From contig JACPHN010000110.1 of assembly GCA_016188575.1 (NCBI GenBank), forward strand, positions 59,882-123,881: DNA of 64,000 bases. Direction: 5' to 3'. Made by a program: the position numbers and the translations under genes. The notes under the pieces are model-generated. The model saw nothing but the letters and a program-made list of their open reading frames with translations, made no database searches and had not been told where the DNA came from. Within the stretch, counting starts at the first letter, position 1; the number at the start of each line of letters is the position of its first letter. Positions 1-64,000 of this stretch are shown here, one piece after another. The DNA comes from Candidatus Schekmanbacteria bacterium (GTDB lineage: Bacteria; CSSED10-310; JACPHN01).

Positions 1-375
1 GGCAAGCCTGAGGTGGTCGGGAAGCCCGAGGCGGCGGGCAAGCCCGAGGTGGCTGGCAAGCCTGAGGTGGTCGGGAAAGCGGAAACCGCCGGTGTCTTCA
101 GCCCCATGACGTATGAGAAGGCCGTCGCGCTGCTCGCCAAGAGTTTCGACTTGCTCGACACGGCGGCAGGCAAGGGCGGCAAGGACGGCCTTGTCGCCGT
201 TGGCGACTTGCGCGCCATCCTGGGGAATCCGGCGGCACCCGCGAATCTCAAGGCGGCTGCGCACTTCTTCCTCGATAACCCCGCCTATCGCAACATGTTG
301 GACGTCGCCGCGGGCAAGGGCGTGGTGGACGGATTCATCAGCAAGGCGGATGTCAAAGCCGCTCTAAAGAGCTAG
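1..375 (+). CDS. 3' part of a protein with GKPE repeats and a NolX/HrpF-like C-terminus
   Basis: The frame is open from the first base, so the start lies outside the window. The first 30 or so residues are an imperfect six-residue repeat (GKPEVV, GKPEAA, GKPEVA), about 18 bp per unit. The rest is a compact domain with two similar halves: 'LLDTAAGKGGKDGL' and 'MLDVAAGKGVVDGFISKADV'. Both resemble EF-hand-like loops at the C-terminus of the NolX/HrpF/HrpK family of type III translocator-associated proteins. That assignment is from remembered motif similarity, not a search. No type III secretion genes lie in the window, so the secretion route is unknown. Confidence 0.55.
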   Translation, partial: GKPEVVGKPEAAGKPEVAGKPEVVGKAETAGVFSPMTYEKAVALLAKSFDLLDTAAGKGGKDGLVAVGDLRAILGNPAAPANLKAAAHFFLDNPAYRNMLDVAAGKGVVDGFISKADVKAALKS

Positions 376-437
376 CGGCGCATTGCAAGAACCCGGCGGC
401 GCCTGCGCGCGCCGCCCTTTCCTCAGGGAGGCCGTCC

Positions 438-1595
438 ATGCTTGGCCCAATGTATCGGGATCTCATCGACAACGTGACGTTCTATGCATCCGGGATTCCT
501 GACATCCTCACCAAGGCGGACATCCGCGGCAGGGCCGCTGACCTGGTCCATCGTCGGGCTGGAGAGGCCAATCTCCAGGAGTCCTCCACTTCGGGTAGCA
601 CCGGCCTCCCCTTTCGCTTCTTCGAGTCCGATTTCGATCGGCACGTCCACCATCAGTGCTTTTGCCGCCTGTACCTCCATCTTCCCGAGCGCCATTACCG
701 CGCCCTGAGCATCAGCGATTTCCCGGAATCAGACCCGGCAGATGCCGAAAGGAGCTCGCTAGTCTACCGTGACCCGTGTGGCGAGGAGGTGGTTCGGCAC
801 GAGTTCCGTTTCCTGAGCTCGCGCGAGAGCTGCGACGTTCTGGCCGATCGCGTCTGGAGCGACTCGCCGCAGCTCCTTGAGGGGTACGCTTCCGCAATCT
901 ACCTCGTGGCCCGCATGCTCTCCGAGCAAGGGCGCGCGCTCTCCTCCGTGCAGGTCATCAGCCCGTGTGGCGAGCACCTCGCTGACGAGTATCGATCCGC
1001 GATCGCGGCAGCCTTTCCAAACGCCAGGATCCTGTGCCGGTACGGCGCCAACGAGCTCGGATCGCTGGCGTGGCAGTGCCCGTGGTGCGATCGTTACCAT
1101 TTCAACCTGGACTTCTACGCTTTTCGCGTCCTCGACGGGGACCGCATGGCGGTGACGAAGCGATATGCTTCGGGCTGCCAGCTCGCGCACTACGACCTGG
1201 GTGACCGCGTGCGCTTTGTCGGCATGGGGGAGTGCCGCGTGCCGCTTCCCGCGATCGCGATTCTGGAGGGCCGTCGCGACGACATCCTGATTGACCTCGA
1301 TGGCAAGACTCTGCCCATCATGCCGTATCATCTCGGGGACGTCCCCGAGCTCATTCAGTGGCAGATTGTCCAGCAGCCGGACCGCTCGCTCGATTTCAAT
1401 GTGATTGCCACGCGCGAAACCGCCGATCTTGCGGCGCATCTCACGGCGCGCCTCCGCGCCGACCTGCGGAACTGGACGCTGCCACTGCGCGTGAGCTTCG
1501 TTCGCCGCATCAACGGAACCCGCAAGTTGAAGCGGGTCATCTCACTGATTCCGGGCGCTGCTCCCGGTCAGAGCTGTTTCGCGAGCACACAGTGA
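438..1595 (+). CDS. PaaK/CapK-like adenylate-forming enzyme (phenylacetate-CoA ligase family)
   Basis: The 385-residue product has the hallmarks of phenylacetate-CoA ligase-type adenylate-forming enzymes, which activate a carboxylic acid as acyl-AMP. It has a Ser/Thr/Gly-rich ATP loop, SSTSGSTGLPF, near residues 49–58, a YGANELG motif near 202 (family YGxTE) and YDLGDRVRF near 252. It is shorter at the N-terminus than typical PaaK (about 430–450 residues). A CPWC pair just after YGANELG may be a structural metal site. The start at 438 has a GGGAGG ribosome site about six bases upstream. The substrate cannot be inferred. The last 28 bases overlap the convergent methyltransferase gene. Confidence 0.8.
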   Translation: MLGPMYRDLIDNVTFYASGIPDILTKADIRGRAADLVHRRAGEANLQESSTSGSTGLPFRFFESDFDRHVHHQCFCRLYLHLPERHYRALSISDFPESDPADAERSSLVYRDPCGEEVVRHEFRFLSSRESCDVLADRVWSDSPQLLEGYASAIYLVARMLSEQGRALSSVQVISPCGEHLADEYRSAIAAAFPNARILCRYGANELGSLAWQCPWCDRYHFNLDFYAFRVLDGDRMAVTKRYASGCQLAHYDLGDRVRFVGMGECRVPLPAIAILEGRRDDILIDLDGKTLPIMPYHLGDVPELIQWQIVQQPDRSLDFNVIATRETADLAAHLTARLRADLRNWTLPLRVSFVRRINGTRKLKRVISLIPGAAPGQSCFASTQ

Positions 1596-2560
1596 CCGGG
1601 CGGCCTCCAGGATGCCTCGGCGCCGTCGCCCCACCCGCCAATTCGCGCCAGGAGACCGAGCTCTTCCGGAACGAAGCATCGCCGCATCGACACGAATCCA
1701 TCGTGAATGAATGCCCACGAGCCGAACTGCAGGCAGCCGATCGCGCTCACGGCAGCTCCCGCCGCGACGCTGCGGCATCCGTCGATGAAGACGACGCGGT
1801 TCGCGGCGACACGCGTTGCCTCGTGAAACATGAGAGCGATCCGCCCGGCACCAAAATGGTGTAGCGCTTGCGTGCACAGGACGACGTCGTAGGAGCCCGG
1901 TGCCAAATTCGACAGATCCAGTGCGTCCTGGACCGCGAAGGTGACGGGCAGACCTTGCCTCTTGGCGTGCTCGCGGCCGATCGCCAGGTATTCGTCACGG
2001 AGGTCGGTCGCGGTGATTTGCACCGCCAGGCCACGGTCCCGCGCCAGCAAGGCCGCGGCCAGAGCGAAACCGCCGTGCCCCGCCGCCAGGTCAATAACCG
2101 TGAGTGGTTTTGTCGCTCTGACGCCGCTTACCATTTCCGCGAAAAACAGCTCGTAGACGCCGATTGTCCCGTTCATGACGTGCAGATCCGCGACGATGCG
2201 CTCGCGGAGCTCGCGATCAAAGGTGGGATCGTCCATGAGCTCCGCGCCGTCGGGCTCGAGCCAGGCGAAGTCCCACGCGGCGGCGAGCCGTGCGGGCATC
2301 GTCGCGGCCGCGACCGCGGCGCGCACACCGCGGCGCATGTCGCCGATCGCCTCATCGGCAAGCGCGATCAGCCCGTCGCGGGAACCCGGTCTGCCTGCGG
2401 CAATGGCGGCGCCAAGCTCATCCGCCTGCACGCGATAGCGCGCGGCCGTGCGCTGCGCTGCCTCGCGGCGAACCCCAGCGAGCGCGCGGTTGATGGGACC
2501 CGGCCCGGTGAAGTTTGTGATCTGCGTAGCTATTCGCATCAGGTGCTGTACCGGTGTCAT
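1568..2560 (-). CDS. class I SAM-dependent methyltransferase
   Basis: The 330-residue protein has an N-terminal helical region of about 150 residues and a Rossmann methyltransferase core. Motif I is VIDLAAGHGGFALAAALLA near residue 154. An acidic ribose-binding position follows at TATDLR, and DALDLSNLAPGSYDVVLCTQALHHF corresponds to motifs II–III. The fold is clear; the substrate is not. The gene ends inside the 3' end of the convergent PaaK-like gene. A 204-base gap with no evident gene separates its start from the moxR gene upstream on the same strand. Confidence 0.8.
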   Translation of the reverse strand: MTPVQHLMRIATQITNFTGPGPINRALAGVRREAAQRTAARYRVQADELGAAIAAGRPGSRDGLIALADEAIGDMRRGVRAAVAAATMPARLAAAWDFAWLEPDGAELMDDPTFDRELRERIVADLHVMNGTIGVYELFFAEMVSGVRATKPLTVIDLAAGHGGFALAAALLARDRGLAVQITATDLRDEYLAIGREHAKRQGLPVTFAVQDALDLSNLAPGSYDVVLCTQALHHFGAGRIALMFHEATRVAANRVVFIDGCRSVAAGAAVSAIGCLQFGSWAFIHDGFVSMRRCFVPEELGLLARIGGWGDGAEASWRPPGHCVLAKQL

Positions 2561-2764
2561 CTGCGTCGTCTCCGTCTGGCATTTCGCGGGCCCGACCCTC
2601 CCGCGTGATCGGGCACGGCGCCAACGCGCCGACGCGGTCCGAACCGGCCGTGGGCTCGGGGCGAGCGGACATTTTCGCGGAGGCTTGTACGGCCATTTCC
2701 CGGCAATGGCAATGCCCCGCCGTCGGCCTCGGCGAAACGGCCGGCGCCCGACTTCGGCTCTGCG

Positions 2765-3763
2765 TCACCGCGGTACCGGCGTGGACTCGACCAGCCCGCG
2801 CAACACCTCGTCCGCCCCGACCCCGTCCACCTCGGCCGATGCCGTCAAGACGATCCGGTGGCGCAGCGCCGGCACGAACAGCTCCTTCACGTCGTCGGGA
2901 ATTGCGTACTCCCGCCCCTCCATCGCCGCCGCCGCGCGGGCCGCGAGCTGCAGCAAGAGCGCCGCGCGTGGGCTGCCACCGAGCTGGATCTGCGTGTGGT
3001 CTCGGGTCCGGCGCACCAGGCGCACCAGGTACTCCGCCACCTCGGGCCTGATCTGCACCCTCATCGCCTCCTCGCGCGCCGCGGCGAGCTCCGCTACCCC
3101 GCCGACGACTTCGATCGCCGCGAGCAACGCCGAGAGCCCCGCGGTATCCCCGCGGTGCTGCTCCAGAATGCGCAGCTCCTCTTCGAGCGTGGGATAGGTC
3201 AGCGCGATCTTGAAGAGGAAGCGGTCCAGTTGCGCTTCGGGCAGCGGATACGTGCCCTCTTGCTCAACCGGATTTTGCGTGGCGAGCACCATGAATGGCG
3301 CCGGCAGCGGGCGGGCCTTGCCGTCGATGCTCACCTGTCGCTCCTGCATCGCCTCGAGCAACGCGGACTGGGTTTTCGCCGGAGCGCGGTTGATTTCGTC
3401 GCCCAGCATCACGTTGGTGAATACGGGGCCCTCAACGAGGTGAAAGGTACCGCTCTGGAAGCTGAAAATCTGGGTCCCGACGATGTCCGAGGGCATCAGG
3501 TCCGGAGTAAACTGGATGCGGCCGAACTTCAGGCCAAGCGCGGCGGCGACCGCTCGGACCAGCGTCGTCTTCGCCAGTCCGGGCACGCCCTCCAGCAGCA
3601 CGTGCCCCTCGCACACCAACGCGATGAGCACCAATCGCAGCGCTTCGCTCTGGCCGACGATGACCTTGCCGACCTGCCGCTCCAGAGCCCGATGTAGGTT
3701 CATGATCATGTTGACATCCTCTCCGGCCTGAAGGCCGAAGCTTGCGGCGCGAGACCGGGTCAT
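2765..3763 (-). CDS. MoxR-family AAA+ ATPase
   Basis: The 332-residue product is a MoxR-type AAA+ ATPase. Walker A is GVPGLAKTT (residues 59–67), Walker B is the DEINR stretch (122–126), sensor 1 is ATQNP (161–165), and the lid ends in [12 protein letters not shown]. MoxR proteins act as chaperone-like ATPases for von Willebrand-factor or DUF58 partners and often serve envelope functions. An open frame extends further upstream, but I chose ATG at 3763 because it overlaps the stop of the DUF4350 gene as ATGA, typical translational coupling. It is the last gene of a minus-strand operon. The usual DUF58 gene is not next to it. Confidence 0.93.
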
Positions 3764-4782
3764 ACGCCGTTGCTCCCTGAGGCCGCGCCCGCAGGCGATG
3801 TGGGTGCCGCGAGATTCCTGAGCCGCGCCGCGAGCGCCGCCAGCTCCGCCGGACCAAACGGTACCGTCTCCACGCACTGGTGCTCGAGCCGCGCGAGCTC
3901 CAGGAGCTCCGTGCTCCCTGATCCTGTCGTGTCTCCCGATCCGCCCTGCCGCTGTTGCAGCCGATGGCGGTGGGCGTCGCACAGCCACGCGGCGGCAAGG
4001 TGATGGCGTCCGGCCCTGACCGCCAGATCCGCAAGGCTGACGACGTACTCCTCCTTGGCCCGGCGCGGCATCAGCCGTTGTTGCCGCGGCGGCCCGCGGC
4101 GGATCGCTCCCCGCCACCCCAGCACGAGCGTAACCAGGAGCGGCCCCATCAGCGCAAAGCGCAGCTCCGTCGAGGTGAGCCAGTGCATCTTGCCCCGCCG
4201 CGTCCAGTAACCGTGGGCATACTCGTCGAACAGCACCGCCCGGCGGCCGCTTTCGCTGGCGGCGCTGACGATTGCCGCCGCGAAGGCCCCTGTTTCACCA
4301 GCAAAGAGGCCGAGATTCGTGAATGGATATGGCGTGGACACCAGCCAGACCTCGCCGGCACCGCTGTGGCGACGCAACACCACGGGCCGGCCCCCGATCT
4401 GCACCAGCGCGTCCATCCCCGCCGACGTGGACGCCGCGAACGCCGAAAGCGAGAGGGAGCCACCTTTGGTCGCACCGTGGAGCAGGTCTGCGAGCTGCTC
4501 CGACTGGTGGGAAGGCAGGTCCGTCCACGGCCTCTCCGCGCCCTGCCAGAGCTCGGGTTCCACCCGGAGCGGCAAACCGGCGCCCGTTTCCTCCATCGCC
4601 TGGGCGCGGGGGCCACCGATAACCACGTCCCAGATCGTTTCTGGAACCCACTTCTCGACGACGGCCCCCATGGAGGGCTCGTCGTCAAGCTCGGATTGAC
4701 GCGGCGCGGCGTCGGGGGCCGGAGTGTCGCACTTGTCGGACGTGCGCGTTGCTTCGCGCGCGGCCGGGGCTACCCAAAGCAC
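3760..4782 (-). CDS. DUF4350-type membrane protein, C-terminal part of a frameshifted gene
   Basis: This frame carries most of a DUF4350-like protein: the glutamine-amidotransferase-like domain, a membrane segment near [15 protein letters not shown], then a cytoplasmic tail of about 100 residues. Its N-terminal membrane anchor and the start of DUF4350 are in another frame (4685–5155). The frames cross near 4785–4800, where [10 protein letters not shown] in the upstream frame should continue as [10 protein letters not shown] in this one. The GTG at 4782 is mid-domain and probably not a real start. This is either a genuine frameshift or a sequencing error. Its stop overlaps the moxR start by four bases. 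Confidence 0.7.
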
Positions 4783-5155
4783 CAGGGATCCCGTGCAGTA
4801 GCGCGAGCTCCTCCTCGGACAGCGGATCCAGCACGAGCAGCAAGGTGGCTGCCGGATCCGGAAGGGCGCCGTAGGAGACGCGGTGTCGCCGCACCGTCAA
4901 GCCGAGCCTGGCCAGGACCTCTGCGATTCCGCGATAACCGTCCGCCTCCGGGCTATAGGAGGAGCGCCGCCCGGCTCCTCCCGCCCCGCCGCCCACCAGG
5001 CCGTCGATCAGCGCGCCGAGCAGCGCGGCACAGAGCAGCGCCAGCGCCAGACGCCAGGCGATCCGGCGCCGCGTTGCGCGCGCAATCTCCTCGAACGGCG
5101 TCGACGTGACCTCGCCCGTCGTGACCGCTCCGCCGTTCGCCCGCTCGCCGCTCAC
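4685..5155 (-). CDS. DUF4350-type membrane protein, N-terminal part of a frameshifted gene
   Basis: GTG at 5155 overlaps the DUF4129 stop as GTGA. The product begins with a cytoplasmic segment and a membrane helix (RLALALLCAALLGALIDGLV), then reads into the DUF4350 fold: SYSPEADGYRGIAEVLARLG and YGALPDPAATLLLVLDPLSEEELALL. After about residue 122 the sequence becomes Arg-rich and unlike the family, while the expected continuation appears in the frame of 3760–4782. I read the two as one broken gene. In MoxR operons, DUF4350 proteins usually sit with DUF4129 and DUF58 proteins; their biochemical role is not established. Confidence 0.7.
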   Translation of the reverse strand: MSGERANGGAVTTGEVTSTPFEEIARATRRRIAWRLALALLCAALLGALIDGLVGGGAGGAGRRSSYSPEADGYRGIAEVLARLGLTVRRHRVSYGALPDPAATLLLVLDPLSEEELALLHGIPGALGSPGRARSNAHVRQVRHSGPRRRAASIRA

Positions 5156-5934
5156 CGCCTCACCGCCATCGCCTCAGCAGCCGCCATCACCTCGGTTCCG
5201 CGGTACCCCTCGGCGATGCGGCCGAGCAGCACCTCGAAGCTATCGAATTCGCCCTGCGACACGCGACCCGCACCGTACCAGGCGCGCTCGACCACGCGCG
5301 CAAAGCTCGCTACATCGGGTGGGTACTCCCGCCGGTCCTGCAGCCGGGCCACGACCTCCCGAGTCGTCGTGCCCGCCGCCACGTCCAGGACCCTCGCCTC
5401 CTCGATCAGCGCCAGGAGCGCCAGCAGCAGGAGGTGCCCGCCCTCTTCCAGCGCCCCTCGTGCGGCCGACTGCTTCGCTTGTCGCCGGAGCTCGTCGCAG
5501 CTCTGCAGTCGCTCCCGCGGCTGTGAACCGCTTTCTGCCACCGGGGTCCGGTACTGCATCCCGCGAAACGCCTCGCGCACCGTCCAGGCGATGTGAGCAA
5601 TCAAGGCGATCAAGACGATCAGAAGCACCGTGGTCAGTGCCCAATAAAGGGTCGGCGCCGCCGCATGAACCTCCTGAACGAAGTTGGTGAAACTGTTGAA
5701 CCACCCGCTGAGCGTCTCGAAGATCCTCCTTACAAGCTCGTCAGATCCCCTGGCGCGGCGCGAAAAAGCGTCCACCGGATAGGTCGGATCGGAAAAAACC
5801 GCCTCGACGGCCGCGTCCACGGACTCCGGGGTGAGGACCACCGGTGTCGCGCCGCGCGCCCTGGCGCCAACCCCGAGCAACACGAGAAAATGGGCAACAG
5901 CGCACAGTGTCCGCGCCCCTCGCCTATGCCCCAT
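5152..5934 (-). CDS. DUF4129-domain membrane protein
   Basis: The protein is about 260 residues from ATG 5934; an in-frame ATG at 5949 would add five. It has a signal peptide (FLVLLGVGARARGA), a periplasmic segment, one strong membrane helix (LYWALTTVLLIVLIALIAHIAW), and a cytoplasmic C-terminal region matching the DUF4129 pattern: helices around GALEEGGHLLLLALLALIEEARVL, then TTREVVARL and FARVVERAWYG. DUF4129 proteins are recurrent neighbours of MoxR ATPases with unknown biochemical role. The stop overlaps the next gene's GTG. Confidence 0.75.
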   Translation of the reverse strand: MGHRRGARTLCAVAHFLVLLGVGARARGATPVVLTPESVDAAVEAVFSDPTYPVDAFSRRARGSDELVRRIFETLSGWFNSFTNFVQEVHAAAPTLYWALTTVLLIVLIALIAHIAWTVREAFRGMQYRTPVAESGSQPRERLQSCDELRRQAKQSAARGALEEGGHLLLLALLALIEEARVLDVAAGTTTREVVARLQDRREYPPDVASFARVVERAWYGAGRVSQGEFDSFEVLLGRIAEGYRGTEVMAAAEAMAVRR

Positions 5935-5963
5935 GATCTGACACCCCAAGGAACCGTACCCGC

Positions 5964-6788
5964 TCAGAACGACGTCCCCCGCCAGCGCTCTCCGATCGCA
6001 TCCACCAGCTCCGCGATGCCTGCAATATCGAGCGCCTCACGCTTGGCCCGCAGATTGAAATAGTAGATGAGCGGCGCAACCGTGCCGAGCATGCCGGCGA
6101 CCGTCTGAATCAGAAACTGCACGGAGAGCAAGCCATACTGCACCGCGGGCGTACCGTGGGCTCCGAGCAGCAAGGTTGCGATCGCGGCCGGGACCTGCCC
6201 TGCTCCTGAAACGACGGCGGTCATCAGAATGATCAGCAGCACGAACCAGAAAATCGGCCACCGCTCACCTTTCGTGAGCTCGGCGCTTCTGCCGAACGCC
6301 TGGGTCCAGGTCAAGTTCTCCAAGACGAGAGCGGGAACCGCAACATAGTAGGTGCAGAGCGCGATGAATGCCGGAAAAACCAGGAGCAGGGCGCCGCCGA
6401 TGAGGATCAGACCCAGCGCCGTGCTGAGCGCCAGGACGGGCAGGAGCTTGCGCGCCGCCAACCTGAGACATTCCCCGAGACTCGGGAGCTCGCCGGTATA
6501 GCTCCCTGCCACCACAAGAATCGCCGCCGCCTGCTGCAGCGGCCAGATCAAGAATCCGGTCACCAGCAAGAGCACGATTGCCACCAGGATCTGGATCAAG
6601 CCCTGTTCCGGATCCACCTCTCGCGCCATATTGTCGGCGGCCGCGGCGAACAAGATCTCGCACACCAACAACGGTATTCCGAGGACCACGAGAATGAAGA
6701 AGAGCCGGCCAAAGTGGGCCAGGGGGAGAGAGACCGACAGCTCGATGAGCTCACCGAAGCTGCGCTCGCGGAATGCAATCGTTTTCAC
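5964..6788 (-). CDS. multipass membrane protein at the head of the MoxR operon
   Basis: The 274-residue protein has about six hydrophobic segments, for example LFFILVVLGIPLLVCEILFA, ILVAIVLLLVTGFLIWPL, LALSTALGLILIGGALLLVFP and FWFVLLIILMTAVVSGAG. The pattern, including the TYYVAVPALVLENLTWTQAFGRSAELTKG stretch after a helix, resembles DUF975 or glycerophosphodiester-phosphodiesterase-type membrane domains ('...V.E......A..RS..L..G'). There is no catalytic motif. It is the first gene of the minus-strand operon, and the 418-base gap upstream presumably holds its promoter. Function unknown. Confidence 0.65.
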   Translation of the reverse strand: MKTIAFRERSFGELIELSVSLPLAHFGRLFFILVVLGIPLLVCEILFAAAADNMAREVDPEQGLIQILVAIVLLLVTGFLIWPLQQAAAILVVAGSYTGELPSLGECLRLAARKLLPVLALSTALGLILIGGALLLVFPAFIALCTYYVAVPALVLENLTWTQAFGRSAELTKGERWPIFWFVLLIILMTAVVSGAGQVPAAIATLLLGAHGTPAVQYGLLSVQFLIQTVAGMLGTVAPLIYYFNLRAKREALDIAGIAELVDAIGERWRGTSF

Positions 6789-7206
6789 GTTCGCTCACCT
6801 TACGGATGCGTTTGTTGGGCCAGGGCGGCAAGCAACCGTTTACACGAAAATGCGGGCGCGCGTCAATCCCGGCGCGGTGACGAACGCACGCGCCCGAGGA
6901 ACCTGAATCCACCGGCTGGTCGACTGTAAACCGCGCGAAATGCACCTCACGACGACCCCCCACCTCAGCTCTCCGCCGCTAGCGGTGGGAGGGACGGCGG
7001 AGGGACGCTATCGCGTCGACGTCGAATAGGCGGTGGATTTAGATGGAACATCCAGCCTTGTTCTGCGGTTCGACCTAGAGAACGCCGCGCAAGGACGACT
7101 GTGCGGCGAGGCTGGAGACGAAGTACACTATCCAGGGGGCGGACGCTGCAAGCCGTAGAAAGGTGCGCATGGGTCGCTTGCTAGCTGCGCTCACAGGAGG
7201 ATCTAT
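6789..7206. other. divergent intergenic region with an embedded MITE-like repeat
   Basis: This 418-base stretch separates the MoxR operon (minus) from the 7207 gene (plus), so promoters for both must lie here. I see no open frame that looks like a gene. The middle, 6903–7042, is a repeat also found at 38215–38352. A strong ribosome site, CAGGAGG, lies at 7195–7201 before the ATG at 7207. I did not find convincing −35/−10 boxes. Confidence 0.6.
6903..7042 (+). repeat. MITE-like element, copy 1 (about 140 bp, terminal inverted repeats)
   Basis: The left end, CTGAATCCACCGGCTGGTCG, is mirrored by the right end, whose reverse complement begins CTAAATCCACCGCCTATTCG: 16 matches over 22 bases. The centre is palindromic around CCGCTAGCGG. 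The element is clearly related over its length to 38215–38352 in the opposite orientation, and its left half to 38867–38950. There is no coding capacity. The class (MITE or REPIN-like) is inferred from structure. Confidence 0.7.
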
Positions 7207-10200
7207 ATGAAACATGCGAGCGCGTTGCGCGCGCCCGAGGGTGCCCGCGGCGCGCGACTCCGAGCCTGGTCAGGCAGCTTGGTCGGTGCCGTCGCTCTGC
7301 TCGGCATGGCTCTCGGCGTACCCTCGGCCGGCGCCTTGATCGCCGGAGACTCGACGATTCTCCCCTCGCGCGCGGGCAAGGTGCACGTGCAGTGGCGGGA
7401 TTTCAAGTGGGAATACGTCGAGCTCGGACTGCGCGACCCCGAACCAGGATCCGAGGAGGCCGAGAAAGGAGAAAAAATCGGCGGAGTTCGCCTCTACTAC
7501 TACAGGCAAGAACAGGATCTGGCGCGCCGTGCTATCCCGGTCATTGAGAGCGATATGGCCTACCTTGAGGAGCAGTTTCACTACAAGACGCGGCGAACCA
7601 TTCCGTACGTGCTCTATTCGTCGCATGAAGAGTTCGAGCAAACTAACCTGTTTGACATCAGTGAATCCATCCTCGGTGTGACCTCTCCGACCGATCTCAA
7701 GATGAGCATGGCCTACTGGGGCGAGCACAAACGCTTCGCCATGGTAAGCCGTCATGAGATGGCACATCAGTTCACCGTGCAAAAAGTATACGACATCGCC
7801 GAAGACTACGAAACCGAGAAAACGCCGCTCCTTGAGATCCCTCTGTGGTTCATAGAAGGCATCGCCGAGTTCTACGCCAAGAACAAGGAGATCGATCCGG
7901 AAACCGCCGCCTTCGCTCGGGACATGCTCTACTACCCGGACAAGGATCGGTACTACAAGGTGCCTCGCTTCTTTGACGACTCCATCCAGAGCTACCCCCA
8001 CACGTACAAGATGGGGCAGCTACGCCTGGTTTACCTCGCGCAGGTCTACGGCGCCGATGTCCCGCAACGCGTCCTCGACATGAGCTACACGCTACAGCCG
8101 CGTCGAAAGAAGACGGATAACGACACCGTCAACAGCTTTCGCAGCTTGCTGAAGACCGTTACGGGAAAGCCGGCGCGGCAGCTTGACAAAGACTTCCGCG
8201 CCTGGCTCAAGAAGCAATTCCCACCGCCGATTCCCGAACCCGCCCCGAACGCCGCCGACACGCCCGCGACCCCAGTGGCCGGTGCGGTGGCCGCAGGCAC
8301 CGCCGGCGCACCGCCCGAAAGCCCCGGCGGCAAGGCCCCGCAAGCCGGCGCTACCGAACCGTCACCGCCGGAACCTCAGACCGCCGAGGAAAAGATCGTT
8401 GCGGCAGCGAGCTCCGATTCTGACAAGGAAAAATCCGACAAGAAAGGAGATGGTGAATCCAGCGCGGACGCGAACGCCGACGAGGATGAGGAAGATGACG
8501 ATGAAGACGTGGAAGAGGAGGAAGACGAGAAAGATGAAAAGCTCCCGAAATATCCACGCCGTCCTGGGCTACCCGAACCCTTCCACTTCGCCGCCGTCGG
8601 CGACACGATCGATCGCTGCTTGCCCGACACCGCATACGACCGGGTTTTCCTGCTCTGCCGGAAAATCGACGCGGATTCCGGAAACGTATCGCTGGTGCTG
8701 TACGACGAGCAGAAACCCGAGATCTCGCGCGAGGTTATTCGGGACGGCACGCACCACGTGGAGTCGCTGCACTTCATGGAGCGCCGGGTCATGGCGATTC
8801 AGAACGGGCGCATCGCATTCGCCGGCCGCCGCAGGGGAAGAGACATCATCTACGCGCAACCCTACCGGGTCAAGGATGACGACATTGCGCTCGGGCGCCG
8901 CCGGGCATACACCCTCCCGCATATCGTCGAGGTTGGCGAGCCGGCGTTTTCTCCCGATGGCAAGTTGCTCGCTCTTGTCGGATTGGATGATACCGGCGTC
9001 GAAGATCTCTACGTGCTGGAGTTGGACCAGCGCAAGCCGCCGGTCCGCATCACCGCTACGCCGTACAGCATGCAAAGCGTGGACTGGGGCAGCGACGGTA
9101 TCCTGATCAGCTCGGATGAGACTTCCACGGGTGCGTATAACCTCTTTCTTCTCAAGATCGACCCGTCGACTCTGGACTCGGAGTTTCAACCGCTTGCTTC
9201 CTTGACCGCGGATACGCGCTCCAGCCGCCTGACGCAAACCGACAGCGACCAGTCCGAGGCAGTGTTTTCCCCCGACGGCAGAATCCTCTTCGAGTCGACC
9301 GCTTCCGGCGCCCACGACATCTACGCGCTCGAAGAATGGCAATCGTCGGCGCCCGTCAGCCGCCGGCTCACCAATGGGTTTACGGGCTTCCAGCAGCCGG
9401 CGCCAAGTGGCGATTCCCTCTACGCTACCGGCTTGCTGGGGGGCAGGTATCGACTGTTCCGCCTGGACAAGAAGGACCTGTTCGCGGAGCCGGCTGCCGC
9501 GCCGACCGCCGCCGACGGCCAGCGCAAATGGCTGACCCTGGCCGAGCTACCCGGAAAGCCCCGCAGCTACCAGGCGATGCGGGGAAAGAACTGGCAGCTT
9601 GATGTCGCTCAGGCGATGATCTCGACCGCCGAACAAGGTGGCTCCGTTATTGCGTTTTCCGACATGCTGCGCGACCACTCCGTGGTCTTCCAGTTTTCGC
9701 TCTACGGAGACCTCGAGCTCGGTGACTTTTTTGGCCTCTACTTGAACCGCAAGAATCGGCTCGGTTGGGGAGTAGCCGCAGTGCACACGGTCCAAGTGCA
9801 GGTCGATCGCACCTTCGACCTCTCCGAATCGCGAGGGTACACCAACTACTATCGGCAGCGCGAGTTTGGTCTGGTCGGTCAGCTCGTCTATCCTTTCGAG
9901 ACCTTTGCTTATCTCGAGGTCGGCGCTTCCACCCTTGGCATTGATCGCTTCGATTTCTCGGATTACACGGGAGCTCTGGAATCACAGTGGAACAAGGAAA
10001 ACGAGAAGATAGAGCCCGAGCTCGAGCTCTACACGCAACTGGGGTTCGACACGATCTCGTTTCATCCTCTCACCGGACCGATTTCCGGTACTTCCTTGCT
10101 ATTGAAGGTCAGCGGCGCGTACCTGCCGGATCGCAGCGAGGTCTGGGGAGCGGCTCGCGTCGAGGCCATCAACTACCTACGCATCTATCGGTCCATCAAC

Positions 10201-10620
10201 CTGATGAGTCGGCTTGCGCTTGGCAGTGTTTCAGACAGCAGATTCGCGCGCCAATACTGGGTAGTACCCATGGATAATCTGAGGTCATACGGTTATTCAG
10301 ACAACAATCTCGTAGATAACAACTTCGCCGTGTGGAATGAAGAGCTTCAGATCCCACTGGACGCATTCCTCAAGAACGAGTTTCTTCGTCGCCTGGAAGG
10401 TATTTTCGGGTGGGACTGTGGCAGTGTGTTCACGAATCGCTCCACGACTTCATTCAAAGAGCACCGAAGCGCGGCTGGAGTTCTTGGTGTAAATCTCCTC
10501 TTGACGCCGTTTGTTGTCCGATTGCACTATGCCAAGTTCATTGACATTGGTGGAGCGGATGCTTATCAACCCTTGGACAGGGGGTGGAACTCGAACTTCA
10601 GTATTCGATACAACTTTTGA
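7207..10620 (+). CDS. outer-membrane protein: zinc-peptidase-like domain, TolB-like propeller, C-terminal barrel
   Basis: The 1137-residue protein begins with a long signal peptide (LVGAVALLGMALGVPSAGA). A gluzincin-like peptidase domain follows: HEMAH at residues 183–187, with the third ligand probably in WFIEGIAEF near 217. Next is a Pro/Ala-rich and very acidic linker (about 340–450, including an EEEEDEKDEK run). Then come TolB/WD40-like propeller blades (EPAFSPDGKLLALVG, SEAVFSPDGRILFES) at roughly 550–760. The C-terminal 350 residues have alternating beta-barrel character, with a DNLRSYGY motif like the Omp85 VRGY loop, and end in aromatic RYNF. The ATG has an AGGAGG site. I infer a surface or periplasmic protease-like assembly factor; the substrate is unknown. 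Confidence 0.75.
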   Translation: MKHASALRAPEGARGARLRAWSGSLVGAVALLGMALGVPSAGALIAGDSTILPSRAGKVHVQWRDFKWEYVELGLRDPEPGSEEAEKGEKIGGVRLYYYRQEQDLARRAIPVIESDMAYLEEQFHYKTRRTIPYVLYSSHEEFEQTNLFDISESILGVTSPTDLKMSMAYWGEHKRFAMVSRHEMAHQFTVQKVYDIAEDYETEKTPLLEIPLWFIEGIAEFYAKNKEIDPETAAFARDMLYYPDKDRYYKVPRFFDDSIQSYPHTYKMGQLRLVYLAQVYGADVPQRVLDMSYTLQPRRKKTDNDTVNSFRSLLKTVTGKPARQLDKDFRAWLKKQFPPPIPEPAPNAADTPATPVAGAVAAGTAGAPPESPGGKAPQAGATEPSPPEPQTAEEKIVAAASSDSDKEKSDKKGDGESSADANADEDEEDDDEDVEEEEDEKDEKLPKYPRRPGLPEPFHFAAVGDTIDRCLPDTAYDRVFLLCRKIDADSGNVSLVLYDEQKPEISREVIRDGTHHVESLHFMERRVMAIQNGRIAFAGRRRGRDIIYAQPYRVKDDDIALGRRRAYTLPHIVEVGEPAFSPDGKLLALVGLDDTGVEDLYVLELDQRKPPVRITATPYSMQSVDWGSDGILISSDETSTGAYNLFLLKIDPSTLDSEFQPLASLTADTRSSRLTQTDSDQSEAVFSPDGRILFESTASGAHDIYALEEWQSSAPVSRRLTNGFTGFQQPAPSGDSLYATGLLGGRYRLFRLDKKDLFAEPAAAPTAADGQRKWLTLAELPGKPRSYQAMRGKNWQLDVAQAMISTAEQGGSVIAFSDMLRDHSVVFQFSLYGDLELGDFFGLYLNRKNRLGWGVAAVHTVQVQVDRTFDLSESRGYTNYYRQREFGLVGQLVYPFETFAYLEVGASTLGIDRFDFSDYTGALESQWNKENEKIEPELELYTQLGFDTISFHPLTGPISGTSLLLKVSGAYLPDRSEVWGAARVEAINYLRIYRSINLMSRLALGSVSDSRFARQYWVVPMDNLRSYGYSDNNLVDNNFAVWNEELQIPLDAFLKNEFLRRLEGIFGWDCGSVFTNRSTTSFKEHRSAAGVLGVNLLLTPFVVRLHYAKFIDIGGADAYQPLDRGWNSNFSIRYNF

Positions 10621-10852
10621 CGTTCACAACGATGATCGAGGCGCGATCGTCTCTTTTGTCCCGCGACGAGAGAGGAGATCCGTGTGAGCACGGCGCGTGC
10701 CTCGCGGCGGGTTTGGGACCGCTCCTGTTGATGGGCAACGGGAAGACGCGTCGGGTCAGGCGACGGGACGCGGGGGTCCCTGCAGGCCGCGCCGAATTGC
10801 GCTATATAGTTAACTGGGAAAGAGGCTAGTATCGCATTCCAGGGGGGTGACC

Positions 10853-11371
10853 ATGGACATCGGGGTCCAGCACAAGCACAAGGCAGCGGGGTTCACGCTG
10901 CTCGAGTTGTTGGTCGTAGTGGCCATTATCGCGATCCTCATGGCGATCGCCGTGCCGCGGCTCATCCGCTCGCGCATGAGCGCCAATGAGGCCACGGCGG
11001 TGGCCGGGCTCAGGACGATCGTTGGGGCGCAGCACGACTACAATACCAATTCAGCGCTGCACACCTACGCAAACAGCCTTTCGGCGCTGGCGACGGGCGC
11101 TGGCGCCGGTGGGATCGGCTTCATCGATAGTGTGCTCGGTTCTGGCACGAAGACCGGATACATTTTTACGCTGGTCCCGGGGACACCCGTCGGGAACCAA
11201 CTCTGGAACTACTACGTAACAGCGCATCCCAGGGGCTACCTGGCCACGGGAGTACATTCCTTTTTCATCAACCAGTCCGGTGTCGTTCTCATCTGCGATA
11301 ATGGCGGCGTCGCCATCAGCGACCCCGCGGTCAGTTGCGCGGACGGCAAGCCGCCGTCACCTGCGGAATAG
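10853..11371 (+). CDS. type IV pilin-like protein (prepilin/pseudopilin)
   Basis: The 172-residue protein has a short basic leader and the prepilin peptidase site G|FTLLELLVVVAIIAILMAIAVPRL, with Glu at position +5, which defines type IV pilins and type II secretion pseudopilins. The rest is a small Gly/Ala-rich globular domain with Cys pairs near the C-terminus. ATG 10853 is chosen over GTG 10847 because GGGGGG sits just upstream. No pilus assembly genes are adjacent. It lies 145 bases upstream of the TamB–Omp85 gene on the same strand and may be cotranscribed with it. Confidence 0.85.
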   Translation: MDIGVQHKHKAAGFTLLELLVVVAIIAILMAIAVPRLIRSRMSANEATAVAGLRTIVGAQHDYNTNSALHTYANSLSALATGAGAGGIGFIDSVLGSGTKTGYIFTLVPGTPVGNQLWNYYVTAHPRGYLATGVHSFFINQSGVVLICDNGGVAISDPAVSCADGKPPSPAE

Positions 11372-11516
11372 TGGACCGAGCGGCGCAACGCGCCGCACTC
11401 AGGTGACCGTTCTTTCTGCAAAATGCCCCGCGAGGGGCAAAGCTTGCTACTGCGCCCGCCGGACGCCAAGACTGCATTCATAGGCAACAGGGACGCGGTT
11501 GCGGAGGACAGAACGA

Positions 11517-14500
11517 GTGGGAAGGCGGCTCCGGCGAATCGCTCTGTACGTGGGGTTGTGCCAGATTGGGCTGGTCACCGCCGCATTGCTCGTGCTTCAT
11601 TGCGGTCCGTTCCGCGCCTGGGTGGCCACCAGGGCGTCGGCGGCCATCGCCGGCGCCGCCGGCGTCGACGTCGCGATCGGCGCGGTCGACTACAACCTGT
11701 TGGCAGCGCGCGTGGCCGTCCGCGACCTGCGAATCGGTGCAAAGTCTGGTGCACGCCCGGCAGTTGCGATCGGCGAGCTGGCGGTCGCGCTTCCCGCTCG
11801 CGTGTTTCTCGGGCGCTTTGATCGCGTCACCTCTGTGGAGGTGCGTGGCCTGGAGATCGCGATCGGTCGCGCTGCGGATGGGCGGTGGACGCTGCCATTA
11901 CTGGAGCTTGGTGAGGATGCGCATGAGGCTCCCGGCACCCCGGCGCGGCCGTTCGTCCTGCCCCCATTCCGAATTGATCACGCCGCTCTGGAGGCGACCC
12001 ACCTCAGCTTTGACGACCGTTCGCTGCCGCTGTCGGTAATGGCGGAGGATGCGGCAGTGGAGGTCTCCTACGACGCGGAGCGCGGCGCGCACGCAGTGGA
12101 GCTTTCTATCGGCTCCGTCTCGGTCAGGACTGGTGATGGCGGCGCACAGGCGCAAGGCGTCGTCGAGCTGCACGCGCGTGTTACCGGTAACCGCGTCAGC
12201 CTGGACCACCTTGCTGTGAAGACGAGCTTTGCGACCGCAGAGGTGACGGGGGCGATCGACGATCTGTCCCGCCTCGGGTACCGCGCCGAGGCAAGGCTGT
12301 CGCTCGACCTTGCCGAGGTTGCCAAGTCAGGCGCGGTGCTCGGGTTGCCACCTGACCTGACGGGCACCGCCACGCTGCGCGCGCAGGTCGCCGGCGACCC
12401 GGTCGCCGTGGAGGCGAGCGGCGAGCTGGCCGCGGAAGGAGTGGGTGTCGCGGGCCTGCAGGCCATGGCGGTGCAGGGCACGCTGCATTTCGATGGCGAG
12501 ACCCTCGAGCTCGGCAAGGCGCGCATCACCGGCCCGGCATTCGCGGTCGGTCTCGAGGCGGCGCTTGCCCTGTCCGACACCGGCGCCGCCACGCGGCCCG
12601 CCCTGCGGGGGCACCTCGCAATCGAGCGGCTCAGCGGGCCGGCGCTGGACGCCGCAATCGGGCCGATCGGCGGTGGCCTCGCAACCGACGCTACGGGTCA
12701 CGCCACCTTTGCCATGGCCCGCTACTCCCTGGAGACGTTGACCGCCGACATCGATGTGGAGCTGTCGGAGGCAGTGTCCGTGCCCGCTCCTGACGCCGTC
12801 GGCAGCGCCGGTGCCCTGCGGGCTCGCGGCAACCTCACCGCGCGCATCGCGCCCACGACCCCGGCACCGCGGAGCGATTTGCTGATGCCGCCGATCGCGC
12901 TTTCCGGCAAGCGTCTCTGGTTTCGTGACCTCGAGGTTGGTGAGCTGACCGCCACGGTTGCCGTCGGCACGAACGCGGTGGGAGCTCATGGCCTGCGCAT
13001 CGCCGGCCCGCACGGGCGGATCGAAGGCACGGCCACCGTGCCCATCGCTGAGGATGGCCAACTGGTAGCAGACTTGTCGCTTGCGGGCGCGAATCCATCG
13101 ACGCTGCGAGACCTCATCGGCGAGGTGCCGCTGGACGGGGAGCTCGCCGCGACCATTACGGCGCGCGGGACCCTGGCCGTCCCAGACCTCGTCGCGGTCG
13201 TCACTGCCCCGTCTCTCGTTGCCAGCGGTGAGCCGCTGCGCGACCTCCGCATCGAGGCGGTGCTCGCAGGCACGCGAGCCGTGCTCCGCCAATGTCGCGT
13301 CGACCTCAGCGGTGGAGGGTCGGTCGCGGCCTCCGGGGAATACGACCTGGCAACGGAGAAAATGTCGCTGCGAGCGGAAGCGCGCGCGGTCAAGCTTGCG
13401 GCCGTGCGCGCCCTGACCGGCTCCATGCCGGAGCTCCAGGGCGAGCTGAACGCCGATGCAAGCGCCGCGGGCACAGCCACCGAGCTGCGTGGCGATCTGT
13501 CCCTGGCCGCCACCGACGTTCGACTCGCGCCGGCCGCCGCGCCCGCAGGACCAATCAGCCTTGGCGCTCGGTACGCCTACGCGAGCGGCGCCCTTCGCGT
13601 GGACGGCCTGTCGCTGTCTGTTCCTGGCGTCTCCGCAACGGCGTCGGCGGCTCTGCCGCTGAGCGCGGACACCCCCGGCGTCGACCGTCTGGCGGCGCGA
13701 CTCGACGCCGACGTGCGGCTTGAGACCGTCTGGAGCGCGCTGGCTGCAGCAAAGATTCTGCCAGACGACTTGTCACTAGCTCTGGACGGCGCGATTTTCG
13801 TCGAGGCTCGTCGCGAGCCCGCCGGACCCGGCCTGCTTGACGGCCTCTCTATCGATGCCACGTTCCACGACGTCAGCGCAGCGGCGTCTCCCGCCGCGCC
13901 GATAATCGAATCCCTGCGCGGCAAGCTGTCTTTGGCCGCCGGTGCCGTGCTCATTGACGCGTTCACCGGCCGCCTCGGCGGCAGTGCGTTTCGCCTGGCC
14001 GGGACCATCCCACTGGCGGCTCTGCCCGTCGACCTCCCCGTGCCGCCTCCGCCAGGTCCCCAGACAGGTCTCGACGTCTCGCTCGCCCTTGACGCCGTGG
14101 CCCTGTCGTCGCTGGTTCCGCTCGGAGACATTCCTGCGGACGCCGTCGTTGCTGCGGCGTTGCACCTCGGCGGGCGCCGTCTTGATCCCGAGGCGCTCAC
14201 CGCCGAGCTCGTCCTGTCTCGGCTCGAAGGACGTTACGAAAAGCTCAACGTGCGCAATGACGGCGACGTGCGGCTGCGCTTGGAGGGCGGCGTGCTGCGC
14301 ATCGAGCATCTGTCGCTCGTTGGACCGGGAACCTCGATCGTCATCGGTGGCGGCGCCGACATTGGCCACCCACAGGAGTCGACACTCGGGCTTGTCGGTT
14401 CCGCGAGCATCGACGCCGGGACGCTCTCCGCCTACGCTCCGGGGCTCGGCCTGAGAGGTCGGATCGACCTGGCCGTGCAGGTCGCGGGATCGCCCGCAGC

Positions 14501-17500
14501 GCCACAGCTCAGCGGCCAGGCGATTCTCAGCGATCTCGTGCTGACGCCGCGGGCCATGGAGGCGCGCATCTCTCACACCAACGGCAGAGTCGACTTTGCC
14601 GGGGACACCGTCCACATTTCCAAGCTTCAGGGCCGCCTCGGAGCCGGAAGCTTCGACGCCGCCGGGCAGGTAACGCTGGGCGCGGGTGGCGTCCAGAACG
14701 CGGCGGTCGATCTTGCGCTCAACGGTGTTACTGCTCGGATTCCTCCCGGTGTCCGTCTCGCCGCCGACGGCAAGCTCCGATGGGTCGCGGAGCGCGCCCT
14801 GTCCCCATCGCATCTCACCGGATCAGTGTCTTTGCGGCGCGGCCTGTTCACTGAGCCGTTCGATCTCGATGTCGCCTACCTCTTGGGACTCCTGAAATCC
14901 GGCGCCCCCACGGTTGCGCAAGAGCTCTCGATACTCGACACCATGAAGCTGGACCTGGCGGTGTCGCTCGGGCGCGGCTTCCGCGTCCGGAACAATCTCG
15001 GGAATCTTCTGGCCACAGGTGATCTGCGCGTGACCGGCAGCGCGACGTCGCCGCTCGTTTCTGGAGACGTGACGCTCGGCAAGGGGGGTGAGATTTACTT
15101 CTCGCAACAGACGTACCACATCGTGAGGGGGAAGATCGAGCTCGTGGCGTCGCAGCCGCACTTCGACATCGAGGCCTACGCCGACCCAGACGACAAGAGG
15201 CAAGGCCGGGAGGGCCAGCCAGAGCGCATCACCATCCGATTTTCCGGCACGCTTGACAGCCCTGAGGTCGATCTCGATGCCCCCGGAATGGACAAGGCGC
15301 AGGCCGCGGCGGCGCTGCTGACGGGCTCGAAGGATGCGGGGGCCGGCGGCGCCTCCGGCTATGCGATGCTCGCCGCGCACATGGGGGCCTACTTCGCTGG
15401 CCGCGGGACTGCCGACATCGAGAGCAAGCTGGCGAAAACGCTCCGCTTGTCCCTGGTCCGGATCGAACCCGAGCTGGTGGCCGCGCAAGAGTCGCGGCTC
15501 GGCACGGATCCCGGTGCCCGTCTCACGGTCGGGAAGTCCGTCCTCAGCTCGTTTTTTGTCGGCAACTCGACTAACCTGACCAACTCGAGCTACCAGCTCT
15601 GGTGGATCGATTGGAACGGCCCCGCCGGCCTTACGGGACGACTGGTGCGCGATGAGGACGAGCAGCTCATCGGCGACCTCCGCTTCGAAAAGTCGCTGAA
15701 CCTGCTCGGTCGCCGGCGTGCCGCGGGCGAGGTCGGACCGGGACAAGAGGCGCCCCCGACGATTCGCCGGATCCTCTTCGAGGGGGACCGTCCTGTCGCC
15801 ACCTGGCGCCTCAGGTGGACGCTGCAATCCCGCCGTTGGGCGGCGCTCGACGAGCTGGCGCTTCAAGACGACGCCGACGCCTTGAGGAAGCTGCTCCGCA
15901 AAAGGGGATACCGGGAGGCCGTGGTCGAGGTCGAAACGAGACCCGCGGGCGAGCGGCGCGGGCGGCCGCGCGTCGATGTCGTATTCAAGCTCGAGCCCGG
16001 ACCTCTCGTTGCCATTTCGCTCCAATCCGATGTCGTGGAGCTCCCGGTCACGCTCGAAAAGGATCTGGAAAACCTCTGGGACTTCGGCTTTTCCGACGAC
16101 GAGCTGGTCGCGGAAGGGAGCGAGCGCATCAGTGACTATCTGCGCACGCTGGGCTACGACCACGCCACGGTTACCGCCGACGTCTCGACATCGCCTCCGG
16201 ATGCCGGGCCGGCCGCCAAGCAGGTGACATACCATGCCGCGGCGGGAACGCGATCCACCGTCCCCGCAGTCCACATTCAGGGAGCCACCCTGTTCTCCGA
16301 GGAGCAACTTGTGGCGGCGCTCGCCCAGGAGCTGGGCGCCACGAATAAGGATCTGGCCCAGCTCGTGCTCGCCGATCCGCGATCGGCGTTGGGGACGTTG
16401 CAGGCGCTTTACGCGCAGACGGGCTACCTTCACGCCCAGCTTGATGGACCCCGTCTCATGATCGCGTCGGACGGCCGGCGCGAAGTGCTGATCGAAGTCG
16501 CGGAGGGCAAGCAGACGCGAGTGCGCCGGGTCGAGCTCTGCGGCGCGAAAAGTTTTTCGTCAGCCGAGCTGTCCCGGCAGGTCTACCTTGGCCCCGGGCT
16601 GCCGTACACCCCGGCAGCGTTTGTCCAAACCCGTAGCGCGCTGACCGGGTTTTACCACGCGCGCGGCTTTCTCGAGGCGCGCACGAGCGCCGAGATGCGG
16701 CAAACGACTGGCGCGGATCCCTGCTCGTCACCACCCACCCCGCCAGAGGGCAGCGCCACGACCCCGCCGTTCGCGACCGACGGCGCCCTGGTAGACGCGG
16801 TCTACACCGTCGCCGAAGGTACTCGCGCGATGGTGGAGGCGATCGACATCCGGGGCAACACGCGGACACCCGACTGGATCATCGCGCGGGAGCTGGAAAT
16901 TGCCCCTGGAGATCCGCTCGAAGAGGCGAGAATGACGCGAAGTGAGCGAAAGCTGCGGCTGCTGCGTCTGTTCGATCGCGTCGAGGTGACCTCGGAGCCG
17001 CTCGGCACAGACGGTCGTCGCCGCATCATCGTCTTCGTCGAAGAGCGGCCCGCGCAACGCGTTGCGCTGGGCGCGAGATACGGATCCGATGAGGGCGCCG
17101 AAGGCACGCTGGAGCTTCAGGGATTCAACATTGCGGGCACGGGCCTTGGGACCTCACTGCGGCTTCTAGCCAATGACCACCAACAAGACACCCGTTTCGC
17201 TTTGGATTTGCTGCCCGTACTCGCCAAGAAGCTCAAGACCACCGCGTTTCTGCAGCTTGCCGAACAAGACGATCCGGGCCTTTTTCAGAGGTGGAGAGGC
17301 TGGACGGTGCAGCAAAAAATCGCCGCGTCGGAGCGGATTGCCTTGTTCTACAACTATAACTATCGGCGCACCCGGATCCGCGAGAAGGAGTCCACCGGCC
17401 CCTTTCCCTTCGACCTCACCGTGAGCGTCGGCCGGATCACGCTCGGTCTGGTCGCCGATGGGCGCGACGACCCGTGGGATCCCAAGAAAGGGTATTTCGG

Positions 17501-18023
17501 CTCGGCGACTGTCGAGTATTCCGCCGACTTCCTTGACTCGGACCTGCCCTTCCTCAAGTTCTTTGGGCACGGCGCCGCATACCTTGCGCTGCCGCGCAAG
17601 CTGACGCTCGGAGTGGCCCTGCGAGCGGGCGTGGCGCGCCCCGCCCACGACCAGATTCTGCTCGGCTCTGAGCGCTTCAAGGCCGGTGGCGAGTCCACGG
17701 TGCGGGGCTATGAGCGTGATACCCTTGGACCCCGAAGCCGCTTTACCGATGTTCCGGTCGGCGGCGAGGGGATGTTCGTCGCCAATACCGAGCTGCGAAT
17801 TCCCGTCTATTCCATCGCCAGCGCTGTCCTCTTTGTCGATGCCGGCGAGGTGTATGCGGAATACCAGGACGTGTTCTCGCTCGATCTTCGCTATGCGGGC
17901 GGGTTCGGCGTGCGCGCCCAGACGCCCCTCGGCCTCGTTCGCGGCGATATCGCCTGGAAGCTCCACCGCCGCGAAGGAGAAAGTCCCTATGAGTTTTACG
18001 TCGGTCTAGGCCACGCCTTTTGA
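11517..18023 (+). CDS. TamB–Omp85 (TamA/BamA-like) fusion protein
   Basis: A single uninterrupted frame encodes about 2168 residues. Residues 7–29 form an N-terminal membrane anchor (IALYVGLCQIGLVTAALLVL), followed by a long AsmA/TamB-type beta-rich region. The TamB C-terminal domain (DUF490) spans about 1050–1395, with GEIYFSQQTYHIVRGKIEL and RFSGTLDSPEVDLDAPG. Five POTRA-like repeats follow (about 1413–1840), for example VPAVHIQGATLFSEEQLVAAL and VEAIDIRGNTRTPDWIIAREL. A 16-strand-type Omp85 barrel with the diagnostic GGESTVRGYERD loop ends in GLGHAF. TamB links the inner membrane to Omp85 proteins in lipid or outer-membrane protein transport. Here both halves are one chain, in the order that fits the envelope. 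GTG 11517 has GGAGG nine bases upstream; TTG 11499 would add six residues. Confidence 0.9.
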   Translation: MGRRLRRIALYVGLCQIGLVTAALLVLHCGPFRAWVATRASAAIAGAAGVDVAIGAVDYNLLAARVAVRDLRIGAKSGARPAVAIGELAVALPARVFLGRFDRVTSVEVRGLEIAIGRAADGRWTLPLLELGEDAHEAPGTPARPFVLPPFRIDHAALEATHLSFDDRSLPLSVMAEDAAVEVSYDAERGAHAVELSIGSVSVRTGDGGAQAQGVVELHARVTGNRVSLDHLAVKTSFATAEVTGAIDDLSRLGYRAEARLSLDLAEVAKSGAVLGLPPDLTGTATLRAQVAGDPVAVEASGELAAEGVGVAGLQAMAVQGTLHFDGETLELGKARITGPAFAVGLEAALALSDTGAATRPALRGHLAIERLSGPALDAAIGPIGGGLATDATGHATFAMARYSLETLTADIDVELSEAVSVPAPDAVGSAGALRARGNLTARIAPTTPAPRSDLLMPPIALSGKRLWFRDLEVGELTATVAVGTNAVGAHGLRIAGPHGRIEGTATVPIAEDGQLVADLSLAGANPSTLRDLIGEVPLDGELAATITARGTLAVPDLVAVVTAPSLVASGEPLRDLRIEAVLAGTRAVLRQCRVDLSGGGSVAASGEYDLATEKMSLRAEARAVKLAAVRALTGSMPELQGELNADASAAGTATELRGDLSLAATDVRLAPAAAPAGPISLGARYAYASGALRVDGLSLSVPGVSATASAALPLSADTPGVDRLAARLDADVRLETVWSALAAAKILPDDLSLALDGAIFVEARREPAGPGLLDGLSIDATFHDVSAAASPAAPIIESLRGKLSLAAGAVLIDAFTGRLGGSAFRLAGTIPLAALPVDLPVPPPPGPQTGLDVSLALDAVALSSLVPLGDIPADAVVAAALHLGGRRLDPEALTAELVLSRLEGRYEKLNVRNDGDVRLRLEGGVLRIEHLSLVGPGTSIVIGGGADIGHPQESTLGLVGSASIDAGTLSAYAPGLGLRGRIDLAVQVAGSPAAPQLSGQAILSDLVLTPRAMEARISHTNGRVDFAGDTVHISKLQGRLGAGSFDAAGQVTLGAGGVQNAAVDLALNGVTARIPPGVRLAADGKLRWVAERALSPSHLTGSVSLRRGLFTEPFDLDVAYLLGLLKSGAPTVAQELSILDTMKLDLAVSLGRGFRVRNNLGNLLATGDLRVTGSATSPLVSGDVTLGKGGEIYFSQQTYHIVRGKIELVASQPHFDIEAYADPDDKRQGREGQPERITIRFSGTLDSPEVDLDAPGMDKAQAAAALLTGSKDAGAGGASGYAMLAAHMGAYFAGRGTADIESKLAKTLRLSLVRIEPELVAAQESRLGTDPGARLTVGKSVLSSFFVGNSTNLTNSSYQLWWIDWNGPAGLTGRLVRDEDEQLIGDLRFEKSLNLLGRRRAAGEVGPGQEAPPTIRRILFEGDRPVATWRLRWTLQSRRWAALDELALQDDADALRKLLRKRGYREAVVEVETRPAGERRGRPRVDVVFKLEPGPLVAISLQSDVVELPVTLEKDLENLWDFGFSDDELVAEGSERISDYLRTLGYDHATVTADVSTSPPDAGPAAKQVTYHAAAGTRSTVPAVHIQGATLFSEEQLVAALAQELGATNKDLAQLVLADPRSALGTLQALYAQTGYLHAQLDGPRLMIASDGRREVLIEVAEGKQTRVRRVELCGAKSFSSAELSRQVYLGPGLPYTPAAFVQTRSALTGFYHARGFLEARTSAEMRQTTGADPCSSPPTPPEGSATTPPFATDGALVDAVYTVAEGTRAMVEAIDIRGNTRTPDWIIARELEIAPGDPLEEARMTRSERKLRLLRLFDRVEVTSEPLGTDGRRRIIVFVEERPAQRVALGARYGSDEGAEGTLELQGFNIAGTGLGTSLRLLANDHQQDTRFALDLLPVLAKKLKTTAFLQLAEQDDPGLFQRWRGWTVQQKIAASERIALFYNYNYRRTRIREKESTGPFPFDLTVSVGRITLGLVADGRDDPWDPKKGYFGSATVEYSADFLDSDLPFLKFFGHGAAYLALPRKLTLGVALRAGVARPAHDQILLGSERFKAGGESTVRGYERDTLGPRSRFTDVPVGGEGMFVANTELRIPVYSIASAVLFVDAGEVYAEYQDVFSLDLRYAGGFGVRAQTPLGLVRGDIAWKLHRREGESPYEFYVGLGHAF

Positions 18024-18035
18024 CCAGGCGCGGAG

Positions 18036-18710
18036 CTATCCTGCGACGGAAGCGAGGATTTGCTTGACCTTGGCAGCTTCAGGCGACGTGGGAGCGATCT
18101 GCAGAAACGTCTCGAAGTGGTTCATCGTCTTGTCGACCTTCTTCTGCTGATAGTAGGCCAGGCCGAGCTGGTAGTGCCCATACGCATGTCGCGGGTCGAG
18201 CGCAAGCGTCTTCTCCCAAGCGGCGACGGCGCTGCTCACATCCTTCTTGTAGCCATATACCATTCCCGCGCTGTACTGAACCTCCGCGTTTTCCGCTCCC
18301 GAGGCCAACGCTTTGGTCAGGTCCTCGGTGGCCTTGTCGAGCTCGCCGTTTTTTGCTGCAACTTCCGCGCGCAGGGCGAGTGCCCGAGCATTGGCCGCGT
18401 CCTTGCCGAGGATGGCGTCGGCCATGGCCTTTGCCTTCGCGGCGTCGCCAAGCGTCAACGCGGCCCGGCCGCGGAAATACTGTGCGTCACCGCTGTCAGG
18501 CGTGGCCTTCAGGACCTCGTCGAACTTGGTCGCGGCGTCGCTCAGCTTGCCCTGCTGATATAGCGCCATCGCGTCGCCCATCAGGTCTGCTCGCGCCTGG
18601 CCGAAATCCAGAGCGCACACCGCTCCTGCCAGGATGAGCACGACCGCCCACAGTTGCAACCTCCCGCGGCGTTGCCGGGGCTGCTGAGTCGAGGATTCTC
18701 GTGCTTTCAT
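18036..18710 (-). CDS. periplasmic TPR protein
   Basis: The 224-residue protein has a signal peptide (LQLWAVVLILAGAVCALDFGQARA) and about five tetratricopeptide repeats, such as AMALYQQGKLSDAATKFDEVL and AYGHYQLGLAYYQQKKVDKTM. TPR arrays mediate protein–protein contacts. It ends only 12 bases from the end of the convergent TamB–Omp85 gene, and is transcribed towards it from the gap shared with the TetR gene. A role as a periplasmic adaptor is an inference from location alone. Confidence 0.85.
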   Translation of the reverse strand: MKARESSTQQPRQRRGRLQLWAVVLILAGAVCALDFGQARADLMGDAMALYQQGKLSDAATKFDEVLKATPDSGDAQYFRGRAALTLGDAAKAKAMADAILGKDAANARALALRAEVAAKNGELDKATEDLTKALASGAENAEVQYSAGMVYGYKKDVSSAVAAWEKTLALDPRHAYGHYQLGLAYYQQKKVDKTMNHFETFLQIAPTSPEAAKVKQILASVAG

Positions 18711-18974
18711 TGCTGCCCTTTCTCGTCGTTGTGACGAAACAAGTGATGGTTGGTATCGTCAAGTAATACCGGGGAAAGGATCATAGCGTTTGGTCCGTTT
18801 CGTGCAAGTGCTGCTCCGCAATCGGTGTGTCGCCCCGCGAGCGCCTCTTTACCGCCGTCTGACACAATGGTGGTGATGTGCTAAGCTATCTCCCATGATT
18901 CGCGGCGAGCTCCAGCTTCACCTGACCGAGTTCTTTCCGTGGCCAGTGGCGGCGCCGCCGTGGCGGCGCAACGC

Positions 18975-19646
18975 ATGATGAAACAGAAGACCAGGGAACG
19001 CGCCGGCACCGGGCGGGGCACTGTCGAGCGCGGGCGCGAGACGGAAACTCGCATCCTTGACGCGGCCGAGCTGGTCTTGGCGCGTGTCGGCTTCGCGGGC
19101 GCGAGAACGCAGGAGATCGCCGATACCGCCGGCGTAACCAAGGCGATGATCCACTACTACTTCGACTCCAAGGAACGTCTCTACAGGGCCGTGCTCGATC
19201 GGATACTTTTCGAGCTGATCAAGCTCGTGCAAGAGGCCACCGCCGAGGAGCAGCCGCGCGTGCAGCGGCTTAGCACGTTCATCAACGGGTTTTTTGACTA
19301 CGTCGCGCGGCACCCGCACTTCGGACGCCTGACGTACATGGGCAGCGGCGGTAAGCAGCCCTATTTCGACAGCATCGTCCGCACCTTTTTCGGCCCGTTG
19401 TTCGGTCGCGGCGTCCGTTTCATCGAGGCCGGCGTCGCGGAAGGAGTGTTTTGCGCGGTCGATGCCAGGCAGCTCCTGCTTTCCATCTACGCCGCGGCGA
19501 TGGGATACTTCGCCGATGCTCATTTCATTTCCTTGATGCTCGAGGAAGATGCGATGGGGAAAGCAATCCTCGCCGAACGGCGAGCGGCGTTGCTGGACAT
19601 GGTGCTGCGAACGCTGGGTGTTGACACCGGCCGGCCGCTCGGGTAG
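18975..19646 (+). CDS. TetR/AcrR-family transcriptional regulator
   Basis: About 223 residues from ATG 18975; an in-frame GTG at 18939 would add 12. The N-terminus holds a TetR helix-turn-helix: ETRILDAAELVLARVGFAGARTQEIADTAGVTKAMIHYYFDSKERLY, where GVTKAMIHYYF is the recognition helix. The C-terminal ligand domain resembles TetR_C groups (FINGFFDYVARHPHFGRL). Ligand and targets are unknown. Its nearest same-strand neighbour is the barrel protein at 19800, about 150 bases downstream, a plausible target. Confidence 0.9.
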   Translation: MMKQKTRERAGTGRGTVERGRETETRILDAAELVLARVGFAGARTQEIADTAGVTKAMIHYYFDSKERLYRAVLDRILFELIKLVQEATAEEQPRVQRLSTFINGFFDYVARHPHFGRLTYMGSGGKQPYFDSIVRTFFGPLFGRGVRFIEAGVAEGVFCAVDARQLLLSIYAAAMGYFADAHFISLMLEEDAMGKAILAERRAALLDMVLRTLGVDTGRPLG

Positions 19647-19799
19647 CTCCAGGCCGACGTGTGGCTGCCACTCTGCGGACCGCCGTAGCGCCAGCGGCGG
19701 TGCCCGCTCCGCCGGTCCCTAAACGCCCGGAATGGCTTTGGCGTATACTGCTTGCGGACAGATAACTCGTCGCCAACCCCCAAAAAGGTGCCTCGCCAG

Positions 19800-22700
19800 A
19801 TGATCCCATCACGACTCCGCTTCCCGATTGCAGCAGCGCTTCTTTGCCTGGGGTTGCTGGCCTCGACCGGCTCCAGCCGGGCCTCCGACTCCAGATTGCC
19901 GCTCGGTGTCGTGCCAACCTTCATGCTCGACCCGAGCACCTGGACTCCGGAGGCCATCGATGGCGCGGTGGCCGAGCGCGAGTCAGCGGCCCCAGGTGCC
20001 GGCACCGGTGGTCCCCTCATCCTGATCCGCGCGCGACTCTCGCCCTCGGGGGAGCTGGTGGCAGGCGAGTCGCTGTGCGCGCTCGCCGCGGCCGTCGCCC
20101 GGCATGGAGGAAAGGCCGCGCTCGCGCTCGAGCTGCCCGCCGGGGCCCAGGGCGCTGACCCGTATCTCGCCATCGAGCGCACCCTCGTGGCCTGCGGCGC
20201 GCAGCTCTCCGCCGTCGCGGTGGCGCTCAGCAGCGCCACGCACGCCGATAACGCCGACGAGCTGGACCGCCTCGTCTACGCCGTCCGTCGCTGCTCGGTG
20301 CTCGCGCGCGGGCTGCTGGGATCGGCTGCTGCCGTGCTCGTCGGACCGCTTGACGCCGCCGAGCGCGGAATCGGAAAGGCGCTCTACGAGCGTGGCATCG
20401 ATCCCTACGCGGATGGCATTCTGATCGCCGGGGAGACGGTGGAGCCGGGATCGCAGGTGGGCGCGACCGAGGTCGAGGCGATGCGCTCCGACGTTGCTGC
20501 CGCGGAGTCGGGCGATGCGGTAGTTGTCATGCGCCCGTGGCCCGCGACACCGGATGGGGAAGCCTGGGACGGCCTGCTTCGCCTTACCGCCGAGTACGTC
20601 ACCTCCGGAGTCTCGGGGGTAATCGACAACCCGTCGCCCGCCGCAGTCGCCGCCGCATTTCGTCTGGCCCGCGTGCTTCCGGGCACGGTGGCGCGCGACG
20701 TCGGTCTCGACGTGCGCGTCGCAACTCCTGGGCCCGCGGCCGCGGCCGGCTCTCGCCGGCTGCTGCTCGCCGCACTGGTTGACTCGCGGGACCTCGCGAC
20801 CTGGGTCGTCGGCGTGCTTCCCGCGCAGTCCAGGATCGAGCTCGGATCGAGTTGGTACGACCGGGCCGGCGTTGTCTTCGACCAGACCGGAGACGAGCTT
20901 CCCGTTTCCCTCCAAGTCGGGGATGGCGTCACCAAGGTCTCCGCTCCCAGCACTTCGGGCGGCATCGTGCTGCGCGCGCCGCGGCCCGGCATCGATGCGG
21001 AGGGCATGCTTCGCGTCTCCGAGGAGGTGACGTCGACGCGGGAGCTCGGCGTCGAAGAAATCATTGTTCGGCATCAGGCCGTGCGGGCGGCGGAGGAGGC
21101 CCGAGTCAGTGCGTGGACGGTGCGGAGCCGGACGGCCATGCGCCTGCGCGCGCCTCAGGCCGGGCAGCTCGTCGAGCTCACCATCGATGGCTCGCTGCTC
21201 CATCGCCGCGGGCAGGGCATCGAATGGGTGTGGGAAACGTTCTTCATCAACGGTGTTCGCTGGCCGGGTGAAACCGCCCCGGAGCTCCCCATCCTGGAAC
21301 CCGACAAGATGGCTAAGGCGCCGCTCGAGCTGCGGCTGGGCCGCGATTACTCCTATCGGCTGCTGGGTCACGACTCATGGAAAAGCTATCCATGCTACGT
21401 TGTCTCGTTCCGACCCGACCCGAACGCCCGCCTGGATGCGCAGAAGGAGCTGGTCAGCGGCGTTGCCTGGATCCATCGGGATACCTTTGCGCGCGTGTAC
21501 GTGCAGACGCTGCGTTCGGATCTCGGCAGCGAGGTCGTAGCGACCGAGGAGAGGACCGAGTACGAGCCCATTTCGCCCAAGGATGGAAAAGCCACCCTTC
21601 CCACCGATCCAGGCGCTGTCTGGCTCGCTTCCCGCTTCCTGGCGGACGAGACGCTAAGCGTTTCGGGCCGAACCGTCTTCCTGGAGCGGGAAACAACGGC
21701 CTCCGCGTATGCGGTCAACCCGGTGGACTTCACCGCGCGGCGCCAGGCGCTTCACGCGACGAAGCATCGCATCCTGAAACAGACGGCCGATGGGTTGCGG
21801 TACCTGGCACCCGCAACAGGAACTTCCTCGGGAGAACGCACGATGCTCGAAGCGCCGCGGCGTTCGCGCTGGGCGGCCATCGGCGGGGTTTTTGTCGATG
21901 ATGCCGCCGATGCCCCGCTGCCGCTCGGCGGTGTGAGTTACTCAAACCTGGATTTCAAGGGAACCGGCTCGCACGTCAACCTGTTTTTCGCCGGCGTGCT
22001 CAGTACCGTTACCATCGCACGCCCAAACCTCGGGCTGTGGGACCTGGACGGACACGTCGACGGCTTCGCACTGCTTTACCCCATCGCCGACACACCCTAT
22101 GAACGCGGCGAGCCGATTACCGCCGAAACCGTCACCACCCGCGTTGGCACCCTCGCTTTCGGGGTCGGGCGTCAGCTTGGTGTCTTCAGCCGGCTGCGCC
22201 TGAGCTATGAATACACCTACCGCAGCTACGGGCGTCACGCCGACACGGCGGACGCGTTTGTCGAGCCCGCCGACACGGGAGTGCACGGAGGTGAGCTCGA
22301 GCTGTCATTCAATCGGCACGGGTACGGTCTCACCGCGACCTACGCCCTCTCATACCGTGATCGATGGCGTCGCTGGGGGTATCCGGAAAGCGCGGAGTAC
22401 GATCCGGCGCAGCGACGGTACCAGCACTGGGGGCTGCACCTGTTCAAGGCGTTTTCATTTTCAGGTTACCAGCGCCTGCAATTTTCTGCCGCGGCTGCGG
22501 GCGGTCGTGACCTCGACCGCTTCAGCCGCTACCAGGTCGGCCTTTTTGGGGGTAACGCCGTGCATGGATTCAAGTCCGCTTCGCTGCGCGGCGACGATCT
22601 TTACTCGGTCCACGCCAGCTACGGCGTTAGTCTACGCGAGGTCGTGCGGTTGGAGGCGCTGTACGATCGCGCGTGGATTCGCGACCGGACAGACTCGACT

Positions 22701-22850
22701 GGTTTCCGGGCCATTCACGGCGTTGGTCTCGCCGGCGAGTGCGTGCTGCCCTGGCAAATCATGACCCGCTTTGACATCGGCGTGCCCATCGATCCGCCTT
22801 CCGGGCTCGACGGTTTCGTGGCGAGCGTCGTGCTGCTCAGGTTTTTTTGA
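19800..22850 (+). CDS. large outer-membrane barrel protein with unrecognised N-terminal domains
   Basis: The protein is about 1016 residues from ATG 19800; an upstream in-frame start at 19752 is possible but lacks signal-peptide character. The signal peptide is FPIAAALLCLGLLASTGSSRA. Residues 30–400 form an alternating alpha/beta region I do not recognise. Residues 420–620 resemble LolA/MucB-type lipoprotein-sorting folds (YSYRLLGHDSWKSYPCYVVS, SGVAWIHRDTFARVYVQTL). From about 688 the sequence is barrel-like, with GGNAVHGF where Omp85 barrels have VRGF, and it ends in LLRFF, a typical outer-membrane C-terminus. No POTRA domains are visible. I infer an outer-membrane protein; the role is unknown. 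Confidence 0.65.
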   Translation: MIPSRLRFPIAAALLCLGLLASTGSSRASDSRLPLGVVPTFMLDPSTWTPEAIDGAVAERESAAPGAGTGGPLILIRARLSPSGELVAGESLCALAAAVARHGGKAALALELPAGAQGADPYLAIERTLVACGAQLSAVAVALSSATHADNADELDRLVYAVRRCSVLARGLLGSAAAVLVGPLDAAERGIGKALYERGIDPYADGILIAGETVEPGSQVGATEVEAMRSDVAAAESGDAVVVMRPWPATPDGEAWDGLLRLTAEYVTSGVSGVIDNPSPAAVAAAFRLARVLPGTVARDVGLDVRVATPGPAAAAGSRRLLLAALVDSRDLATWVVGVLPAQSRIELGSSWYDRAGVVFDQTGDELPVSLQVGDGVTKVSAPSTSGGIVLRAPRPGIDAEGMLRVSEEVTSTRELGVEEIIVRHQAVRAAEEARVSAWTVRSRTAMRLRAPQAGQLVELTIDGSLLHRRGQGIEWVWETFFINGVRWPGETAPELPILEPDKMAKAPLELRLGRDYSYRLLGHDSWKSYPCYVVSFRPDPNARLDAQKELVSGVAWIHRDTFARVYVQTLRSDLGSEVVATEERTEYEPISPKDGKATLPTDPGAVWLASRFLADETLSVSGRTVFLERETTASAYAVNPVDFTARRQALHATKHRILKQTADGLRYLAPATGTSSGERTMLEAPRRSRWAAIGGVFVDDAADAPLPLGGVSYSNLDFKGTGSHVNLFFAGVLSTVTIARPNLGLWDLDGHVDGFALLYPIADTPYERGEPITAETVTTRVGTLAFGVGRQLGVFSRLRLSYEYTYRSYGRHADTADAFVEPADTGVHGGELELSFNRHGYGLTATYALSYRDRWRRWGYPESAEYDPAQRRYQHWGLHLFKAFSFSGYQRLQFSAAAAGGRDLDRFSRYQVGLFGGNAVHGFKSASLRGDDLYSVHASYGVSLREVVRLEALYDRAWIRDRTDSTGFRAIHGVGLAGECVLPWQIMTRFDIGVPIDPPSGLDGFVASVVLLRFF

Positions 22851-22873
22851 TCCAATCTCAGTTTGCACCTGCG

Positions 22874-25800
22874 CTACGGGCGCCCCGGCACCAGCCCATA
22901 CACCAGCGGCACGTCGTCGTACCGCCACCCGAGCGATTCGACTTCCCGTCCCTGCGCCGGCCCCGCCGCCGCCGTGTCGCTCACGGCCATCTCGAAAGGT
23001 CGGGGAAACAGCTCGCTCACCTCCGCGGTCAGATACCTGTCGATTTCGGCCAGCGGCGAGGAAATGTCGCGCGTCTGCCACGATGCGACGCCCAGCGCCG
23101 CGAGAATCTGCTTGCCGCGCTCGTCGCCCGCCATGCCCTCGAGCGTCACGGCCAGCTTGGCAAGCTGCAAATTATCCATGGATCCTCCGCGCACAGCCAC
23201 CGCCAGGCCCGGGTAGCCGCGCGACACGCTTGCGATCCTGGCCTTGCCCTCTTCCACGAACATGCGGAGTAGCGGATGGTCGACGGGCACCAGGGCGGCG
23301 GCCGCCTTGTTCAGCCGCAGCGCCAGCAACGCATTGGAAGGCGAGTCGATGGCCACGAGCGGACCAAAAAACCCGTCGGACGGGACCTCGCCGGCAAACA
23401 GCCAGCGCGCCACGAAATCCTTGTAGCTCGGGGATACGTTGGTCACGATCAGACTTTGACCGCGCAGATCCAGCAGCGTCTTGGCCTCGCTGCTGCCCGG
23501 AACGACGACCGCGAAACGTCTCCCTTCCCTTTCGTTTGGGTCTCGGCTGATCGCGACTGGGCGAAGGTCGTGTCTGGACCGATTGGCGATCAACAGGACC
23601 GGATCGACAAAAAGAAGCGCGGCGCTCCCAATGGCCGCGGGATCCTCGATGTCTTGGTGCCGGCTATACACGTTCAACTTCAATGACCGATCCACTGCCA
23701 CGTGATCCCGAACGTAGCTCGCCAGCGCATCCGCGACCATGAGCGCTTCAGCCGCATCCCGGAACGGGCCATCGAGCCAGCAAAAGCCCACTGCGAAGTC
23801 ATCCGTGCCTGCTGCTGTGGACTCCGGCGGGGAAGGGGCGGCAGCCAGGGACTCGACCGGCGTCACCCGTCCGTCCCGCAGCAGGCCGTGCGGATTCTGG
23901 AGCTCCAAGCCCAGCATCGTTGCCTTGGACTTGCGCCACTCGGCTGCTCTTTGAGCCATCGCTCCGCGCAGGCTCACATACTTGTCAAAGAGCTCGAGCG
24001 CGGCTTTTTCGTCTCCCTGTACGCGATCCCGGCAAATGGCCAGATTCAATACCGCGGGAGCGAAGTCCGGCGTCGCGCGCAGCAGGCGCTCGAGCTGTGC
24101 CATCGCCTGGTCGCGCTGTCCCCCGCTAAATGCCGCCACCGCCGCATTGTTCGCGATCGCCGGACTGGTCGTGTCGCGCCTGGCGGCTTCGGCCAGCGCC
24201 GTGGCGGCTTCCGCGGTTCGCCCCGCGTGGTAGAGCGCAACGCCAAGGTTGTTGAACGCGTCCGCGCTCGCCGCCCCACTCTTGATGACTTCCTGATACG
24301 CCGTGACTGCCGCCGAATAGCGCTTCTGCGCCAGCAGGCCCTGGCCGGTTGCCAGGCCTGCCGATTGCGCCACCGCTTCGCCCTGCTCTCGCTTCGCCGC
24401 GGACACGGTCTGCAGCGCCGCTTGTGCCGCCGCCCCCTCGCCCGCGCGAACCAGGGCCGCGGCGAGATTCAGTCGCACCTGATCGAGCTGCTCCGCAGTG
24501 GCACGCCCCGGCATCGCCTTCAGCGCCGCCTCGAACCCTTCGGCTGCGGACCGATACCGGCCGAGCTCGTATTCGAGCAGCGCCAGGTTTGCCCGTGCCG
24601 CTCCGTTTTCTGAATCAAGCTCCAGCGCGCGCTCAAGATGGCGCCGGGCGGCGACTTTGTCTCCCCCTTCCAGCGCCAGCACGCCGAAATTGTACTCCAG
24701 GACTGCCGAGTCTCGCGCCACCGTCTGGCCCTTTTCGAGCGCCTGCGACGAGCCTGCGCTATTGCCCACCTCCCGGCGCAGAATCGCCAGGTTGTTGAAG
24801 TACCGCTGAGCCCATGAGGCGGCCACGTGATCGGCTCCTCCCTCGTATGCCGCCAACGCCTCCTCGGAGCGCCCCAAGCCGCGCAGGATGTCCCCCTCGA
24901 GCGCGCTCACGCGCGCCTGCACCTCGTCATGGGCGCTCCTGCTCACGTCGCTGCCCACGTCCGCCGCCTTCGCTCGCGAGATCGTGGCCAGGGCCTCCTT
25001 GTCCTCACCTCGGCGGTGTTGCACCAGTGCCAGATTGTAGTAGGCGAGTTTCTTGCCGCCGTTCTCGGCCGCGTCCTTGAAGAGCGCCTCCGCCGCGGCG
25101 ACGTCGCCATCGGCATAGCGCATGACCCCAAGGTCGAAGCTCGCGCGCGGGTGTCGCGGCTGCGCAGAGAGCACCTGCTGTACCTTCTGCGCCGCATCCT
25201 TGTGCTTGCCCTCCAGATACAAGGCCCGGGCCGCGAGCATCTTTCCTTCCGCGTCCTCGCCGGCCTCGATCAGCTTGTTGGCATAGCCGAGCGCCGCGTC
25301 GGTGTCCCCTTGCTCCAGGTGAAGCCGCCCCAGGTTGGCGAAAGTTTCCGGATCGGCCGACTTCGGCGCCACCTTCAGCGCCGCCGCGTATTGAGCCAGT
25401 GCCCCCGCCGCGTCTCCCTCGCGAGCGAGAAGATGGCCGAGCGCAAACTGCGCTCGACCCAGCCCCGCATCCAGCGACAGCGCTTGCGACAATGCCGTGC
25501 GCGCCGCCGCGAAATCCCCCTGTTCGGTGAGAGCTTTCCCGAGGTAATATGACGCCACCGACGACCTCGGCTGCGCGGCGGCGATCTGCGAGAAGGTCGT
25601 CCTGGCCTCCTCCAGAGCACCCCGCTGCCCAAGAATTCCCCAAAGACCGGCATACGCCGCCTCGAGAGCCGGGTCCATACGAATGGCGGCGCGATAGCTT
25701 TCCAACGCCTCTTCTGTCTTCCCGAGCTTCTGCCGCGAGGCGCCCAGGTTGTAGTAGATCAGCCCGTACTTCGGCTCGGGAGCTTCCCCGCGACTCGCCT

Positions 25801-26539
25801 TTTCTTGAATCTCCACAATGGCGAGCTCGTAGTTCTTTCTTGCCTCTCCGTAGTTTCCCTTTTCAAACTGGAGGTTGGCGAGATTGTTGGCGGCCTGGGC
25901 CATCTTGGGATTGATGTTGAGAGCATCGCCATACGCTGCGATCGCCTCGTCCGTCCTGCCTATCTGCGTGTACGCATTTCCCAAGAGATAGTAAAGGTTT
26001 GCGTCCTTGCCGCTCTGGCGGATCGCGTCCAGATAGACCGTCACCGCTCCCGCGTGATTGCCGTCCGCTACATAAGCAAGTCCTAGCAGATAGGACGCTT
26101 GGCGGTTGCTGGCGTCAAGCTCGAGGCAGCGCCGGAGAGCCGCGACGCTCCCTGGGCGATCCTTCAGCCCAGCGAGACTCGCGCCAAGCAGAAAGTGAGC
26201 GTGTGCATTGTCCGGCTGCCGCTCCACCGCGCGCCGAAGCTGGTCTACCGCTTCGGAAAGACGTCCAAGCTTGTAGAAGGCCGCGCCAAGCCCGACCAGG
26301 GCGGGTACCGCCTGTGGGTCCTGCGCGATCGCCGTCGAGAAGGCCGCGACCGCCTCCTGCAACTTCCCCTCACCCAAATGTCTCTGCCCCTGGCTGATCG
26401 CCTCCGCAGCCGTCGCCGGACCAGCGCCACTCACCGGCTCAGCCATCCCTTGGGGGCCGCCCACGAACACGGTCAAAAGGAGCATGGCCAGGCGCGATGC
26501 GATCGCCGTCGAGCGCCTGGTGCCAGGCTTTTTCACCAC
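22874..26539 (-). CDS. exported TPR-array protein with a C-terminal PhnD-like binding domain
   Basis: About 1221 residues from GTG 26539, chosen because it gives a clean signal peptide (KKPGTRRSTAIASRLAMLLLTVFVGG) with GAAGG upstream. GTG 26608 is in frame but would overlap the upstream gene by 50 bases. Residues 40–910 are more than twenty tetratricopeptide repeats (AFYKLGRLSEAVDQLRRAVE, LYYLLGNAYTQIGRTDEAIA). From about 916 to 1165 the chain resembles a phosphonate/phosphate-type (PhnD) periplasmic binding domain: FAVVVPGSSEAKTLLDLRGQSLIV, then ALLALRLNKAAAALVPVDHPLL. It converges on the 19800 barrel gene with a 23-base gap. Confidence 0.8.
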   Translation of the reverse strand: MVKKPGTRRSTAIASRLAMLLLTVFVGGPQGMAEPVSGAGPATAAEAISQGQRHLGEGKLQEAVAAFSTAIAQDPQAVPALVGLGAAFYKLGRLSEAVDQLRRAVERQPDNAHAHFLLGASLAGLKDRPGSVAALRRCLELDASNRQASYLLGLAYVADGNHAGAVTVYLDAIRQSGKDANLYYLLGNAYTQIGRTDEAIAAYGDALNINPKMAQAANNLANLQFEKGNYGEARKNYELAIVEIQEKASRGEAPEPKYGLIYYNLGASRQKLGKTEEALESYRAAIRMDPALEAAYAGLWGILGQRGALEEARTTFSQIAAAQPRSSVASYYLGKALTEQGDFAAARTALSQALSLDAGLGRAQFALGHLLAREGDAAGALAQYAAALKVAPKSADPETFANLGRLHLEQGDTDAALGYANKLIEAGEDAEGKMLAARALYLEGKHKDAAQKVQQVLSAQPRHPRASFDLGVMRYADGDVAAAEALFKDAAENGGKKLAYYNLALVQHRRGEDKEALATISRAKAADVGSDVSRSAHDEVQARVSALEGDILRGLGRSEEALAAYEGGADHVAASWAQRYFNNLAILRREVGNSAGSSQALEKGQTVARDSAVLEYNFGVLALEGGDKVAARRHLERALELDSENGAARANLALLEYELGRYRSAAEGFEAALKAMPGRATAEQLDQVRLNLAAALVRAGEGAAAQAALQTVSAAKREQGEAVAQSAGLATGQGLLAQKRYSAAVTAYQEVIKSGAASADAFNNLGVALYHAGRTAEAATALAEAARRDTTSPAIANNAAVAAFSGGQRDQAMAQLERLLRATPDFAPAVLNLAICRDRVQGDEKAALELFDKYVSLRGAMAQRAAEWRKSKATMLGLELQNPHGLLRDGRVTPVESLAAAPSPPESTAAGTDDFAVGFCWLDGPFRDAAEALMVADALASYVRDHVAVDRSLKLNVYSRHQDIEDPAAIGSAALLFVDPVLLIANRSRHDLRPVAISRDPNEREGRRFAVVVPGSSEAKTLLDLRGQSLIVTNVSPSYKDFVARWLFAGEVPSDGFFGPLVAIDSPSNALLALRLNKAAAALVPVDHPLLRMFVEEGKARIASVSRGYPGLAVAVRGGSMDNLQLAKLAVTLEGMAGDERGKQILAALGVASWQTRDISSPLAEIDRYLTAEVSELFPRPFEMAVSDTAAAGPAQGREVESLGWRYDDVPLVYGLVPGRP

Positions 26540-26558
26540 CCCCGATCGGCCTTCAATC

Positions 26559-28160
26559 TCAGTGGTCACAGTCGTTGCTCGGACTCCTGGGCGCTGCGGT
26601 TGGTCCACGGTGGTCTCTCACATAGGAAAGATCGGAGCTCCGGCGTCGCCAATGCCGCGCAAGGCGCTCCCTGTCGCGCCAGGAACCGGGGCTGAACAGC
26701 TCCTGGTGAAGCTCCAGAATCTCATTCTCTTGCAAACAGTCGGTGTCGTAGCCCAGGCTGAAGCTGGCCGCACAGTGAGCCAGCAAGAAATCACTCAGGG
26801 AACGCCTGCGCAGAGTCAGGCCGTAGCGCTCCGGATGCTCGTACCACGGCGCCCCTGGCTCGATTTCGAGCGGGAAGGTAGCGACTCTGAACACGGACAG
26901 GTGCGCTTCGCGGAGCTGGCGCTGATATCGCGCCGTGGCCAGGATCGACGCGCGATCCTCGCCGGGGAGGCCGATCGTGAAATACAGCTCTACGCGCATC
27001 CGCCGGGTGTCCAGGTCCTCAAGAGCTCGGTCGAGGTCATCGTTGGTGAACGAAAAGGCCCTGTGTCGTCGCCGCAGCTTTTCATCGGCGGTTTCCGGCG
27101 AGATGATAAGCGTCGATGAAGGATCGAGATGCTCGTGGAAAGCAGCGATCGTCTGTGGGCTCGGCAGGTCAAAGAGCTCGAAGTCGACCTTGACTTGCGG
27201 CCGCAGCCGACCGAGGTGCTGAAACAGCTCCACCAGCGCGTGTTTCGCGCGAGGATCCGGATCGAAGCAGAAGTAGAAGCGCTCGACGCCGAGCTCCCGC
27301 GCTCGCGTCACGGTGTCCGATACCGCGGCTGCCGATCGCCAGGCAGTCTTGGTTCGCCCCGTGTTGCGTTTCATGGGCGCAAAACTGCCTGAGCACCAGG
27401 TGCAAGTCCCGAGACAGCCACGGCCAAAGGCCGCACCATACAGCGTTGGCTCCGGCAGCTCCGCGACCGGTCGCAGCTCCGCTTCCCACGGATGTCTCCA
27501 GTTCAGGCGCAGGTACGTGCTCAGATGACCGATCCGTTCCAGCGAAGCGAATCGATACCGGTCCATTTCCGCTCCGGCGCTCAAAAAGGAGATGCCGTTG
27601 TCGCGGATCGCGCCTGCGGCGTCCCGCCACACCAAATTCGGCACCGCGCTGAAGTCGCGGCGGTCCGAAAGCACCGCGCGCGCCAGCTCGACCATCGGCC
27701 TCTCGCCTTCCCCGCACACGACACTGTCAATCCATGGATACTCAGCCAGAAGCTGCGCACCAAAATAGCTGGCCGTCAGCCCCCCCATCACGACATGCAC
27801 GTCCTCGCGTTCGTTCTTGAGCTGCCTCGCCGCGTCGACGCTGTCAAAAATCTGCGGGTGCCAGTGCAAGGAGAATCCGACGAGTCGAGCGCCCGAGCGC
27901 TCCACGTCGGCGCAAAGCGAGTATGCCGGGTCGCAGAGTTTTTCCACTCCGACGTGGATGATCCGCGTCTCGTAGCCGCCGGCGGCCAGCGCTTCGGCGA
28001 TCGAGAGCACACCCATCGCCACGAAGTTCACCCGGGCGTACCAGCTCAGCTCCGGGCTGTGCTCGAGCAACTTGGGAACGTGCACGAGCAGGCAAGGGAC
28101 GCCACCGCTTACCCCGGCCGCCGGGAACGTGGCTTCACCCTGCACGCTGCTCGTTGTCAT
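26559..28160 (-). CDS. B12-binding-domain radical SAM protein
   Basis: About 533 residues from ATG 28160, which has GAGGTG upstream; GTG 28223 is an alternative start. The N-terminal part matches a cobalamin-binding domain (SIAEALAAGGYETRIIHVG, LVGFSLHWHPQIFDSVDAARQL, VVMGGLTASYFGAQLL, VVCGEGERPMVEL). The radical SAM core carries CLGTCTWC near residue 250 (CxxxCxxC, binding a 4Fe-4S cluster) and later ISPETADEKLRRRHR and FTIGLPGEDRASI. The family includes methylases and cyclases such as BchE; the substrate here is not deducible. It follows the Cse60-like gene on the same strand. An isoprenoid-associated role is only a neighbourhood guess. Confidence 0.87.
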   Translation of the reverse strand: MTTSSVQGEATFPAAGVSGGVPCLLVHVPKLLEHSPELSWYARVNFVAMGVLSIAEALAAGGYETRIIHVGVEKLCDPAYSLCADVERSGARLVGFSLHWHPQIFDSVDAARQLKNEREDVHVVMGGLTASYFGAQLLAEYPWIDSVVCGEGERPMVELARAVLSDRRDFSAVPNLVWRDAAGAIRDNGISFLSAGAEMDRYRFASLERIGHLSTYLRLNWRHPWEAELRPVAELPEPTLYGAAFGRGCLGTCTWCSGSFAPMKRNTGRTKTAWRSAAAVSDTVTRARELGVERFYFCFDPDPRAKHALVELFQHLGRLRPQVKVDFELFDLPSPQTIAAFHEHLDPSSTLIISPETADEKLRRRHRAFSFTNDDLDRALEDLDTRRMRVELYFTIGLPGEDRASILATARYQRQLREAHLSVFRVATFPLEIEPGAPWYEHPERYGLTLRRRSLSDFLLAHCAASFSLGYDTDCLQENEILELHQELFSPGSWRDRERLARHWRRRSSDLSYVRDHRGPTAAPRSPSNDCDH

Positions 28161-28232
28161 CGGCGGCACCTCGCGGCAAGCGGCGGTGGGCGGTCCGCCG
28201 AAGCTCGACCGCCTCCCGCGCACTTTCCGGCG

Positions 28233-28433
28233 CTACTCGATTTCGTAGATGATCAGTGCGCCGAATCCCGCCTGCGTGACCGAGTACTTGATGTCGCCAA
28301 TGGCGCCGCCGTCCTCGATAATTCTGTTCAGTCGTTCGTTGATGGCGGTCTCGAATGATGCGGCATCCTTCGTGAATACGTGCGCGACCTCCACGTTGCC
28401 GTAGTGATCGCAGCCCTCTTCATCTTCGTCCAT
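28233..28433 (-). CDS. small Cse60-like protein
   Basis: The 66-residue acidic protein starts at ATG 28433 with AGGAGA about six bases upstream. The pattern VFTKDAASFETAINERLNRI then IGDIKYSVTQ and ALIIYEIE matches the small Cse60 family, first noted as a sporulation-associated protein in Bacillus, whose members share a helix-rich start, an 'IDIKY' strand and a C-terminal 'ALIIYE'. Function is unknown. It lies directly upstream of the B12/radical SAM gene on the same strand. It lacks a leader–core layout, so I do not read it as a RiPP precursor. Confidence 0.65.
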   Translation of the reverse strand: MDEDEEGCDHYGNVEVAHVFTKDAASFETAINERLNRIIEDGGAIGDIKYSVTQAGFGALIIYEIE

Positions 28434-28520
28434 TTGCTTCTCCTATTCGTGTCTATTCCGGTCTATTCCGGATCCCCACGCGGCATCGCCATTGGCGTGA
28501 ACGCGTCCCGCTCGGGATGG

Positions 28521-29375
28521 TTACGGCATCACCTTGTCTCTTGTGGCCGCCAGAACGCGGGTGCCCTCGACCACCTCTCCAAGCAGAGCGCGCCGCAATA
28601 ACCCAGGCACTCGCCCATCAGCAATCAGGGAGGGGATTCCCTTGCCAGCGAGCGCGAGCGCGGTCTCGACGCGCAGCCGCATTCCGCCTGTGACATCGGT
28701 GCCACTCGCTCCCCCGACGGCGCCCAGCAGCTCCACTACCGCCGCGCCGGGCCGCAGCTCTCGGAGCGTTTCTCCGTCGGCGCCGTAGACGCCCGCCGTT
28801 TCTCCGAGCCACACGAGCTCCCGCACGTGTGCTCCGGCCTGCGTCAGACATTCCGCAAAGGCGGAGAGCACCTGTTCGGTCGAGCAGATCGCGGCACCTT
28901 GTCGCCGATCCATCACGACGTCGCCGTACACAAGCGGCAACAATCCCGCGCGCAGCGCTCCTAGCAGCGCCTCGCTCGACACCGCGTACGATCTTCCGCA
29001 ATCCGTCACCAGCAAGCTCGAAGGCGCCAGCGAAAATACGGGCAACCCTGTCGCCACGAAGGCTCGCCGCACGAGGTTGTGCAGAACTGACGCCTCTTCT
29101 TGGGTTTGCGACACCCCGAGCAACTGTTCCGGGTCGCCGCGCAACCCCCCCTGAATTCCCGCTCGGGCCGCGGCTTCATGGCCAAACGACCCGCTGCCAT
29201 GTCCGATCAGGATAGACGCCTCGCTCCGCGGCCCCGCTTCCGCTACCTCGCGCGCCAGGCGGAAGATCGTGTCCTCTCGGGCCGTGCGTGCTCGCCGCTT
29301 ATCCGTGATCAGGCTGCCGCCGAGCTTCACGAAGATCACCTCGCCTACTTCGAGTCCCCGCCAGTCAGCGCGCAT
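28521..29375 (-). CDS. isopentenyl phosphate kinase
   Basis: The 284-residue protein belongs to the amino-acid-kinase fold. VIFVKLGGSLITDK holds the nucleotide-binding Gly-rich strand and GHGSGSFGHEAA the loop with the catalytic His typical of isopentenyl phosphate kinases. Other conserved points are VYGDVVMDRR, ICSTEQVL and DVTGGMRLRVETAL. The enzyme phosphorylates isopentenyl phosphate to isopentenyl diphosphate, the last step of the archaeal-type or alternative mevalonate route. Its ATG shares one base with the decarboxylase stop (TGATG), showing translational coupling. Glutamate 5-kinase-like members were considered, but the SFGH motif and neighbours favour this call. Confidence 0.82.
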   Translation of the reverse strand: MRADWRGLEVGEVIFVKLGGSLITDKRRARTAREDTIFRLAREVAEAGPRSEASILIGHGSGSFGHEAAARAGIQGGLRGDPEQLLGVSQTQEEASVLHNLVRRAFVATGLPVFSLAPSSLLVTDCGRSYAVSSEALLGALRAGLLPLVYGDVVMDRRQGAAICSTEQVLSAFAECLTQAGAHVRELVWLGETAGVYGADGETLRELRPGAAVVELLGAVGGASGTDVTGGMRLRVETALALAGKGIPSLIADGRVPGLLRRALLGEVVEGTRVLAATRDKVMP

Positions 29376-30379
29376 CAGAACAGATCCCTCGCCCGCGTGT
29401 CGGGGCCGTTGCCAACCCGATCCCGGATGAGATATGCCACGCCGGGAACCGCCTCGAGATGTTCCGCTACCCTTGGTTCGTCCTCGGGCGGGCAGATCAC
29501 GTGGACGTTTGCTCCCGCATCCAGAGTCGCGTATGCCGCCAGACCGGCGTCGCGCAGGTCGCGGACTGCGCTCAATACCGATAGCGTTGCGGGTTTCCAG
29601 TAGAAGATAGGCGGCCGCGACGTCAGCGCCATGACGTGCAGGTCAATGGCCTCCTCTTCGAGAACCGGCCCCAGCGCCGCGATCGAGCACCCGATAATCG
29701 CCGCTCGGACCTGCGCAAGGCGATCAAAAACGAGCTCCTGGCGCGTCGCAAAGTAGGGGCTCGACACCGCTCTCGCGTGCCCCTCGCGAGAGGAGACTCG
29801 CTTCTCGGTGATCTCCACCACGGCAATGACATCGCGCAGATCCCAGTGGTCCCGCCCCGCGATTACCCGCGCGAAACAGCGATCGTCGCTGTCGCTGGCA
29901 GGCCATTCCACGTAGCCTCCGAACACAGAGCGCGCTGCCGAGCCGGCGCCGCTGGAGCGCGCCAGCGCGGATAGCTCCCACCCCTGCAAGTCCAGGCCCA
30001 TCGCGCTGGTCGCTGCCATCGTCAGCGCAGCAAAGCCGGACGCTGATGACGCCAAACCAGTTCCTGACGGGAAGCTGTTTTTCGTGGCGACCCGAAAGGC
30101 ACCTTTCAAGTCCGCAAACTCCCGGAGCCGATCGAGCTGGTCCACGATCCCTCGTGCAAATGCCTCGGGCGGCTTTCGCGGCTCGGCGTCGTCGCGCAGC
30201 CACCACACCTCATCCGTGCGCGCCAGCGGATCGTACTCGGCCGTGCAGATGCTGTGGCACACCGACAGGGTCATCGAAATGGACTGCTGGTAGGGGATCG
30301 CCTTGTCGAGATCGCGAGCACCCCAGTACTTCACGAAGGCGATGTTCGCGGGGGCCCGGACCGTCACTTTGCGCGGCAC
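29375..30379 (-). CDS. mevalonate diphosphate or mevalonate 5-phosphate decarboxylase (GHMP family)
   Basis: The 334-residue GHMP-superfamily protein has the decarboxylase landmarks. The N-terminus is ANIAFVKYWGARDLDKAIPYQQSISMTL, where family members have 'apsNIAliKYWGKrd...P...SlS.tl'. The phosphate loop is SFPSGTGLASSASGFAAL and the catalytic Asp region is ATLDAGANVHVIC (family DAGPN). The enzyme makes isopentenyl diphosphate from mevalonate diphosphate, or isopentenyl phosphate from mevalonate phosphate. With an isopentenyl phosphate kinase directly downstream and no phosphomevalonate kinase nearby, the monophosphate substrate is attractive but unproven. GTG start directly abuts the mevalonate kinase TAA. 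Confidence 0.85.
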   Translation of the reverse strand: MPRKVTVRAPANIAFVKYWGARDLDKAIPYQQSISMTLSVCHSICTAEYDPLARTDEVWWLRDDAEPRKPPEAFARGIVDQLDRLREFADLKGAFRVATKNSFPSGTGLASSASGFAALTMAATSAMGLDLQGWELSALARSSGAGSAARSVFGGYVEWPASDSDDRCFARVIAGRDHWDLRDVIAVVEITEKRVSSREGHARAVSSPYFATRQELVFDRLAQVRAAIIGCSIAALGPVLEEEAIDLHVMALTSRPPIFYWKPATLSVLSAVRDLRDAGLAAYATLDAGANVHVICPPEDEPRVAEHLEAVPGVAYLIRDRVGNGPDTRARDLF

Positions 30380-31573
30380 TTATCGGGTCTCCTTTCGCAG
30401 CCCATCGGCACCAATGCTGACTTCGTAGCGCTGACAAGCGGAGAGAAAGCCCCAGGCATCGACCTCGGCAGGGTCCGGATGATAGACGATCATCGATCCG
30501 GCTGCGGCACCTGTCAGCGCTCCTGCACCTGAAACCTTCGCTGCCCCACCACGGCGCTCAATTTCGCGAATCAGCTCCTGCACCGGTCGCGGCACCACGC
30601 CGATGGTTTCCAGGCACGCCTCGTAGTCGCGAATTAGCTCCAGCATCGTCTCGCTGTTCTCCGCCCTCCGCTCGAGCTCTTCGCGTAGCGCGACAACGTC
30701 TTCGCGCATGCGCTCGAGCGTGTTTTCCATGAGCTCCGGATTCTCGGTGGCTCGCTGCCTCACCGCCGCGACTACCGTTCCAGTCGTTTCTGCGGGACAA
30801 CCCGTGTTGTAGATTCTGATCTTGCCGAGCACCGGTGACGCCGCCTGAATCCGTTCCGCCGCCACTGTGTGCAGTGCTTCCCGCTGCGCCCACACGATTC
30901 CGCCCAGCAGGATCGTCGTGTGGTCGACGCCCGACGGAAAACCGTGCTGCCTTCTCTCAACGTCGAGCGCAATTCTCCCGACGCGATTGATGTCCAAGTC
31001 CAGGCCCCGGTGAACCAGGTACCCGCCGGACAAGGCTACGGCCATCGCGGCGGAGCTTCCGAAGCCCGCCCCGACCGGCAACTCGGAGTCGACACGCACG
31101 GACAATCCCGGGCCTTGCTCCTCGCCCAGGAAGAGCGCCGCCTCGCCCAATGCGATCTTCACCGCGTGTGCGGGATCGCTGCCGCGGACCACCGCGAAAC
31201 GCTCCGGGGTCGGTTCGTGAACGTACGCATTCCAGCGGTCACGGGTGCTCCGGCAATGCCGCATCAGCTCCGGCCATGTGACCTCTTGCGTCAACGCGAG
31301 TTGTGGCAGCTCGATGTGCAGCCCGCCGTCAGCGCGCGGAGAGAAGGTCGCCTGGAGCCGCAAGTCGACGGTGGCGACGAGCGCCGGGCGATTGTACACC
31401 GCGGCGTGGTCACCCATAAGGATGAGCTTGCCCGGAGCCGACACGACCGTTTTGGGCGCTTCGGCCGTTGCGCTCTTTTTCCCAGTGGCCCCGGGTCCGC
31501 GGCTGTGCTCGGCCTCGTCGTGACGCGCTTGTCCGCTGCTCATCCTCACTTCTGTCTCCGGTTGGGTGTCCAC
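30380..31573 (-). CDS. mvk: mevalonate kinase
   Basis: The 397-residue GHMP kinase has an extra N-terminal 45 residues, then SAPGKLILMGDHAAVYNRPAL (GHMP motif 1), ELPVGAGFGSSAAMAVAL (ATP phosphate loop, motif 2) and KVSGAGALTGAAAGSMIVY (motif 3). The motif order and 'GEHAVVYGxPAL'-like start are typical of mevalonate kinases, which phosphorylate mevalonate at C5. GTG 31573 has AGGTGG upstream; ATG 31543 would remove ten residues. First gene of the isoprenoid trio. HMG-CoA synthase and reductase and IPP isomerase are not in the window. Confidence 0.87.
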   Translation of the reverse strand: MDTQPETEVRMSSGQARHDEAEHSRGPGATGKKSATAEAPKTVVSAPGKLILMGDHAAVYNRPALVATVDLRLQATFSPRADGGLHIELPQLALTQEVTWPELMRHCRSTRDRWNAYVHEPTPERFAVVRGSDPAHAVKIALGEAALFLGEEQGPGLSVRVDSELPVGAGFGSSAAMAVALSGGYLVHRGLDLDINRVGRIALDVERRQHGFPSGVDHTTILLGGIVWAQREALHTVAAERIQAASPVLGKIRIYNTGCPAETTGTVVAAVRQRATENPELMENTLERMREDVVALREELERRAENSETMLELIRDYEACLETIGVVPRPVQELIREIERRGGAAKVSGAGALTGAAAGSMIVYHPDPAEVDAWGFLSACQRYEVSIGADGLRKETR

Positions 31574-31825
31574 CGCGGTTCCACCTGAGGATACAGGCGC
31601 ACCCCCTGTTGTTTCAACTCCCGTCGCCGACGTCAGGGGTGTTCCCTGTCGGCACTGTGCATTTCCCTGATAGCCGTGCTGCGGCCGCGCTCGGGCCGCA
31701 ACGAGAAGCGCTTCATAGCGCCGTCACGCCGCATTTGCCAGCGGCTCAATCGTTGGCATGCCCGTTGCTTCCGTCGCAGCCAGATTCAGAGCTCGCATCC
31801 CTCGCACACACAAAGGAGCCCGACC

Positions 31826-33439
31826 ATGACCGCACCGATCCACTCGACAATCCGCAACTGGCACCTCCGCGCGATCGATGATCCCCGACACCCGCGGGAC
31901 CGCGCACCACAGTCCGGCGGCATCTCGCCGGTCGGGTCGCCCTCCCACGCAGCGGACGGCTACGAGGACTTCCGAACAGCCGGCGCGAGGGGGGCGACCG
32001 GCAGCGACGTCTTCTCCGAGGACGACTTGAGGACCCGCGCCGCCGGCGCCTCCGCCACTGCCGGCTGGCATGTCGCGGCCGAGGGAGTGGCGGGCAGGCT
32101 GAGCGCGTGGGCGCAGCAGGCCGGAGTCGACCTTGCACGCGTCGCCGCGGGCGATGAGTCGGAGGCGTCCAGATTGAGCCAGGCAGTAGCTCAGGGTGTC
32201 GCTCGGGAAGCGTTGCCGGGAGCCGTCAAGGACTGGCTGTACGACGGTGTCGATCTGGGCGGCGTGGTTGGGGGAGATGAACGCGAGCAGGCGCGGCTCG
32301 TGCAGCACGTATTGACTTCAGCTCTGCAGCGCCGGATGCCCGCCGCCGCGCGGGGCTGGCTCCCCCAAGACATGGACTTCCGCAAGCTGATCGACGGTGA
32401 CCGGGAGGAGTGGCGCCGCGTCGGGCATGATCTGGCCAACAAGGTCGCATCGCAGATGGCCACGGAAGCGCTTGGCACCGGGCTTCCCGCAAACATTGAT
32501 TGGGTCGCCCTTGCCCAAGGTGACCAGGCCCAGACAGAATCTCTGGCCTCGCACCTTGCCAATCGGGCACTGGCGGAGACCGCCTTCGGCGAATCCGGCT
32601 ACCGTCTAGGGTACTCCGACGGTCGGGTCAGCGTGGGGAAGCGCGGTGGCAGCTCCACCGGCACCCAGATGGCGCCTTACGGCTCGAGCGGTGAGACGCT
32701 GTGGGAACGGACAGACTGGCACGATTTTGCGGAAACGCGCAAGCGAGGCCACGATGAGACGCTCGGCGACTATGTACTGGCGGGCAAGAGCCGCTACGGT
32801 GCTGCTACCCGCACCTATCGCGATAGCGGAGGGGGGCGACTGACCTACGGCGTCGAGGGCTTTGCCGGGGTCGAGGGAGAATACAACTTCGCCGCGCGCA
32901 AGCATGCAGGCGAAATCGACGGCCGCGACGTGATTCTCGAAACTCAGGGCGGGATCCATGGGCAAGCGGGAATCACCGGGCGCGCCGAGGTGAGCGCTGC
33001 GGCCGGGCAGGACGGCGTCGGCCTTCATGCCGGCGCCGAGGTCTTTGCCGGCGCCGAGGTCGGAATCCATGGGCGCACCGATGTCACCGTCGGCGACTAT
33101 CATATCGGTGCCGTCCAGGGAAGCGCGGCCGGGCGGGCTGGCATCGGTGCCGGCGCCCGCGCCGACGTCGGCTACCACAACGGCAAGCTCAGTTTCGACT
33201 ATGGCGCCGGCGTCACCTATGGACTCGGCTTCGACTATTCCTACGGAGTTGAGATCGATACTCGCGAAATCAAGCGGATGGCCGAGGAGGAGGGTTGGGA
33301 CGACGCCTCACTGGCGGTGCTGCAGGCCGGGCACATGGCACTCGTCGAGGCTCCTGCCGAACAGCTCACCGACGGGCTCCGGCGCGGTACGGAAAAAATC
33401 AATGACAAGCTCAGCAGCTCGCTGCGTAAGCTCTTCTAG
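31826..33439 (+). CDS. modular protein: four ~41-residue repeats plus a Gly/Ala-rich beta region
   Basis: I do not recognise this 537-residue protein. ATG 31826 follows AAAGGAG. After a Gly/Pro/His-rich start there are four degenerate repeats of about 41 residues (about 95–255) with a shared pattern: W or L, 'D[LFW]..[VL]..GD..E..RL...' then a helix ending 'LP'; for example GVDLARVAAGDESEASRL and GVDLGGVVGGDEREQARL. From about 332 to 475 the sequence alternates small and charged residues (GIHGQAGITGRAEVSAAAGQ, GAEVFAGAEVGIHGRTDV), like long beta arrays or glycine-zipper regions in toxins and effectors. There is no signal peptide. A secreted effector or toxin is possible. The TPR gene 14 bases downstream is probably cotranscribed. 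Confidence 0.6.
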   Translation: MTAPIHSTIRNWHLRAIDDPRHPRDRAPQSGGISPVGSPSHAADGYEDFRTAGARGATGSDVFSEDDLRTRAAGASATAGWHVAAEGVAGRLSAWAQQAGVDLARVAAGDESEASRLSQAVAQGVAREALPGAVKDWLYDGVDLGGVVGGDEREQARLVQHVLTSALQRRMPAAARGWLPQDMDFRKLIDGDREEWRRVGHDLANKVASQMATEALGTGLPANIDWVALAQGDQAQTESLASHLANRALAETAFGESGYRLGYSDGRVSVGKRGGSSTGTQMAPYGSSGETLWERTDWHDFAETRKRGHDETLGDYVLAGKSRYGAATRTYRDSGGGRLTYGVEGFAGVEGEYNFAARKHAGEIDGRDVILETQGGIHGQAGITGRAEVSAAAGQDGVGLHAGAEVFAGAEVGIHGRTDVTVGDYHIGAVQGSAAGRAGIGAGARADVGYHNGKLSFDYGAGVTYGLGFDYSYGVEIDTREIKRMAEEEGWDDASLAVLQAGHMALVEAPAEQLTDGLRRGTEKINDKLSSSLRKLF

Positions 33440-33453
33440 AAAGGGACTACACC

Positions 33454-34344
33454 ATGGCCACGTCGACTGCGCTCTCTCCACAGCTCGTACCGCCGCCGGC
33501 ACCCACAAGCCGCGGACGGCCCCACATGCAGACCGCGTTCCGGCCGCGGCGCTCTGCTCAACTCTCCTCGGCGGAAGCCCTGATTGCCGCCGCCCAGCGC
33601 GAGCTCATGCGGCCCGAAGTGGCCTCCTGGGCTACAGAGGGCGCCGCCGCTGACGTGCGTAAGGCAGCCCTCGAGGCCGCGGTCTTCAATCTCAACAAGG
33701 GACTGCGGCGCGATCCCTTCCACGCACTCGGCCACGCGCTTCGCGGAGTGATCCTGATGATGAACGAGCAGTACCTGCGGGCCGAGGAAAGCCTGGCACG
33801 AGCGGCGGTCCTGGACCCGGCGCTGGTCATGGCCCGCTACAATCTCGGATGCTGCCTCGCCGACCAGGGCCGATTCGCGGAGGCGGCGGAAGCTTTCCGC
33901 GCTGTCGTTACTCTGGAGCCGGATAACTACTCGGCCTACTGCAACCTCGGATCAGCGCTCGCGGAAAGCGGCAAGCCTGGTCAAGCAGTCAGTGCCTTGT
34001 TGACGGCTTTGCAGCTTAATCCCGCGCACCTACGCTCCGCCCTGGTGCTGGGTGAGGCATTCTTCCGCTGCGGCCAGGTTGAGGCGGCAGAGCGCACCTA
34101 CCTGGAAGCCGCCATGCACGTTCCCGAGGCGCTGAAAGTCCCCTTGCTCGAACGCCTGTTGCAGCTCTACGCCGCGTCTGATCGCCTTGCGGACGCCACT
34201 GCCGCCGCGCAGCGGATCGTCGCCTTGCGCGGCACCGCCGCCGACTACCGGACCCACGCCGACCTCGCGGCTGCTAGCAGGCGCCAGAGCAGCGGGCGCC
34301 AGAGCTCCTCGAAGAGCGCTCGCAGGTCCCTCATTTGCACGTGA
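33454..34344 (+). CDS. TPR-repeat protein
   Basis: The 296-residue protein has a Pro/Arg-rich N-terminus without a signal peptide and about five tetratricopeptide repeats, for example HALRGVILMMNEQYLRAEESLARA, MARYNLGCCLADQGRFAEAAEAF and AYCNLGSALAESGKPGQAV. The last residues are Ser/Gln/Arg-rich. It follows the modular repeat protein by 14 bases and could be its partner or chaperone, as TPR proteins often are for secreted substrates; that is only context. The final 14 bases overlap the end of the convergent Ser/Thr kinase gene. Confidence 0.8.
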   Translation: MATSTALSPQLVPPPAPTSRGRPHMQTAFRPRRSAQLSSAEALIAAAQRELMRPEVASWATEGAAADVRKAALEAAVFNLNKGLRRDPFHALGHALRGVILMMNEQYLRAEESLARAAVLDPALVMARYNLGCCLADQGRFAEAAEAFRAVVTLEPDNYSAYCNLGSALAESGKPGQAVSALLTALQLNPAHLRSALVLGEAFFRCGQVEAAERTYLEAAMHVPEALKVPLLERLLQLYAASDRLADATAAAQRIVALRGTAADYRTHADLAAASRRQSSGRQSSSKSARRSLICT

Positions 34345-36826
34345 TTTCTATCGTGGCCTTGTGCGCGTGAGCGATGGGAGTGCCATCCGTGGTTGCCGGT
34401 TCGTACTTCCATCGCTCCACGGCTCTGAGCGCCGCTCGATCCAAAACCGCATTGAGCGATTTCTCGATCTTGACGTCCTTGACCGCACCCGTCTCCGCCA
34501 CCACGAACGAGAGCTCGATCGTTCCCTGATGCCGCAGGCGCCGAGAAAGTTCCGGACACTCGGGGTCGCTCTTCTCGCGGAGCCGCGGAGGTATGATGCG
34601 CGGGGCAACCGGCGCCAGCCGCGCAGTGGGCTGTGCCAATCCCTGCTCCACGGCAGGCTTCACCGCCGTGGTCGCCGCGGGCGGCGTGGCGGCGGCCGCC
34701 GCATTCTCCGGAGACCTGTCCAGCGTAACGAGCACGCTCTCGACCTCATCCCGTTCGAGCTGCACCTTCCGCGCGGCCGTGACGTAGCCCTGCTTCGAGA
34801 TTCGCACCGTATAGGCGCCTGCCTCGGTCTTGCCTAGCTTGGCCGGAGTCATGCCGACGGCGCTCTCATTCAAGTAGACGCGAGCCCCGTCTGGCACTGA
34901 GTTTACGACGATGGTGCCAACGCCCCCAAGCGGATCCAACTCCATTTGCACGACATTGTGCTCGCCTTTCTTGAGCTCAACGGTAGTTTCCTTGGAGCGA
35001 TACCCGCCCTTTTCGATAGTCAGGGTCAACCTCTCCGGCTCGAGGTTGGGTAGGACAAGCGGCGTGACTCCCTTATCCTCGCCGTTAATCTTGACAGTGG
35101 CCCCATGCGGCACGGATGCCACGACAAGCGTCGCCTTGCCGGCCAACGGCGTCGGCTGATCGAAGGTTGGTTCGGGCGTCGCGACTTCTGCCGGGGCAAG
35201 CTCATCTTGCGGCGGTGCCGGCCGCACGGCACTCGCGTCCGGAGTAGGCTGCCCCGGTACTGGTTCCTGCTCACCACCAAAGATGAGCATCGCTGCCGCG
35301 ACCAGCGCGATCACGACGGCCGCAACCAGGAGCGGAGTTTTCGCTCCTGCCCGCCGGGCCTTGCTTTCCGGCGCAACCTCGGCGCCAATGGAGCTCGTTT
35401 CGGCGGTGCTGACCGCGGCGACCACCTCGGCCGCGACATCCTTGCTCGTGCCTGGTGCGGCGGACCGAAGTTCTGTTGGGAGAGGTTCCGGCATCGCCGC
35501 TGGTGCCGCCGCGGGAGCTCGCGTTTCCATTTCCTCGGGCTCACTACGGGACGCCGGCCGCGGTACGGACACCTCGGGCGCCGCAGCAGGAGGCACCTTC
35601 TTGCTGCCGCCCGAGGTGCCAGCTCGGGTCATTTCTTCGCGAGCGGCTTGTACGATGGGCGCGACCCGTTGGGCGGCCGCCGCGCGAGCTCCCTTTGCCA
35701 CCGCCTTCCCGCCGGCGGGCCGCGCGGGCTCCTCACCAAACGCTTCTGCAAAGGCCGTATCCAGCTCATCCTCGAGCAAGGAGTCGTTCTCGTCCTCCCA
35801 GAAATCTGGCACCGGGGGCTTTGCCGCTACCGGAGCACTTTCTCCCAGGCCCACTGTGTCTAGACCCATCGCCTGCTCGTCGACCGGCTCGGCCTGCTCG
35901 GCGTCTTCGGCCCCTTGCTCTTCCTTTTCATCGCTCTCAAGGTCTCCGTCATCGCCAGCGCCTCGGGCGACGGAGAAGTCTTCGAGCGGCGCCTGATATT
36001 CGTACAGCAGCGGGCTCAACGAGGCGACGAGCTCCTGGGCCGACTGGTACCGATCCTGCGGCTCTTTGGCAAGAGCCTTGGCAAACGTCTCGCTCACCCG
36101 TTTCGGTAGCAGCCCGTACTGCTCGATCCCCTCGGGGATCTGCGGCGGCTTGCCGACGATGTTCATCAACACGGCCGTGAAGGTGCTCCCGGAGAACGGC
36201 TGCTTCCCCGTGACGATCTCAAAGGCGATCACACCCAAAGAAAAGAGATCGGCTCTGTGGTCGACGCGCTCTCCCCGAGCCTGCTCCGGCGCGATGTAGT
36301 TCGGGGTGCCCAGGAAAGTCCCCGTGCCGGTCATGTTGCTGCCCTGCACCCGCGCGATGCCGAAGTCGACGATCTTCACCTGGAAAGACTCGGAAACCAT
36401 GATGTTTTGCGGCTTCAGGTCGCGGTGAACGACACCGTTGCGGTGGGCGTAGTCGAGCGCCACGGCGATACCGTTGAGAATCGACCAGATCTGCTCCCGT
36501 CCAAAGCGTTTTCCCTTTTTCAGAAAATGGGAAAGCGGCGCGCCGCGCACGAACTCCATGGCGATGAACGGGAGGCCCTCGTGCTCGCCCACGTCGTAAA
36601 CCGTGACGATGTTCGGGTGCGCCAGCCCGCCGGCAGCACGGGCTTCATTGTTGAATCGCTTTGAGAATTCCGTGAACTCCGGCGAGCCGTCCGCCACGCC
36701 GGGGCGGATCGTTTTGATCGCGACATCACGGCCGATGAGCGTATCCTTTCCCAGGTAGACCACGCCCATGCCCCCCTGGCCGATTTTGGTCACGATTTCG
36801 TATCGACCGATATGCGTGGGCTGCAT
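34331..36826 (-). CDS. Ser/Thr protein kinase with two PEGA domains and a TonB-type C-terminus
   Basis: The 831-residue protein starts with an eukaryote-like Ser/Thr kinase: glycine loop GQGGMGVVY (16–24), catalytic Lys in VAIKTI, HRDLKPQN near 131, DFGIA, and activation segment TPNYIAPEQ. A long disordered Pro/Ala/Glu region leads to a single membrane helix near 495–515 (LLVAAVVIALVAAAMLIF). Outside the membrane come two PEGA domains (SVPHGATVKINGEDKGVTPL and SVPDGARVYLNESAVGMTP), then a TonB C-terminal-like domain (about 747–830: GTIELSFVVAETGAVKDVKI, LRAVERWKYEPAT). The cytoplasmic kinase and the periplasmic cell-wall or TonB-like modules suggest envelope sensing. The combination is unusual. 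Confidence 0.88.
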   Translation of the reverse strand: MQPTHIGRYEIVTKIGQGGMGVVYLGKDTLIGRDVAIKTIRPGVADGSPEFTEFSKRFNNEARAAGGLAHPNIVTVYDVGEHEGLPFIAMEFVRGAPLSHFLKKGKRFGREQIWSILNGIAVALDYAHRNGVVHRDLKPQNIMVSESFQVKIVDFGIARVQGSNMTGTGTFLGTPNYIAPEQARGERVDHRADLFSLGVIAFEIVTGKQPFSGSTFTAVLMNIVGKPPQIPEGIEQYGLLPKRVSETFAKALAKEPQDRYQSAQELVASLSPLLYEYQAPLEDFSVARGAGDDGDLESDEKEEQGAEDAEQAEPVDEQAMGLDTVGLGESAPVAAKPPVPDFWEDENDSLLEDELDTAFAEAFGEEPARPAGGKAVAKGARAAAAQRVAPIVQAAREEMTRAGTSGGSKKVPPAAAPEVSVPRPASRSEPEEMETRAPAAAPAAMPEPLPTELRSAAPGTSKDVAAEVVAAVSTAETSSIGAEVAPESKARRAGAKTPLLVAAVVIALVAAAMLIFGGEQEPVPGQPTPDASAVRPAPPQDELAPAEVATPEPTFDQPTPLAGKATLVVASVPHGATVKINGEDKGVTPLVLPNLEPERLTLTIEKGGYRSKETTVELKKGEHNVVQMELDPLGGVGTIVVNSVPDGARVYLNESAVGMTPAKLGKTEAGAYTVRISKQGYVTAARKVQLERDEVESVLVTLDRSPENAAAAATPPAATTAVKPAVEQGLAQPTARLAPVAPRIIPPRLREKSDPECPELSRRLRHQGTIELSFVVAETGAVKDVKIEKSLNAVLDRAALRAVERWKYEPATTDGTPIAHAHKATIEITCK

Positions 36827-36899
36827 GGGTCTACTCGTCCTCGGGATCGATCATGTACCGCCGCGGCAACACTCGCCCCTGGCCGCAAAGCACATACAT

Positions 36900-38192
36900 C
36901 TATTGGACGCGGTATCGCAAGCCCTGATTGTTCGGAAGTGTGGCGCGGAACGTGGCGGTGGTGCAACTAGCGAAGGGCGAGCCCGCCGCCTCGAAGTCCG
37001 GGACCGTGCGCACATCATCGAAACCCGCGTGTGCGAGCAATGCTCCCCACTGCCGCGGTGCCAGGAACCCTGCGTTTGGGCGGAGCTCGGGGTCTAGTGT
37101 GACCTCGCTGAAGGAGCGCATGAGCAGGAAGAAGAGCTCCGGACCCAACGGCGCTTCCGCGACCGGGCGCACGCCCTCGGATATCAGCAGGCGACCGCCT
37201 GGCCGCAGGCAAGCGGAGACCCGGCGCAAGGAAGGCACCAGATCCTTGGCCGCATGTAACGCATTGGCTGCCACGATCATGTCGAAGCTCCCGAGAGCCA
37301 CTCCCTGGGCACCAAGGTCGCGCTCGAAATCGATCTCCAGGTAGCGAAGAGCGCTTGCCGCTGGCGCTTCCGACAACGCACGTCGAGCAAATCCGAGCAG
37401 CGTGCGCTCGCGATCGGACACCACATATTCGCTTACGCAGGGCGTCAGCCCTGTCTTGTTCAGGTGCGCCAGAATCGCTTGGCAGGCACTTCCTCCACCG
37501 GCGCCGAGCTCGAGAATCCGCACCCCCTGCGGCGCGCGCTCCCGCAGATAGCTGCTGCCTTCTGTGCTCGCGTCGTCGCCGGCGGCGAGCTCCGCTACGC
37601 AGTCGCTCGCAACCAACGCGAGGAGCTGGTTGCCGACGCCGTAGAGGACATTCTCGTTGTCAAAATAGTCGAGCCAGAGGCGCAGAGCCCTGGATCCCAA
37701 GAACAGTTGCTCGGCGCACCCGTCGCCCCGCAGTGCCGGCGCAAACACCGTTGCTGCTTTTGCGTACAGGGCGAATGTCCGGTTCGATCGCGCGTCCATC
37801 TGCTCGGCGTGCGCGCGAATCGCCGCGGCTTCGCTCAGCGGCCAGGGCAGCGCAGCGCAAAACGTACCGCCCCCTCGTCTCGTGACCCAACCGCCTGCGG
37901 CGAGCTGACGCAGCACGTATGTTATGAGTGGCTCGGCGCACTCCGGATATCCGCGGCACCGCATCAGCTCCGCAGGCGCCACCGGCGTTGCGAGTACCGG
38001 CTCCCACTCCTCCGCTGCCGCGATCTCCAGGCAGAGGTAGCGCGCGAAGTGGTCCGCCAGTGCCGCAAGCTGTGCGAGCCCGGTCGTGAAGACTTGCGCG
38101 AACGGCTCCGGAAACGTCAGCGCTGCGGCCGCCTCCAAGTCGCTTTGGACCTGCCGGGGCAGCCCACCACGTACGAAACGCTCTCCCGTCAT
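36900..38192 (-). CDS. SAM-dependent methyltransferase, polyketide-synthase MT-like
   Basis: The 430-residue protein has an N-terminal winged-helix-like dimerisation part (TYVLRQLAAGGWVTRRGGGTF) and a class I methyltransferase core. Motif I is VRILELGAGGGSACQAILAHL; later landmarks are EYVVSDRERTLLGFARRAL, SFDMIVAANALHAAKDLVPSLRRV and LRPGGRLLISEG. This layout matches methyltransferases related to those embedded in polyketide synthases (motif 'NVLHAT'; here NALHAA). It is freestanding; no synthase is near. It shares a strand with the kinase gene 73 bases downstream. The substrate is unknown. Confidence 0.8.
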   Translation of the reverse strand: MTGERFVRGGLPRQVQSDLEAAAALTFPEPFAQVFTTGLAQLAALADHFARYLCLEIAAAEEWEPVLATPVAPAELMRCRGYPECAEPLITYVLRQLAAGGWVTRRGGGTFCAALPWPLSEAAAIRAHAEQMDARSNRTFALYAKAATVFAPALRGDGCAEQLFLGSRALRLWLDYFDNENVLYGVGNQLLALVASDCVAELAAGDDASTEGSSYLRERAPQGVRILELGAGGGSACQAILAHLNKTGLTPCVSEYVVSDRERTLLGFARRALSEAPAASALRYLEIDFERDLGAQGVALGSFDMIVAANALHAAKDLVPSLRRVSACLRPGGRLLISEGVRPVAEAPLGPELFFLLMRSFSEVTLDPELRPNAGFLAPRQWGALLAHAGFDDVRTVPDFEAAGSPFASCTTATFRATLPNNQGLRYRVQ

Positions 38193-38214
38193 CGCCGCAT
38201 CGCCTCTCCGATAC

Positions 38215-38352
38215 CTGCATCCACCGTCTGTTCGACGGCGACGCGACAGCGCCGCCCTCCGTCCCTTCCCCCGCTGGCCAGGGGAAGTGCGCTAGATGGT
38301 CTTCGTGATGCGCTTTCCGCACAGCCAACAGCCGAACGGGAGGTGGATTCAG
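38215..38352 (-). repeat. MITE-like element, copy 2
   Basis: About 138 bp with ends CTGCATCCACCGTCTGTTCG and, reading inward from the right, CTGAATCCACCTCCCGTTCG. Read on the minus strand it aligns with copy 1 at 6903–7042 across the palindromic centre and the segment that reads GGGACGG...CGCGTCG.CGTCGAA in both. The first 85 bases align with the half copy at 38867–38950, including TGCGGAAAGCGCATCACGAAGAC, shared almost exactly. Confidence 0.7.
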
Positions 38353-38465
38353 GGATACATCTCGCGCGCTGCGAAACCCTGTGCCCGTGGTGGCGGCAGC
38401 CAAGTTTGTGGACCACGCCTCTTGTCCCGATTATCAGCGTCGGCAGAATATCGGGTGATGCTCCA

Positions 38466-38524
38466 TTACAAGTGTCCACGCGCGTTGCGCTCGCCATGAT
38501 GTACACCACTTTCCGCCGACGCCC
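38466..38524 (+). repeat. short dispersed repeat, copy 1
   Basis: TTACAAGTG, then GTTGCGCTCGCCATGATGTA, then CCGCCGACGCC. The same order (ACAAGTGCCACGCGCATTGC, CTCGCCATGGTGTAAAGCAC, ATTCGGCCGACGCC) occurs at 40256–40312, and the second half at 63375–63421. It is non-coding and spread by an unknown mechanism. Confidence 0.6.
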
Positions 38525-38559
38525 GATTTTCTGACCGCTCACAACTTCCCATGGTGCGC

Positions 38560-38697
38560 TCACTTCGTTTCCGCCGCCGCGGTCGCAGTTGGAGTAGGCG
38601 GCGGCACGACATCCTCGTCGGGTGCTGGGCATGCCACGCCGCCAATGACAGTGGCGAGCAGCATCGCCCGGAGAAGCCAGAAGCCTGACCGCTTCAT
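38560..38697 (-). CDS. very small putative lipoprotein
   Basis: ATG 38697 gives 45 residues: a basic start (MKRSGFWLLR), hydrophobic core AMLLATVIGG, then a lipobox-like VGGVAC-type end (IGGVAC) with Cys 23, followed by an acidic/Pro/Thr tail (PAPDEDVVPPPTPTATA). The features fit signal peptidase II processing and outer-membrane anchoring. There is no globular domain. The frame extends upstream to 38862 without lipoprotein features, so the shorter start is preferred. It sits in the repeat-rich accessory patch and may be spurious. Confidence 0.4.
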   Translation of the reverse strand: MKRSGFWLLRAMLLATVIGGVACPAPDEDVVPPPTPTATAAAETK

Positions 38698-38866
38698 GTC
38701 GCCACGTATCCGCATCCTGCACTCACCGTTCTGTATCACACCCAAGTGTCTGCTGGGCCGCTTCCGTCCCTCATTGGCAAAAGCGCCACTCGTGAGAATT
38801 TCGTATAAAGCCACGCGATCACGATCGCAAGAGCCGCCGCGACGCGAGCTCACCAGCGGCACCGAC

Positions 38867-38950
38867 CTGAATCCACTGCCCGGTCGACCGCAAGCTCTGC
38901 GGAAAGCGCATCACGAAGACTCGCCAGCCCGCTAGCGGGGGGAGCGGGGT
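38867..38950 (+). repeat. MITE-like element, copy 3 (left half only)
   Basis: Begins CTGAATCCACTGCCCGGTCG and keeps the inner block TGCGGAAAGCGCATCACGAAGAC of copy 2 and the CCGCTAGCGGGG centre of copy 1. The right half is missing: after the centre the sequence runs into the tnpB remnant. The element is either truncated or was broken by the event that brought in the tnpB fragment. Confidence 0.6.
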
Positions 38951-39376
38951 GAACAGATACCGAACTGGCGGTTTCACCCCGGCGATAAGAAGCACGGTGC
39001 GCTCGAGCTGGACGGTATCGGCCGGCTGCGCATGCGCGGCGAGCCCAGGCAGCTCGGTGAGATCAAGACGCTGACGATAAGTCACAAGTACGGTCGGTGG
39101 TATGCGTCTATCGTCATCGCGTACATGCCCGCACGCGAGCACGGCACCGCGCGCATCGGCTTCGCTTGGGGCATTGAGCGGTTTCTCACCTTCGATGACG
39201 GCACCGGCGTGGATAACCCGCGGTTCCTGCGCAAGTCCGAGCGCAAGCTCGAGGCGCTCGGCGGCGCGGTATCTCGGAAAAGCGGGGCGCCGGGCAAGGC
39301 CCGGTTGTTCCGCCTCACGGACTCGCGCGGCAAAATAACCGGGTGCAGCGGACAGCGTCCCGCGGTAGTAAACTAG
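38951..39376 (+). pseudogene. IS200/IS605-family TnpB remnant
   Basis: An open stretch reading PNWRFHPGDKKHGALELDGIG, then GEIKTLTISHKYGRWYASIVI, FAWGIERFLTFDDGT, NPRFLRKSERKLEALGGAVSRK. This is the central part of TnpB (OrfB), the RNA-guided nuclease of IS200/IS605 elements. Only about 125 of some 400 residues remain. The N-terminus and most of the RuvC and zinc-finger regions are absent, and the RuvC-I catalytic Asp, in the family 'GIDxG', is Ala here (GFAWG). No tnpA or element ends are recognisable. A decayed fragment. Confidence 0.75.
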
Positions 39377-39470
39377 CTCCCGGCGCTGCCGCTGGCCCGG
39401 CGCCCCGTTAGGCTCCGGTTTTCATTCCGTGGTATGATTGGCGTACGCTATACCCACAATGGAGTCCGCT

Positions 39471-40112
39471 ATGTCTACAGTGCGTCAACTACATTTGACC
39501 ACTGAAGAATATCTCGCGCTCGAACGGACTGCCGAGTATAAGAGCGAATACTTGGCGGGTGACATCTTTGCGATGGCTGACGCTAGTGAACGGCACGCCA
39601 GCATTGTGGCCAATCTCATGTATATCCTCGTGGGGCAACTCAAAGAGCGGCCCTGCAAAGCCTACGCTAACGATCTGCGCCTCAAAGTGAATCCGGCAGG
39701 ACTCTATACCTACCCTGACATCTTGGTGGTGTGTGGCACTCCCCACTTCGCGGACGAGCAGCACGATACGCTCCTCAACCCGGTGGTGCTGATCGAAGTG
39801 CTCTCCGAGTCGACCGAAGCGTACGACCGTGGCAAGAAATTTGACCATTATCGTACCCTGCCCTCGGTCTCAGACTATCTCCTCGTGTCACAGGACCAAC
39901 ACAAGATTGAGCATTTTGTCAGGCAGCCAGACAACCGGTGGTTGTTTGCCGCTTATACGACTCTCGACGACGTGGTGGAGATTGCCTCGATTGCGTGTGC
40001 CCTCCTACTTCGCGACGTATATGACGAAACCGAGCTCGCTGGAGAGCTGCTCGCCGCAGAAGACACCAGCAGTGCCGTGGAGCGTCGGGCTCAGGATACC
40101 CCAGCCCCGTGA
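39471..40112 (+). CDS. Uma2-family (DUF820) putative restriction-like endonuclease
   Basis: The 213-residue protein matches the Uma2/DUF820 family, PD-(D/E)xK-fold proteins abundant in cyanobacteria and other bacteria. The start is TTEEYLALERTAEYKSEYLAGDIFAMADAS, the core YPDILVVCGTP then VVLIEVLSESTEAYDRGKKFDHYRTLPSVSDYLLV, with PD, E and K in nuclease positions. ATG 39471 is chosen because GGAG lies six bases upstream; TTG 39438 and ATG 39459 are in frame. Its base composition is visibly less GC-rich than its neighbours, and it lies beside a transposon remnant, so recent transfer is likely. Confidence 0.88.
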   Translation: MSTVRQLHLTTEEYLALERTAEYKSEYLAGDIFAMADASERHASIVANLMYILVGQLKERPCKAYANDLRLKVNPAGLYTYPDILVVCGTPHFADEQHDTLLNPVVLIEVLSESTEAYDRGKKFDHYRTLPSVSDYLLVSQDQHKIEHFVRQPDNRWLFAAYTTLDDVVEIASIACALLLRDVYDETELAGELLAAEDTSSAVERRAQDTPAP

Positions 40113-40204
40113 CACGGGGTCCATCGCCCGCCTAACCTCGCACTGGAGGCGACCGCCCATAGCTTCGGCTGGGCTGCACTTCGCCTGCGCTTGCGGCGGC
40201 GGCT

Positions 40205-40312
40205 CAGTAAGCCCGCCCTCCTCCCGCGAAGAAGGGGGAGGGGGTGAACAGATCTTTACAAGTGCCACGCGCATTGCGCTCGCCATGGTGTAAAGCACAT
40301 TCGGCCGACGCC
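40205..40312 (+). repeat. composite repeat: palindromic CTCCC/GGGAG unit plus short dispersed repeat, copy 2
   Basis: CCCTCCTCCCGCGAAGAAGG followed by GGAGGGGGTGAACAG forms a hairpin-like unit. Similar units with a GTGAACAG flank occur at 38925–38956 and, inverted, at 63250–63290. It runs into ACAAGTGCCACGCGCATTGC and CATTCGGCCGACGCC, the repeat shared with 38466–38524 and 63375–63421. The surrounding 40113–40358 gap has no gene. Confidence 0.6.
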
Positions 40313-40358
40313 TGAAAGAGGGGCGAAGGGGCACCGGCGCGCCGATGGTGAATGGGCC

Positions 40359-41195
40359 GTGCTTCAGGACCGAGCGCCTCCCTTGACCGGCGCATGGAAC
40401 CGTGGCACAATCAACCCGCAGGTGCTTGTTGTCGCCTTCTGTTCGCACCGCTCCTCCTCGAATGCAGCTACCTTGCAGACGTTCCTTCTCGTGATCGCCC
40501 TTCTTGCATGTCTGATGCTCGTGGTGCCTTCAGGCATCAAATTGCTGTTGCGCGCGGTAGTCGCGTCGGCTCGCTTTCGGGATCCATCGCGGGTGGAGCT
40601 CTTGGCGACGACGATACTGGGTGGAGCGCCACCAGATACGTTCCGCGGCGCCATGGGGTACCACTTTCCGGGGCTGGTGATGCTGTCTCTGTATGCGGCG
40701 TCGCGGTCCGCCGCACGCCGCACCTCCGCCCCGCCGGAAGCCGGCCTTGCCCGCCTTAATCGCTCCGCGAGCGACTTCCGTGGCCGCATCGGCCTGTTCC
40801 TGTTTCAGGCGTCACAGCGCCTGGCGCTCACCCGGCAGGAAATGGAGGAACAGCTCCAGGATGCGTTGCTGGAGATACGGCGTACCGGCACGATCTGGTA
40901 CCGGGTGCTCGGATGGATCGTCGTCCGCATATACGGCCAACGCGTGGTGCTTGCGGAAAAGGAGACCATTTTTCAGGATGGCCGCAGGATCCGCCAGTTC
41001 GCTGGCACCCTTGAATGCCGCGAAGGCCCGGCACTGCTGATGGTCATGGGGAGGTCTGACGAGCTCGATCGGTCTCTTTTACAAGACCTGTTTTCCGCTG
41101 AAGACGTCACGCTGATCAAAAACGCTCAGGAGGATGAAGATGGAACGATTGACCTTGGAGCTCGGGGAGGCGACGGTAGAGCTGCAGACCGGTGA
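40359..41195 (+). CDS. unrecognised membrane-anchored protein overlapping pnp
   Basis: Up to 278 residues from GTG 40359. TTG 40473 is a credible alternative start because it begins directly with a membrane helix (LQTFLLVIALLACLMLVVPSG). A second weaker hydrophobic stretch (FPGLVMLSLYAAS), a helical region (LTRQEMEEQLQDALLEIRR) and an alpha/beta tail (GPALLMVMGRSDELDRSLLQDLF) follow. I know no matching family. The last 56 bases overlap the start of pnp in another frame, an unusually long same-strand overlap, so the true end of function may be earlier. The usual rpsO gene is not upstream of pnp here. Confidence 0.5.
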   Translation: MLQDRAPPLTGAWNRGTINPQVLVVAFCSHRSSSNAATLQTFLLVIALLACLMLVVPSGIKLLLRAVVASARFRDPSRVELLATTILGGAPPDTFRGAMGYHFPGLVMLSLYAASRSAARRTSAPPEAGLARLNRSASDFRGRIGLFLFQASQRLALTRQEMEEQLQDALLEIRRTGTIWYRVLGWIVVRIYGQRVVLAEKETIFQDGRRIRQFAGTLECREGPALLMVMGRSDELDRSLLQDLFSAEDVTLIKNAQEDEDGTIDLGARGGDGRAADR

Positions 41196-43263
41196 AGTTG
41201 CTCGCCAGGCTAGCGGCGCGGTTCTGGTGCGCCAGCGCGACACGATCGTCCTGGTCACCGCTGTCGCGGCGACGCCAAGAGAGGGCCTCGATTTCTTTCC
41301 CCTTACCGTGGAGTATCAGGAGCGCAGCGGCGCTGCCGGCGCAATCCCTGGTAGCTACCAGCGCCGTGAAGGACGCCAGGCCGATCACGAAGTCCTCGCG
41401 TCGCGAGTCGTGGACCGCTCCATCAGGCCTCTTTTTCCTGCGGACTTCAACGCCGATACGCAGATCCTGGCAACCGTCTTGAGCTTCGATGCGGACGCCG
41501 ATCCCGTTCCTCTTTCACTGCTCGGGGCGGCCGCCGCGCTGCACATTTCCGATATTCCGTGGAACGGCCCCCTTGCCGGTCTGCGAGTGGTCGCTCGGGA
41601 TGGGAAATTTCACGTCAATCCCACCCGCGCCCAGATGGCTGGCGCTGCTCTGGAAGTCATGGTCGGGGCTAGCGCGGGCGGCCTCGTGATGGTGGAAGGC
41701 GGCGGGAGTGAGGTCCCGGAAGATACCATTCTTGCCGCCCTCGACTACGCCACCCAAGTCATCGGTGGCGCCCTACCGCTCCTCGATGAGTGGCGGGCGC
41801 GCGTCGGCCGCGAGAAGCGACCTCTCCCCGCCGCTGCCGGTACCGATTTGGACCTCGCCGCCCGCGCCGACGCCGCCGCCGCGGCGGCGCTTGCCGACGC
41901 CCTGCGCACCATCGAGAAACTACCCCGCGCGGCGAACGTAAAGCGCGTGTTGACGGCTGCCCACGCCCAGTTGACGGGCGACGATCCGGCTTCCGCGCCG
42001 CGCGTTGCCGCGGCTCTGGAAGCGCTCGAGCAACGCCTCGTCCGCCAGTTCATTTCCCGGGACAAGGTGCGCCTCGATGGTCGCGGCGCCGAAGACGTCA
42101 GAGCCATCAGCGGCAAGGTCAAGTGGCTTCCGAGAGCCCACGGCTCGGCACTGTTTACTCGCGGCGAGACGCAGGCGATGGTCACCTGCACTCTCGGCGG
42201 ACCCACCGATGAGCTTCGCATCCAACGTCTCGACGGCGACCAGCGGCGGCGCTTCTTCCTCCACTACAATTTCCCACCGTACAGCGTCGGCGAGGTCAAA
42301 CCGCTGCGTGGTCCCGGGCGCCGCGAGATCGGCCACGGCGCTCTCGCCCAACGCGCCCTTGAGCCCGTGATTCCGACCGACGACACCTTTGCCTACGTCA
42401 TTCGTCTGGTCAGCGACATCAGCGAATCGAACGGTTCCTCCTCCATGGCCACGGTTTGCGGCGGCACACTGGCGCTCCTCGACGCGGGAGTTCCGATCAA
42501 ACGCCCCGTTGCCGGAATCGCCATGGGACTCGTGCTCGAGCAAGGCGCTGATCCGAGCCTGGCCAGCGCCGACGATCTCACCATTCTCTCCGATATTCAG
42601 GGCGAGGAGGACCATCTCGGCGACATGGATTTCAAGGTCGCCGGGACCATTGCCGGCGTCACCGCGGTGCAACTCGACAACAAGGTCGGCAGCCTCCCGC
42701 GTGAAGTCCTGCGACGCGCTCTCGACCAGGCCCGGCGCGGCCGGATGAAAATCCTGGAGGAGATGTCCAAGATCATCGATTCCCCACGCAAGGAACTGTC
42801 GGAGTATGCCCCGAGCATGCTTACCGTCAAGATTCGCACCGACCAGATCGGCGCGGTGATTGGTCCCGGCGGCCGCGTGATCCAGTCGATCCAGGAGGAG
42901 AGCGGCGCCAAGATCGATATCGGCCAAGACGGAGTCGTGCGCATTACGGCTCCCGACAGTCGCGGCGGCAAGGCAGCGCTCAAGCGGGTGCGCGACCTGA
43001 CGCGGGACGCCACGATCAATGCCGTTTACCGAGGGGTTGTGACGCGCATCTCCGAATTCGGCGCAAACGTCCGAATCTTCGGAACGACCGAAGGCCTCGT
43101 GCATATTTCCGAGCTCGAGGAAAAGCGCACAGAGCGCGTTTCCGACGTGTGCAAGGAAGGGGACGAGATGGTGGTTCGCGTCATCGGCACCGACAACCGC
43201 GGCCGCATCCGGCTTTCCCGAAAATCGGCCCTCGGTGCTGAACCGAGTGACGTCGAAGATTGA
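41140..43263 (+). CDS. pnp: polyribonucleotide nucleotidyltransferase (PNPase)
   Basis: The 707-residue enzyme degrades RNA 3'-to-5' by phosphorolysis. It has two RNase PH domains: the first includes ERSGAAGAIPGSYQRREGRQ and the second FFLHYNFPPYSVGEV, GRREIGHGALAQRAL and SDISESNGSSSMATVCG with its catalytic region DIQGEEDHLGDMDFKVAGT. A KH domain (IGAVIGPGGRVIQSIQEESG) and an S1 domain (EFGANVRIFGTTEGLVHISE) end the protein. ATG 41140 is six bases after AGGAGG; ATG 41134 overlaps that site and is less likely. Full length for the family. Confidence 0.97.
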   Translation: MERLTLELGEATVELQTGEVARQASGAVLVRQRDTIVLVTAVAATPREGLDFFPLTVEYQERSGAAGAIPGSYQRREGRQADHEVLASRVVDRSIRPLFPADFNADTQILATVLSFDADADPVPLSLLGAAAALHISDIPWNGPLAGLRVVARDGKFHVNPTRAQMAGAALEVMVGASAGGLVMVEGGGSEVPEDTILAALDYATQVIGGALPLLDEWRARVGREKRPLPAAAGTDLDLAARADAAAAAALADALRTIEKLPRAANVKRVLTAAHAQLTGDDPASAPRVAAALEALEQRLVRQFISRDKVRLDGRGAEDVRAISGKVKWLPRAHGSALFTRGETQAMVTCTLGGPTDELRIQRLDGDQRRRFFLHYNFPPYSVGEVKPLRGPGRREIGHGALAQRALEPVIPTDDTFAYVIRLVSDISESNGSSSMATVCGGTLALLDAGVPIKRPVAGIAMGLVLEQGADPSLASADDLTILSDIQGEEDHLGDMDFKVAGTIAGVTAVQLDNKVGSLPREVLRRALDQARRGRMKILEEMSKIIDSPRKELSEYAPSMLTVKIRTDQIGAVIGPGGRVIQSIQEESGAKIDIGQDGVVRITAPDSRGGKAALKRVRDLTRDATINAVYRGVVTRISEFGANVRIFGTTEGLVHISELEEKRTERVSDVCKEGDEMVVRVIGTDNRGRIRLSRKSALGAEPSDVED

Positions 43264-43698
43264 GTGATGAGCTCTTCCCAGCCGGCATATCTGGCTACCC
43301 ATGAGTCCGGTGCGCTGGCCGAGAAGATTCGGCGCGCCCGGTCCATGCTGTCATCCTGCATCTGCTGTCCGCGGCGATGCCGCGCCGACCGCTCGCACGA
43401 ATCGCCTGCCGGCGCCGTGTGCAGAACCGGGAGTCGGGCGATTGTCTCCGCCGCTTTCCCGCATTTCGGCGAGGAGGCGTGCCTGCGCGGTACGGCCGGC
43501 TCCGGCACCATATTTTTCGGGTTTTGCAGCCTGCGCTGTTGCTTCTGCCAGAACGATGATACCAGCCACCTGGGGCGGGGGCGGGCGCTCGCGGCCGACG
43601 ACTTCGAAGCCGCCGTCGCTCCGGCGGTCGCGGCGGGGATCCATCGCCTGGACCACGTTGAGGAAATCGCCCCCGTCGCGGTGGAGAAGTGGGCGTGA
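43264..43698 (+). pseudogene. truncated radical SAM protein (PflX/COG1313-like)
   Basis: The start (GTG 43264 or ATG 43267) follows the pnp stop directly. About 110 residues match the N-terminus of COG1313 radical SAM proteins related to pyruvate-formate-lyase activases: CICCPRRCRADR, VSAAFPHFGEEACLRGTAGSGTIFFGFCSLRCCFCQNDDTSH, with the CxxxCxxC cluster site and a second Cys set. Family members are about 300–380 residues. Here the sequence loses resemblance after DDFEAAVAPAV and stops at 144, so most of the barrel is gone. Probably a decayed 3'-truncated gene. Confidence 0.7.
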
Positions 43699-43711
43699 GC
43701 GCTACCTGAGC

Positions 43712-44461
43712 ATGCCCATCGGTTTCGCGCCCAACAACGGGCGTACTCCCGTCGCCCTGGTTACCGGCGCCGCTTGTCGCGTCGGCAGAAGTATCGCCTT
43801 GCGTCTCGCCCGCGATGGCGCCGACGTCGCCGTGCATTTCCGCACGTCCGCCATGGAGGCCGAGGCCGTCGCCGCCGAGATTCGCGGCCTGGGTCGGCGC
43901 TCCGTGACGGTCGCCGGCGACCACACCTGCCCTGACCAGGTCGCCACTTTCGTCCGTGCCGCCCGCGAGGCTCTCGGCCCTGTCGACGTGCTCGTCAACA
44001 ACGCCTCCATCTACTCCAAGACGCCGATCCGCGCCGCCACCGCGGCGCAGTTTCGCGGCTTCCTCGACGCCAACCTCATGGGTCCATTTCACTGCGTTCA
44101 AGCTGTCCTTCCGGACATGCTCGCGGGTCGCGGCGGCCTGATCGTCAACCTCGTCGACGACGTCCGGCCGCCTACCGGCTATGTCCCGTACGGCGTATCC
44201 AAAGCCGCCTTGGTCGCCCTTACCCTTGGTCTGGCGCGCGAGCTCGCACCTGACGTGCGGGTCAACGCGGTATGTCCCGGTGCGGTTCTCCTTCCTGGCG
44301 ACACCTCGGAGGAACGTCGCGAGGCCATCCTTCGCAAGATTCCGCTGGGACGAATGGGGACACCGGAAGACGTGGCGGCGGCTGTCTCGTTTCTGGTGTT
44401 CGGCTCCGATTATCTCACCGGTCACGTGCTCACGGTGGATGGCGGGCGGTTCCTGGGTTGA
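43712..44461 (+). CDS. short-chain dehydrogenase/reductase, pteridine-reductase-like
   Basis: The 249-residue SDR has VALVTGAACRVGRSIALRLARDG; the TGxxxRxG form, rather than TGxxxGxG, is typical of pteridine reductases. Then NNASIYSKTPI, a catalytic Tyr/Lys pair in YVPYGVSKAALVAL, and NAVCPGAVLLPGD. SDRs of this branch reduce pterins or folates with NADPH; other substrates are possible. ATG 43712 gives the canonical length; the open frame upstream is antisense noise over the truncated radical SAM gene. Confidence 0.88.
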   Translation: MPIGFAPNNGRTPVALVTGAACRVGRSIALRLARDGADVAVHFRTSAMEAEAVAAEIRGLGRRSVTVAGDHTCPDQVATFVRAAREALGPVDVLVNNASIYSKTPIRAATAAQFRGFLDANLMGPFHCVQAVLPDMLAGRGGLIVNLVDDVRPPTGYVPYGVSKAALVALTLGLARELAPDVRVNAVCPGAVLLPGDTSEERREAILRKIPLGRMGTPEDVAAAVSFLVFGSDYLTGHVLTVDGGRFLG

Positions 44462-44605
44462 GCGCCGCCTTCACCGCACCCTCTGCGATTTCTGGGCACG
44501 CGGGCGTTTGACGCCACGGCCGCGTTCGCTTACAATCCCAGCCAATCGCAACTGCGCGGTCACGCCCACTGGTGGCCGAGATGATGGCGCGCGTGAGGCA
44601 TCGAC

Positions 44606-45142
44606 GTGGCTCTGGAAGGAATCGGCAAACTTGGAGTGGACGATGGCCGCGTCCAACTCGTGGTCTTCCTCGTCGGGCGCGAGCTATACGGCGTGGACAT
44701 CGTCAAGACGCGAGAAATCCTCCGCTTGTTGCCGATTCGCTCGTTGCCAAATACCCCTCCGTTCCTTGAGGGCGTCGCTACCGTGCGCGGCGAGCTGATC
44801 CCGATCATCGACTTGCGCAAGCGCTTCGCATCGGGCAGCGCCGGCCCCGAGCGCGATGCCCGGATCGTCGTGCTCCGCAGCGAGGAGGCGGTGGACATCG
44901 GCGTAATCGTCGATGCCGTCTGCGAGATCGCGGTCGTGGAGACCGCCGACCTCAAGGCCGCCCCACCACTCTTGACGATGCTGGACGCGGCCTACCTGCT
45001 CGGAATCGCCGAGCGCAAGGACGGCGGCGCCGTTGCTATCATCGATACCGACAAGCTCTTGTCCAGCACGGAACGCTCGGTCGTCAACCGCGCTCGGTTG
45101 CTTGCCGACGCCGACGCCGACACCGCCGACGGTCTCCCGTGA
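44606..45142 (+). CDS. cheW: CheW-like chemotaxis coupling protein
   Basis: The 178-residue product is one CheW domain: QLVVFLVGRELYGVDIVKTREIL, FLEGVATVRGELIPIIDLRKRF and IGVIVDAVCEIAVV, ending in VAIIDTDKLL. CheW couples chemoreceptors to the histidine kinase CheA. No other chemotaxis genes are near, so it is an orphan and may serve a non-chemotaxis signalling array. The start is GTG 44606. The 3' end carries one copy of a tandem duplication that crosses the stop codon. Confidence 0.92.
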   Translation: MALEGIGKLGVDDGRVQLVVFLVGRELYGVDIVKTREILRLLPIRSLPNTPPFLEGVATVRGELIPIIDLRKRFASGSAGPERDARIVVLRSEEAVDIGVIVDAVCEIAVVETADLKAAPPLLTMLDAAYLLGIAERKDGGAVAIIDTDKLLSSTERSVVNRARLLADADADTADGLP

Positions 45143-45190
45143 CCGCAGCCAGTACCGGTGACGGTCTCCCGTGACCGCGGCCAGCACCGC
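45128..45190 (+). repeat. 32-bp tandem duplication across the cheW stop
   Basis: GACGGTCTCCCGTGACCGCA, then GCCAGTACCGGT, is followed immediately by a second copy with three substitutions (GACGGTCTCCCGTGACCGCG, GCCAGCACCG). The period is 32 bases. The first copy includes the last four cheW codons and its stop, so duplication happened in or after cheW. Confidence 0.8.
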
Positions 45191-45206
45191 GAGATGCTCT
45201 CGATGT

Positions 45207-47339
45207 TCAGCGACTGCGCAGGTAGCCGCCGTAGTGGGGGCGCTGGTACGAGTCATCGGCGCAATGCGCATCCACCCAGCTCACGCGCCGAATGTCCTCG
45301 ACGTGGCCGTCCGCCCGGCCCCGCACCGGCCGATACGTGTCGGACGGTAGCTCGCGCAGAAATCGACTCGGCTCGAGCGCTACGTAGTTGCCGGTGTAGT
45401 CTCGCGTCGAGCCTGGACAGCAAAGCGCGAGCCGATCCTTGGCCCGCGTACACGCGACGTAGAAAAGCCGGCGCTCCTCTTCTTCGCCACCACCGCTATC
45501 TCCCTCCACCTCCTTGACCGAGCGCGCGGAGGGGAACCGCTCCTCGTTGAGCCAGACGACGTACACTTCCTTGAACTCCAGCCCCTTCGCCCGGTGCACG
45601 GTGGAGAGCACGACCTTGCGCGGCGCAGCGTCGGCGGCGCTCTCATCTCCGGGAAGTACCCCGGAGCTGTCACCTGCGAGCGCCGAGTCACCGAGGAAAT
45701 CGTCCAGAGACTTTCCCCCGGCAAAATCAGCGACCCGCAGCAGGTCATCGACCCGTTGCCTCGCGTCCTCATACGACTTCGTCAGCAAGTCCACGTAGCC
45801 GCTGTGCAGGATCGCGCGCACCAGCTCGGCGGCCGGGGCCTTCCCCAGGTCCCCCGCCCCGGCACGCCAGCCCGCGGCGAAGGCGCTCATCAGGATTGCC
45901 CGTGCCTCATCCCACGATTCGCCTACCTTTCCCGTGAGCTTCAGCGCTGCCGCGGAAGCGTCATCCAAGTCCTCCGGTCCCCTCCAGACGTGGCGTGCCT
46001 GCACCTGCGGGCCGCCTGTCTGCACCTCGAGCGCCAGGCGCGCCAGCAGTTTTTGGGCGATGCGATCGGCGGTGGCCGGGCCGATCCGCGGGTAGAGGCC
46101 CAAGGCGCGCTGCCAGGCCACCAGATCCCCCGGATTCGCGAGGACGCGTAGAAAGGCAACCGTGTCCTTCACATGAGCGCGCTCAAAGAACCGCAGGCCG
46201 GAGCGAAGCTCGTAAGGAACGCCGCGCTCACGAAGTGCGAGATCCAGCTCGAGAGTGTGATAATGCGAGCGATACAGGACGGCGATCTCGTTCGGCGCCA
46301 CGCCGGCGCGCAGCGCTCGCTGAATGCACGAGACTACGAAGCCTGCCTGCTCCCGTTCGTTTTGCAGAAACACGAGCTCTGGCAGCGGTCCCTGCCCGCG
46401 TGCGGCAGTGAGGGTCTTGTCGAATCTGTGAACGTTGTGCCTTATGGACTCATTCGACAGTCGAATAATCTCCGGACTGCTCCGGTAGCTCTGCTCGAGC
46501 CGCACGACTAGACAGCTCGGGAAACGCTCGGGGAAGCTATAGATATTCGCGAAGTTGGCGCCGCGAAAGGAATAGATGGACTGTGCGTCATCACCCACGA
46601 CCATGACGTTGCGGTGAGTCGCCACGAGCCGATCCACAATGAGCGACTGCAGCGCATTCGTGTCCTGGAACTCATCGACGAGAACGTAGCGAAAACGCCT
46701 GCCCATCGCCTCTGCGATGTCCTCATGCTCCTCGAGAAGAAACAGCCACTGCAACAGCAAATCGTCGAAGTCCATTGCGGACTGCGACACCTTCAGTGCC
46801 CGATATCGGGCGCTGGCCTCACGCAGCGACTCGAGCGCGGGCACGAGCTCCTGAAAATGCAGCGGTACCAGCTCCTCGACGGGCATGACCCGTGCCGCCG
46901 CCTGGCCAAGGAGATGGCGGACAACGGCAGGTTTGGGTATCTGCTGCTGCAGGTCCTTCGGGAGACTTCGCGCAACCTGCCGCAGCAGCGCCTGCTGATC
47001 CGTGCCATCCAGAATGGAAAAGCCCCGCGGATACGGGATCCGATCCACATGGCGGCGCAGCAGTCGCAGAGCAACGTGGTGGAAGGTACCGGCCCACAAG
47101 TCGGCATCCAGCCCGAGCACCTGCTCGACCCGGGTCCGCATTTCCCGCGCCGCGCGGTTCGTGAAAGTCATGAGCAGAATATTGTAGGGCGCCACCCCAC
47201 GGTGAATAAGATGCGCCACCCGGCACGTCACGGTGCGCGTTTTCCCCGATCCCGCCCCCGCGATTACCAGGATCGGACCGTCTGCCGCCTCTACGGCGGC
47301 TCGCTGCTGCTCGTTCAGGTCCGCCAGGTAGTCCAGCAC
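45207..47339 (-). CDS. UvrD/PcrA/Rep-type superfamily I DNA helicase
   Basis: The 710-residue protein has the full SF1A motif set: LNEQQRAAVEA (Q motif), Walker A VIAGAGSGKT, TFTNRAAREM (Ia), LVDEFQDTN (II), VVGDDAQSIYSFRGA (III), LEQSYRSSPEI (IV), VVLSTVHRAKGLEFKEVYV (V) and RRLFYVACTRAKDRL (VI). These helicases move 3'-to-5' on single-stranded DNA in repair and replication restart. The 1B and 2B insertions are present. The C-terminus lacks the PcrA-type Tudor tail I would expect and ends in an Arg/Tyr-rich segment. It converges on cheW. Confidence 0.93.
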   Translation of the reverse strand: MLDYLADLNEQQRAAVEAADGPILVIAGAGSGKTRTVTCRVAHLIHRGVAPYNILLMTFTNRAAREMRTRVEQVLGLDADLWAGTFHHVALRLLRRHVDRIPYPRGFSILDGTDQQALLRQVARSLPKDLQQQIPKPAVVRHLLGQAAARVMPVEELVPLHFQELVPALESLREASARYRALKVSQSAMDFDDLLLQWLFLLEEHEDIAEAMGRRFRYVLVDEFQDTNALQSLIVDRLVATHRNVMVVGDDAQSIYSFRGANFANIYSFPERFPSCLVVRLEQSYRSSPEIIRLSNESIRHNVHRFDKTLTAARGQGPLPELVFLQNEREQAGFVVSCIQRALRAGVAPNEIAVLYRSHYHTLELDLALRERGVPYELRSGLRFFERAHVKDTVAFLRVLANPGDLVAWQRALGLYPRIGPATADRIAQKLLARLALEVQTGGPQVQARHVWRGPEDLDDASAAALKLTGKVGESWDEARAILMSAFAAGWRAGAGDLGKAPAAELVRAILHSGYVDLLTKSYEDARQRVDDLLRVADFAGGKSLDDFLGDSALAGDSSGVLPGDESAADAAPRKVVLSTVHRAKGLEFKEVYVVWLNEERFPSARSVKEVEGDSGGGEEEERRLFYVACTRAKDRLALCCPGSTRDYTGNYVALEPSRFLRELPSDTYRPVRGRADGHVEDIRRVSWVDAHCADDSYQRPHYGGYLRSR

Positions 47340-47429
47340 CGCTCGTCGCCCTCGCTGTGAACATTCGTCTTGACGGCATTACTGTATAGCCCGACCCGTC
47401 GCCGTTGTCTAATCGCGGAGGAAGTGATC

Positions 47430-48884
47430 ATGATCCTCGAGCGCCACCACGCACTGTTGACCGACCTCTACCAGCTCACGATGATGGGCGGGTACCACCG
47501 CCACGAGCAGTTTCGCGAGCGCCGCGCGGCATTCGAGCTCTTTTTTCGGCGGGTGCCGTTTGGTGGCGGCTATTGCATCGCCGCGGGTCTTGCCGACGTC
47601 GTCACCTATATTCGCAGCCTCAGCTTTGGAGCTGACGAGCTCGGGTACCTCGAGCGGCTTGGACTCTTCGGGCGGGAGTTTCTGGATTTTTTGAAAACTT
47701 TCCGCTTTGCGGGCGATCTTTGGGCGGTGCCCGAAGGAACCGTGGTCTTTGCCCATGAGCCGCTGTTGCGCGTCGAAGCGCGGTTGCCGGAAGCCCAGTT
47801 GGTCGAGACCGCGCTGCTCAACATCCTGAACTTTCAGACTCTCATTGCTACGAAGGCGGCGCGCATCTGCGATGCCGCGGGCGGCGCCCCAGTCCTGGAG
47901 TTCGGCCTGCGCAGAGCGCAAGGGGTCGATGGGTCTCTCAGCGCTTCGCGAGCGGCCTGTATCGGTGGCTGTGTCGGCACGAGCAACGTGCTCGCGGGCA
48001 TGCTATACGGGTTGGCGCCGCGCGGCACCCAGGCGCACGCGTGGATCATGGCTTTTGGTGACGAGCTTGCGGCGTTCCGCGCCTATGCGGATACCTACCC
48101 GGACGCCTGCTTGCTGCTCGTAGACACCTACGACACTCTGCGCACCGGTGTCCCCAACGCCATTACCGCGGCCAAGGAGCTTGAGGCACGGGGACATTGC
48201 TTTCTTGGCATTCGCCTGGACTCCGGAGATCTCGCCTACCTGAGCCGGGAAGCGCGCCGCATGCTGGACGAGGCCGGACTTGAGCACGCCAAGATTGTTG
48301 CCTCCAACGATCTGGATGAATACGCGATTGCTGAGCTCCGCAAGAACGGCGCGCGAGTCGACATGTGGGGCGTCGGCACGAACCTCGTGACGGCGCGCGA
48401 CTGCCCGGCGCTCGGGGGAGTCTACAAGCTCGTCGCCATCGCGGCGGAGGACGGCTCATGGATACCCCGGATCAAGTTGTCGAGCAACGGGGAGAAAACC
48501 ACAAATCCCGGTGTCAAGCAGATTCTCCGCTTCACCGACAGTGCCGGAACACTACTAGGCGACGTGCTCGCGGATGCTTCCGAGGCGCTCCCCGAGCGGG
48601 GATCCCCGGTCCTCTCATCGCACCTCCTTGACGCCCGGGAGCGGCGGAGCATTGCGGGCTGGGACCGCGTGGAGGCGCTGCTCGTGCCCGTGTTTTCAGG
48701 TGGCGAGCTGGTCGGCGACCAGCCGGAGCTCCCGGCCATCCGCCTGCGCGCTCAGCAGCAACGCGACCGCCTGCCCTCGGGCACGCGCCGGCTCACTGAA
48801 CCCGACCCCATCTGGGTGGGTCTCAGCAGCGCTGTCCTTGAAACGAAGATTGCGCTAACGCGAGCCGCGGCGAATCGTGAGTGA
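47430..48884 (+). CDS. pncB: nicotinate phosphoribosyltransferase
   Basis: The 484-residue enzyme of NAD salvage converts nicotinate and PRPP to nicotinate mononucleotide. Features are [19 protein letters not shown] at the N-terminus, [31 protein letters not shown] in the core (family 'FGLRRAxGxDGA...[17 protein letters not shown]'), and GIRLDSGDL, which binds the PRPP ribose. Start ATG 47430 has GGAGG eight bases upstream; GTG 47424 is a near alternative. It is divergent from the helicase gene. Confidence 0.93.
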
Positions 48885-48911
48885 CCGGCGTGCGTGACCA
48901 CACCGGGGTGA

Positions 48912-49307
48912 TCACGCAAGTACTTTCTGTATCACGACCTTGAGCTCGTGAATGCGCACCGGCTTGTTGATGTACTCGACAGCGCCCTGATCCATGGCTT
49001 CGAGATAGGAGTCCACGCCGCAGTAGGCCGTCATGACGATCACACGCCCCTTGAATCCACCCTCGCGCAAGCGCCTTACAAAGGTCATGCCGTCCATGTT
49101 CGGCATCTTGAGGTCGGTGATCACCAAGTCAACGTGCGCTTCGCTCATCGCCTCCAGCGCACACATCCCATCCTCGGCCGTGACCACGACATACCCCTCG
49201 CGCCGAAGCAGCCGAGCAAGACCTTCGCGTGCGTGCTCTTCGTCGTCAACAATGAGAAGATGCTTTTTCTCAGGTACAGCGTTCACAACCTTGCTTCTCG
49301 CTGTCAC
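48912..49307 (-). CDS. single-domain response regulator
   Basis: The 131-residue protein is one receiver domain: Asp 21/22 in LIVDDEE, phospho-acceptor Asp 65 in VITDLKMPNMDGM, Thr 93 in VIVMTAY, and Lys 115 in INKPV. Phosphorylation at Asp 65 is expected. There is no output domain, so it likely acts by protein contact or passes phosphate on. No kinase is adjacent. Start GTG/ATG choice is not decisive; about 13 residues precede the first strand. It lies 56 bases downstream of the subtilase gene. Confidence 0.9.
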   Translation of the reverse strand: MTARSKVVNAVPEKKHLLIVDDEEHAREGLARLLRREGYVVVTAEDGMCALEAMSEAHVDLVITDLKMPNMDGMTFVRRLREGGFKGRVIVMTAYCGVDSYLEAMDQGAVEYINKPVRIHELKVVIQKVLA

Positions 49308-49363
49308 TCCCGCGCTTGCACGCGGCGCTCAAACCACCTTGGCTTTTTCCTAGAACCCACATC

Positions 49364-51073
49364 TTACTGTATAGCCCTGCGCTTGAACGCTCGCAACTGG
49401 CGATCTCCTTTCTGTCGTCCGTACCTCTGCCTGGTGCCCGAAACGTGATTGCAGAAGACTACCACAGCGAGCAAGGCCAGCGAAACGTGAAGATCCGCGC
49501 GCTCCCCGGCCGCGGTGTCCCGGAAGCAACCACCGCCTCCACCGCCTCCATCGTCGCCCGGCTCCTCTTCGGATCCTCCAAGAGCGACTACGGGGTTGAT
49601 CAGACCGTACCCATAAAGGTCATCCTTTCCGGGCTCGCCGAGATCGCTGGCAGTGTCGCGAAGTCGCTGCTCGAGGTCAAGAGCCGCGGTCCCATTGGCC
49701 ACCATCAGGCCGGCCAATCCGGTCACGTGCGGGGCTGCCATGGAGGTGCCGACGAACGGGCAGTAGGTGTCCCCGAGGGCGCTTGACCAGCACGTGCTGT
49801 AAACCCCGTCGCTGCCGTCAGTAGCCGGCGCCAGGCCACCTGGAGCGGCGACATCGACTTCGGGCCCCCGATTTGAATAGATCGCCAGCGTCTTCTGCGG
49901 TCCCACCGCGCTGACACCGACGACTCCCGTGCAGTTTGCGGGCTCTCCGACAAAGCTGGTGGAATTTCCAGCCGCAGCCACCACCACGACGTTGCGGGAG
50001 CGCAGGCTGTCTACCGCCGCCTGAAAGGTGCCAGAGCACGGTTCCTGCGCGCCCAGGCTCATATTGATTACCGGAGTCGGCATGTCCAGGGTCACTCCTC
50101 GGGAAGTGACTCCCGCCAGGTACATCATGCCGTCGACAATCTGTGAGGTACAGCCGGCGGAGCTGTTTTCTCCCTGGGCGGGATAGAGCGCCCGGACGCC
50201 GATGAGCCGGGCGTTCCAGATGATTCCCGCGACGCCGACGCCGTTATTGCTGGCGGCGCCGATTGTTCCCGCAACGTGCGTGCCGTGACTCCGGTAGAAG
50301 GGGAAATCTGGATGAGCCACGTCACTGGCGTCGTCGTCGGGACCTGGCGTGGGGTCGTTTTCATACGCGACATCGGACGGACCGCCGCACTCCGCGGCGT
50401 TGACGAAGTCATAGTCGCGTGCGACGTCATAAGATGGCGCCAGGTCGGGATGGCGGATGCTAAAACCAGAATCGACGATGCCAATGGGAATACTTGTCGC
50501 TCCCGTCTCCAGGTCCCAGGCTTTCTCCCAGCTCAGGAATGACGGCCTCAGGTGCCACTGCTTGGCGTACTCCGGGTCATTTGGCGTCGCGTAGGCAGTA
50601 AGAACGTAGTCCGGCTCCGCAAACTCGACTCGCGGGTCGCTCCGCGCCGCCGCCAATGTCGCCGAGAAATCGGCGTTAGGCGCCACACGCGCTACGTGCA
50701 CACCAATCCCGGCGAGCACTCTGTCGGAGTACAGCCCGTGCTCGGTGAGAAACACCTGCGCCGACGCCGCGCTCAGGCGCTCGTCAAACTTCACGAGCAG
50801 CGTGCCGGGAGCGTGAGGAGCGAGCCCATCGGCAGTGCGGGCTCCCGCGGCCGCAAGCGCGGGGGCCAGGCCCATAGCGCAGCATAGGGCGGCCACGCCG
50901 GCGCCACAGAATGCTCGTGACGCCTGCCTGCGCAGCGAGCGCAGGGAATGCGCCGCTGAACGCGCTGCGCACGGCCATTCGCCGAAGCTGCGGCCGTAGG
51001 CTGGGACAGCACAGTCATCGTTGCGCTTTGGAACAGCGATGCGGAACGAAAGCTGCCTGGGACGATGATTCAT
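49364..51073 (-). CDS. secreted subtilisin-family (S8) serine protease
   Basis: The 569-residue protein has a long Arg-rich start, a hydrophobic signal segment (GAGVAALCCAMGLAPALAAAG), an inhibitor-I9-like propeptide (PGTLLVKFDERLSAASAQVF) and an S8 catalytic domain: Asp in IGIVDSGFSI, His in SHGTHVAGTIG, Ser in GTSMAAPHVTG. The tail has a Gly-run ending in Cys (near 519), a hydrophobic stretch (LALLAVVVFCN), then Arg/Lys residues, resembling Gly–Cys–membrane–basic C-terminal sorting tails. ATG 51073 is preceded by AAGGA. A GGAG-type operon link to the response regulator is possible. Confidence 0.92.
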   Translation of the reverse strand: MNHRPRQLSFRIAVPKRNDDCAVPAYGRSFGEWPCAARSAAHSLRSLRRQASRAFCGAGVAALCCAMGLAPALAAAGARTADGLAPHAPGTLLVKFDERLSAASAQVFLTEHGLYSDRVLAGIGVHVARVAPNADFSATLAAARSDPRVEFAEPDYVLTAYATPNDPEYAKQWHLRPSFLSWEKAWDLETGATSIPIGIVDSGFSIRHPDLAPSYDVARDYDFVNAAECGGPSDVAYENDPTPGPDDDASDVAHPDFPFYRSHGTHVAGTIGAASNNGVGVAGIIWNARLIGVRALYPAQGENSSAGCTSQIVDGMMYLAGVTSRGVTLDMPTPVINMSLGAQEPCSGTFQAAVDSLRSRNVVVVAAAGNSTSFVGEPANCTGVVGVSAVGPQKTLAIYSNRGPEVDVAAPGGLAPATDGSDGVYSTCWSSALGDTYCPFVGTSMAAPHVTGLAGLMVANGTAALDLEQRLRDTASDLGEPGKDDLYGYGLINPVVALGGSEEEPGDDGGGGGGGCFRDTAAGERADLHVSLALLAVVVFCNHVSGTRQRYGRQKGDRQLRAFKRRAIQ

Positions 51074-51255
51074 GGTGCCATCCTTATTCCTTGGATACCG
51101 CGTCCTCTTGGCCGCCGGGCCGTGGTGGGGGCGGTTTGCGCGTACTGAGTGGTGAGCCGGGACGAGTAGAAATGAGTCTTGCGCCGACTCGCTCCCGTGG
51201 TCAACTGCCGATCATACTCCGCGGCCGGCTGGTCGATCTCTCTGCCGAGCTCGCG

Positions 51256-52077
51256 TCACTGCCCCCGATCCGCCCCAACAACGGGGTTCCGCAGGATCCC
51301 AAGCGAGGAAATCTCCACCTCAACAACATCGCCGGGCGCGAGAAACCGCGGCGGAGTCCGCGCGACGCCGACTCCAGATGGTGTTCCCGTCAGAATCACC
51401 GTTCCTGGAAGCAGCGTCGTCCCCTGGGAGAGGTAGGCGATCAACTCCGCTACCGAGAAAATCATGTCGCCCGTGGTCGTCTGTTGCATGACCTCCCCAT
51501 TGACCCTTGTAGTCAATGTCAACGATTGCGGATCGGCAACCTCTTCGGGCGTCACGAGATCGGGACCGAGCGGGCAGAAGGTGTCAAAGCTCTTGCCCCG
51601 AACCCACTGTCCACCCCCTGCGTCGCGCTGCCATCGACGCGCCGACACGTCGTTGCCGATGGTGTATCCGAGCACGTGCTCAAGCGCCATCGGCGCGGAC
51701 ACGTTCTTTGCGCGCCGCCCGATCACCACGGCGAGCTCGCCTTCGAAGTCTACCTGCGGGGGGTCGGCGCAACAGCCCGGAATGACGATAGGACCGTCGG
51801 GATCCTGCACCGCCGCGGGGTTCTTCATGAACAGGACGGGGCGCTCGGGCACCGGCCTGCCGGTCTCCGCTGCGTGTGCCCGATAGTTCACGCCAATGCA
51901 AAGCACGGCCGCGGGAACGACAGGGGCCAAGAACCGGGGGCTGCGCAGCCTAACCCCCGAGCCGACGGGGGGCTCGCCGTCCTGAATGGCCGATGCCAGC
52001 GCTTCTACCCAGTCCTCTTCCTGTCGCTGTCCCCACCTGCTTGTTCCCGTGTCATCACGAAAGCGGACGATGCGCAT
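51256..52077 (-). CDS. fumarylacetoacetate hydrolase family protein
   Basis: The 273-residue protein has the FAH metal-binding acids in [12 protein letters not shown] and an Asp in [11 protein letters not shown], plus [30 protein letters not shown] and TGTPSGVG. Family members cleave C–C bonds in diketo or keto-enol acids, or act as oxaloacetate decarboxylases or isomerases, with Mg or Mn. The length is typical of the two-domain 'FAHD1-like' type. The exact reaction is not deducible. It follows ssb by 12 bases on the same strand. Confidence 0.92.
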
Positions 52078-52089
52078 GTCTCGAAATTC

Positions 52090-52596
52090 CTAGAAAGGCA
52101 CGTCGTCCTCAAATGGGGGATAATCCTCGTACGGTGGCTCGCTTTCGTCTTGCGGCTGCTGCTGCGGCTGAGGCTGCCGGCGCGGCTCATTCGGCGCGGC
52201 CTGGGGCCGCGGCTGGCGGGCTCGGGGCGCCTCGCTGCCGCTCGCCTCCTCTCCCGGAGCCCCGCCGCCACGTCCGAGAAATTGCACATTTCGCGCAATA
52301 ACCTCCACCTTGCTGCGTCGTTCCCCCTCTTGCGTGTCCCACGATCGTTCCTGCAGCCGCCCCTCTACCAGGGCGCTCCGGCCCTTGACCAGGAACCGGC
52401 TACACGCCTCTCCCATCTTCCCGAATACCGCGACGTCTATGAACAGCGTCTCCTCCTGCCGATCGCCCTCCTGGCGCCTGACCGCGGTCGTGACCGCCAA
52501 GCGCATGCGGCAAACGCCGACGCCGGAAGTCGTGTAGCGCATCTCCGGGTCCCGCGTGAGGTTGCCCACCAAGACAATGTGGTTGTAACCGGACAC
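52090..52596 (-). CDS. ssb: single-stranded DNA-binding protein
   Basis: The 168-residue SSB begins with an OB fold (HIVLVGNLTRDPEMRYTTSG, FIDVAVFGKMGEACSRFLVKG, VEGRLQERSWDTQEGE), continues with a Gly/Gln/Pro-rich linker, and ends in the acidic tip PPFEDDVPF that docks partner proteins such as RecO and PriA. Full length for the family. The FAH gene follows 12 bases downstream, probably in the same transcript. Confidence 0.97.
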   Translation of the reverse strand: MSGYNHIVLVGNLTRDPEMRYTTSGVGVCRMRLAVTTAVRRQEGDRQEETLFIDVAVFGKMGEACSRFLVKGRSALVEGRLQERSWDTQEGERRSKVEVIARNVQFLGRGGGAPGEEASGSEAPRARQPRPQAAPNEPRRQPQPQQQPQDESEPPYEDYPPFEDDVPF

Positions 52597-52697
52597 TCGA
52601 TCCTCCTACCCTCGGCACTCCGGAACAAACCGCGAGGCCGCCGTGTTTCAGAAATCGACCTCGTACAGGTCACGATGATCTGTTTGCATCTTGGAGC

Positions 52698-53075
52698 CTA
52701 ACTGTCGAAGTCCGACCGTATGGGTTCCCGACACCGCCCGCAGCGCGCGGCCCGGAAACGACGCTCCTTGGGAAAGCGATTCTTTGTGTTACAATGCGGG
52801 CACATGAAGACCACATATCCCGCAGCCCATTGCTCCTTGAGATACTGGAGCTCGTCTTCGATGACCTCGCTATCGCGCTCGCGGCGCCGTTCGTCCGCAA
52901 GCTCTTCCAGCTTGCCCTCGGCTGCCCGGATGTCGCTTCCGCAGGCCCCACAGAACCGCCTGGTGAGAGAATTCTCGGCCTTGCAGGCCGGGCATCGACC
53001 GATGAGCGAGTACCCGCAACCGCCGCAAAAGCGCACCTTCTGCTCGTTCGCAAACCCGCAGATGGGACAGCGCAT
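52698..53075 (-). CDS. zinc-ribbon protein
   Basis: The 125-residue protein opens with CPICGFANEQKVRFCGGCGYSL and CPACKAENSLTRRFCGACGSDI, two CxxC pairs each of a double zinc ribbon. A charged helix (LEELADERRRERDSEVIEDELQYL) leads to a third ribbon (CPHCNTKNRFPKERRFRAARCGRCREPI). Such proteins bind Zn and often scaffold other proteins or nucleic acid. There is no specific family call. It is on the same strand as ssb, 101 bases upstream. Confidence 0.85.
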   Translation of the reverse strand: MRCPICGFANEQKVRFCGGCGYSLIGRCPACKAENSLTRRFCGACGSDIRAAEGKLEELADERRRERDSEVIEDELQYLKEQWAAGYVVFMCPHCNTKNRFPKERRFRAARCGRCREPIRSDFDS

Positions 53076-53146
53076 ATCAGACCTCCCGTTCCTTTCACCG
53101 ACACGCTACGGCGCCTCCCGACTCTTGTCAAGCCGCGCCTGACCGA

Positions 53147-53656
53147 GTGCACATGCAGATGGACCAGCACAATCCATTTTACCGCGCGGCGCTGCTCGTC
53201 GGATGCGTATCATGTCTTGTCCTCGCAGCGCTCCTCGGCTTCCAGATTGGCCGCTTGCCGTTGGCCTCTACCCGCACCGCGGGTGCCGTCGCCCCGCCCA
53301 CGCGCCCAGCAGTGACCGCAGTGCCGACAGTCGTGACGCGGGCCGCCTCCGCGCTCCCGCCGGCGACGACAGCCGCATCCGGCACCCCGGCCGACGCCGC
53401 TCGTCAGGCGCCGCCGTCGCAGGATGGGTTGGTGCTTCAGGTGTACTCCTTGAGCCGCCGGGACGCGGCCGAGCGATCCGCCGACGAGCTCCGCAGAGCC
53501 GGCTTCCCGGCCTACGTTCAGGACGCGCATACTGGTGACGGCAAACCCAGTTTCCGAGTTCGCATTGGCCCACTGGCCACGCAGGCAGACGCAGCACAGG
53601 CGACTGCACAGCTCATCGCCAGAGGCTTCGGCCAACCCTGGATCGTCAAGGAATGA
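53147..53656 (+). CDS. SPOR-domain membrane protein
   Basis: Up to 169 residues. GTG 53147, ATG 53153 and ATG 53159 are all in frame. A short cytoplasmic start precedes one membrane helix (LLVGCVSCLVLAALLGFQI), a Thr/Ala/Pro-rich periplasmic linker, and a SPOR-like domain (LVLQVYSLSRRDAAERSADELRRAGFPAYVQ, then FRVRIGPLATQADAAQATAQLIARGF). SPOR domains bind denuded peptidoglycan at division sites. It lacks an enzymatic domain. Its 5' region overlaps nothing; the zinc-ribbon gene is divergent from it. Confidence 0.88.
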   Translation: MHMQMDQHNPFYRAALLVGCVSCLVLAALLGFQIGRLPLASTRTAGAVAPPTRPAVTAVPTVVTRAASALPPATTAASGTPADAARQAPPSQDGLVLQVYSLSRRDAAERSADELRRAGFPAYVQDAHTGDGKPSFRVRIGPLATQADAAQATAQLIARGFGQPWIVKE

Positions 53657-53797
53657 CCAGAATACCTGCCCCTGACTTCACCGGTGCGCCCAGGGCGGTA
53701 GGTGCCTGGCCATTTGTAGCGCTCCCGCGATTTTCGTGCTAACGTGGGGGCCTTCGCGGTAGCCCCAACAGTCCGCCCGCAAGCGAGTCAGTCGAAC

Positions 53798-54529
53798 ATG
53801 GATTTCGAGCGCCGGTACGTCCGGTTTCAAAGCAGCATCGTCGGACGGTGCATGGAAATGCTCGTGTTTGGCGAAGCCGGAGCACCCATTCTGGCTTTTC
53901 CGCCCGCCAGGGGCCGATTCTTTGACTGGGAGGATCACGGCCTGATAGCTGCCCTGGCACGGCAGATCGCCAGTGGATGGAACCAGATTTGGTGTCTCGA
54001 TGGTATGGACGAGTGCTCGTTCTTTAGCGCCTACCTGCACCCCCGCGATCGCTTGCAGAATCATCAGCGCTGGGAAGAACATCTGGTGCAGGAAGTCCTG
54101 GCACGCGTCCGGCAGCAGAATCCTGACACCTACGTCATGACTGCGGGCTGCGGATTCGGCGCATACCATGCGGCTAACTTTGCCATGCGCCATCCCGGCC
54201 TGATTCGCCGCTGTATCGCCATGGGGGGAGAGCTCAATATCCGGAATTTCTTTGACGGTGTTGATGATGCTCTGCTCTATTTTCACAACCCCGAGGAATA
54301 CATGGCGAACATGCACGATGAGATGCTGCTGAAACTCTTCAGGGAAAAACTCGACATCGTTCTGGCGGTGCCGCGCAACGGGCCTTCCGAGCTCCTGGAA
54401 AGCAATCGGCGCATGGCCGCCATCCTCGCTGGGAAGCGAATCCCCCATTCGTTGGACTATTGGGAAAGCCCCGGCGATGATTGGGCGCTGTGGCGGGCGC
54501 AACTGGTGACCTACGTAGGCCGTCTCTAA
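53798..54529 (+). CDS. esterase-fold protein with apparently lost catalytic residues
   Basis: The 243-residue alpha/beta-hydrolase-like protein resembles the putative-esterase group often written with a 'TGCSFGxYHAVN' nucleophile elbow and a 'HDWpyWr' His motif. Here the elbow reads TAGCGFGAYHAAN, with Gly 119 where Ser should be, and the end reads SPGDDWALWR, with Asp 227 where His should be. Both catalytic residues therefore seem absent, so it may be a pseudo-enzyme. ATG 53798; GTG 53744 is possible. It lies four bases upstream of bamA and must be cotranscribed with it. Confidence 0.75.
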   Translation: MDFERRYVRFQSSIVGRCMEMLVFGEAGAPILAFPPARGRFFDWEDHGLIAALARQIASGWNQIWCLDGMDECSFFSAYLHPRDRLQNHQRWEEHLVQEVLARVRQQNPDTYVMTAGCGFGAYHAANFAMRHPGLIRRCIAMGGELNIRNFFDGVDDALLYFHNPEEYMANMHDEMLLKLFREKLDIVLAVPRNGPSELLESNRRMAAILAGKRIPHSLDYWESPGDDWALWRAQLVTYVGRL

Positions 54530-54533
54530 CGCG

Positions 54534-56966
54534 ATGAACCAGCAGCGACTTCGCATCCTCCCACCGTCGGGGCCTTGGCTTGTTGCCGCCGCCGTGCTTT
54601 TGACCCTCGCGACGCCATTGTGCGCTCCCGCCGCTCCGGTGGCCGCCGGACAGCAAGAGATCGGACCTCTGGAATTCGTCCCCAGCGAAACAGGCAAGAC
54701 AATCCTCAAGGTGTCTGTTGATGGAAATGTGTTGATCAATGCGGACACCGTTCTGTTTCGAGTTTCGCTGAAGCCAGGCGACCCTTTCGATTCCGTCAAG
54801 GCTCGCAATGACATCAAGGCGTTGTATGCAACCGGCTTTTTCAATGACGTTCAGGTCGATGTCAAGGAAACTGCTGCAGGTTTGCTGCTGACCTATGTTG
54901 TTGACGAGAAGCCGAGAATCAGACAGGTCGTGCTCAGTGGATATGAGGCGCTCAAGGAAGACAAGATTCGTGAGGTATTAACTGTCAAGGAAGATGGCAT
55001 TTATTCTCCTGCGGCAGTAAAAGAGAGCGTCGTAAAGATCAAGGAGGCCTACCTCGAACAGGGTTATTACTTCGTAGATATCATTCCCGTAGTGCAACCC
55101 GTTGGAAAGAAACTCGTCGAGCTCGACTTCCAGATCGATGAGGGCCAAAAGCTCCTCGTTGGTTCAGTCGCGTTTACAGGCAACAAGAGCTATCGTACCG
55201 GGCGTCTGCGGCGCGTGCTAAAGGAAACGCGGCGGCACTGGTTCCTTTCCTGGCTCACAGGCAAGGGCAAATTCAATCCGGACCTGTTTGAGCAGGACCT
55301 GAAACGCGTCGAGGAATTCTATCAGGACCGCGGGTTCGCTGCGGCACACGTTGGTCAACCCGAGCGACAAATCACGACGACCAAGAAACGCAAGGCGTTT
55401 AGCAAGCAGGAGAAGATCATCCGCAAGGTTCGCCTTACCATTCCGATCGAGGAAGGACCGCGATACCGCATCGGCGAGGTCGTGATCGAAGGTAATACTC
55501 TCCTGACTGAGGATGAGCTCCGAAAAGTCATTTCCCGCGCCACTCAGGAGAAGACCCGTGGTGTCTTTTTCGGTCGCGCCGCCAAGCTGCGCAAGGGTGA
55601 CTACTATAGCCGAGCCGTGCTCCGGCAGGCGGTCCAGCTCATTACCGACGCCTACGGACACAAGGGCTACATCTACGCCGACCCGCGCCCCAGGCAAAAG
55701 ATCAATAATGAGACCTTGACCGTCGACGTCCTCTTCCAGGTCGATGAGGGCGTGCAGGCAAGACTCGACCGCATCGAATTCAAGGGCAACACCCGGACGC
55801 GCGACAAGGTGATGCGGCGCGAAATCAGCATTCCTGAAGGCGGGGTGTTCGATACCGTGGCCCTACGTTCCTCCCTGCAGCGGCTTTCCTACCTCGGTTT
55901 TCTTGAGGAAGTCGTTCCTGACGTGCGGCCTCAAGAAGATCCTACCCAGGTCGAGCTCGTCGTCTCGCTCAAAGACGAACGGCGCACCGAGCTGCAGGTG
56001 GGAGGAGGCTATAGTTCGGTTGATAAGTTCTTCGGGCAGATATCGCTTTCCGAGTACAACCTTTTCGGCAATGGACAGGAGCTGCAAGTCTCGGCGCAAA
56101 CCGGACAAAAGAGCTCTGTCTACCGCTTCCGCTTCGCGGATCGCTATTTTCTGGATACGCGAAACTTCTTCAGCTTCGACATCTTCCGCACGCTTACCGA
56201 GTTCCCCGACTTTGAACAGCGAACTTCCGGAGGCACCATCTTCAGTGGGCGGCGATTGGCAAATTTCCTGGATTACCGAATCGGCTACACGTACAAGCTC
56301 GTCGATATTCTCAATGTGGCGCAGGATGCCAGCAGCGACGTGCTTCTCTCGGACCCAAGCTCGGTCAGCTCGTCGATTACGCAATACCTGGTCTACGATT
56401 CACGCAATAACCAGTTTGAGCCTACGAGTGGCTCGCGGCTGCGTCTGACCGCTGAGTACGCCGGCGGACTCGTCGGCGGCGATAATCAATTTTACAAGTA
56501 TATTGCGGACGCGGTCCACCATTTTTCCCTACCCCGGGATTCCTCGTTCATGGTTCACGGTCAGTTGAGCTACGCGGATGGCTATCTTGGGGGCGCACTT
56601 CCAGTGTTCGAGCGGTTCCGGCTTGGCGGTGAGCAAACCGTGCGGGGCTTTTCCCGCGATTCGATCGGACCGATCCGATCTGATGGAGATGCCGGCACCG
56701 GTAACAAGTCGCTACTGTTCAACACCGAGCTTGTTGTGCCGCTGGCCGGTCCGCTAAAGGCCGTCCTGTTCTTCGACGCGGGCGACGTTTATGCACGTTC
56801 TGAGGACTATGATATCCGCTCCCTGCGCACCAGTGCTGGAGCCGAGCTGCGCTTCTTTGTTCCAGCGTTTACTGTTCCATTCCGCTTCATCTGGGGTTTC
56901 AACCTTGATCCATGGGAAGGAGAGGACGGCAACTTGTTCCAGTTCACATTGGGAAGTTCCTTCTAA
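54534..56966 (+). CDS. bamA: outer-membrane protein assembly factor BamA
   Basis: The 810-residue protein has a signal peptide (LVAAAVLLTLATPLCAPAAP), five POTRA domains, for example FRVSLKPGDPFDSVKARNDIKALY, VLSGYEALKEDKIREVL and DRIEFKGNTRTRDKVMRREI, and an Omp85 barrel with the GGEQTVRGFSRD loop near residue 702. It ends in FTLGSSF, with the C-terminal Phe expected of outer-membrane proteins. BamA inserts beta-barrels into the outer membrane. It heads the skp–lpx operon after the esterase-like gene. It is separate from the TamB–Omp85 fusion, which has its own barrel. Confidence 0.97.
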   Translation: MNQQRLRILPPSGPWLVAAAVLLTLATPLCAPAAPVAAGQQEIGPLEFVPSETGKTILKVSVDGNVLINADTVLFRVSLKPGDPFDSVKARNDIKALYATGFFNDVQVDVKETAAGLLLTYVVDEKPRIRQVVLSGYEALKEDKIREVLTVKEDGIYSPAAVKESVVKIKEAYLEQGYYFVDIIPVVQPVGKKLVELDFQIDEGQKLLVGSVAFTGNKSYRTGRLRRVLKETRRHWFLSWLTGKGKFNPDLFEQDLKRVEEFYQDRGFAAAHVGQPERQITTTKKRKAFSKQEKIIRKVRLTIPIEEGPRYRIGEVVIEGNTLLTEDELRKVISRATQEKTRGVFFGRAAKLRKGDYYSRAVLRQAVQLITDAYGHKGYIYADPRPRQKINNETLTVDVLFQVDEGVQARLDRIEFKGNTRTRDKVMRREISIPEGGVFDTVALRSSLQRLSYLGFLEEVVPDVRPQEDPTQVELVVSLKDERRTELQVGGGYSSVDKFFGQISLSEYNLFGNGQELQVSAQTGQKSSVYRFRFADRYFLDTRNFFSFDIFRTLTEFPDFEQRTSGGTIFSGRRLANFLDYRIGYTYKLVDILNVAQDASSDVLLSDPSSVSSSITQYLVYDSRNNQFEPTSGSRLRLTAEYAGGLVGGDNQFYKYIADAVHHFSLPRDSSFMVHGQLSYADGYLGGALPVFERFRLGGEQTVRGFSRDSIGPIRSDGDAGTGNKSLLFNTELVVPLAGPLKAVLFFDAGDVYARSEDYDIRSLRTSAGAELRFFVPAFTVPFRFIWGFNLDPWEGEDGNLFQFTLGSSF

Positions 56967-57011
56967 ACCGTCCAGGCTTGCCGTTTTTTGATCAACAAGG
57001 AGAGGTAGCTG

Positions 57012-57566
57012 ATGAATGCCTTCGGTTCTCCCATACCGATAATGAAAAAGAGCGCAGTATGTGCCTTTGTTCTTTTCGGTTTGCTGTCTAGCTCTGCGCT
57101 GGCACAGAGCGCGCCCAAACTTGGATACGTAGATGCTCAGGAAGTCGTGCTACGGTCCAAAGCCGGAAAAGCAGCAATGCAGGGCCTGGAAACCCTGAAG
57201 GAAAAGAAGCAAGAGCGAATGAACGAAAAGCAGAAGGAGGCCGAAAGTCTGGAGCGTGATCTGCAGGCGCAGCGGTTTACGTTGGCGGCTGATGAGCGCG
57301 AACGGCGCCAGGATGAGATCCAGAAGCAGCGGAAGGAGCTCCAGCGCATGCTGGAGGACGCCCAGGGAGAGCTCGACCGCGAGGAACAGAAGGCGCTCAA
57401 GAAGATCGAGATCGACGTGATGAAGGTCATCGCCGAGATCGGAAAGAAAGAGGGCTACACCCTAATTTTCGGAAAGATTGCTTCGTCAATTGTCTATGCC
57501 GACCCGTCGGCCGACCTGACCGACAAGATCGTCGCGGCCTACGACTCCGCTCACGCGTCGCAGTAG
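57012..57566 (+). CDS. OmpH/Skp-family periplasmic chaperone
   Basis: The 184-residue protein has a signal peptide ([19 protein letters not shown]) followed by [28 protein letters not shown] and long charged helices, then the short strand [21 protein letters not shown]. This is the OmpH/Skp trimer subunit that holds unfolded outer-membrane proteins for BamA, its upstream neighbour. ATG 57012 has AAGGAG nine bases upstream; ATG 57042 gives a more conventional signal peptide. Confidence 0.93.
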
Positions 57567-57594
57567 ACGCTGTCCAACCCGAAAGGAGCGTACC

Positions 57595-58710
57595 GTGGCT
57601 CCGCCCTTTCCGCAGGCCATCAGCGTGGCAGAGCTCTGCGGCTACCTTGGCGGCGAGGCAGACGACGCCGTGCGCATCGACGGAGCTGGCCATACCGTGT
57701 TGCGGGGGGTTGCACCGCTCGCATCTGCGGGCCCCGAAGATCTGGCGTTCCTGGGCGATTTCAGATACCGGCAAGAGTTGGCCGGCACGCGCGCGGGCGC
57801 GATTCTCTTGGGCGAGCCCGATGCGCGGGCGGCGCGCTCGGCCGGAGCACGCAGCACGCTGCTGATCACGGCATTTCCACAGCGAGCCTTCGCAAGGGCC
57901 CTTCGCGCTCTCTACCCGGAGGTGTACCCGGACGCGGGACTTGCCCGCGCCGCCGCGCCTACCGTCCACCCCTCGGCGCAGCTCGCCGAGTCCGCGCGCG
58001 TCGGGCCGTACTGCGTCATCTCCCAAGGCGCCAACATCGGGCCTGGAACTGTACTGTACGGGCTGTGTTACGTTGGCCCCGGTGTAGTGATCGGCGCTGA
58101 CTGCCGTATTCATCCCTTCGTCACACTTCACCACGGGGCACGGCTCGGAGACCGCGTAATCGTTCATCCCGCGTCCGTGATCAGCAGCGATGGGTTCGGC
58201 TTGACCGCAGGGTCATCCGGACCCGAAAAGATGCCCCAAGTCGGCGGTGTGCTGATCGGAGACGATGTCGAGATCGGGGCCGGCGTCACGATTGACCGAG
58301 GCGCCCTCGAGGACACTCGGATCGGATCCGGCTGCAAGCTGGACAATCAAGTCCACATCGGCCACAATGTGGCCCTCGGCCAGAAGTGTGTCCTCGTGGC
58401 TCAGGTCGGGATCTCGGGCAGCACCACCCTGGGCGAGGGCGTTACCATGGGAGGTCAGAGCGGCGCGGCAGGCCACCTCCACATCGGCTCGGGGGCTACC
58501 ATCGCTGCTCGCGGCGGCGTTATCAACCACCTCGACGGCAATGGCCTCTATGGTGGCTTCCCAGCACTCCCAGTACGGGAGTGGCGAAGAATCACAGCCG
58601 CCACACACCGCCTCTCCGATGCCCTGGTGGAGCTCCGCAGACTGAGACAGCGCGTGGCAGCCTTGGAGGAGCGCCTCGGAGAGAGCGCGAGCGAGCCACC
58701 GGAAGTCTGA
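57595..58710 (+). CDS. lpxD: UDP-3-O-acylglucosamine N-acyltransferase
   Basis: The 371-residue enzyme adds the N-linked acyl chain in lipid A synthesis. An N-terminal uridine-binding domain ([26 protein letters not shown]) precedes a left-handed beta helix of hexapeptide repeats ([29 protein letters not shown]) with the catalytic His region [13 protein letters not shown] and a C-terminal helix. GTG 57595 follows GAAAGGAG. It continues the bamA operon; fabZ, which often lies between lpxD and lpxA, is missing. Confidence 0.97.
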
Positions 58711-58723
58711 AGGAGAACACAAG

Positions 58724-59506
58724 ATGTCGGCTCCCGTTGCGTGCCACTCTACCGCGGTGGTGTCTGCTGATGTCGAACTAGGTGAGGGTGTCAGCATTGC
58801 TCCCTTTGCCGTCTTGGAGGGGCCATCGCGCATCGGTGCTGGAGCACAGATCGGCGCACACGCCCTGATTGGCCCTCACACCCTCATCGGCGCGCGGTGC
58901 CGCTTGTTCCCGCATAGCGTCGTGGGCACCGAACCTCAGGACCTGAAATACAAGGGCGAACCGACGCGATTGGAGATCGGTGAAGAGTCCATCATTCGCG
59001 AATTCGTCACCGTCCACCGCGGTACGGTCGACGGCGGCGGGCTCACCCGAGTCGGGCCTCGGTGCCTCCTTATGGCGACCTGTCACGTCGCTCACGATTG
59101 CGAGCTCGGCGAAGGAGTCATCATGGCCAATGGTGCTGCTTTTGGCGGGCATGTCAAGGTTGAGTCCTGGGCCATCATCGGTGGTCTCGTTGGCGTGCAC
59201 CAATTTGTCCGCATTGGCCTGCATGCATTCGTCGGCGGCTGCTCCGCGATTGCTCAAGACATCCCTCCTTTTATGGCCGTGTCTGGAAGCCGGTCCCAGC
59301 CCCACGGGCTCAACACGGTAGGCCTGCGCCGCCGAGGGTTCTCGCCCGAACGCATCCGCATCCTCAAGAACGCGTATGATCTCCTCTATCGCTCCAACCT
59401 CAATACATCACAAGCTTTGTGCGAGATAGACAAGCTCGACCAAACCGAGGATATTGTTCACCTCACGGAATTTATCCGCGGAACCAAGAGAGGCATAAGC
59501 AAGTAG
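58724..59506 (+). CDS. lpxA: acyl-ACP–UDP-N-acetylglucosamine O-acyltransferase
   Basis: The 260-residue enzyme starts lipid A synthesis by acylating UDP-GlcNAc. It is a hexapeptide beta helix (VSADVELGEGVSIAPFAVLEG, IGAGAQIGAHALIG) with the catalytic His in MATCHVAHDCELGEGVIMAN and a C-terminal helical part (LRRRGFSPERIRILKNAYDLLY). Length is canonical. It lies 13 bases after lpxD, with AAGGAG before the ATG. Whether it prefers a 3-amino sugar, given the downstream oxidoreductase, cannot be read from motifs. Confidence 0.97.
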   Translation: MSAPVACHSTAVVSADVELGEGVSIAPFAVLEGPSRIGAGAQIGAHALIGPHTLIGARCRLFPHSVVGTEPQDLKYKGEPTRLEIGEESIIREFVTVHRGTVDGGGLTRVGPRCLLMATCHVAHDCELGEGVIMANGAAFGGHVKVESWAIIGGLVGVHQFVRIGLHAFVGGCSAIAQDIPPFMAVSGSRSQPHGLNTVGLRRRGFSPERIRILKNAYDLLYRSNLNTSQALCEIDKLDQTEDIVHLTEFIRGTKRGISK

Positions 59507-59532
59507 CAACGTTTCTGGCAAGTAGGTGTTCG

Positions 59533-60672
59533 ATGCAAGATGACGTGATTCGGCAGCCGCTGGGCAGTCGGGAAATCCGGACCGCCGTGGTCGGCGTGGG
59601 GCACCTCGGCCGCCACCACGCGAGGATCCTCGCGAACCTCGCCGGAGCTCGCCTCGTCGGTGTCGTGGATGCGGACGAACGACGGGCTGCCGAGCAGGGT
59701 GCGCTTTTAGGCGTGCCGCACTACCTGGATTGCCGCGAGCTCATTGGCAAGGCCGAGGCCGTCGCGGTGGCCGTCCCCACCAAATGCCATCATGCCGTGG
59801 CCCGTGAGTTGCTCGACTGCGGAATCCATGTGCTTCTCGAGAAACCCATCACGGTTTCCGTGCGCGAGGCCGATGAGCTGATTGATCTTGCCCATGCGCG
59901 CGGCGCGCTGTTGCAAGTGGGACACCTGGAGCGCTTTAACCCGTCGGTGGTAGCGCTCTCCAGCTACGTAGATATGCCACTCTTTGTTCAGGTCGAACGG
60001 ATTGGCTCCTTCTCCGGTCGGGGAATGGACGTCGACGTCGTCCTTGACTTGATGATCCACGACCTCGATATCGTCGTTGCGCTCGTCGGGGCGCCCTGCG
60101 AGACGATCGACGCAATCGGCATTCCCGTGCTTTCGCAGCAAGTGGACATCGCCTCGGCACGCCTGCACTTCCAATCCGGGACCGTCGCGACCCTCACGGC
60201 AAGTCGAGTCAGCGCCAAGCGCTTGCGGCAAATGCGCATTTTTCAGCCCTCGAGCTACCTCTCACTCGACTTCGAGGCGCAGCGGCTCGAGGTTTGCCGC
60301 CTGTCCGGCACAATGGACGGCACCGGCGGCCCAGGAATCGCGATTGCTCGCGAAGCCGTGCCAGTGACTCCCGGTGAACCCCTGGTCGCGGAGTTGCAGT
60401 CGTTCTTGGACGCGCTACGCACCGGAGCGGCGCCCGTGGTCTCCGGGGAGACCGGGCGCGCGGCGCTACTGGCGGCGATCAGAGTCCGGAGTGCCATCGC
60501 GGAGTCTGCCGCCGCGATCGCCGAAAAACACCGCAACTGGGCGCGGCGTACGGGCCACCGCCCCGCCACCGCCCTCCCGCTGATCGCGGCCGCTGCGCAG
60601 GCCACGGATCGTCCCGCGAAACCACCGACTACTGTGCTCTCGCCGCCTGCGGCAACTCGCGACGATGTCTGA
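59533..60672 (+). CDS. Gfo/Idh/MocA-family oxidoreductase between lpxA and lpxB
   Basis: About 379 residues from ATG 59533. The N-terminal Rossmann motif is AVVGVGHLGRHHARIL, then VVDADERRAAEQ and the family EKP motif in VLLEKPITVSVREADELI. The C-terminal substrate domain includes MDVDVVLDLMIHDLDIVVAL, and a Pro/Ala-rich tail of about 50 residues follows. In Acidithiobacillus, GnnA of this family sits between lpxA and lpxB and oxidises UDP-GlcNAc before GnnB transaminates it to UDP-GlcNAc3N. Position suggests the same, but no gnnB-like aminotransferase is present here. Confidence 0.88.
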   Translation: MQDDVIRQPLGSREIRTAVVGVGHLGRHHARILANLAGARLVGVVDADERRAAEQGALLGVPHYLDCRELIGKAEAVAVAVPTKCHHAVARELLDCGIHVLLEKPITVSVREADELIDLAHARGALLQVGHLERFNPSVVALSSYVDMPLFVQVERIGSFSGRGMDVDVVLDLMIHDLDIVVALVGAPCETIDAIGIPVLSQQVDIASARLHFQSGTVATLTASRVSAKRLRQMRIFQPSSYLSLDFEAQRLEVCRLSGTMDGTGGPGIAIAREAVPVTPGEPLVAELQSFLDALRTGAAPVVSGETGRAALLAAIRVRSAIAESAAAIAEKHRNWARRTGHRPATALPLIAAAAQATDRPAKPPTTVLSPPAATRDDV

Positions 60673-60675
60673 GCT

Positions 60676-61848
60676 GTGCTGGCGGCTCCGGTGAATGTGA
60701 AGCGGGTGCTCATCGTCGCCGGGGAGGCCTCAGGCGATGCGCATGGCGCCGCCCTCGTGCGGGCGCTCTCCAGGCTGCGCCCGCAGTGGCGCTTCTACGG
60801 TATGGGAGGTGAACGGCTGCGCGGTGTGGGTGTGCAGTGCCTGTACCGCCTGGAAGACGTCTCCGTGGTCGGCCTCGTCGAAGTCGCGTCTCGCGCGCGA
60901 GCGGTTTTCTCCGCCTTCCGCGGCCTGCGGGCCGCGCTTCGAGAGAGGCCCGATCTCGTCATCCTGATTGATTTTCCGGACTTCAACCTGAGGCTTGCAA
61001 AATACGCACATCGCCTGAGCATTCCTGTCGTGTACTACGTCTCGCCTCAGGTATGGGCGTGGCGGCGCTGGCGACTACGGCTCATTCGGCGAGTCGTCGA
61101 CAAGATGTTGGTGCTCTTTCCGTTCGAAGCCGAAATATACCGGAACGTTGGAGTTCCGGTAGACTATGTTGGTCACCCGCTCATTGATGAGATCCCGCCC
61201 CCCGAGCTCTGCCCAACGCCACGCACCGAGGCGGAGCGAGCGCTCAGCGGCCCGCGCATCGCGCTGCTGCCGGGCAGCCGCCTCTCGGAAGTGACGTTGA
61301 TCCTGCCGGCGTTTCTGGAAGCCGCGCGCGCGCTTCGCAAATCCGATCCGCGTGCGACCTTCTTGCTGGTGCAAGCGTCCACGTTCCCACCGGATGTGTT
61401 GCAGAAACGCGTCGACGACGCCGAGCTGAACGGAACCGTGGAATGTATTGCCAACGAGAAGCCCTGGTGGAATGGCGTTGACCTCGCCTGGGTAGCTTCC
61501 GGTACTGCGACGCTCGAAACCGCGTTGCGCGGCGTCCCCCTCATCGCGGCGTACCGCGTTCGCCCCCTTACCTACCTCATTGGCCGCCTTCTCATTCGCG
61601 TCAGTCACATCAGTCTCGTCAACCTCATGGCGAGCCGGCGGCTGGTGCCTGAGCTGATTCAGCATGACTTGACATCGGCCGGGTTGGTGCGCCGAACACG
61701 CGAGTTGCTTGCCGATCCCGTCCGCCTGCAGATCATGCGGGCAGGATTCCGCGAAATTTGGGATTGCCTTGCCATCGACGGCACTGCAGCCGAGACTGCC
61801 GCCCGCGCTGTCCTGAGCGTCGCCGACACCGCGGAGGTGAGCTCATGA
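60676..61848 (+). CDS. lpxB: lipid-A-disaccharide synthase
   Basis: The 390-residue GT19 enzyme joins UDP-2,3-diacylglucosamine to lipid X. Landmarks are IVAGEASGDAHGAALVRAL near residue 17, YGMGGERLRGVGV, VVGLVEV, VILIDFPDFNLRLAKYA, YYVSPQVWAWR, YVGHPLIDEI and LLPGSRLSEV. GTG 60676 starts four bases after the oxidoreductase stop; GTG 60691 is an alternative. The stop overlaps the kdtA ATG as ATGA, showing tight coupling. Confidence 0.96.
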   Translation: MLAAPVNVKRVLIVAGEASGDAHGAALVRALSRLRPQWRFYGMGGERLRGVGVQCLYRLEDVSVVGLVEVASRARAVFSAFRGLRAALRERPDLVILIDFPDFNLRLAKYAHRLSIPVVYYVSPQVWAWRRWRLRLIRRVVDKMLVLFPFEAEIYRNVGVPVDYVGHPLIDEIPPPELCPTPRTEAERALSGPRIALLPGSRLSEVTLILPAFLEAARALRKSDPRATFLLVQASTFPPDVLQKRVDDAELNGTVECIANEKPWWNGVDLAWVASGTATLETALRGVPLIAAYRVRPLTYLIGRLLIRVSHISLVNLMASRRLVPELIQHDLTSAGLVRRTRELLADPVRLQIMRAGFREIWDCLAIDGTAAETAARAVLSVADTAEVSS

Positions 61849-63182
61849 GTGCGGCCAGGCTCGCGTACAACTGCGTGATCCTGCTGCTCGCTCCGCTTCT
61901 GATCCTGTACTACGGCGGCGTCTGTTGGCTGCGCGGAAAGTACCGCGCGAGCTGGGCGCAGCGACTCGGCCGCCTCCCGGCGTCCATCGCAGCGGCGGCT
62001 GCAGACGCCCGGCACGGAGGGAGCCGCCCCATTTGGATTCACGCAGTATCAGTGGGGGAGCTCGAGGCGATTACGCCTCTGGTTGTTGCCCTCGGCACGC
62101 GGTTCCCGGCGCGAACGATCCTGCTTAGCACCGCCACGGAAACCGCTCAGGGTCTGGCCGCACGCAAGCGGTTGACTCCGCACGTTTTCTACTTTCCTCT
62201 GGACTTGCCTGTTGTCGCTGCCCGCTTTGTCCGCCTCCTGCAGCCCGAGCTGATCATCCTCACTGAAACGGAGCTGTGGCCGAACCTTATTGCGGCGGCG
62301 GCGAAACATCGCGCGCGGCTTGCCCTGGTGAATGCGCGTATTTCGGACCGATCCTTCCGCGGCTACTTGCGCTGCCGCCCGCTTGTCGCCGAGATGTTGG
62401 GGCAATTCTCCGTCGTTGCCGCGCAGACGGAGCTGGACGCGGGTCGCTTGCGGTCTCTCGGAGCCCCGGCCGCGGTGGTCACCGTCACGGGAAACCTCAA
62501 GTTCGATGCGATCGCGGTGCAGTTTGCACAACGCGCGCCCGGGACCACCGAGTCTTCGCGCGAGGCGCTACGGCTTGCGCCCGAAGATCGCTTGTGGGTT
62601 GCCGGCAGTACTCATCCCGGAGAGGAGGAGTTGCTGCTGGCCGCACATCGGCACGTTCTGGCCGCGCGTCCTCGCGTCTGCTTGTTGCTCGCTCCCCGGC
62701 ATATTGAACGCGCTCCTGAAGTCCTGAGAATCGCGCAGGGCGCCGGATTCGCGGCAGTTCTCCGCACCCGACTTCGCGATGCCGACTTCTCTCGATCCCA
62801 GCAATCCGGTGCGGTCATCGTCCTTGACACGATTGGCGAGCTCAGCCAGTTCTACGGCGCAGCCGAGGTCGCTTTTATCGGCGGGTCACTGGTTGCCTGG
62901 GGCGGGCACAATCCCCTCGAGGCCCTGGTGCACGGTGTCCCCGTGCTGTTCGGACCGTACACACGCAATTTCCGGGAAATCGTACGGCTCGTGATTCGCT
63001 CCGGCAGCGGTCAGGAGACCTCCGCAGCCGCTCTCGGCCAGAGCTTGGCAGTGCTATTCGACGATCAAGCGGCGCGCTGCGCCACCGGGCAGCGCGGGCG
63101 GGACCTCATCAGGGCGCACGAGGGGGCTGCGCTCAAGAGCCTCGCCCTACTCGTGCCTCTGGTCGACCCGGGGCACGGCTAG
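61845..63182 (+). CDS. kdtA: 3-deoxy-D-manno-octulosonate transferase (Kdo transferase)
   Basis: The 445-residue GT30 enzyme (WaaA) adds Kdo to lipid IVA. It has a membrane anchor (LAYNCVILLLAPLLILYYGGV), WIHAVSVGELEAITPLV, LTETELWPNLI, VAGSTHPGEEELLLAAH and FIGGSLVAWGGHNPLEALVHGVPVLFGP, all conserved family segments. It starts within the lpxB stop (ATGA), with GGAGGTGAGC upstream. It closes the operon; after it lie repeats. Confidence 0.97.
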   Translation: MSAARLAYNCVILLLAPLLILYYGGVCWLRGKYRASWAQRLGRLPASIAAAAADARHGGSRPIWIHAVSVGELEAITPLVVALGTRFPARTILLSTATETAQGLAARKRLTPHVFYFPLDLPVVAARFVRLLQPELIILTETELWPNLIAAAAKHRARLALVNARISDRSFRGYLRCRPLVAEMLGQFSVVAAQTELDAGRLRSLGAPAAVVTVTGNLKFDAIAVQFAQRAPGTTESSREALRLAPEDRLWVAGSTHPGEEELLLAAHRHVLAARPRVCLLLAPRHIERAPEVLRIAQGAGFAAVLRTRLRDADFSRSQQSGAVIVLDTIGELSQFYGAAEVAFIGGSLVAWGGHNPLEALVHGVPVLFGPYTRNFREIVRLVIRSGSGQETSAAALGQSLAVLFDDQAARCATGQRGRDLIRAHEGAALKSLALLVPLVDPGHG

Positions 63183-63374
63183 ACGCCGCGCGATGCTTCC
63201 CTGGTTTCGCCACCAGGCCCGGTGCTGGCGCGGCGCTGCTCGCTGCGGGTAGCTGTTCACCCTCTCCCTGCTTGCGGGGGGGGGGCGGGGTCATACGCGC
63301 TCGGATAAGACGGTTGCCGCTTCCTGTCCCCCTCCTCCCGCTTGCTGGGGGAGGTGAGGTGGGGGGCCGCATTC

Positions 63375-63445
63375 CCCGCGCCTTGCGCTCACCATGGTGT
63401 AAAGCACATTCGGCCGACGCCGTTTTTCGGGCGTCGGCCGAATGT
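63375..63445 (+). repeat. short dispersed repeat, copy 3, with a 16-bp perfect hairpin
   Basis: After the shared CTTGCGCTCACCATGGTGTA AAGC block, ACATTCGGCCGACGCC (63406–63421) is followed by an eight-base loop and its exact reverse complement (63430–63445). In copies at 38466 and 40256 only the left arm is present. A fourth ATTCGGCCGACGCC occurs at 63764–63777. Confidence 0.75.
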
Positions 63446-63488
63446 CCTTTACAGGTGCAGGCAGGTGGCACAGGCTTTCAGCCTGTGT

Positions 63489-63688
63489 CTAGCAGCTTGT
63501 CGGAGAAATAAATGTGATTGCAGATGAGCAGCCGTGTGGATAAGGAAGTTTCCAATGCGACACCGTTTTCAGCCGCCGAGTGCGTCCGGCTGCCGAGAAA
63601 AGCGGGCAGCGCAGCTCGACCGTTAGTTTATCACCCTTGTCCGGTTGGCGGAGGGAGCAATATGCCGTTTTCTCCGACAAGCTACTAG
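63489..63688 (+). mobile_element. 200-bp MITE with 20-bp terminal inverted repeats
   Basis: The left end CTAGCAGCTTGTCGGAGAAA (63489–63508) is mirrored by the right end at 63669–63688 with a single mismatch. The outer CTAG could be part of the repeat or a target duplication. The 160 bases between have no gene. The ends resemble those of IS elements that begin 'GTAGCTTGTCGGAGAAA', so a full-length relative elsewhere in the genome may mobilise it. Confidence 0.7.
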
Positions 63689-63924
63689 TGGCCCGGTGCC
63701 GCGCGGCACAGGCAGGATGCCTGTGCCACCGAGCCGCAGGGCTGTCAAGCAGAGAGCCTTGGGATTCGGCCGACGCCGAAAAAACGGCACGAGCACGCGT
63801 CGCACCGGAATGGATGATCCGGCGGCTTTCTCCCTTGCTATACTCGAGGCGGTAGCGCAGCGCCGAATCAGCTTGTTCGCAGCCTTGGTGTCTTCGAAGC
63901 GGGTGTGGTCCGACCAATAAGGAT

Positions 63925-63973
63925 GCCGGCCTTTAGGCCGGCGACATGTTTGGGCGGGGTTTGGACCCCGCCC
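63925..63973 (+). repeat. two adjacent GC-rich hairpins
   Basis: GCCGGCCTTTAGGCCGGC (63925–63942) and GGGCGGGGT-TTGG-ACCCCGCCC (63952–63973) are strong short hairpins. No T-run follows, so they are not typical terminators. They probably belong to the same palindromic-repeat class as the rest of this region. Confidence 0.5.
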
Positions 63974-64000
63974 AAACCACCGCTGAAACCCCGGCCTTCA

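What the first reader, a model, noticed from the sequence alone, without database searches (positions are those of the whole stretch)
11517..18023. TamB and a five-POTRA Omp85 protein fused in one 2168-residue chain
Seen: one uninterrupted frame with an N-terminal membrane anchor, a TamB/AsmA-like body, the TamB C-terminal domain, about five POTRA-like repeats and an Omp85 barrel with a VRGY loop. Established: TamB and its Omp85 partner are normally separate proteins, with the TamB C-terminus contacting the partner POTRA domains; TamA has three POTRAs, BamA five. Inference: the fusion makes a permanent inner-to-outer-membrane bridge with 1:1 stoichiometry, so lipid or protein transport could work without partner docking. 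I know of no described protein of this architecture.
Basis: partly seen in the sequence, partly recalled or inferred. Interest (0 to 1): 0.88.

Follow-up and report, generated by a model that had tools for sequence, protein, structure and literature searches.

The report
TamB and Omp85 in one chain
This bacterial gene encodes in one unbroken chain two envelope proteins that are usually made separately, an inner-membrane-anchored bridge (TamB) and an outer-membrane barrel (Omp85); hundreds of database relatives match, the fused form is common in two bacterial groups, and the chain is predicted to link both membranes permanently and likely carries lipids between them.

Summary
Window 11517-18023 (+) is one open frame of 2168 codons with DUF748/AsmA-like, TamB (PF04357), POTRA and Omp85 matches in that order. 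Two AlphaFold2 models give an N-terminal helix, beta-groove, TamB terminal strands, a short low-confidence linker, five POTRAs and a 16-strand barrel. It is not an assembly join: 269 of 270 listed proteins from three searches carry both parts in this order, some on contigs up to 8.8 Mb. The partner's signal peptide is gone and TamB's last strand is kept. The fusion is frequent in Acidobacteriota (at least 16 of 43 sampled genomes with TamB) and in a second group with Oligoflexia/Deltaproteobacteria-type labels (24 of 36), where no second TamB was found in the 24. A single fused clade is rejected (AU p 1.7e-7). Unfused kin are neighbouring tamB-omp85 gene pairs, 39 of 61 with overlapping frames. 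The window's copy groups with Acidobacteriota-type fusions, not with its own phylum's separate pairs. Function is inferred: a one-piece TAM, probably a phospholipid bridge. I found no description in eight literature searches.

The parts
11517..18023 (+). tamB-omp85 fusion gene, 2168 codons plus stop (GTG start; upstream in-frame TTG at 11499)
11520..11597 (+). predicted N-terminal membrane helix, residues 2-27
   Evidence: AlphaFold2 model m6066ecad5996; hydrophobicity
11523..12071 (+). DUF748/AsmA-like N-terminal region, residues 3-185
   Evidence: Pfam PF05359, 51.1 bits against cut-off 50
11667..15041 (+). TamB beta-groove body, residues 51-1175
   Evidence: beta strands through the model, with low-confidence stretches around 383-457 and 511-533; best Foldseek match LPD-3 complex E 1.2e-7, TM-score only 0.16
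14625..15581 (+). TamB C-terminal domain PF04357, residues 1037-1355
15519..15698 (+). TamB terminal beta-strands (the pseudosubstrate region), residues 1335-1394
   Evidence: model strands 336-395; junction alignment
15699..15758 (+). linker, residues 1395-1414, low confidence in the model, no hydrophobic signal sequence
15759..15995 (+). POTRA 1, residues 1415-1493
16005..16241 (+). POTRA 2, residues 1497-1575
16269..16502 (+). POTRA 3, residues 1585-1662
16518..16814 (+). POTRA 4, residues 1668-1766
   Evidence: POTRA_2 match 1669-1725
16830..17045 (+). POTRA 5, residues 1772-1843
   Evidence: PF07244 1773-1843
17055..18008 (+). 16-strand Omp85 barrel, residues 1847-2164; the chain ends in Phe
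17700..17711 (+). VRGY motif, residues 2062-2065
   Evidence: invariant columns
54534..56966 (+). separate canonical BamA, 810 aa, on the same contig
   Evidence: TIGR03303 567.1 bits, over the cut-off 297.15

Best explanation
The gene is a one-piece version of the TamA-TamB module: a TamB with its terminal strands kept runs without a break into a BamA-like Omp85 with five predicted POTRA domains, and it likely works as a fixed bridge that carries phospholipids from the inner to the outer membrane and would also help fold some outer-membrane proteins. Proposed steps: the N-terminal helix stays in the inner membrane (predicted); the beta-groove crosses the periplasm and holds lipid tails (inferred from TamB); BAM inserts the C-terminal barrel, which ends in Phe (inferred); TamB's last strands, leashed by about 20 residues to POTRA 1, pair with the first barrel strand of the same or a neighbouring copy when the lateral gate is open (inferred from the cryo-EM TamAB hybrid barrel). 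Shown: one frame, domain order, loss of the partner's signal peptide, retention of the TamB end, wide and recurrent occurrence. Untested: uncut chain, location, transport.
Against: No experiment on any fused protein is known to me. The linker is of low confidence in the model and could be cut. G000 also has an unfused tamB-omp85 pair and a third TamB, so here the fusion is not the only TAM. The four fused proteins tested fall below the NCBIfam cut-offs for TamA, TamB and BamA. Covariation between TamB end strands and barrel was noise. Joints of the second group are so short (10-11 residues between the same columns in 10 of 11 rows) that pairing with the own barrel may be impossible there. The groove model's likeness to lipid carriers is weak (TM-score 0.16).
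Confidence: 0.68

Rival explanations
1. The chain is made in one piece but then cut in the linker, giving an ordinary TamB plus an Omp85 partner in equal amounts; the fusion is only a way of co-producing and co-exporting them.
For: Linker residues 1395-1414 are of low confidence and presumably flexible; linker sequences are not conserved.
Against: The signal peptide is gone, so no signal-peptidase site of the partner is kept; by eye no shared cleavage motif among the 43 junctions; in the second group most joints have only 10-11 residues by the same count.
Confidence: 0.15
2. The fused barrel serves mainly to fold outer-membrane proteins (a BamA-like insertase with a long TamB arm), and lipid transport is minor or absent.
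For: Five POTRAs as in BamA, and a better score with the BamA model (249.5 bits) than with TamA (79.6); purified E. coli TAM assembles outer-membrane proteins (passage in PMC13382580).
Against: A canonical BamA sits on the same contig; the TamB body is present in full length; TamB is tied to phospholipid transport (PMC12800296, passages).
Confidence: 0.14
3. Assembly or sequencing artefact joining two genes.
For: The genome is a 275-contig draft, and neighbours in the phylum have separate genes.
Against: Both parts in one chain in 269 of 270 listed proteins, two of them on contigs over 8 Mb, and no frame or composition break.
Confidence: 0.01
4. The contig is foreign: a misbinned Acidobacteriota contig, so the fusion would not belong to this genome's phylum.
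For: The fused gene groups with Acidobacteriota-type fusions, and keeping its barrel with its own phylum's pairs is rejected (p 5.3e-5).
Against: Tetranucleotide profiles of three window stretches correlate 0.972-0.977 with other contigs of the genome, which correlate 0.972 with each other; another stretch of the same contig gives 0.957. Its BamA groups with that of a same-phylum genome (99), though no Acidobacteriota BamA was in that tree. Its PNPase is nearest to a same-phylum genome, by a small margin, 50 against 49%. Ancient transfer or an old paralogue fits better.
Confidence: 0.08

Closest known systems
TAM (TamA + TamB), as in E. coli; cryo-EM TamAB (PMC12800296, abstract and passages)
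   Same: TamB anchor, groove, PF04357 domain and terminal strands; Omp85 with POTRAs and 16-strand barrel; genes next to each other
   Different: One chain instead of two proteins; five POTRAs instead of three; TamB's last strand is no longer a C-terminus but is leashed to POTRA 1; partner's signal peptide lost
BamA-TamB partnership of Borrelia (PMC13382580, passages; PMC11361582, search listing only)
   Same: Five-POTRA Omp85 working with TamB; predicted completion of the barrel by TamB strands
   Different: Two proteins; there BamA itself takes part, here a separate canonical BamA exists
TamL-TamB of Bacteroidota (PMC12045153, passages)
   Same: Omp85 variant paired with TamB
   Different: TamL is a separate lipoprotein
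Elongated MlaD of Veillonella (PMC10665443, passages)
   Same: Single chain with an inner-membrane domain and an outer-membrane barrel, proposed as a phospholipid bridge
   Different: MCE domain, helical span and 10-strand barrel; no TamB or Omp85 domain
Omp85 WD40-like proteins (PMC4104836, passages)
   Same: Omp85 joined with what resembles a BAM partner (BamB)
   Different: No inner-membrane bridge

Membership tests
TAM (TamA-TamB) | TamB C-terminal domain PF04357 over its cut-off | tested here: met
   89.6 bits against 22.4
TAM (TamA-TamB) | N-terminal signal anchor and beta-structured groove | tested here: met
   predicted only: helix 2-27 and strands to 1175
TAM (TamA-TamB) | terminal helix and amphipathic strands of TamB | tested here: met
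   predicted only: helices and five strands at model 281-395, (six strands in E. coli); amphipathy not measured
TAM (TamA-TamB) | Omp85 partner with POTRAs and 16-strand barrel | tested here: met
TAM (TamA-TamB) | two separate proteins | tested here: not met
   one frame; same in relatives
TAM (TamA-TamB) | three POTRAs in the Omp85 partner | tested here: not met
   five in the model
TAM (TamA-TamB) | hybrid barrel, phospholipid transport, OMP insertion | not testable with these tools
   covariation attempt was noise
TamA equivalog NF047950 / TamB equivalog NF047952 | curated score cut-off | tested here: not met
   79.6 against 625 and 53.2 against 825
BamA equivalog TIGR03303 | curated score cut-off | tested here: not met
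   249.5 against 297.15; the separate BamA scores 567.1
BamA | five POTRAs and 16-strand barrel | tested here: met
Transenvelope MlaD | MCE domain | tested here: not met
   no MCE family among the nine matches up to E 1

The most novel reading that the evidence does not exclude
The TAM has been turned, at least twice independently, into a single covalent conduit from inner to outer membrane. TamB's pseudosubstrate strands are tied to POTRA 1 of their own Omp85, so hybrid-barrel opening and closing becomes an event within one chain (or between neighbouring copies), showing that TamB and its Omp85 never need to separate during the working cycle.
Probability: 0.45. Interest if true: 0.86.

Novelty: new variant of a known kind. 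Interest (0 to 1): 0.73.

Why it matters
How phospholipids reach the outer membrane, and whether TamB must dock to and leave its Omp85 partner, are open questions. A natural fusion removes partner finding from the problem, fixes stoichiometry if the chain stays whole, and gives a single gene and a single chain to purify and image. Its recurrence in two groups, and the short joint of one of them, make the hybrid-barrel model directly testable. It also means that a search for a separate tamA in Acidobacteriota can miss it, because sources name the same protein BamA, TamA or TamB.

Tried and rejected
First genome-contig scan with the single window protein found no relative: unlucky patterns, not evidence of absence. 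Mean-field covariation between TamB end strands and barrel (269 sequences, effective number 146) put only 30 adjacent-strand pairs in its top 300, and 70 TamB-barrel pairs where 88 would come from the numbers of column pairs alone; discarded. A third independent fusion (L060) inside the second group: held-together tree not rejected (p 0.125); not claimed. L071, counted as separate, runs off its contig end and groups with a fused row; I treat it as a cut fused gene. G275, with a 1578-codon TamB frame, has its Omp85 on another contig and is not counted as fused. G134's 2259-codon TamB frame has no Omp85 in it. Of 241 varied genomes I checked only 17 with long frames for Omp85, the match list was cut, and a fused frame can be as short as 1558 codons (G311), so two fused genomes there is a lower bound. 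In the Acidobacteriota sample 21 of the 43 TamB-positive genomes were tested for Omp85. In my first count of gene pairs 49 were called overlapping; a recount shows 39, because 10 of the 49 follow directly after the stop; one locus is in the 61 twice (L067 and L097), and L127 and L135 are close copies. Sequence search of the TamB C-terminal part against PDB chains gave nothing. Foldseek with the groove model gave the TamAB entries only at E 0.05 and 0.18.

Full report

Is it chance or an assembly join? A search restricted to the POTRA-barrel part, whose candidates had to be 0.55 to 1.75 times the full length, returned 35 other proteins. Two further searches from members of two groups gave 326 and 537 matches at E up to 1e-5, 120 listed each. 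With my own profiles, 269 of the 270 listed proteins (the window's own included) contain both parts, with Omp85 after TamB in all 269; the exception, P0036, is a 1236-residue protein with POTRA and Omp85 only; 267 of 270 end in Phe. Two sit on contigs of 8.4 and 8.8 Mb. An artefact is excluded for all practical purposes.

How the joint is built. Aligned junctions keep TamB's last strand, then a short linker, then POTRA 1. In 43 fused rows the peak hydrophobicity around the joint has median 0.83 (window 0.17, highest 2.06); in 20 unfused partners the N-terminal stretch has median 2.64, lowest 1.65 (stretch lengths differ, 60 against 170). So the partner's signal peptide has been lost. Counted between the same alignment columns, the joint has 16-28 residues in the 32 rows of the Acidobacteriota type and 10-11 in 10 of 11 rows of the second type (L060 has 30).

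Where it occurs. Where a source gives an organism, it is Acidobacteria or Acidobacteriota, Thermoanaerobaculia or -aceae, or just 'bacterium'. Of 50 genomes drawn from the phylum of an Acidobacteriaceae-titled genome, 43 have TamB; of the 21 of these that I tested for Omp85, 16 have both in one frame, so at least 16 of 43. In 37 genomes of the phylum of G015, 36 have TamB; 24 of the 25 that I tested have both in one frame, and in those 24 no TamB match lies outside the fused frame. A scan of named genomes with nine of these proteins kept the best 80 of 117 loci; 22 of the 80 are fused and two more are cut by contig ends. Titles of the fused ones include Oligoflexia, Deltaproteobacteria, Proteobacteria and one Dadabacteria; labels disagree, so I leave the group's name open. 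In the window's own phylum the seven other genomes gave TamB and Omp85 in separate frames or no TamB. In a varied sample of 241 genomes I found two fused, G000 and G015, a lower bound.

Origin. Of 61 unfused tamB-omp85 pairs (one locus in it twice), 39 have overlapping open frames, 10 follow directly in the same frame after the stop, and 12 have a gap of 13 to 495 bases. In nine of the ten the translation shows TamB's last strand, one stop, then a signal-peptide-like stretch, by eye. A deletion from the stop through the signal peptide would therefore make the fusion in one step (inference). Four loci have the reverse gene order, one of them in Terriglobia (L152). On a barrel tree of 74 rows, holding all 43 fused rows together costs 89.7 log units (AU p 1.7e-7). 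Two origins are the simple reading; one old fusion with later splits is not excluded, because the root is not known. The window's barrel lies in a 29-row all-fused set (support 99) and its TamB in a 33-row set that is fused but for one long-branched row (97); both are quick trees without bootstrap. Placing its barrel with its own phylum's pairs is rejected (p 5.3e-5). The contig itself looks native (tetranucleotide correlation with other contigs 0.972-0.977 for three window stretches, 0.957 and 0.974 for two other stretches of the contig, 0.964 for the fused gene; 0.83 for an Acidobacteriota locus; the same-phylum G001, of much lower G+C, gives 0.25-0.39). So the gene was probably gained long ago from an Acidobacteriota-type lineage (inference), and the genome also keeps an unfused pair on C87 and a TamB on C74.

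How it most likely works. Cryo-EM of separate TamAB shows a 1:1 complex, lipid-like density in TamB's groove, and two states, one with TamB's last strand paired with TamA's first barrel strand (PMC12800296, abstract and passages). A Borrelia study predicts a similar pairing for BamA and TamB and notes the proximity of POTRA 1 and POTRA 5 in its model (PMC13382580, passages). In the fusion the same last strand is kept but is tied to POTRA 1. With about 20 linker residues, pairing with the chain's own barrel is possible if the POTRAs curl back; with the second group's joint it looks strained, so pairing between neighbours, or none, are alternatives (inference; no coordinates were measured). I therefore propose a permanent bridge whose gate still opens and closes.

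Known or new? A single chain with parts in both membranes has a precedent in the elongated MlaD of Veillonella (PMC10665443, passages). For TamB-Omp85 in one chain I found nothing in eight full-text searches of the open-licence PMC library (listings seen, the last phrase searches gave no paper). The word 'fused' does not occur in the main texts of the TAM evolution paper (PMC4494059), the EMBO Rep. review (PMC11014939), the TamL paper (PMC12045153) or the Borrelia paper (PMC13382580); the Omp85 survey (PMC4104836) has one fusion-like case, with BamB. Subscription papers and preprints were not searched. Public sources hold the proteins under names such as BamA, TamA or TamB.

Noticed in passing
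window 7207-10620 (+): 1137-aa protein with a PD40 match and a weak TolB-propeller match, an HEMAH motif and a barrel-like C terminus (the last two by eye).
   Followed up: partly
window 19752-22850 (+): 1032-aa protein without a Pfam or NCBIfam match at E 0.001; its end looks like an outer-membrane barrel (by eye).
   Followed up: partly
window 29375-31573 (-): Adjacent diphosphomevalonate decarboxylase (over cut-off) and mevalonate-kinase-like gene (just under cut-off), with LPS-type genes further on (by eye); a mevalonate pathway is unusual in such bacteria (recalled).
   Followed up: partly
G000 C235 and C238; G001 C159 and C82: Two PNPase genes in each of two genomes of the phylum.
   Followed up: no
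window 22874-26608 (-): Many TPRs joined to a phosphonate-binding-type periplasmic domain.
   Followed up: no
G134:C191:18623-19729: TamB in a 2259-codon frame without Omp85, an unusually long TamB.
   Followed up: no
G297 C10 and C51: Two fused TamB-Omp85 frames in one genome of the Acidobacteriota sample.
   Followed up: no
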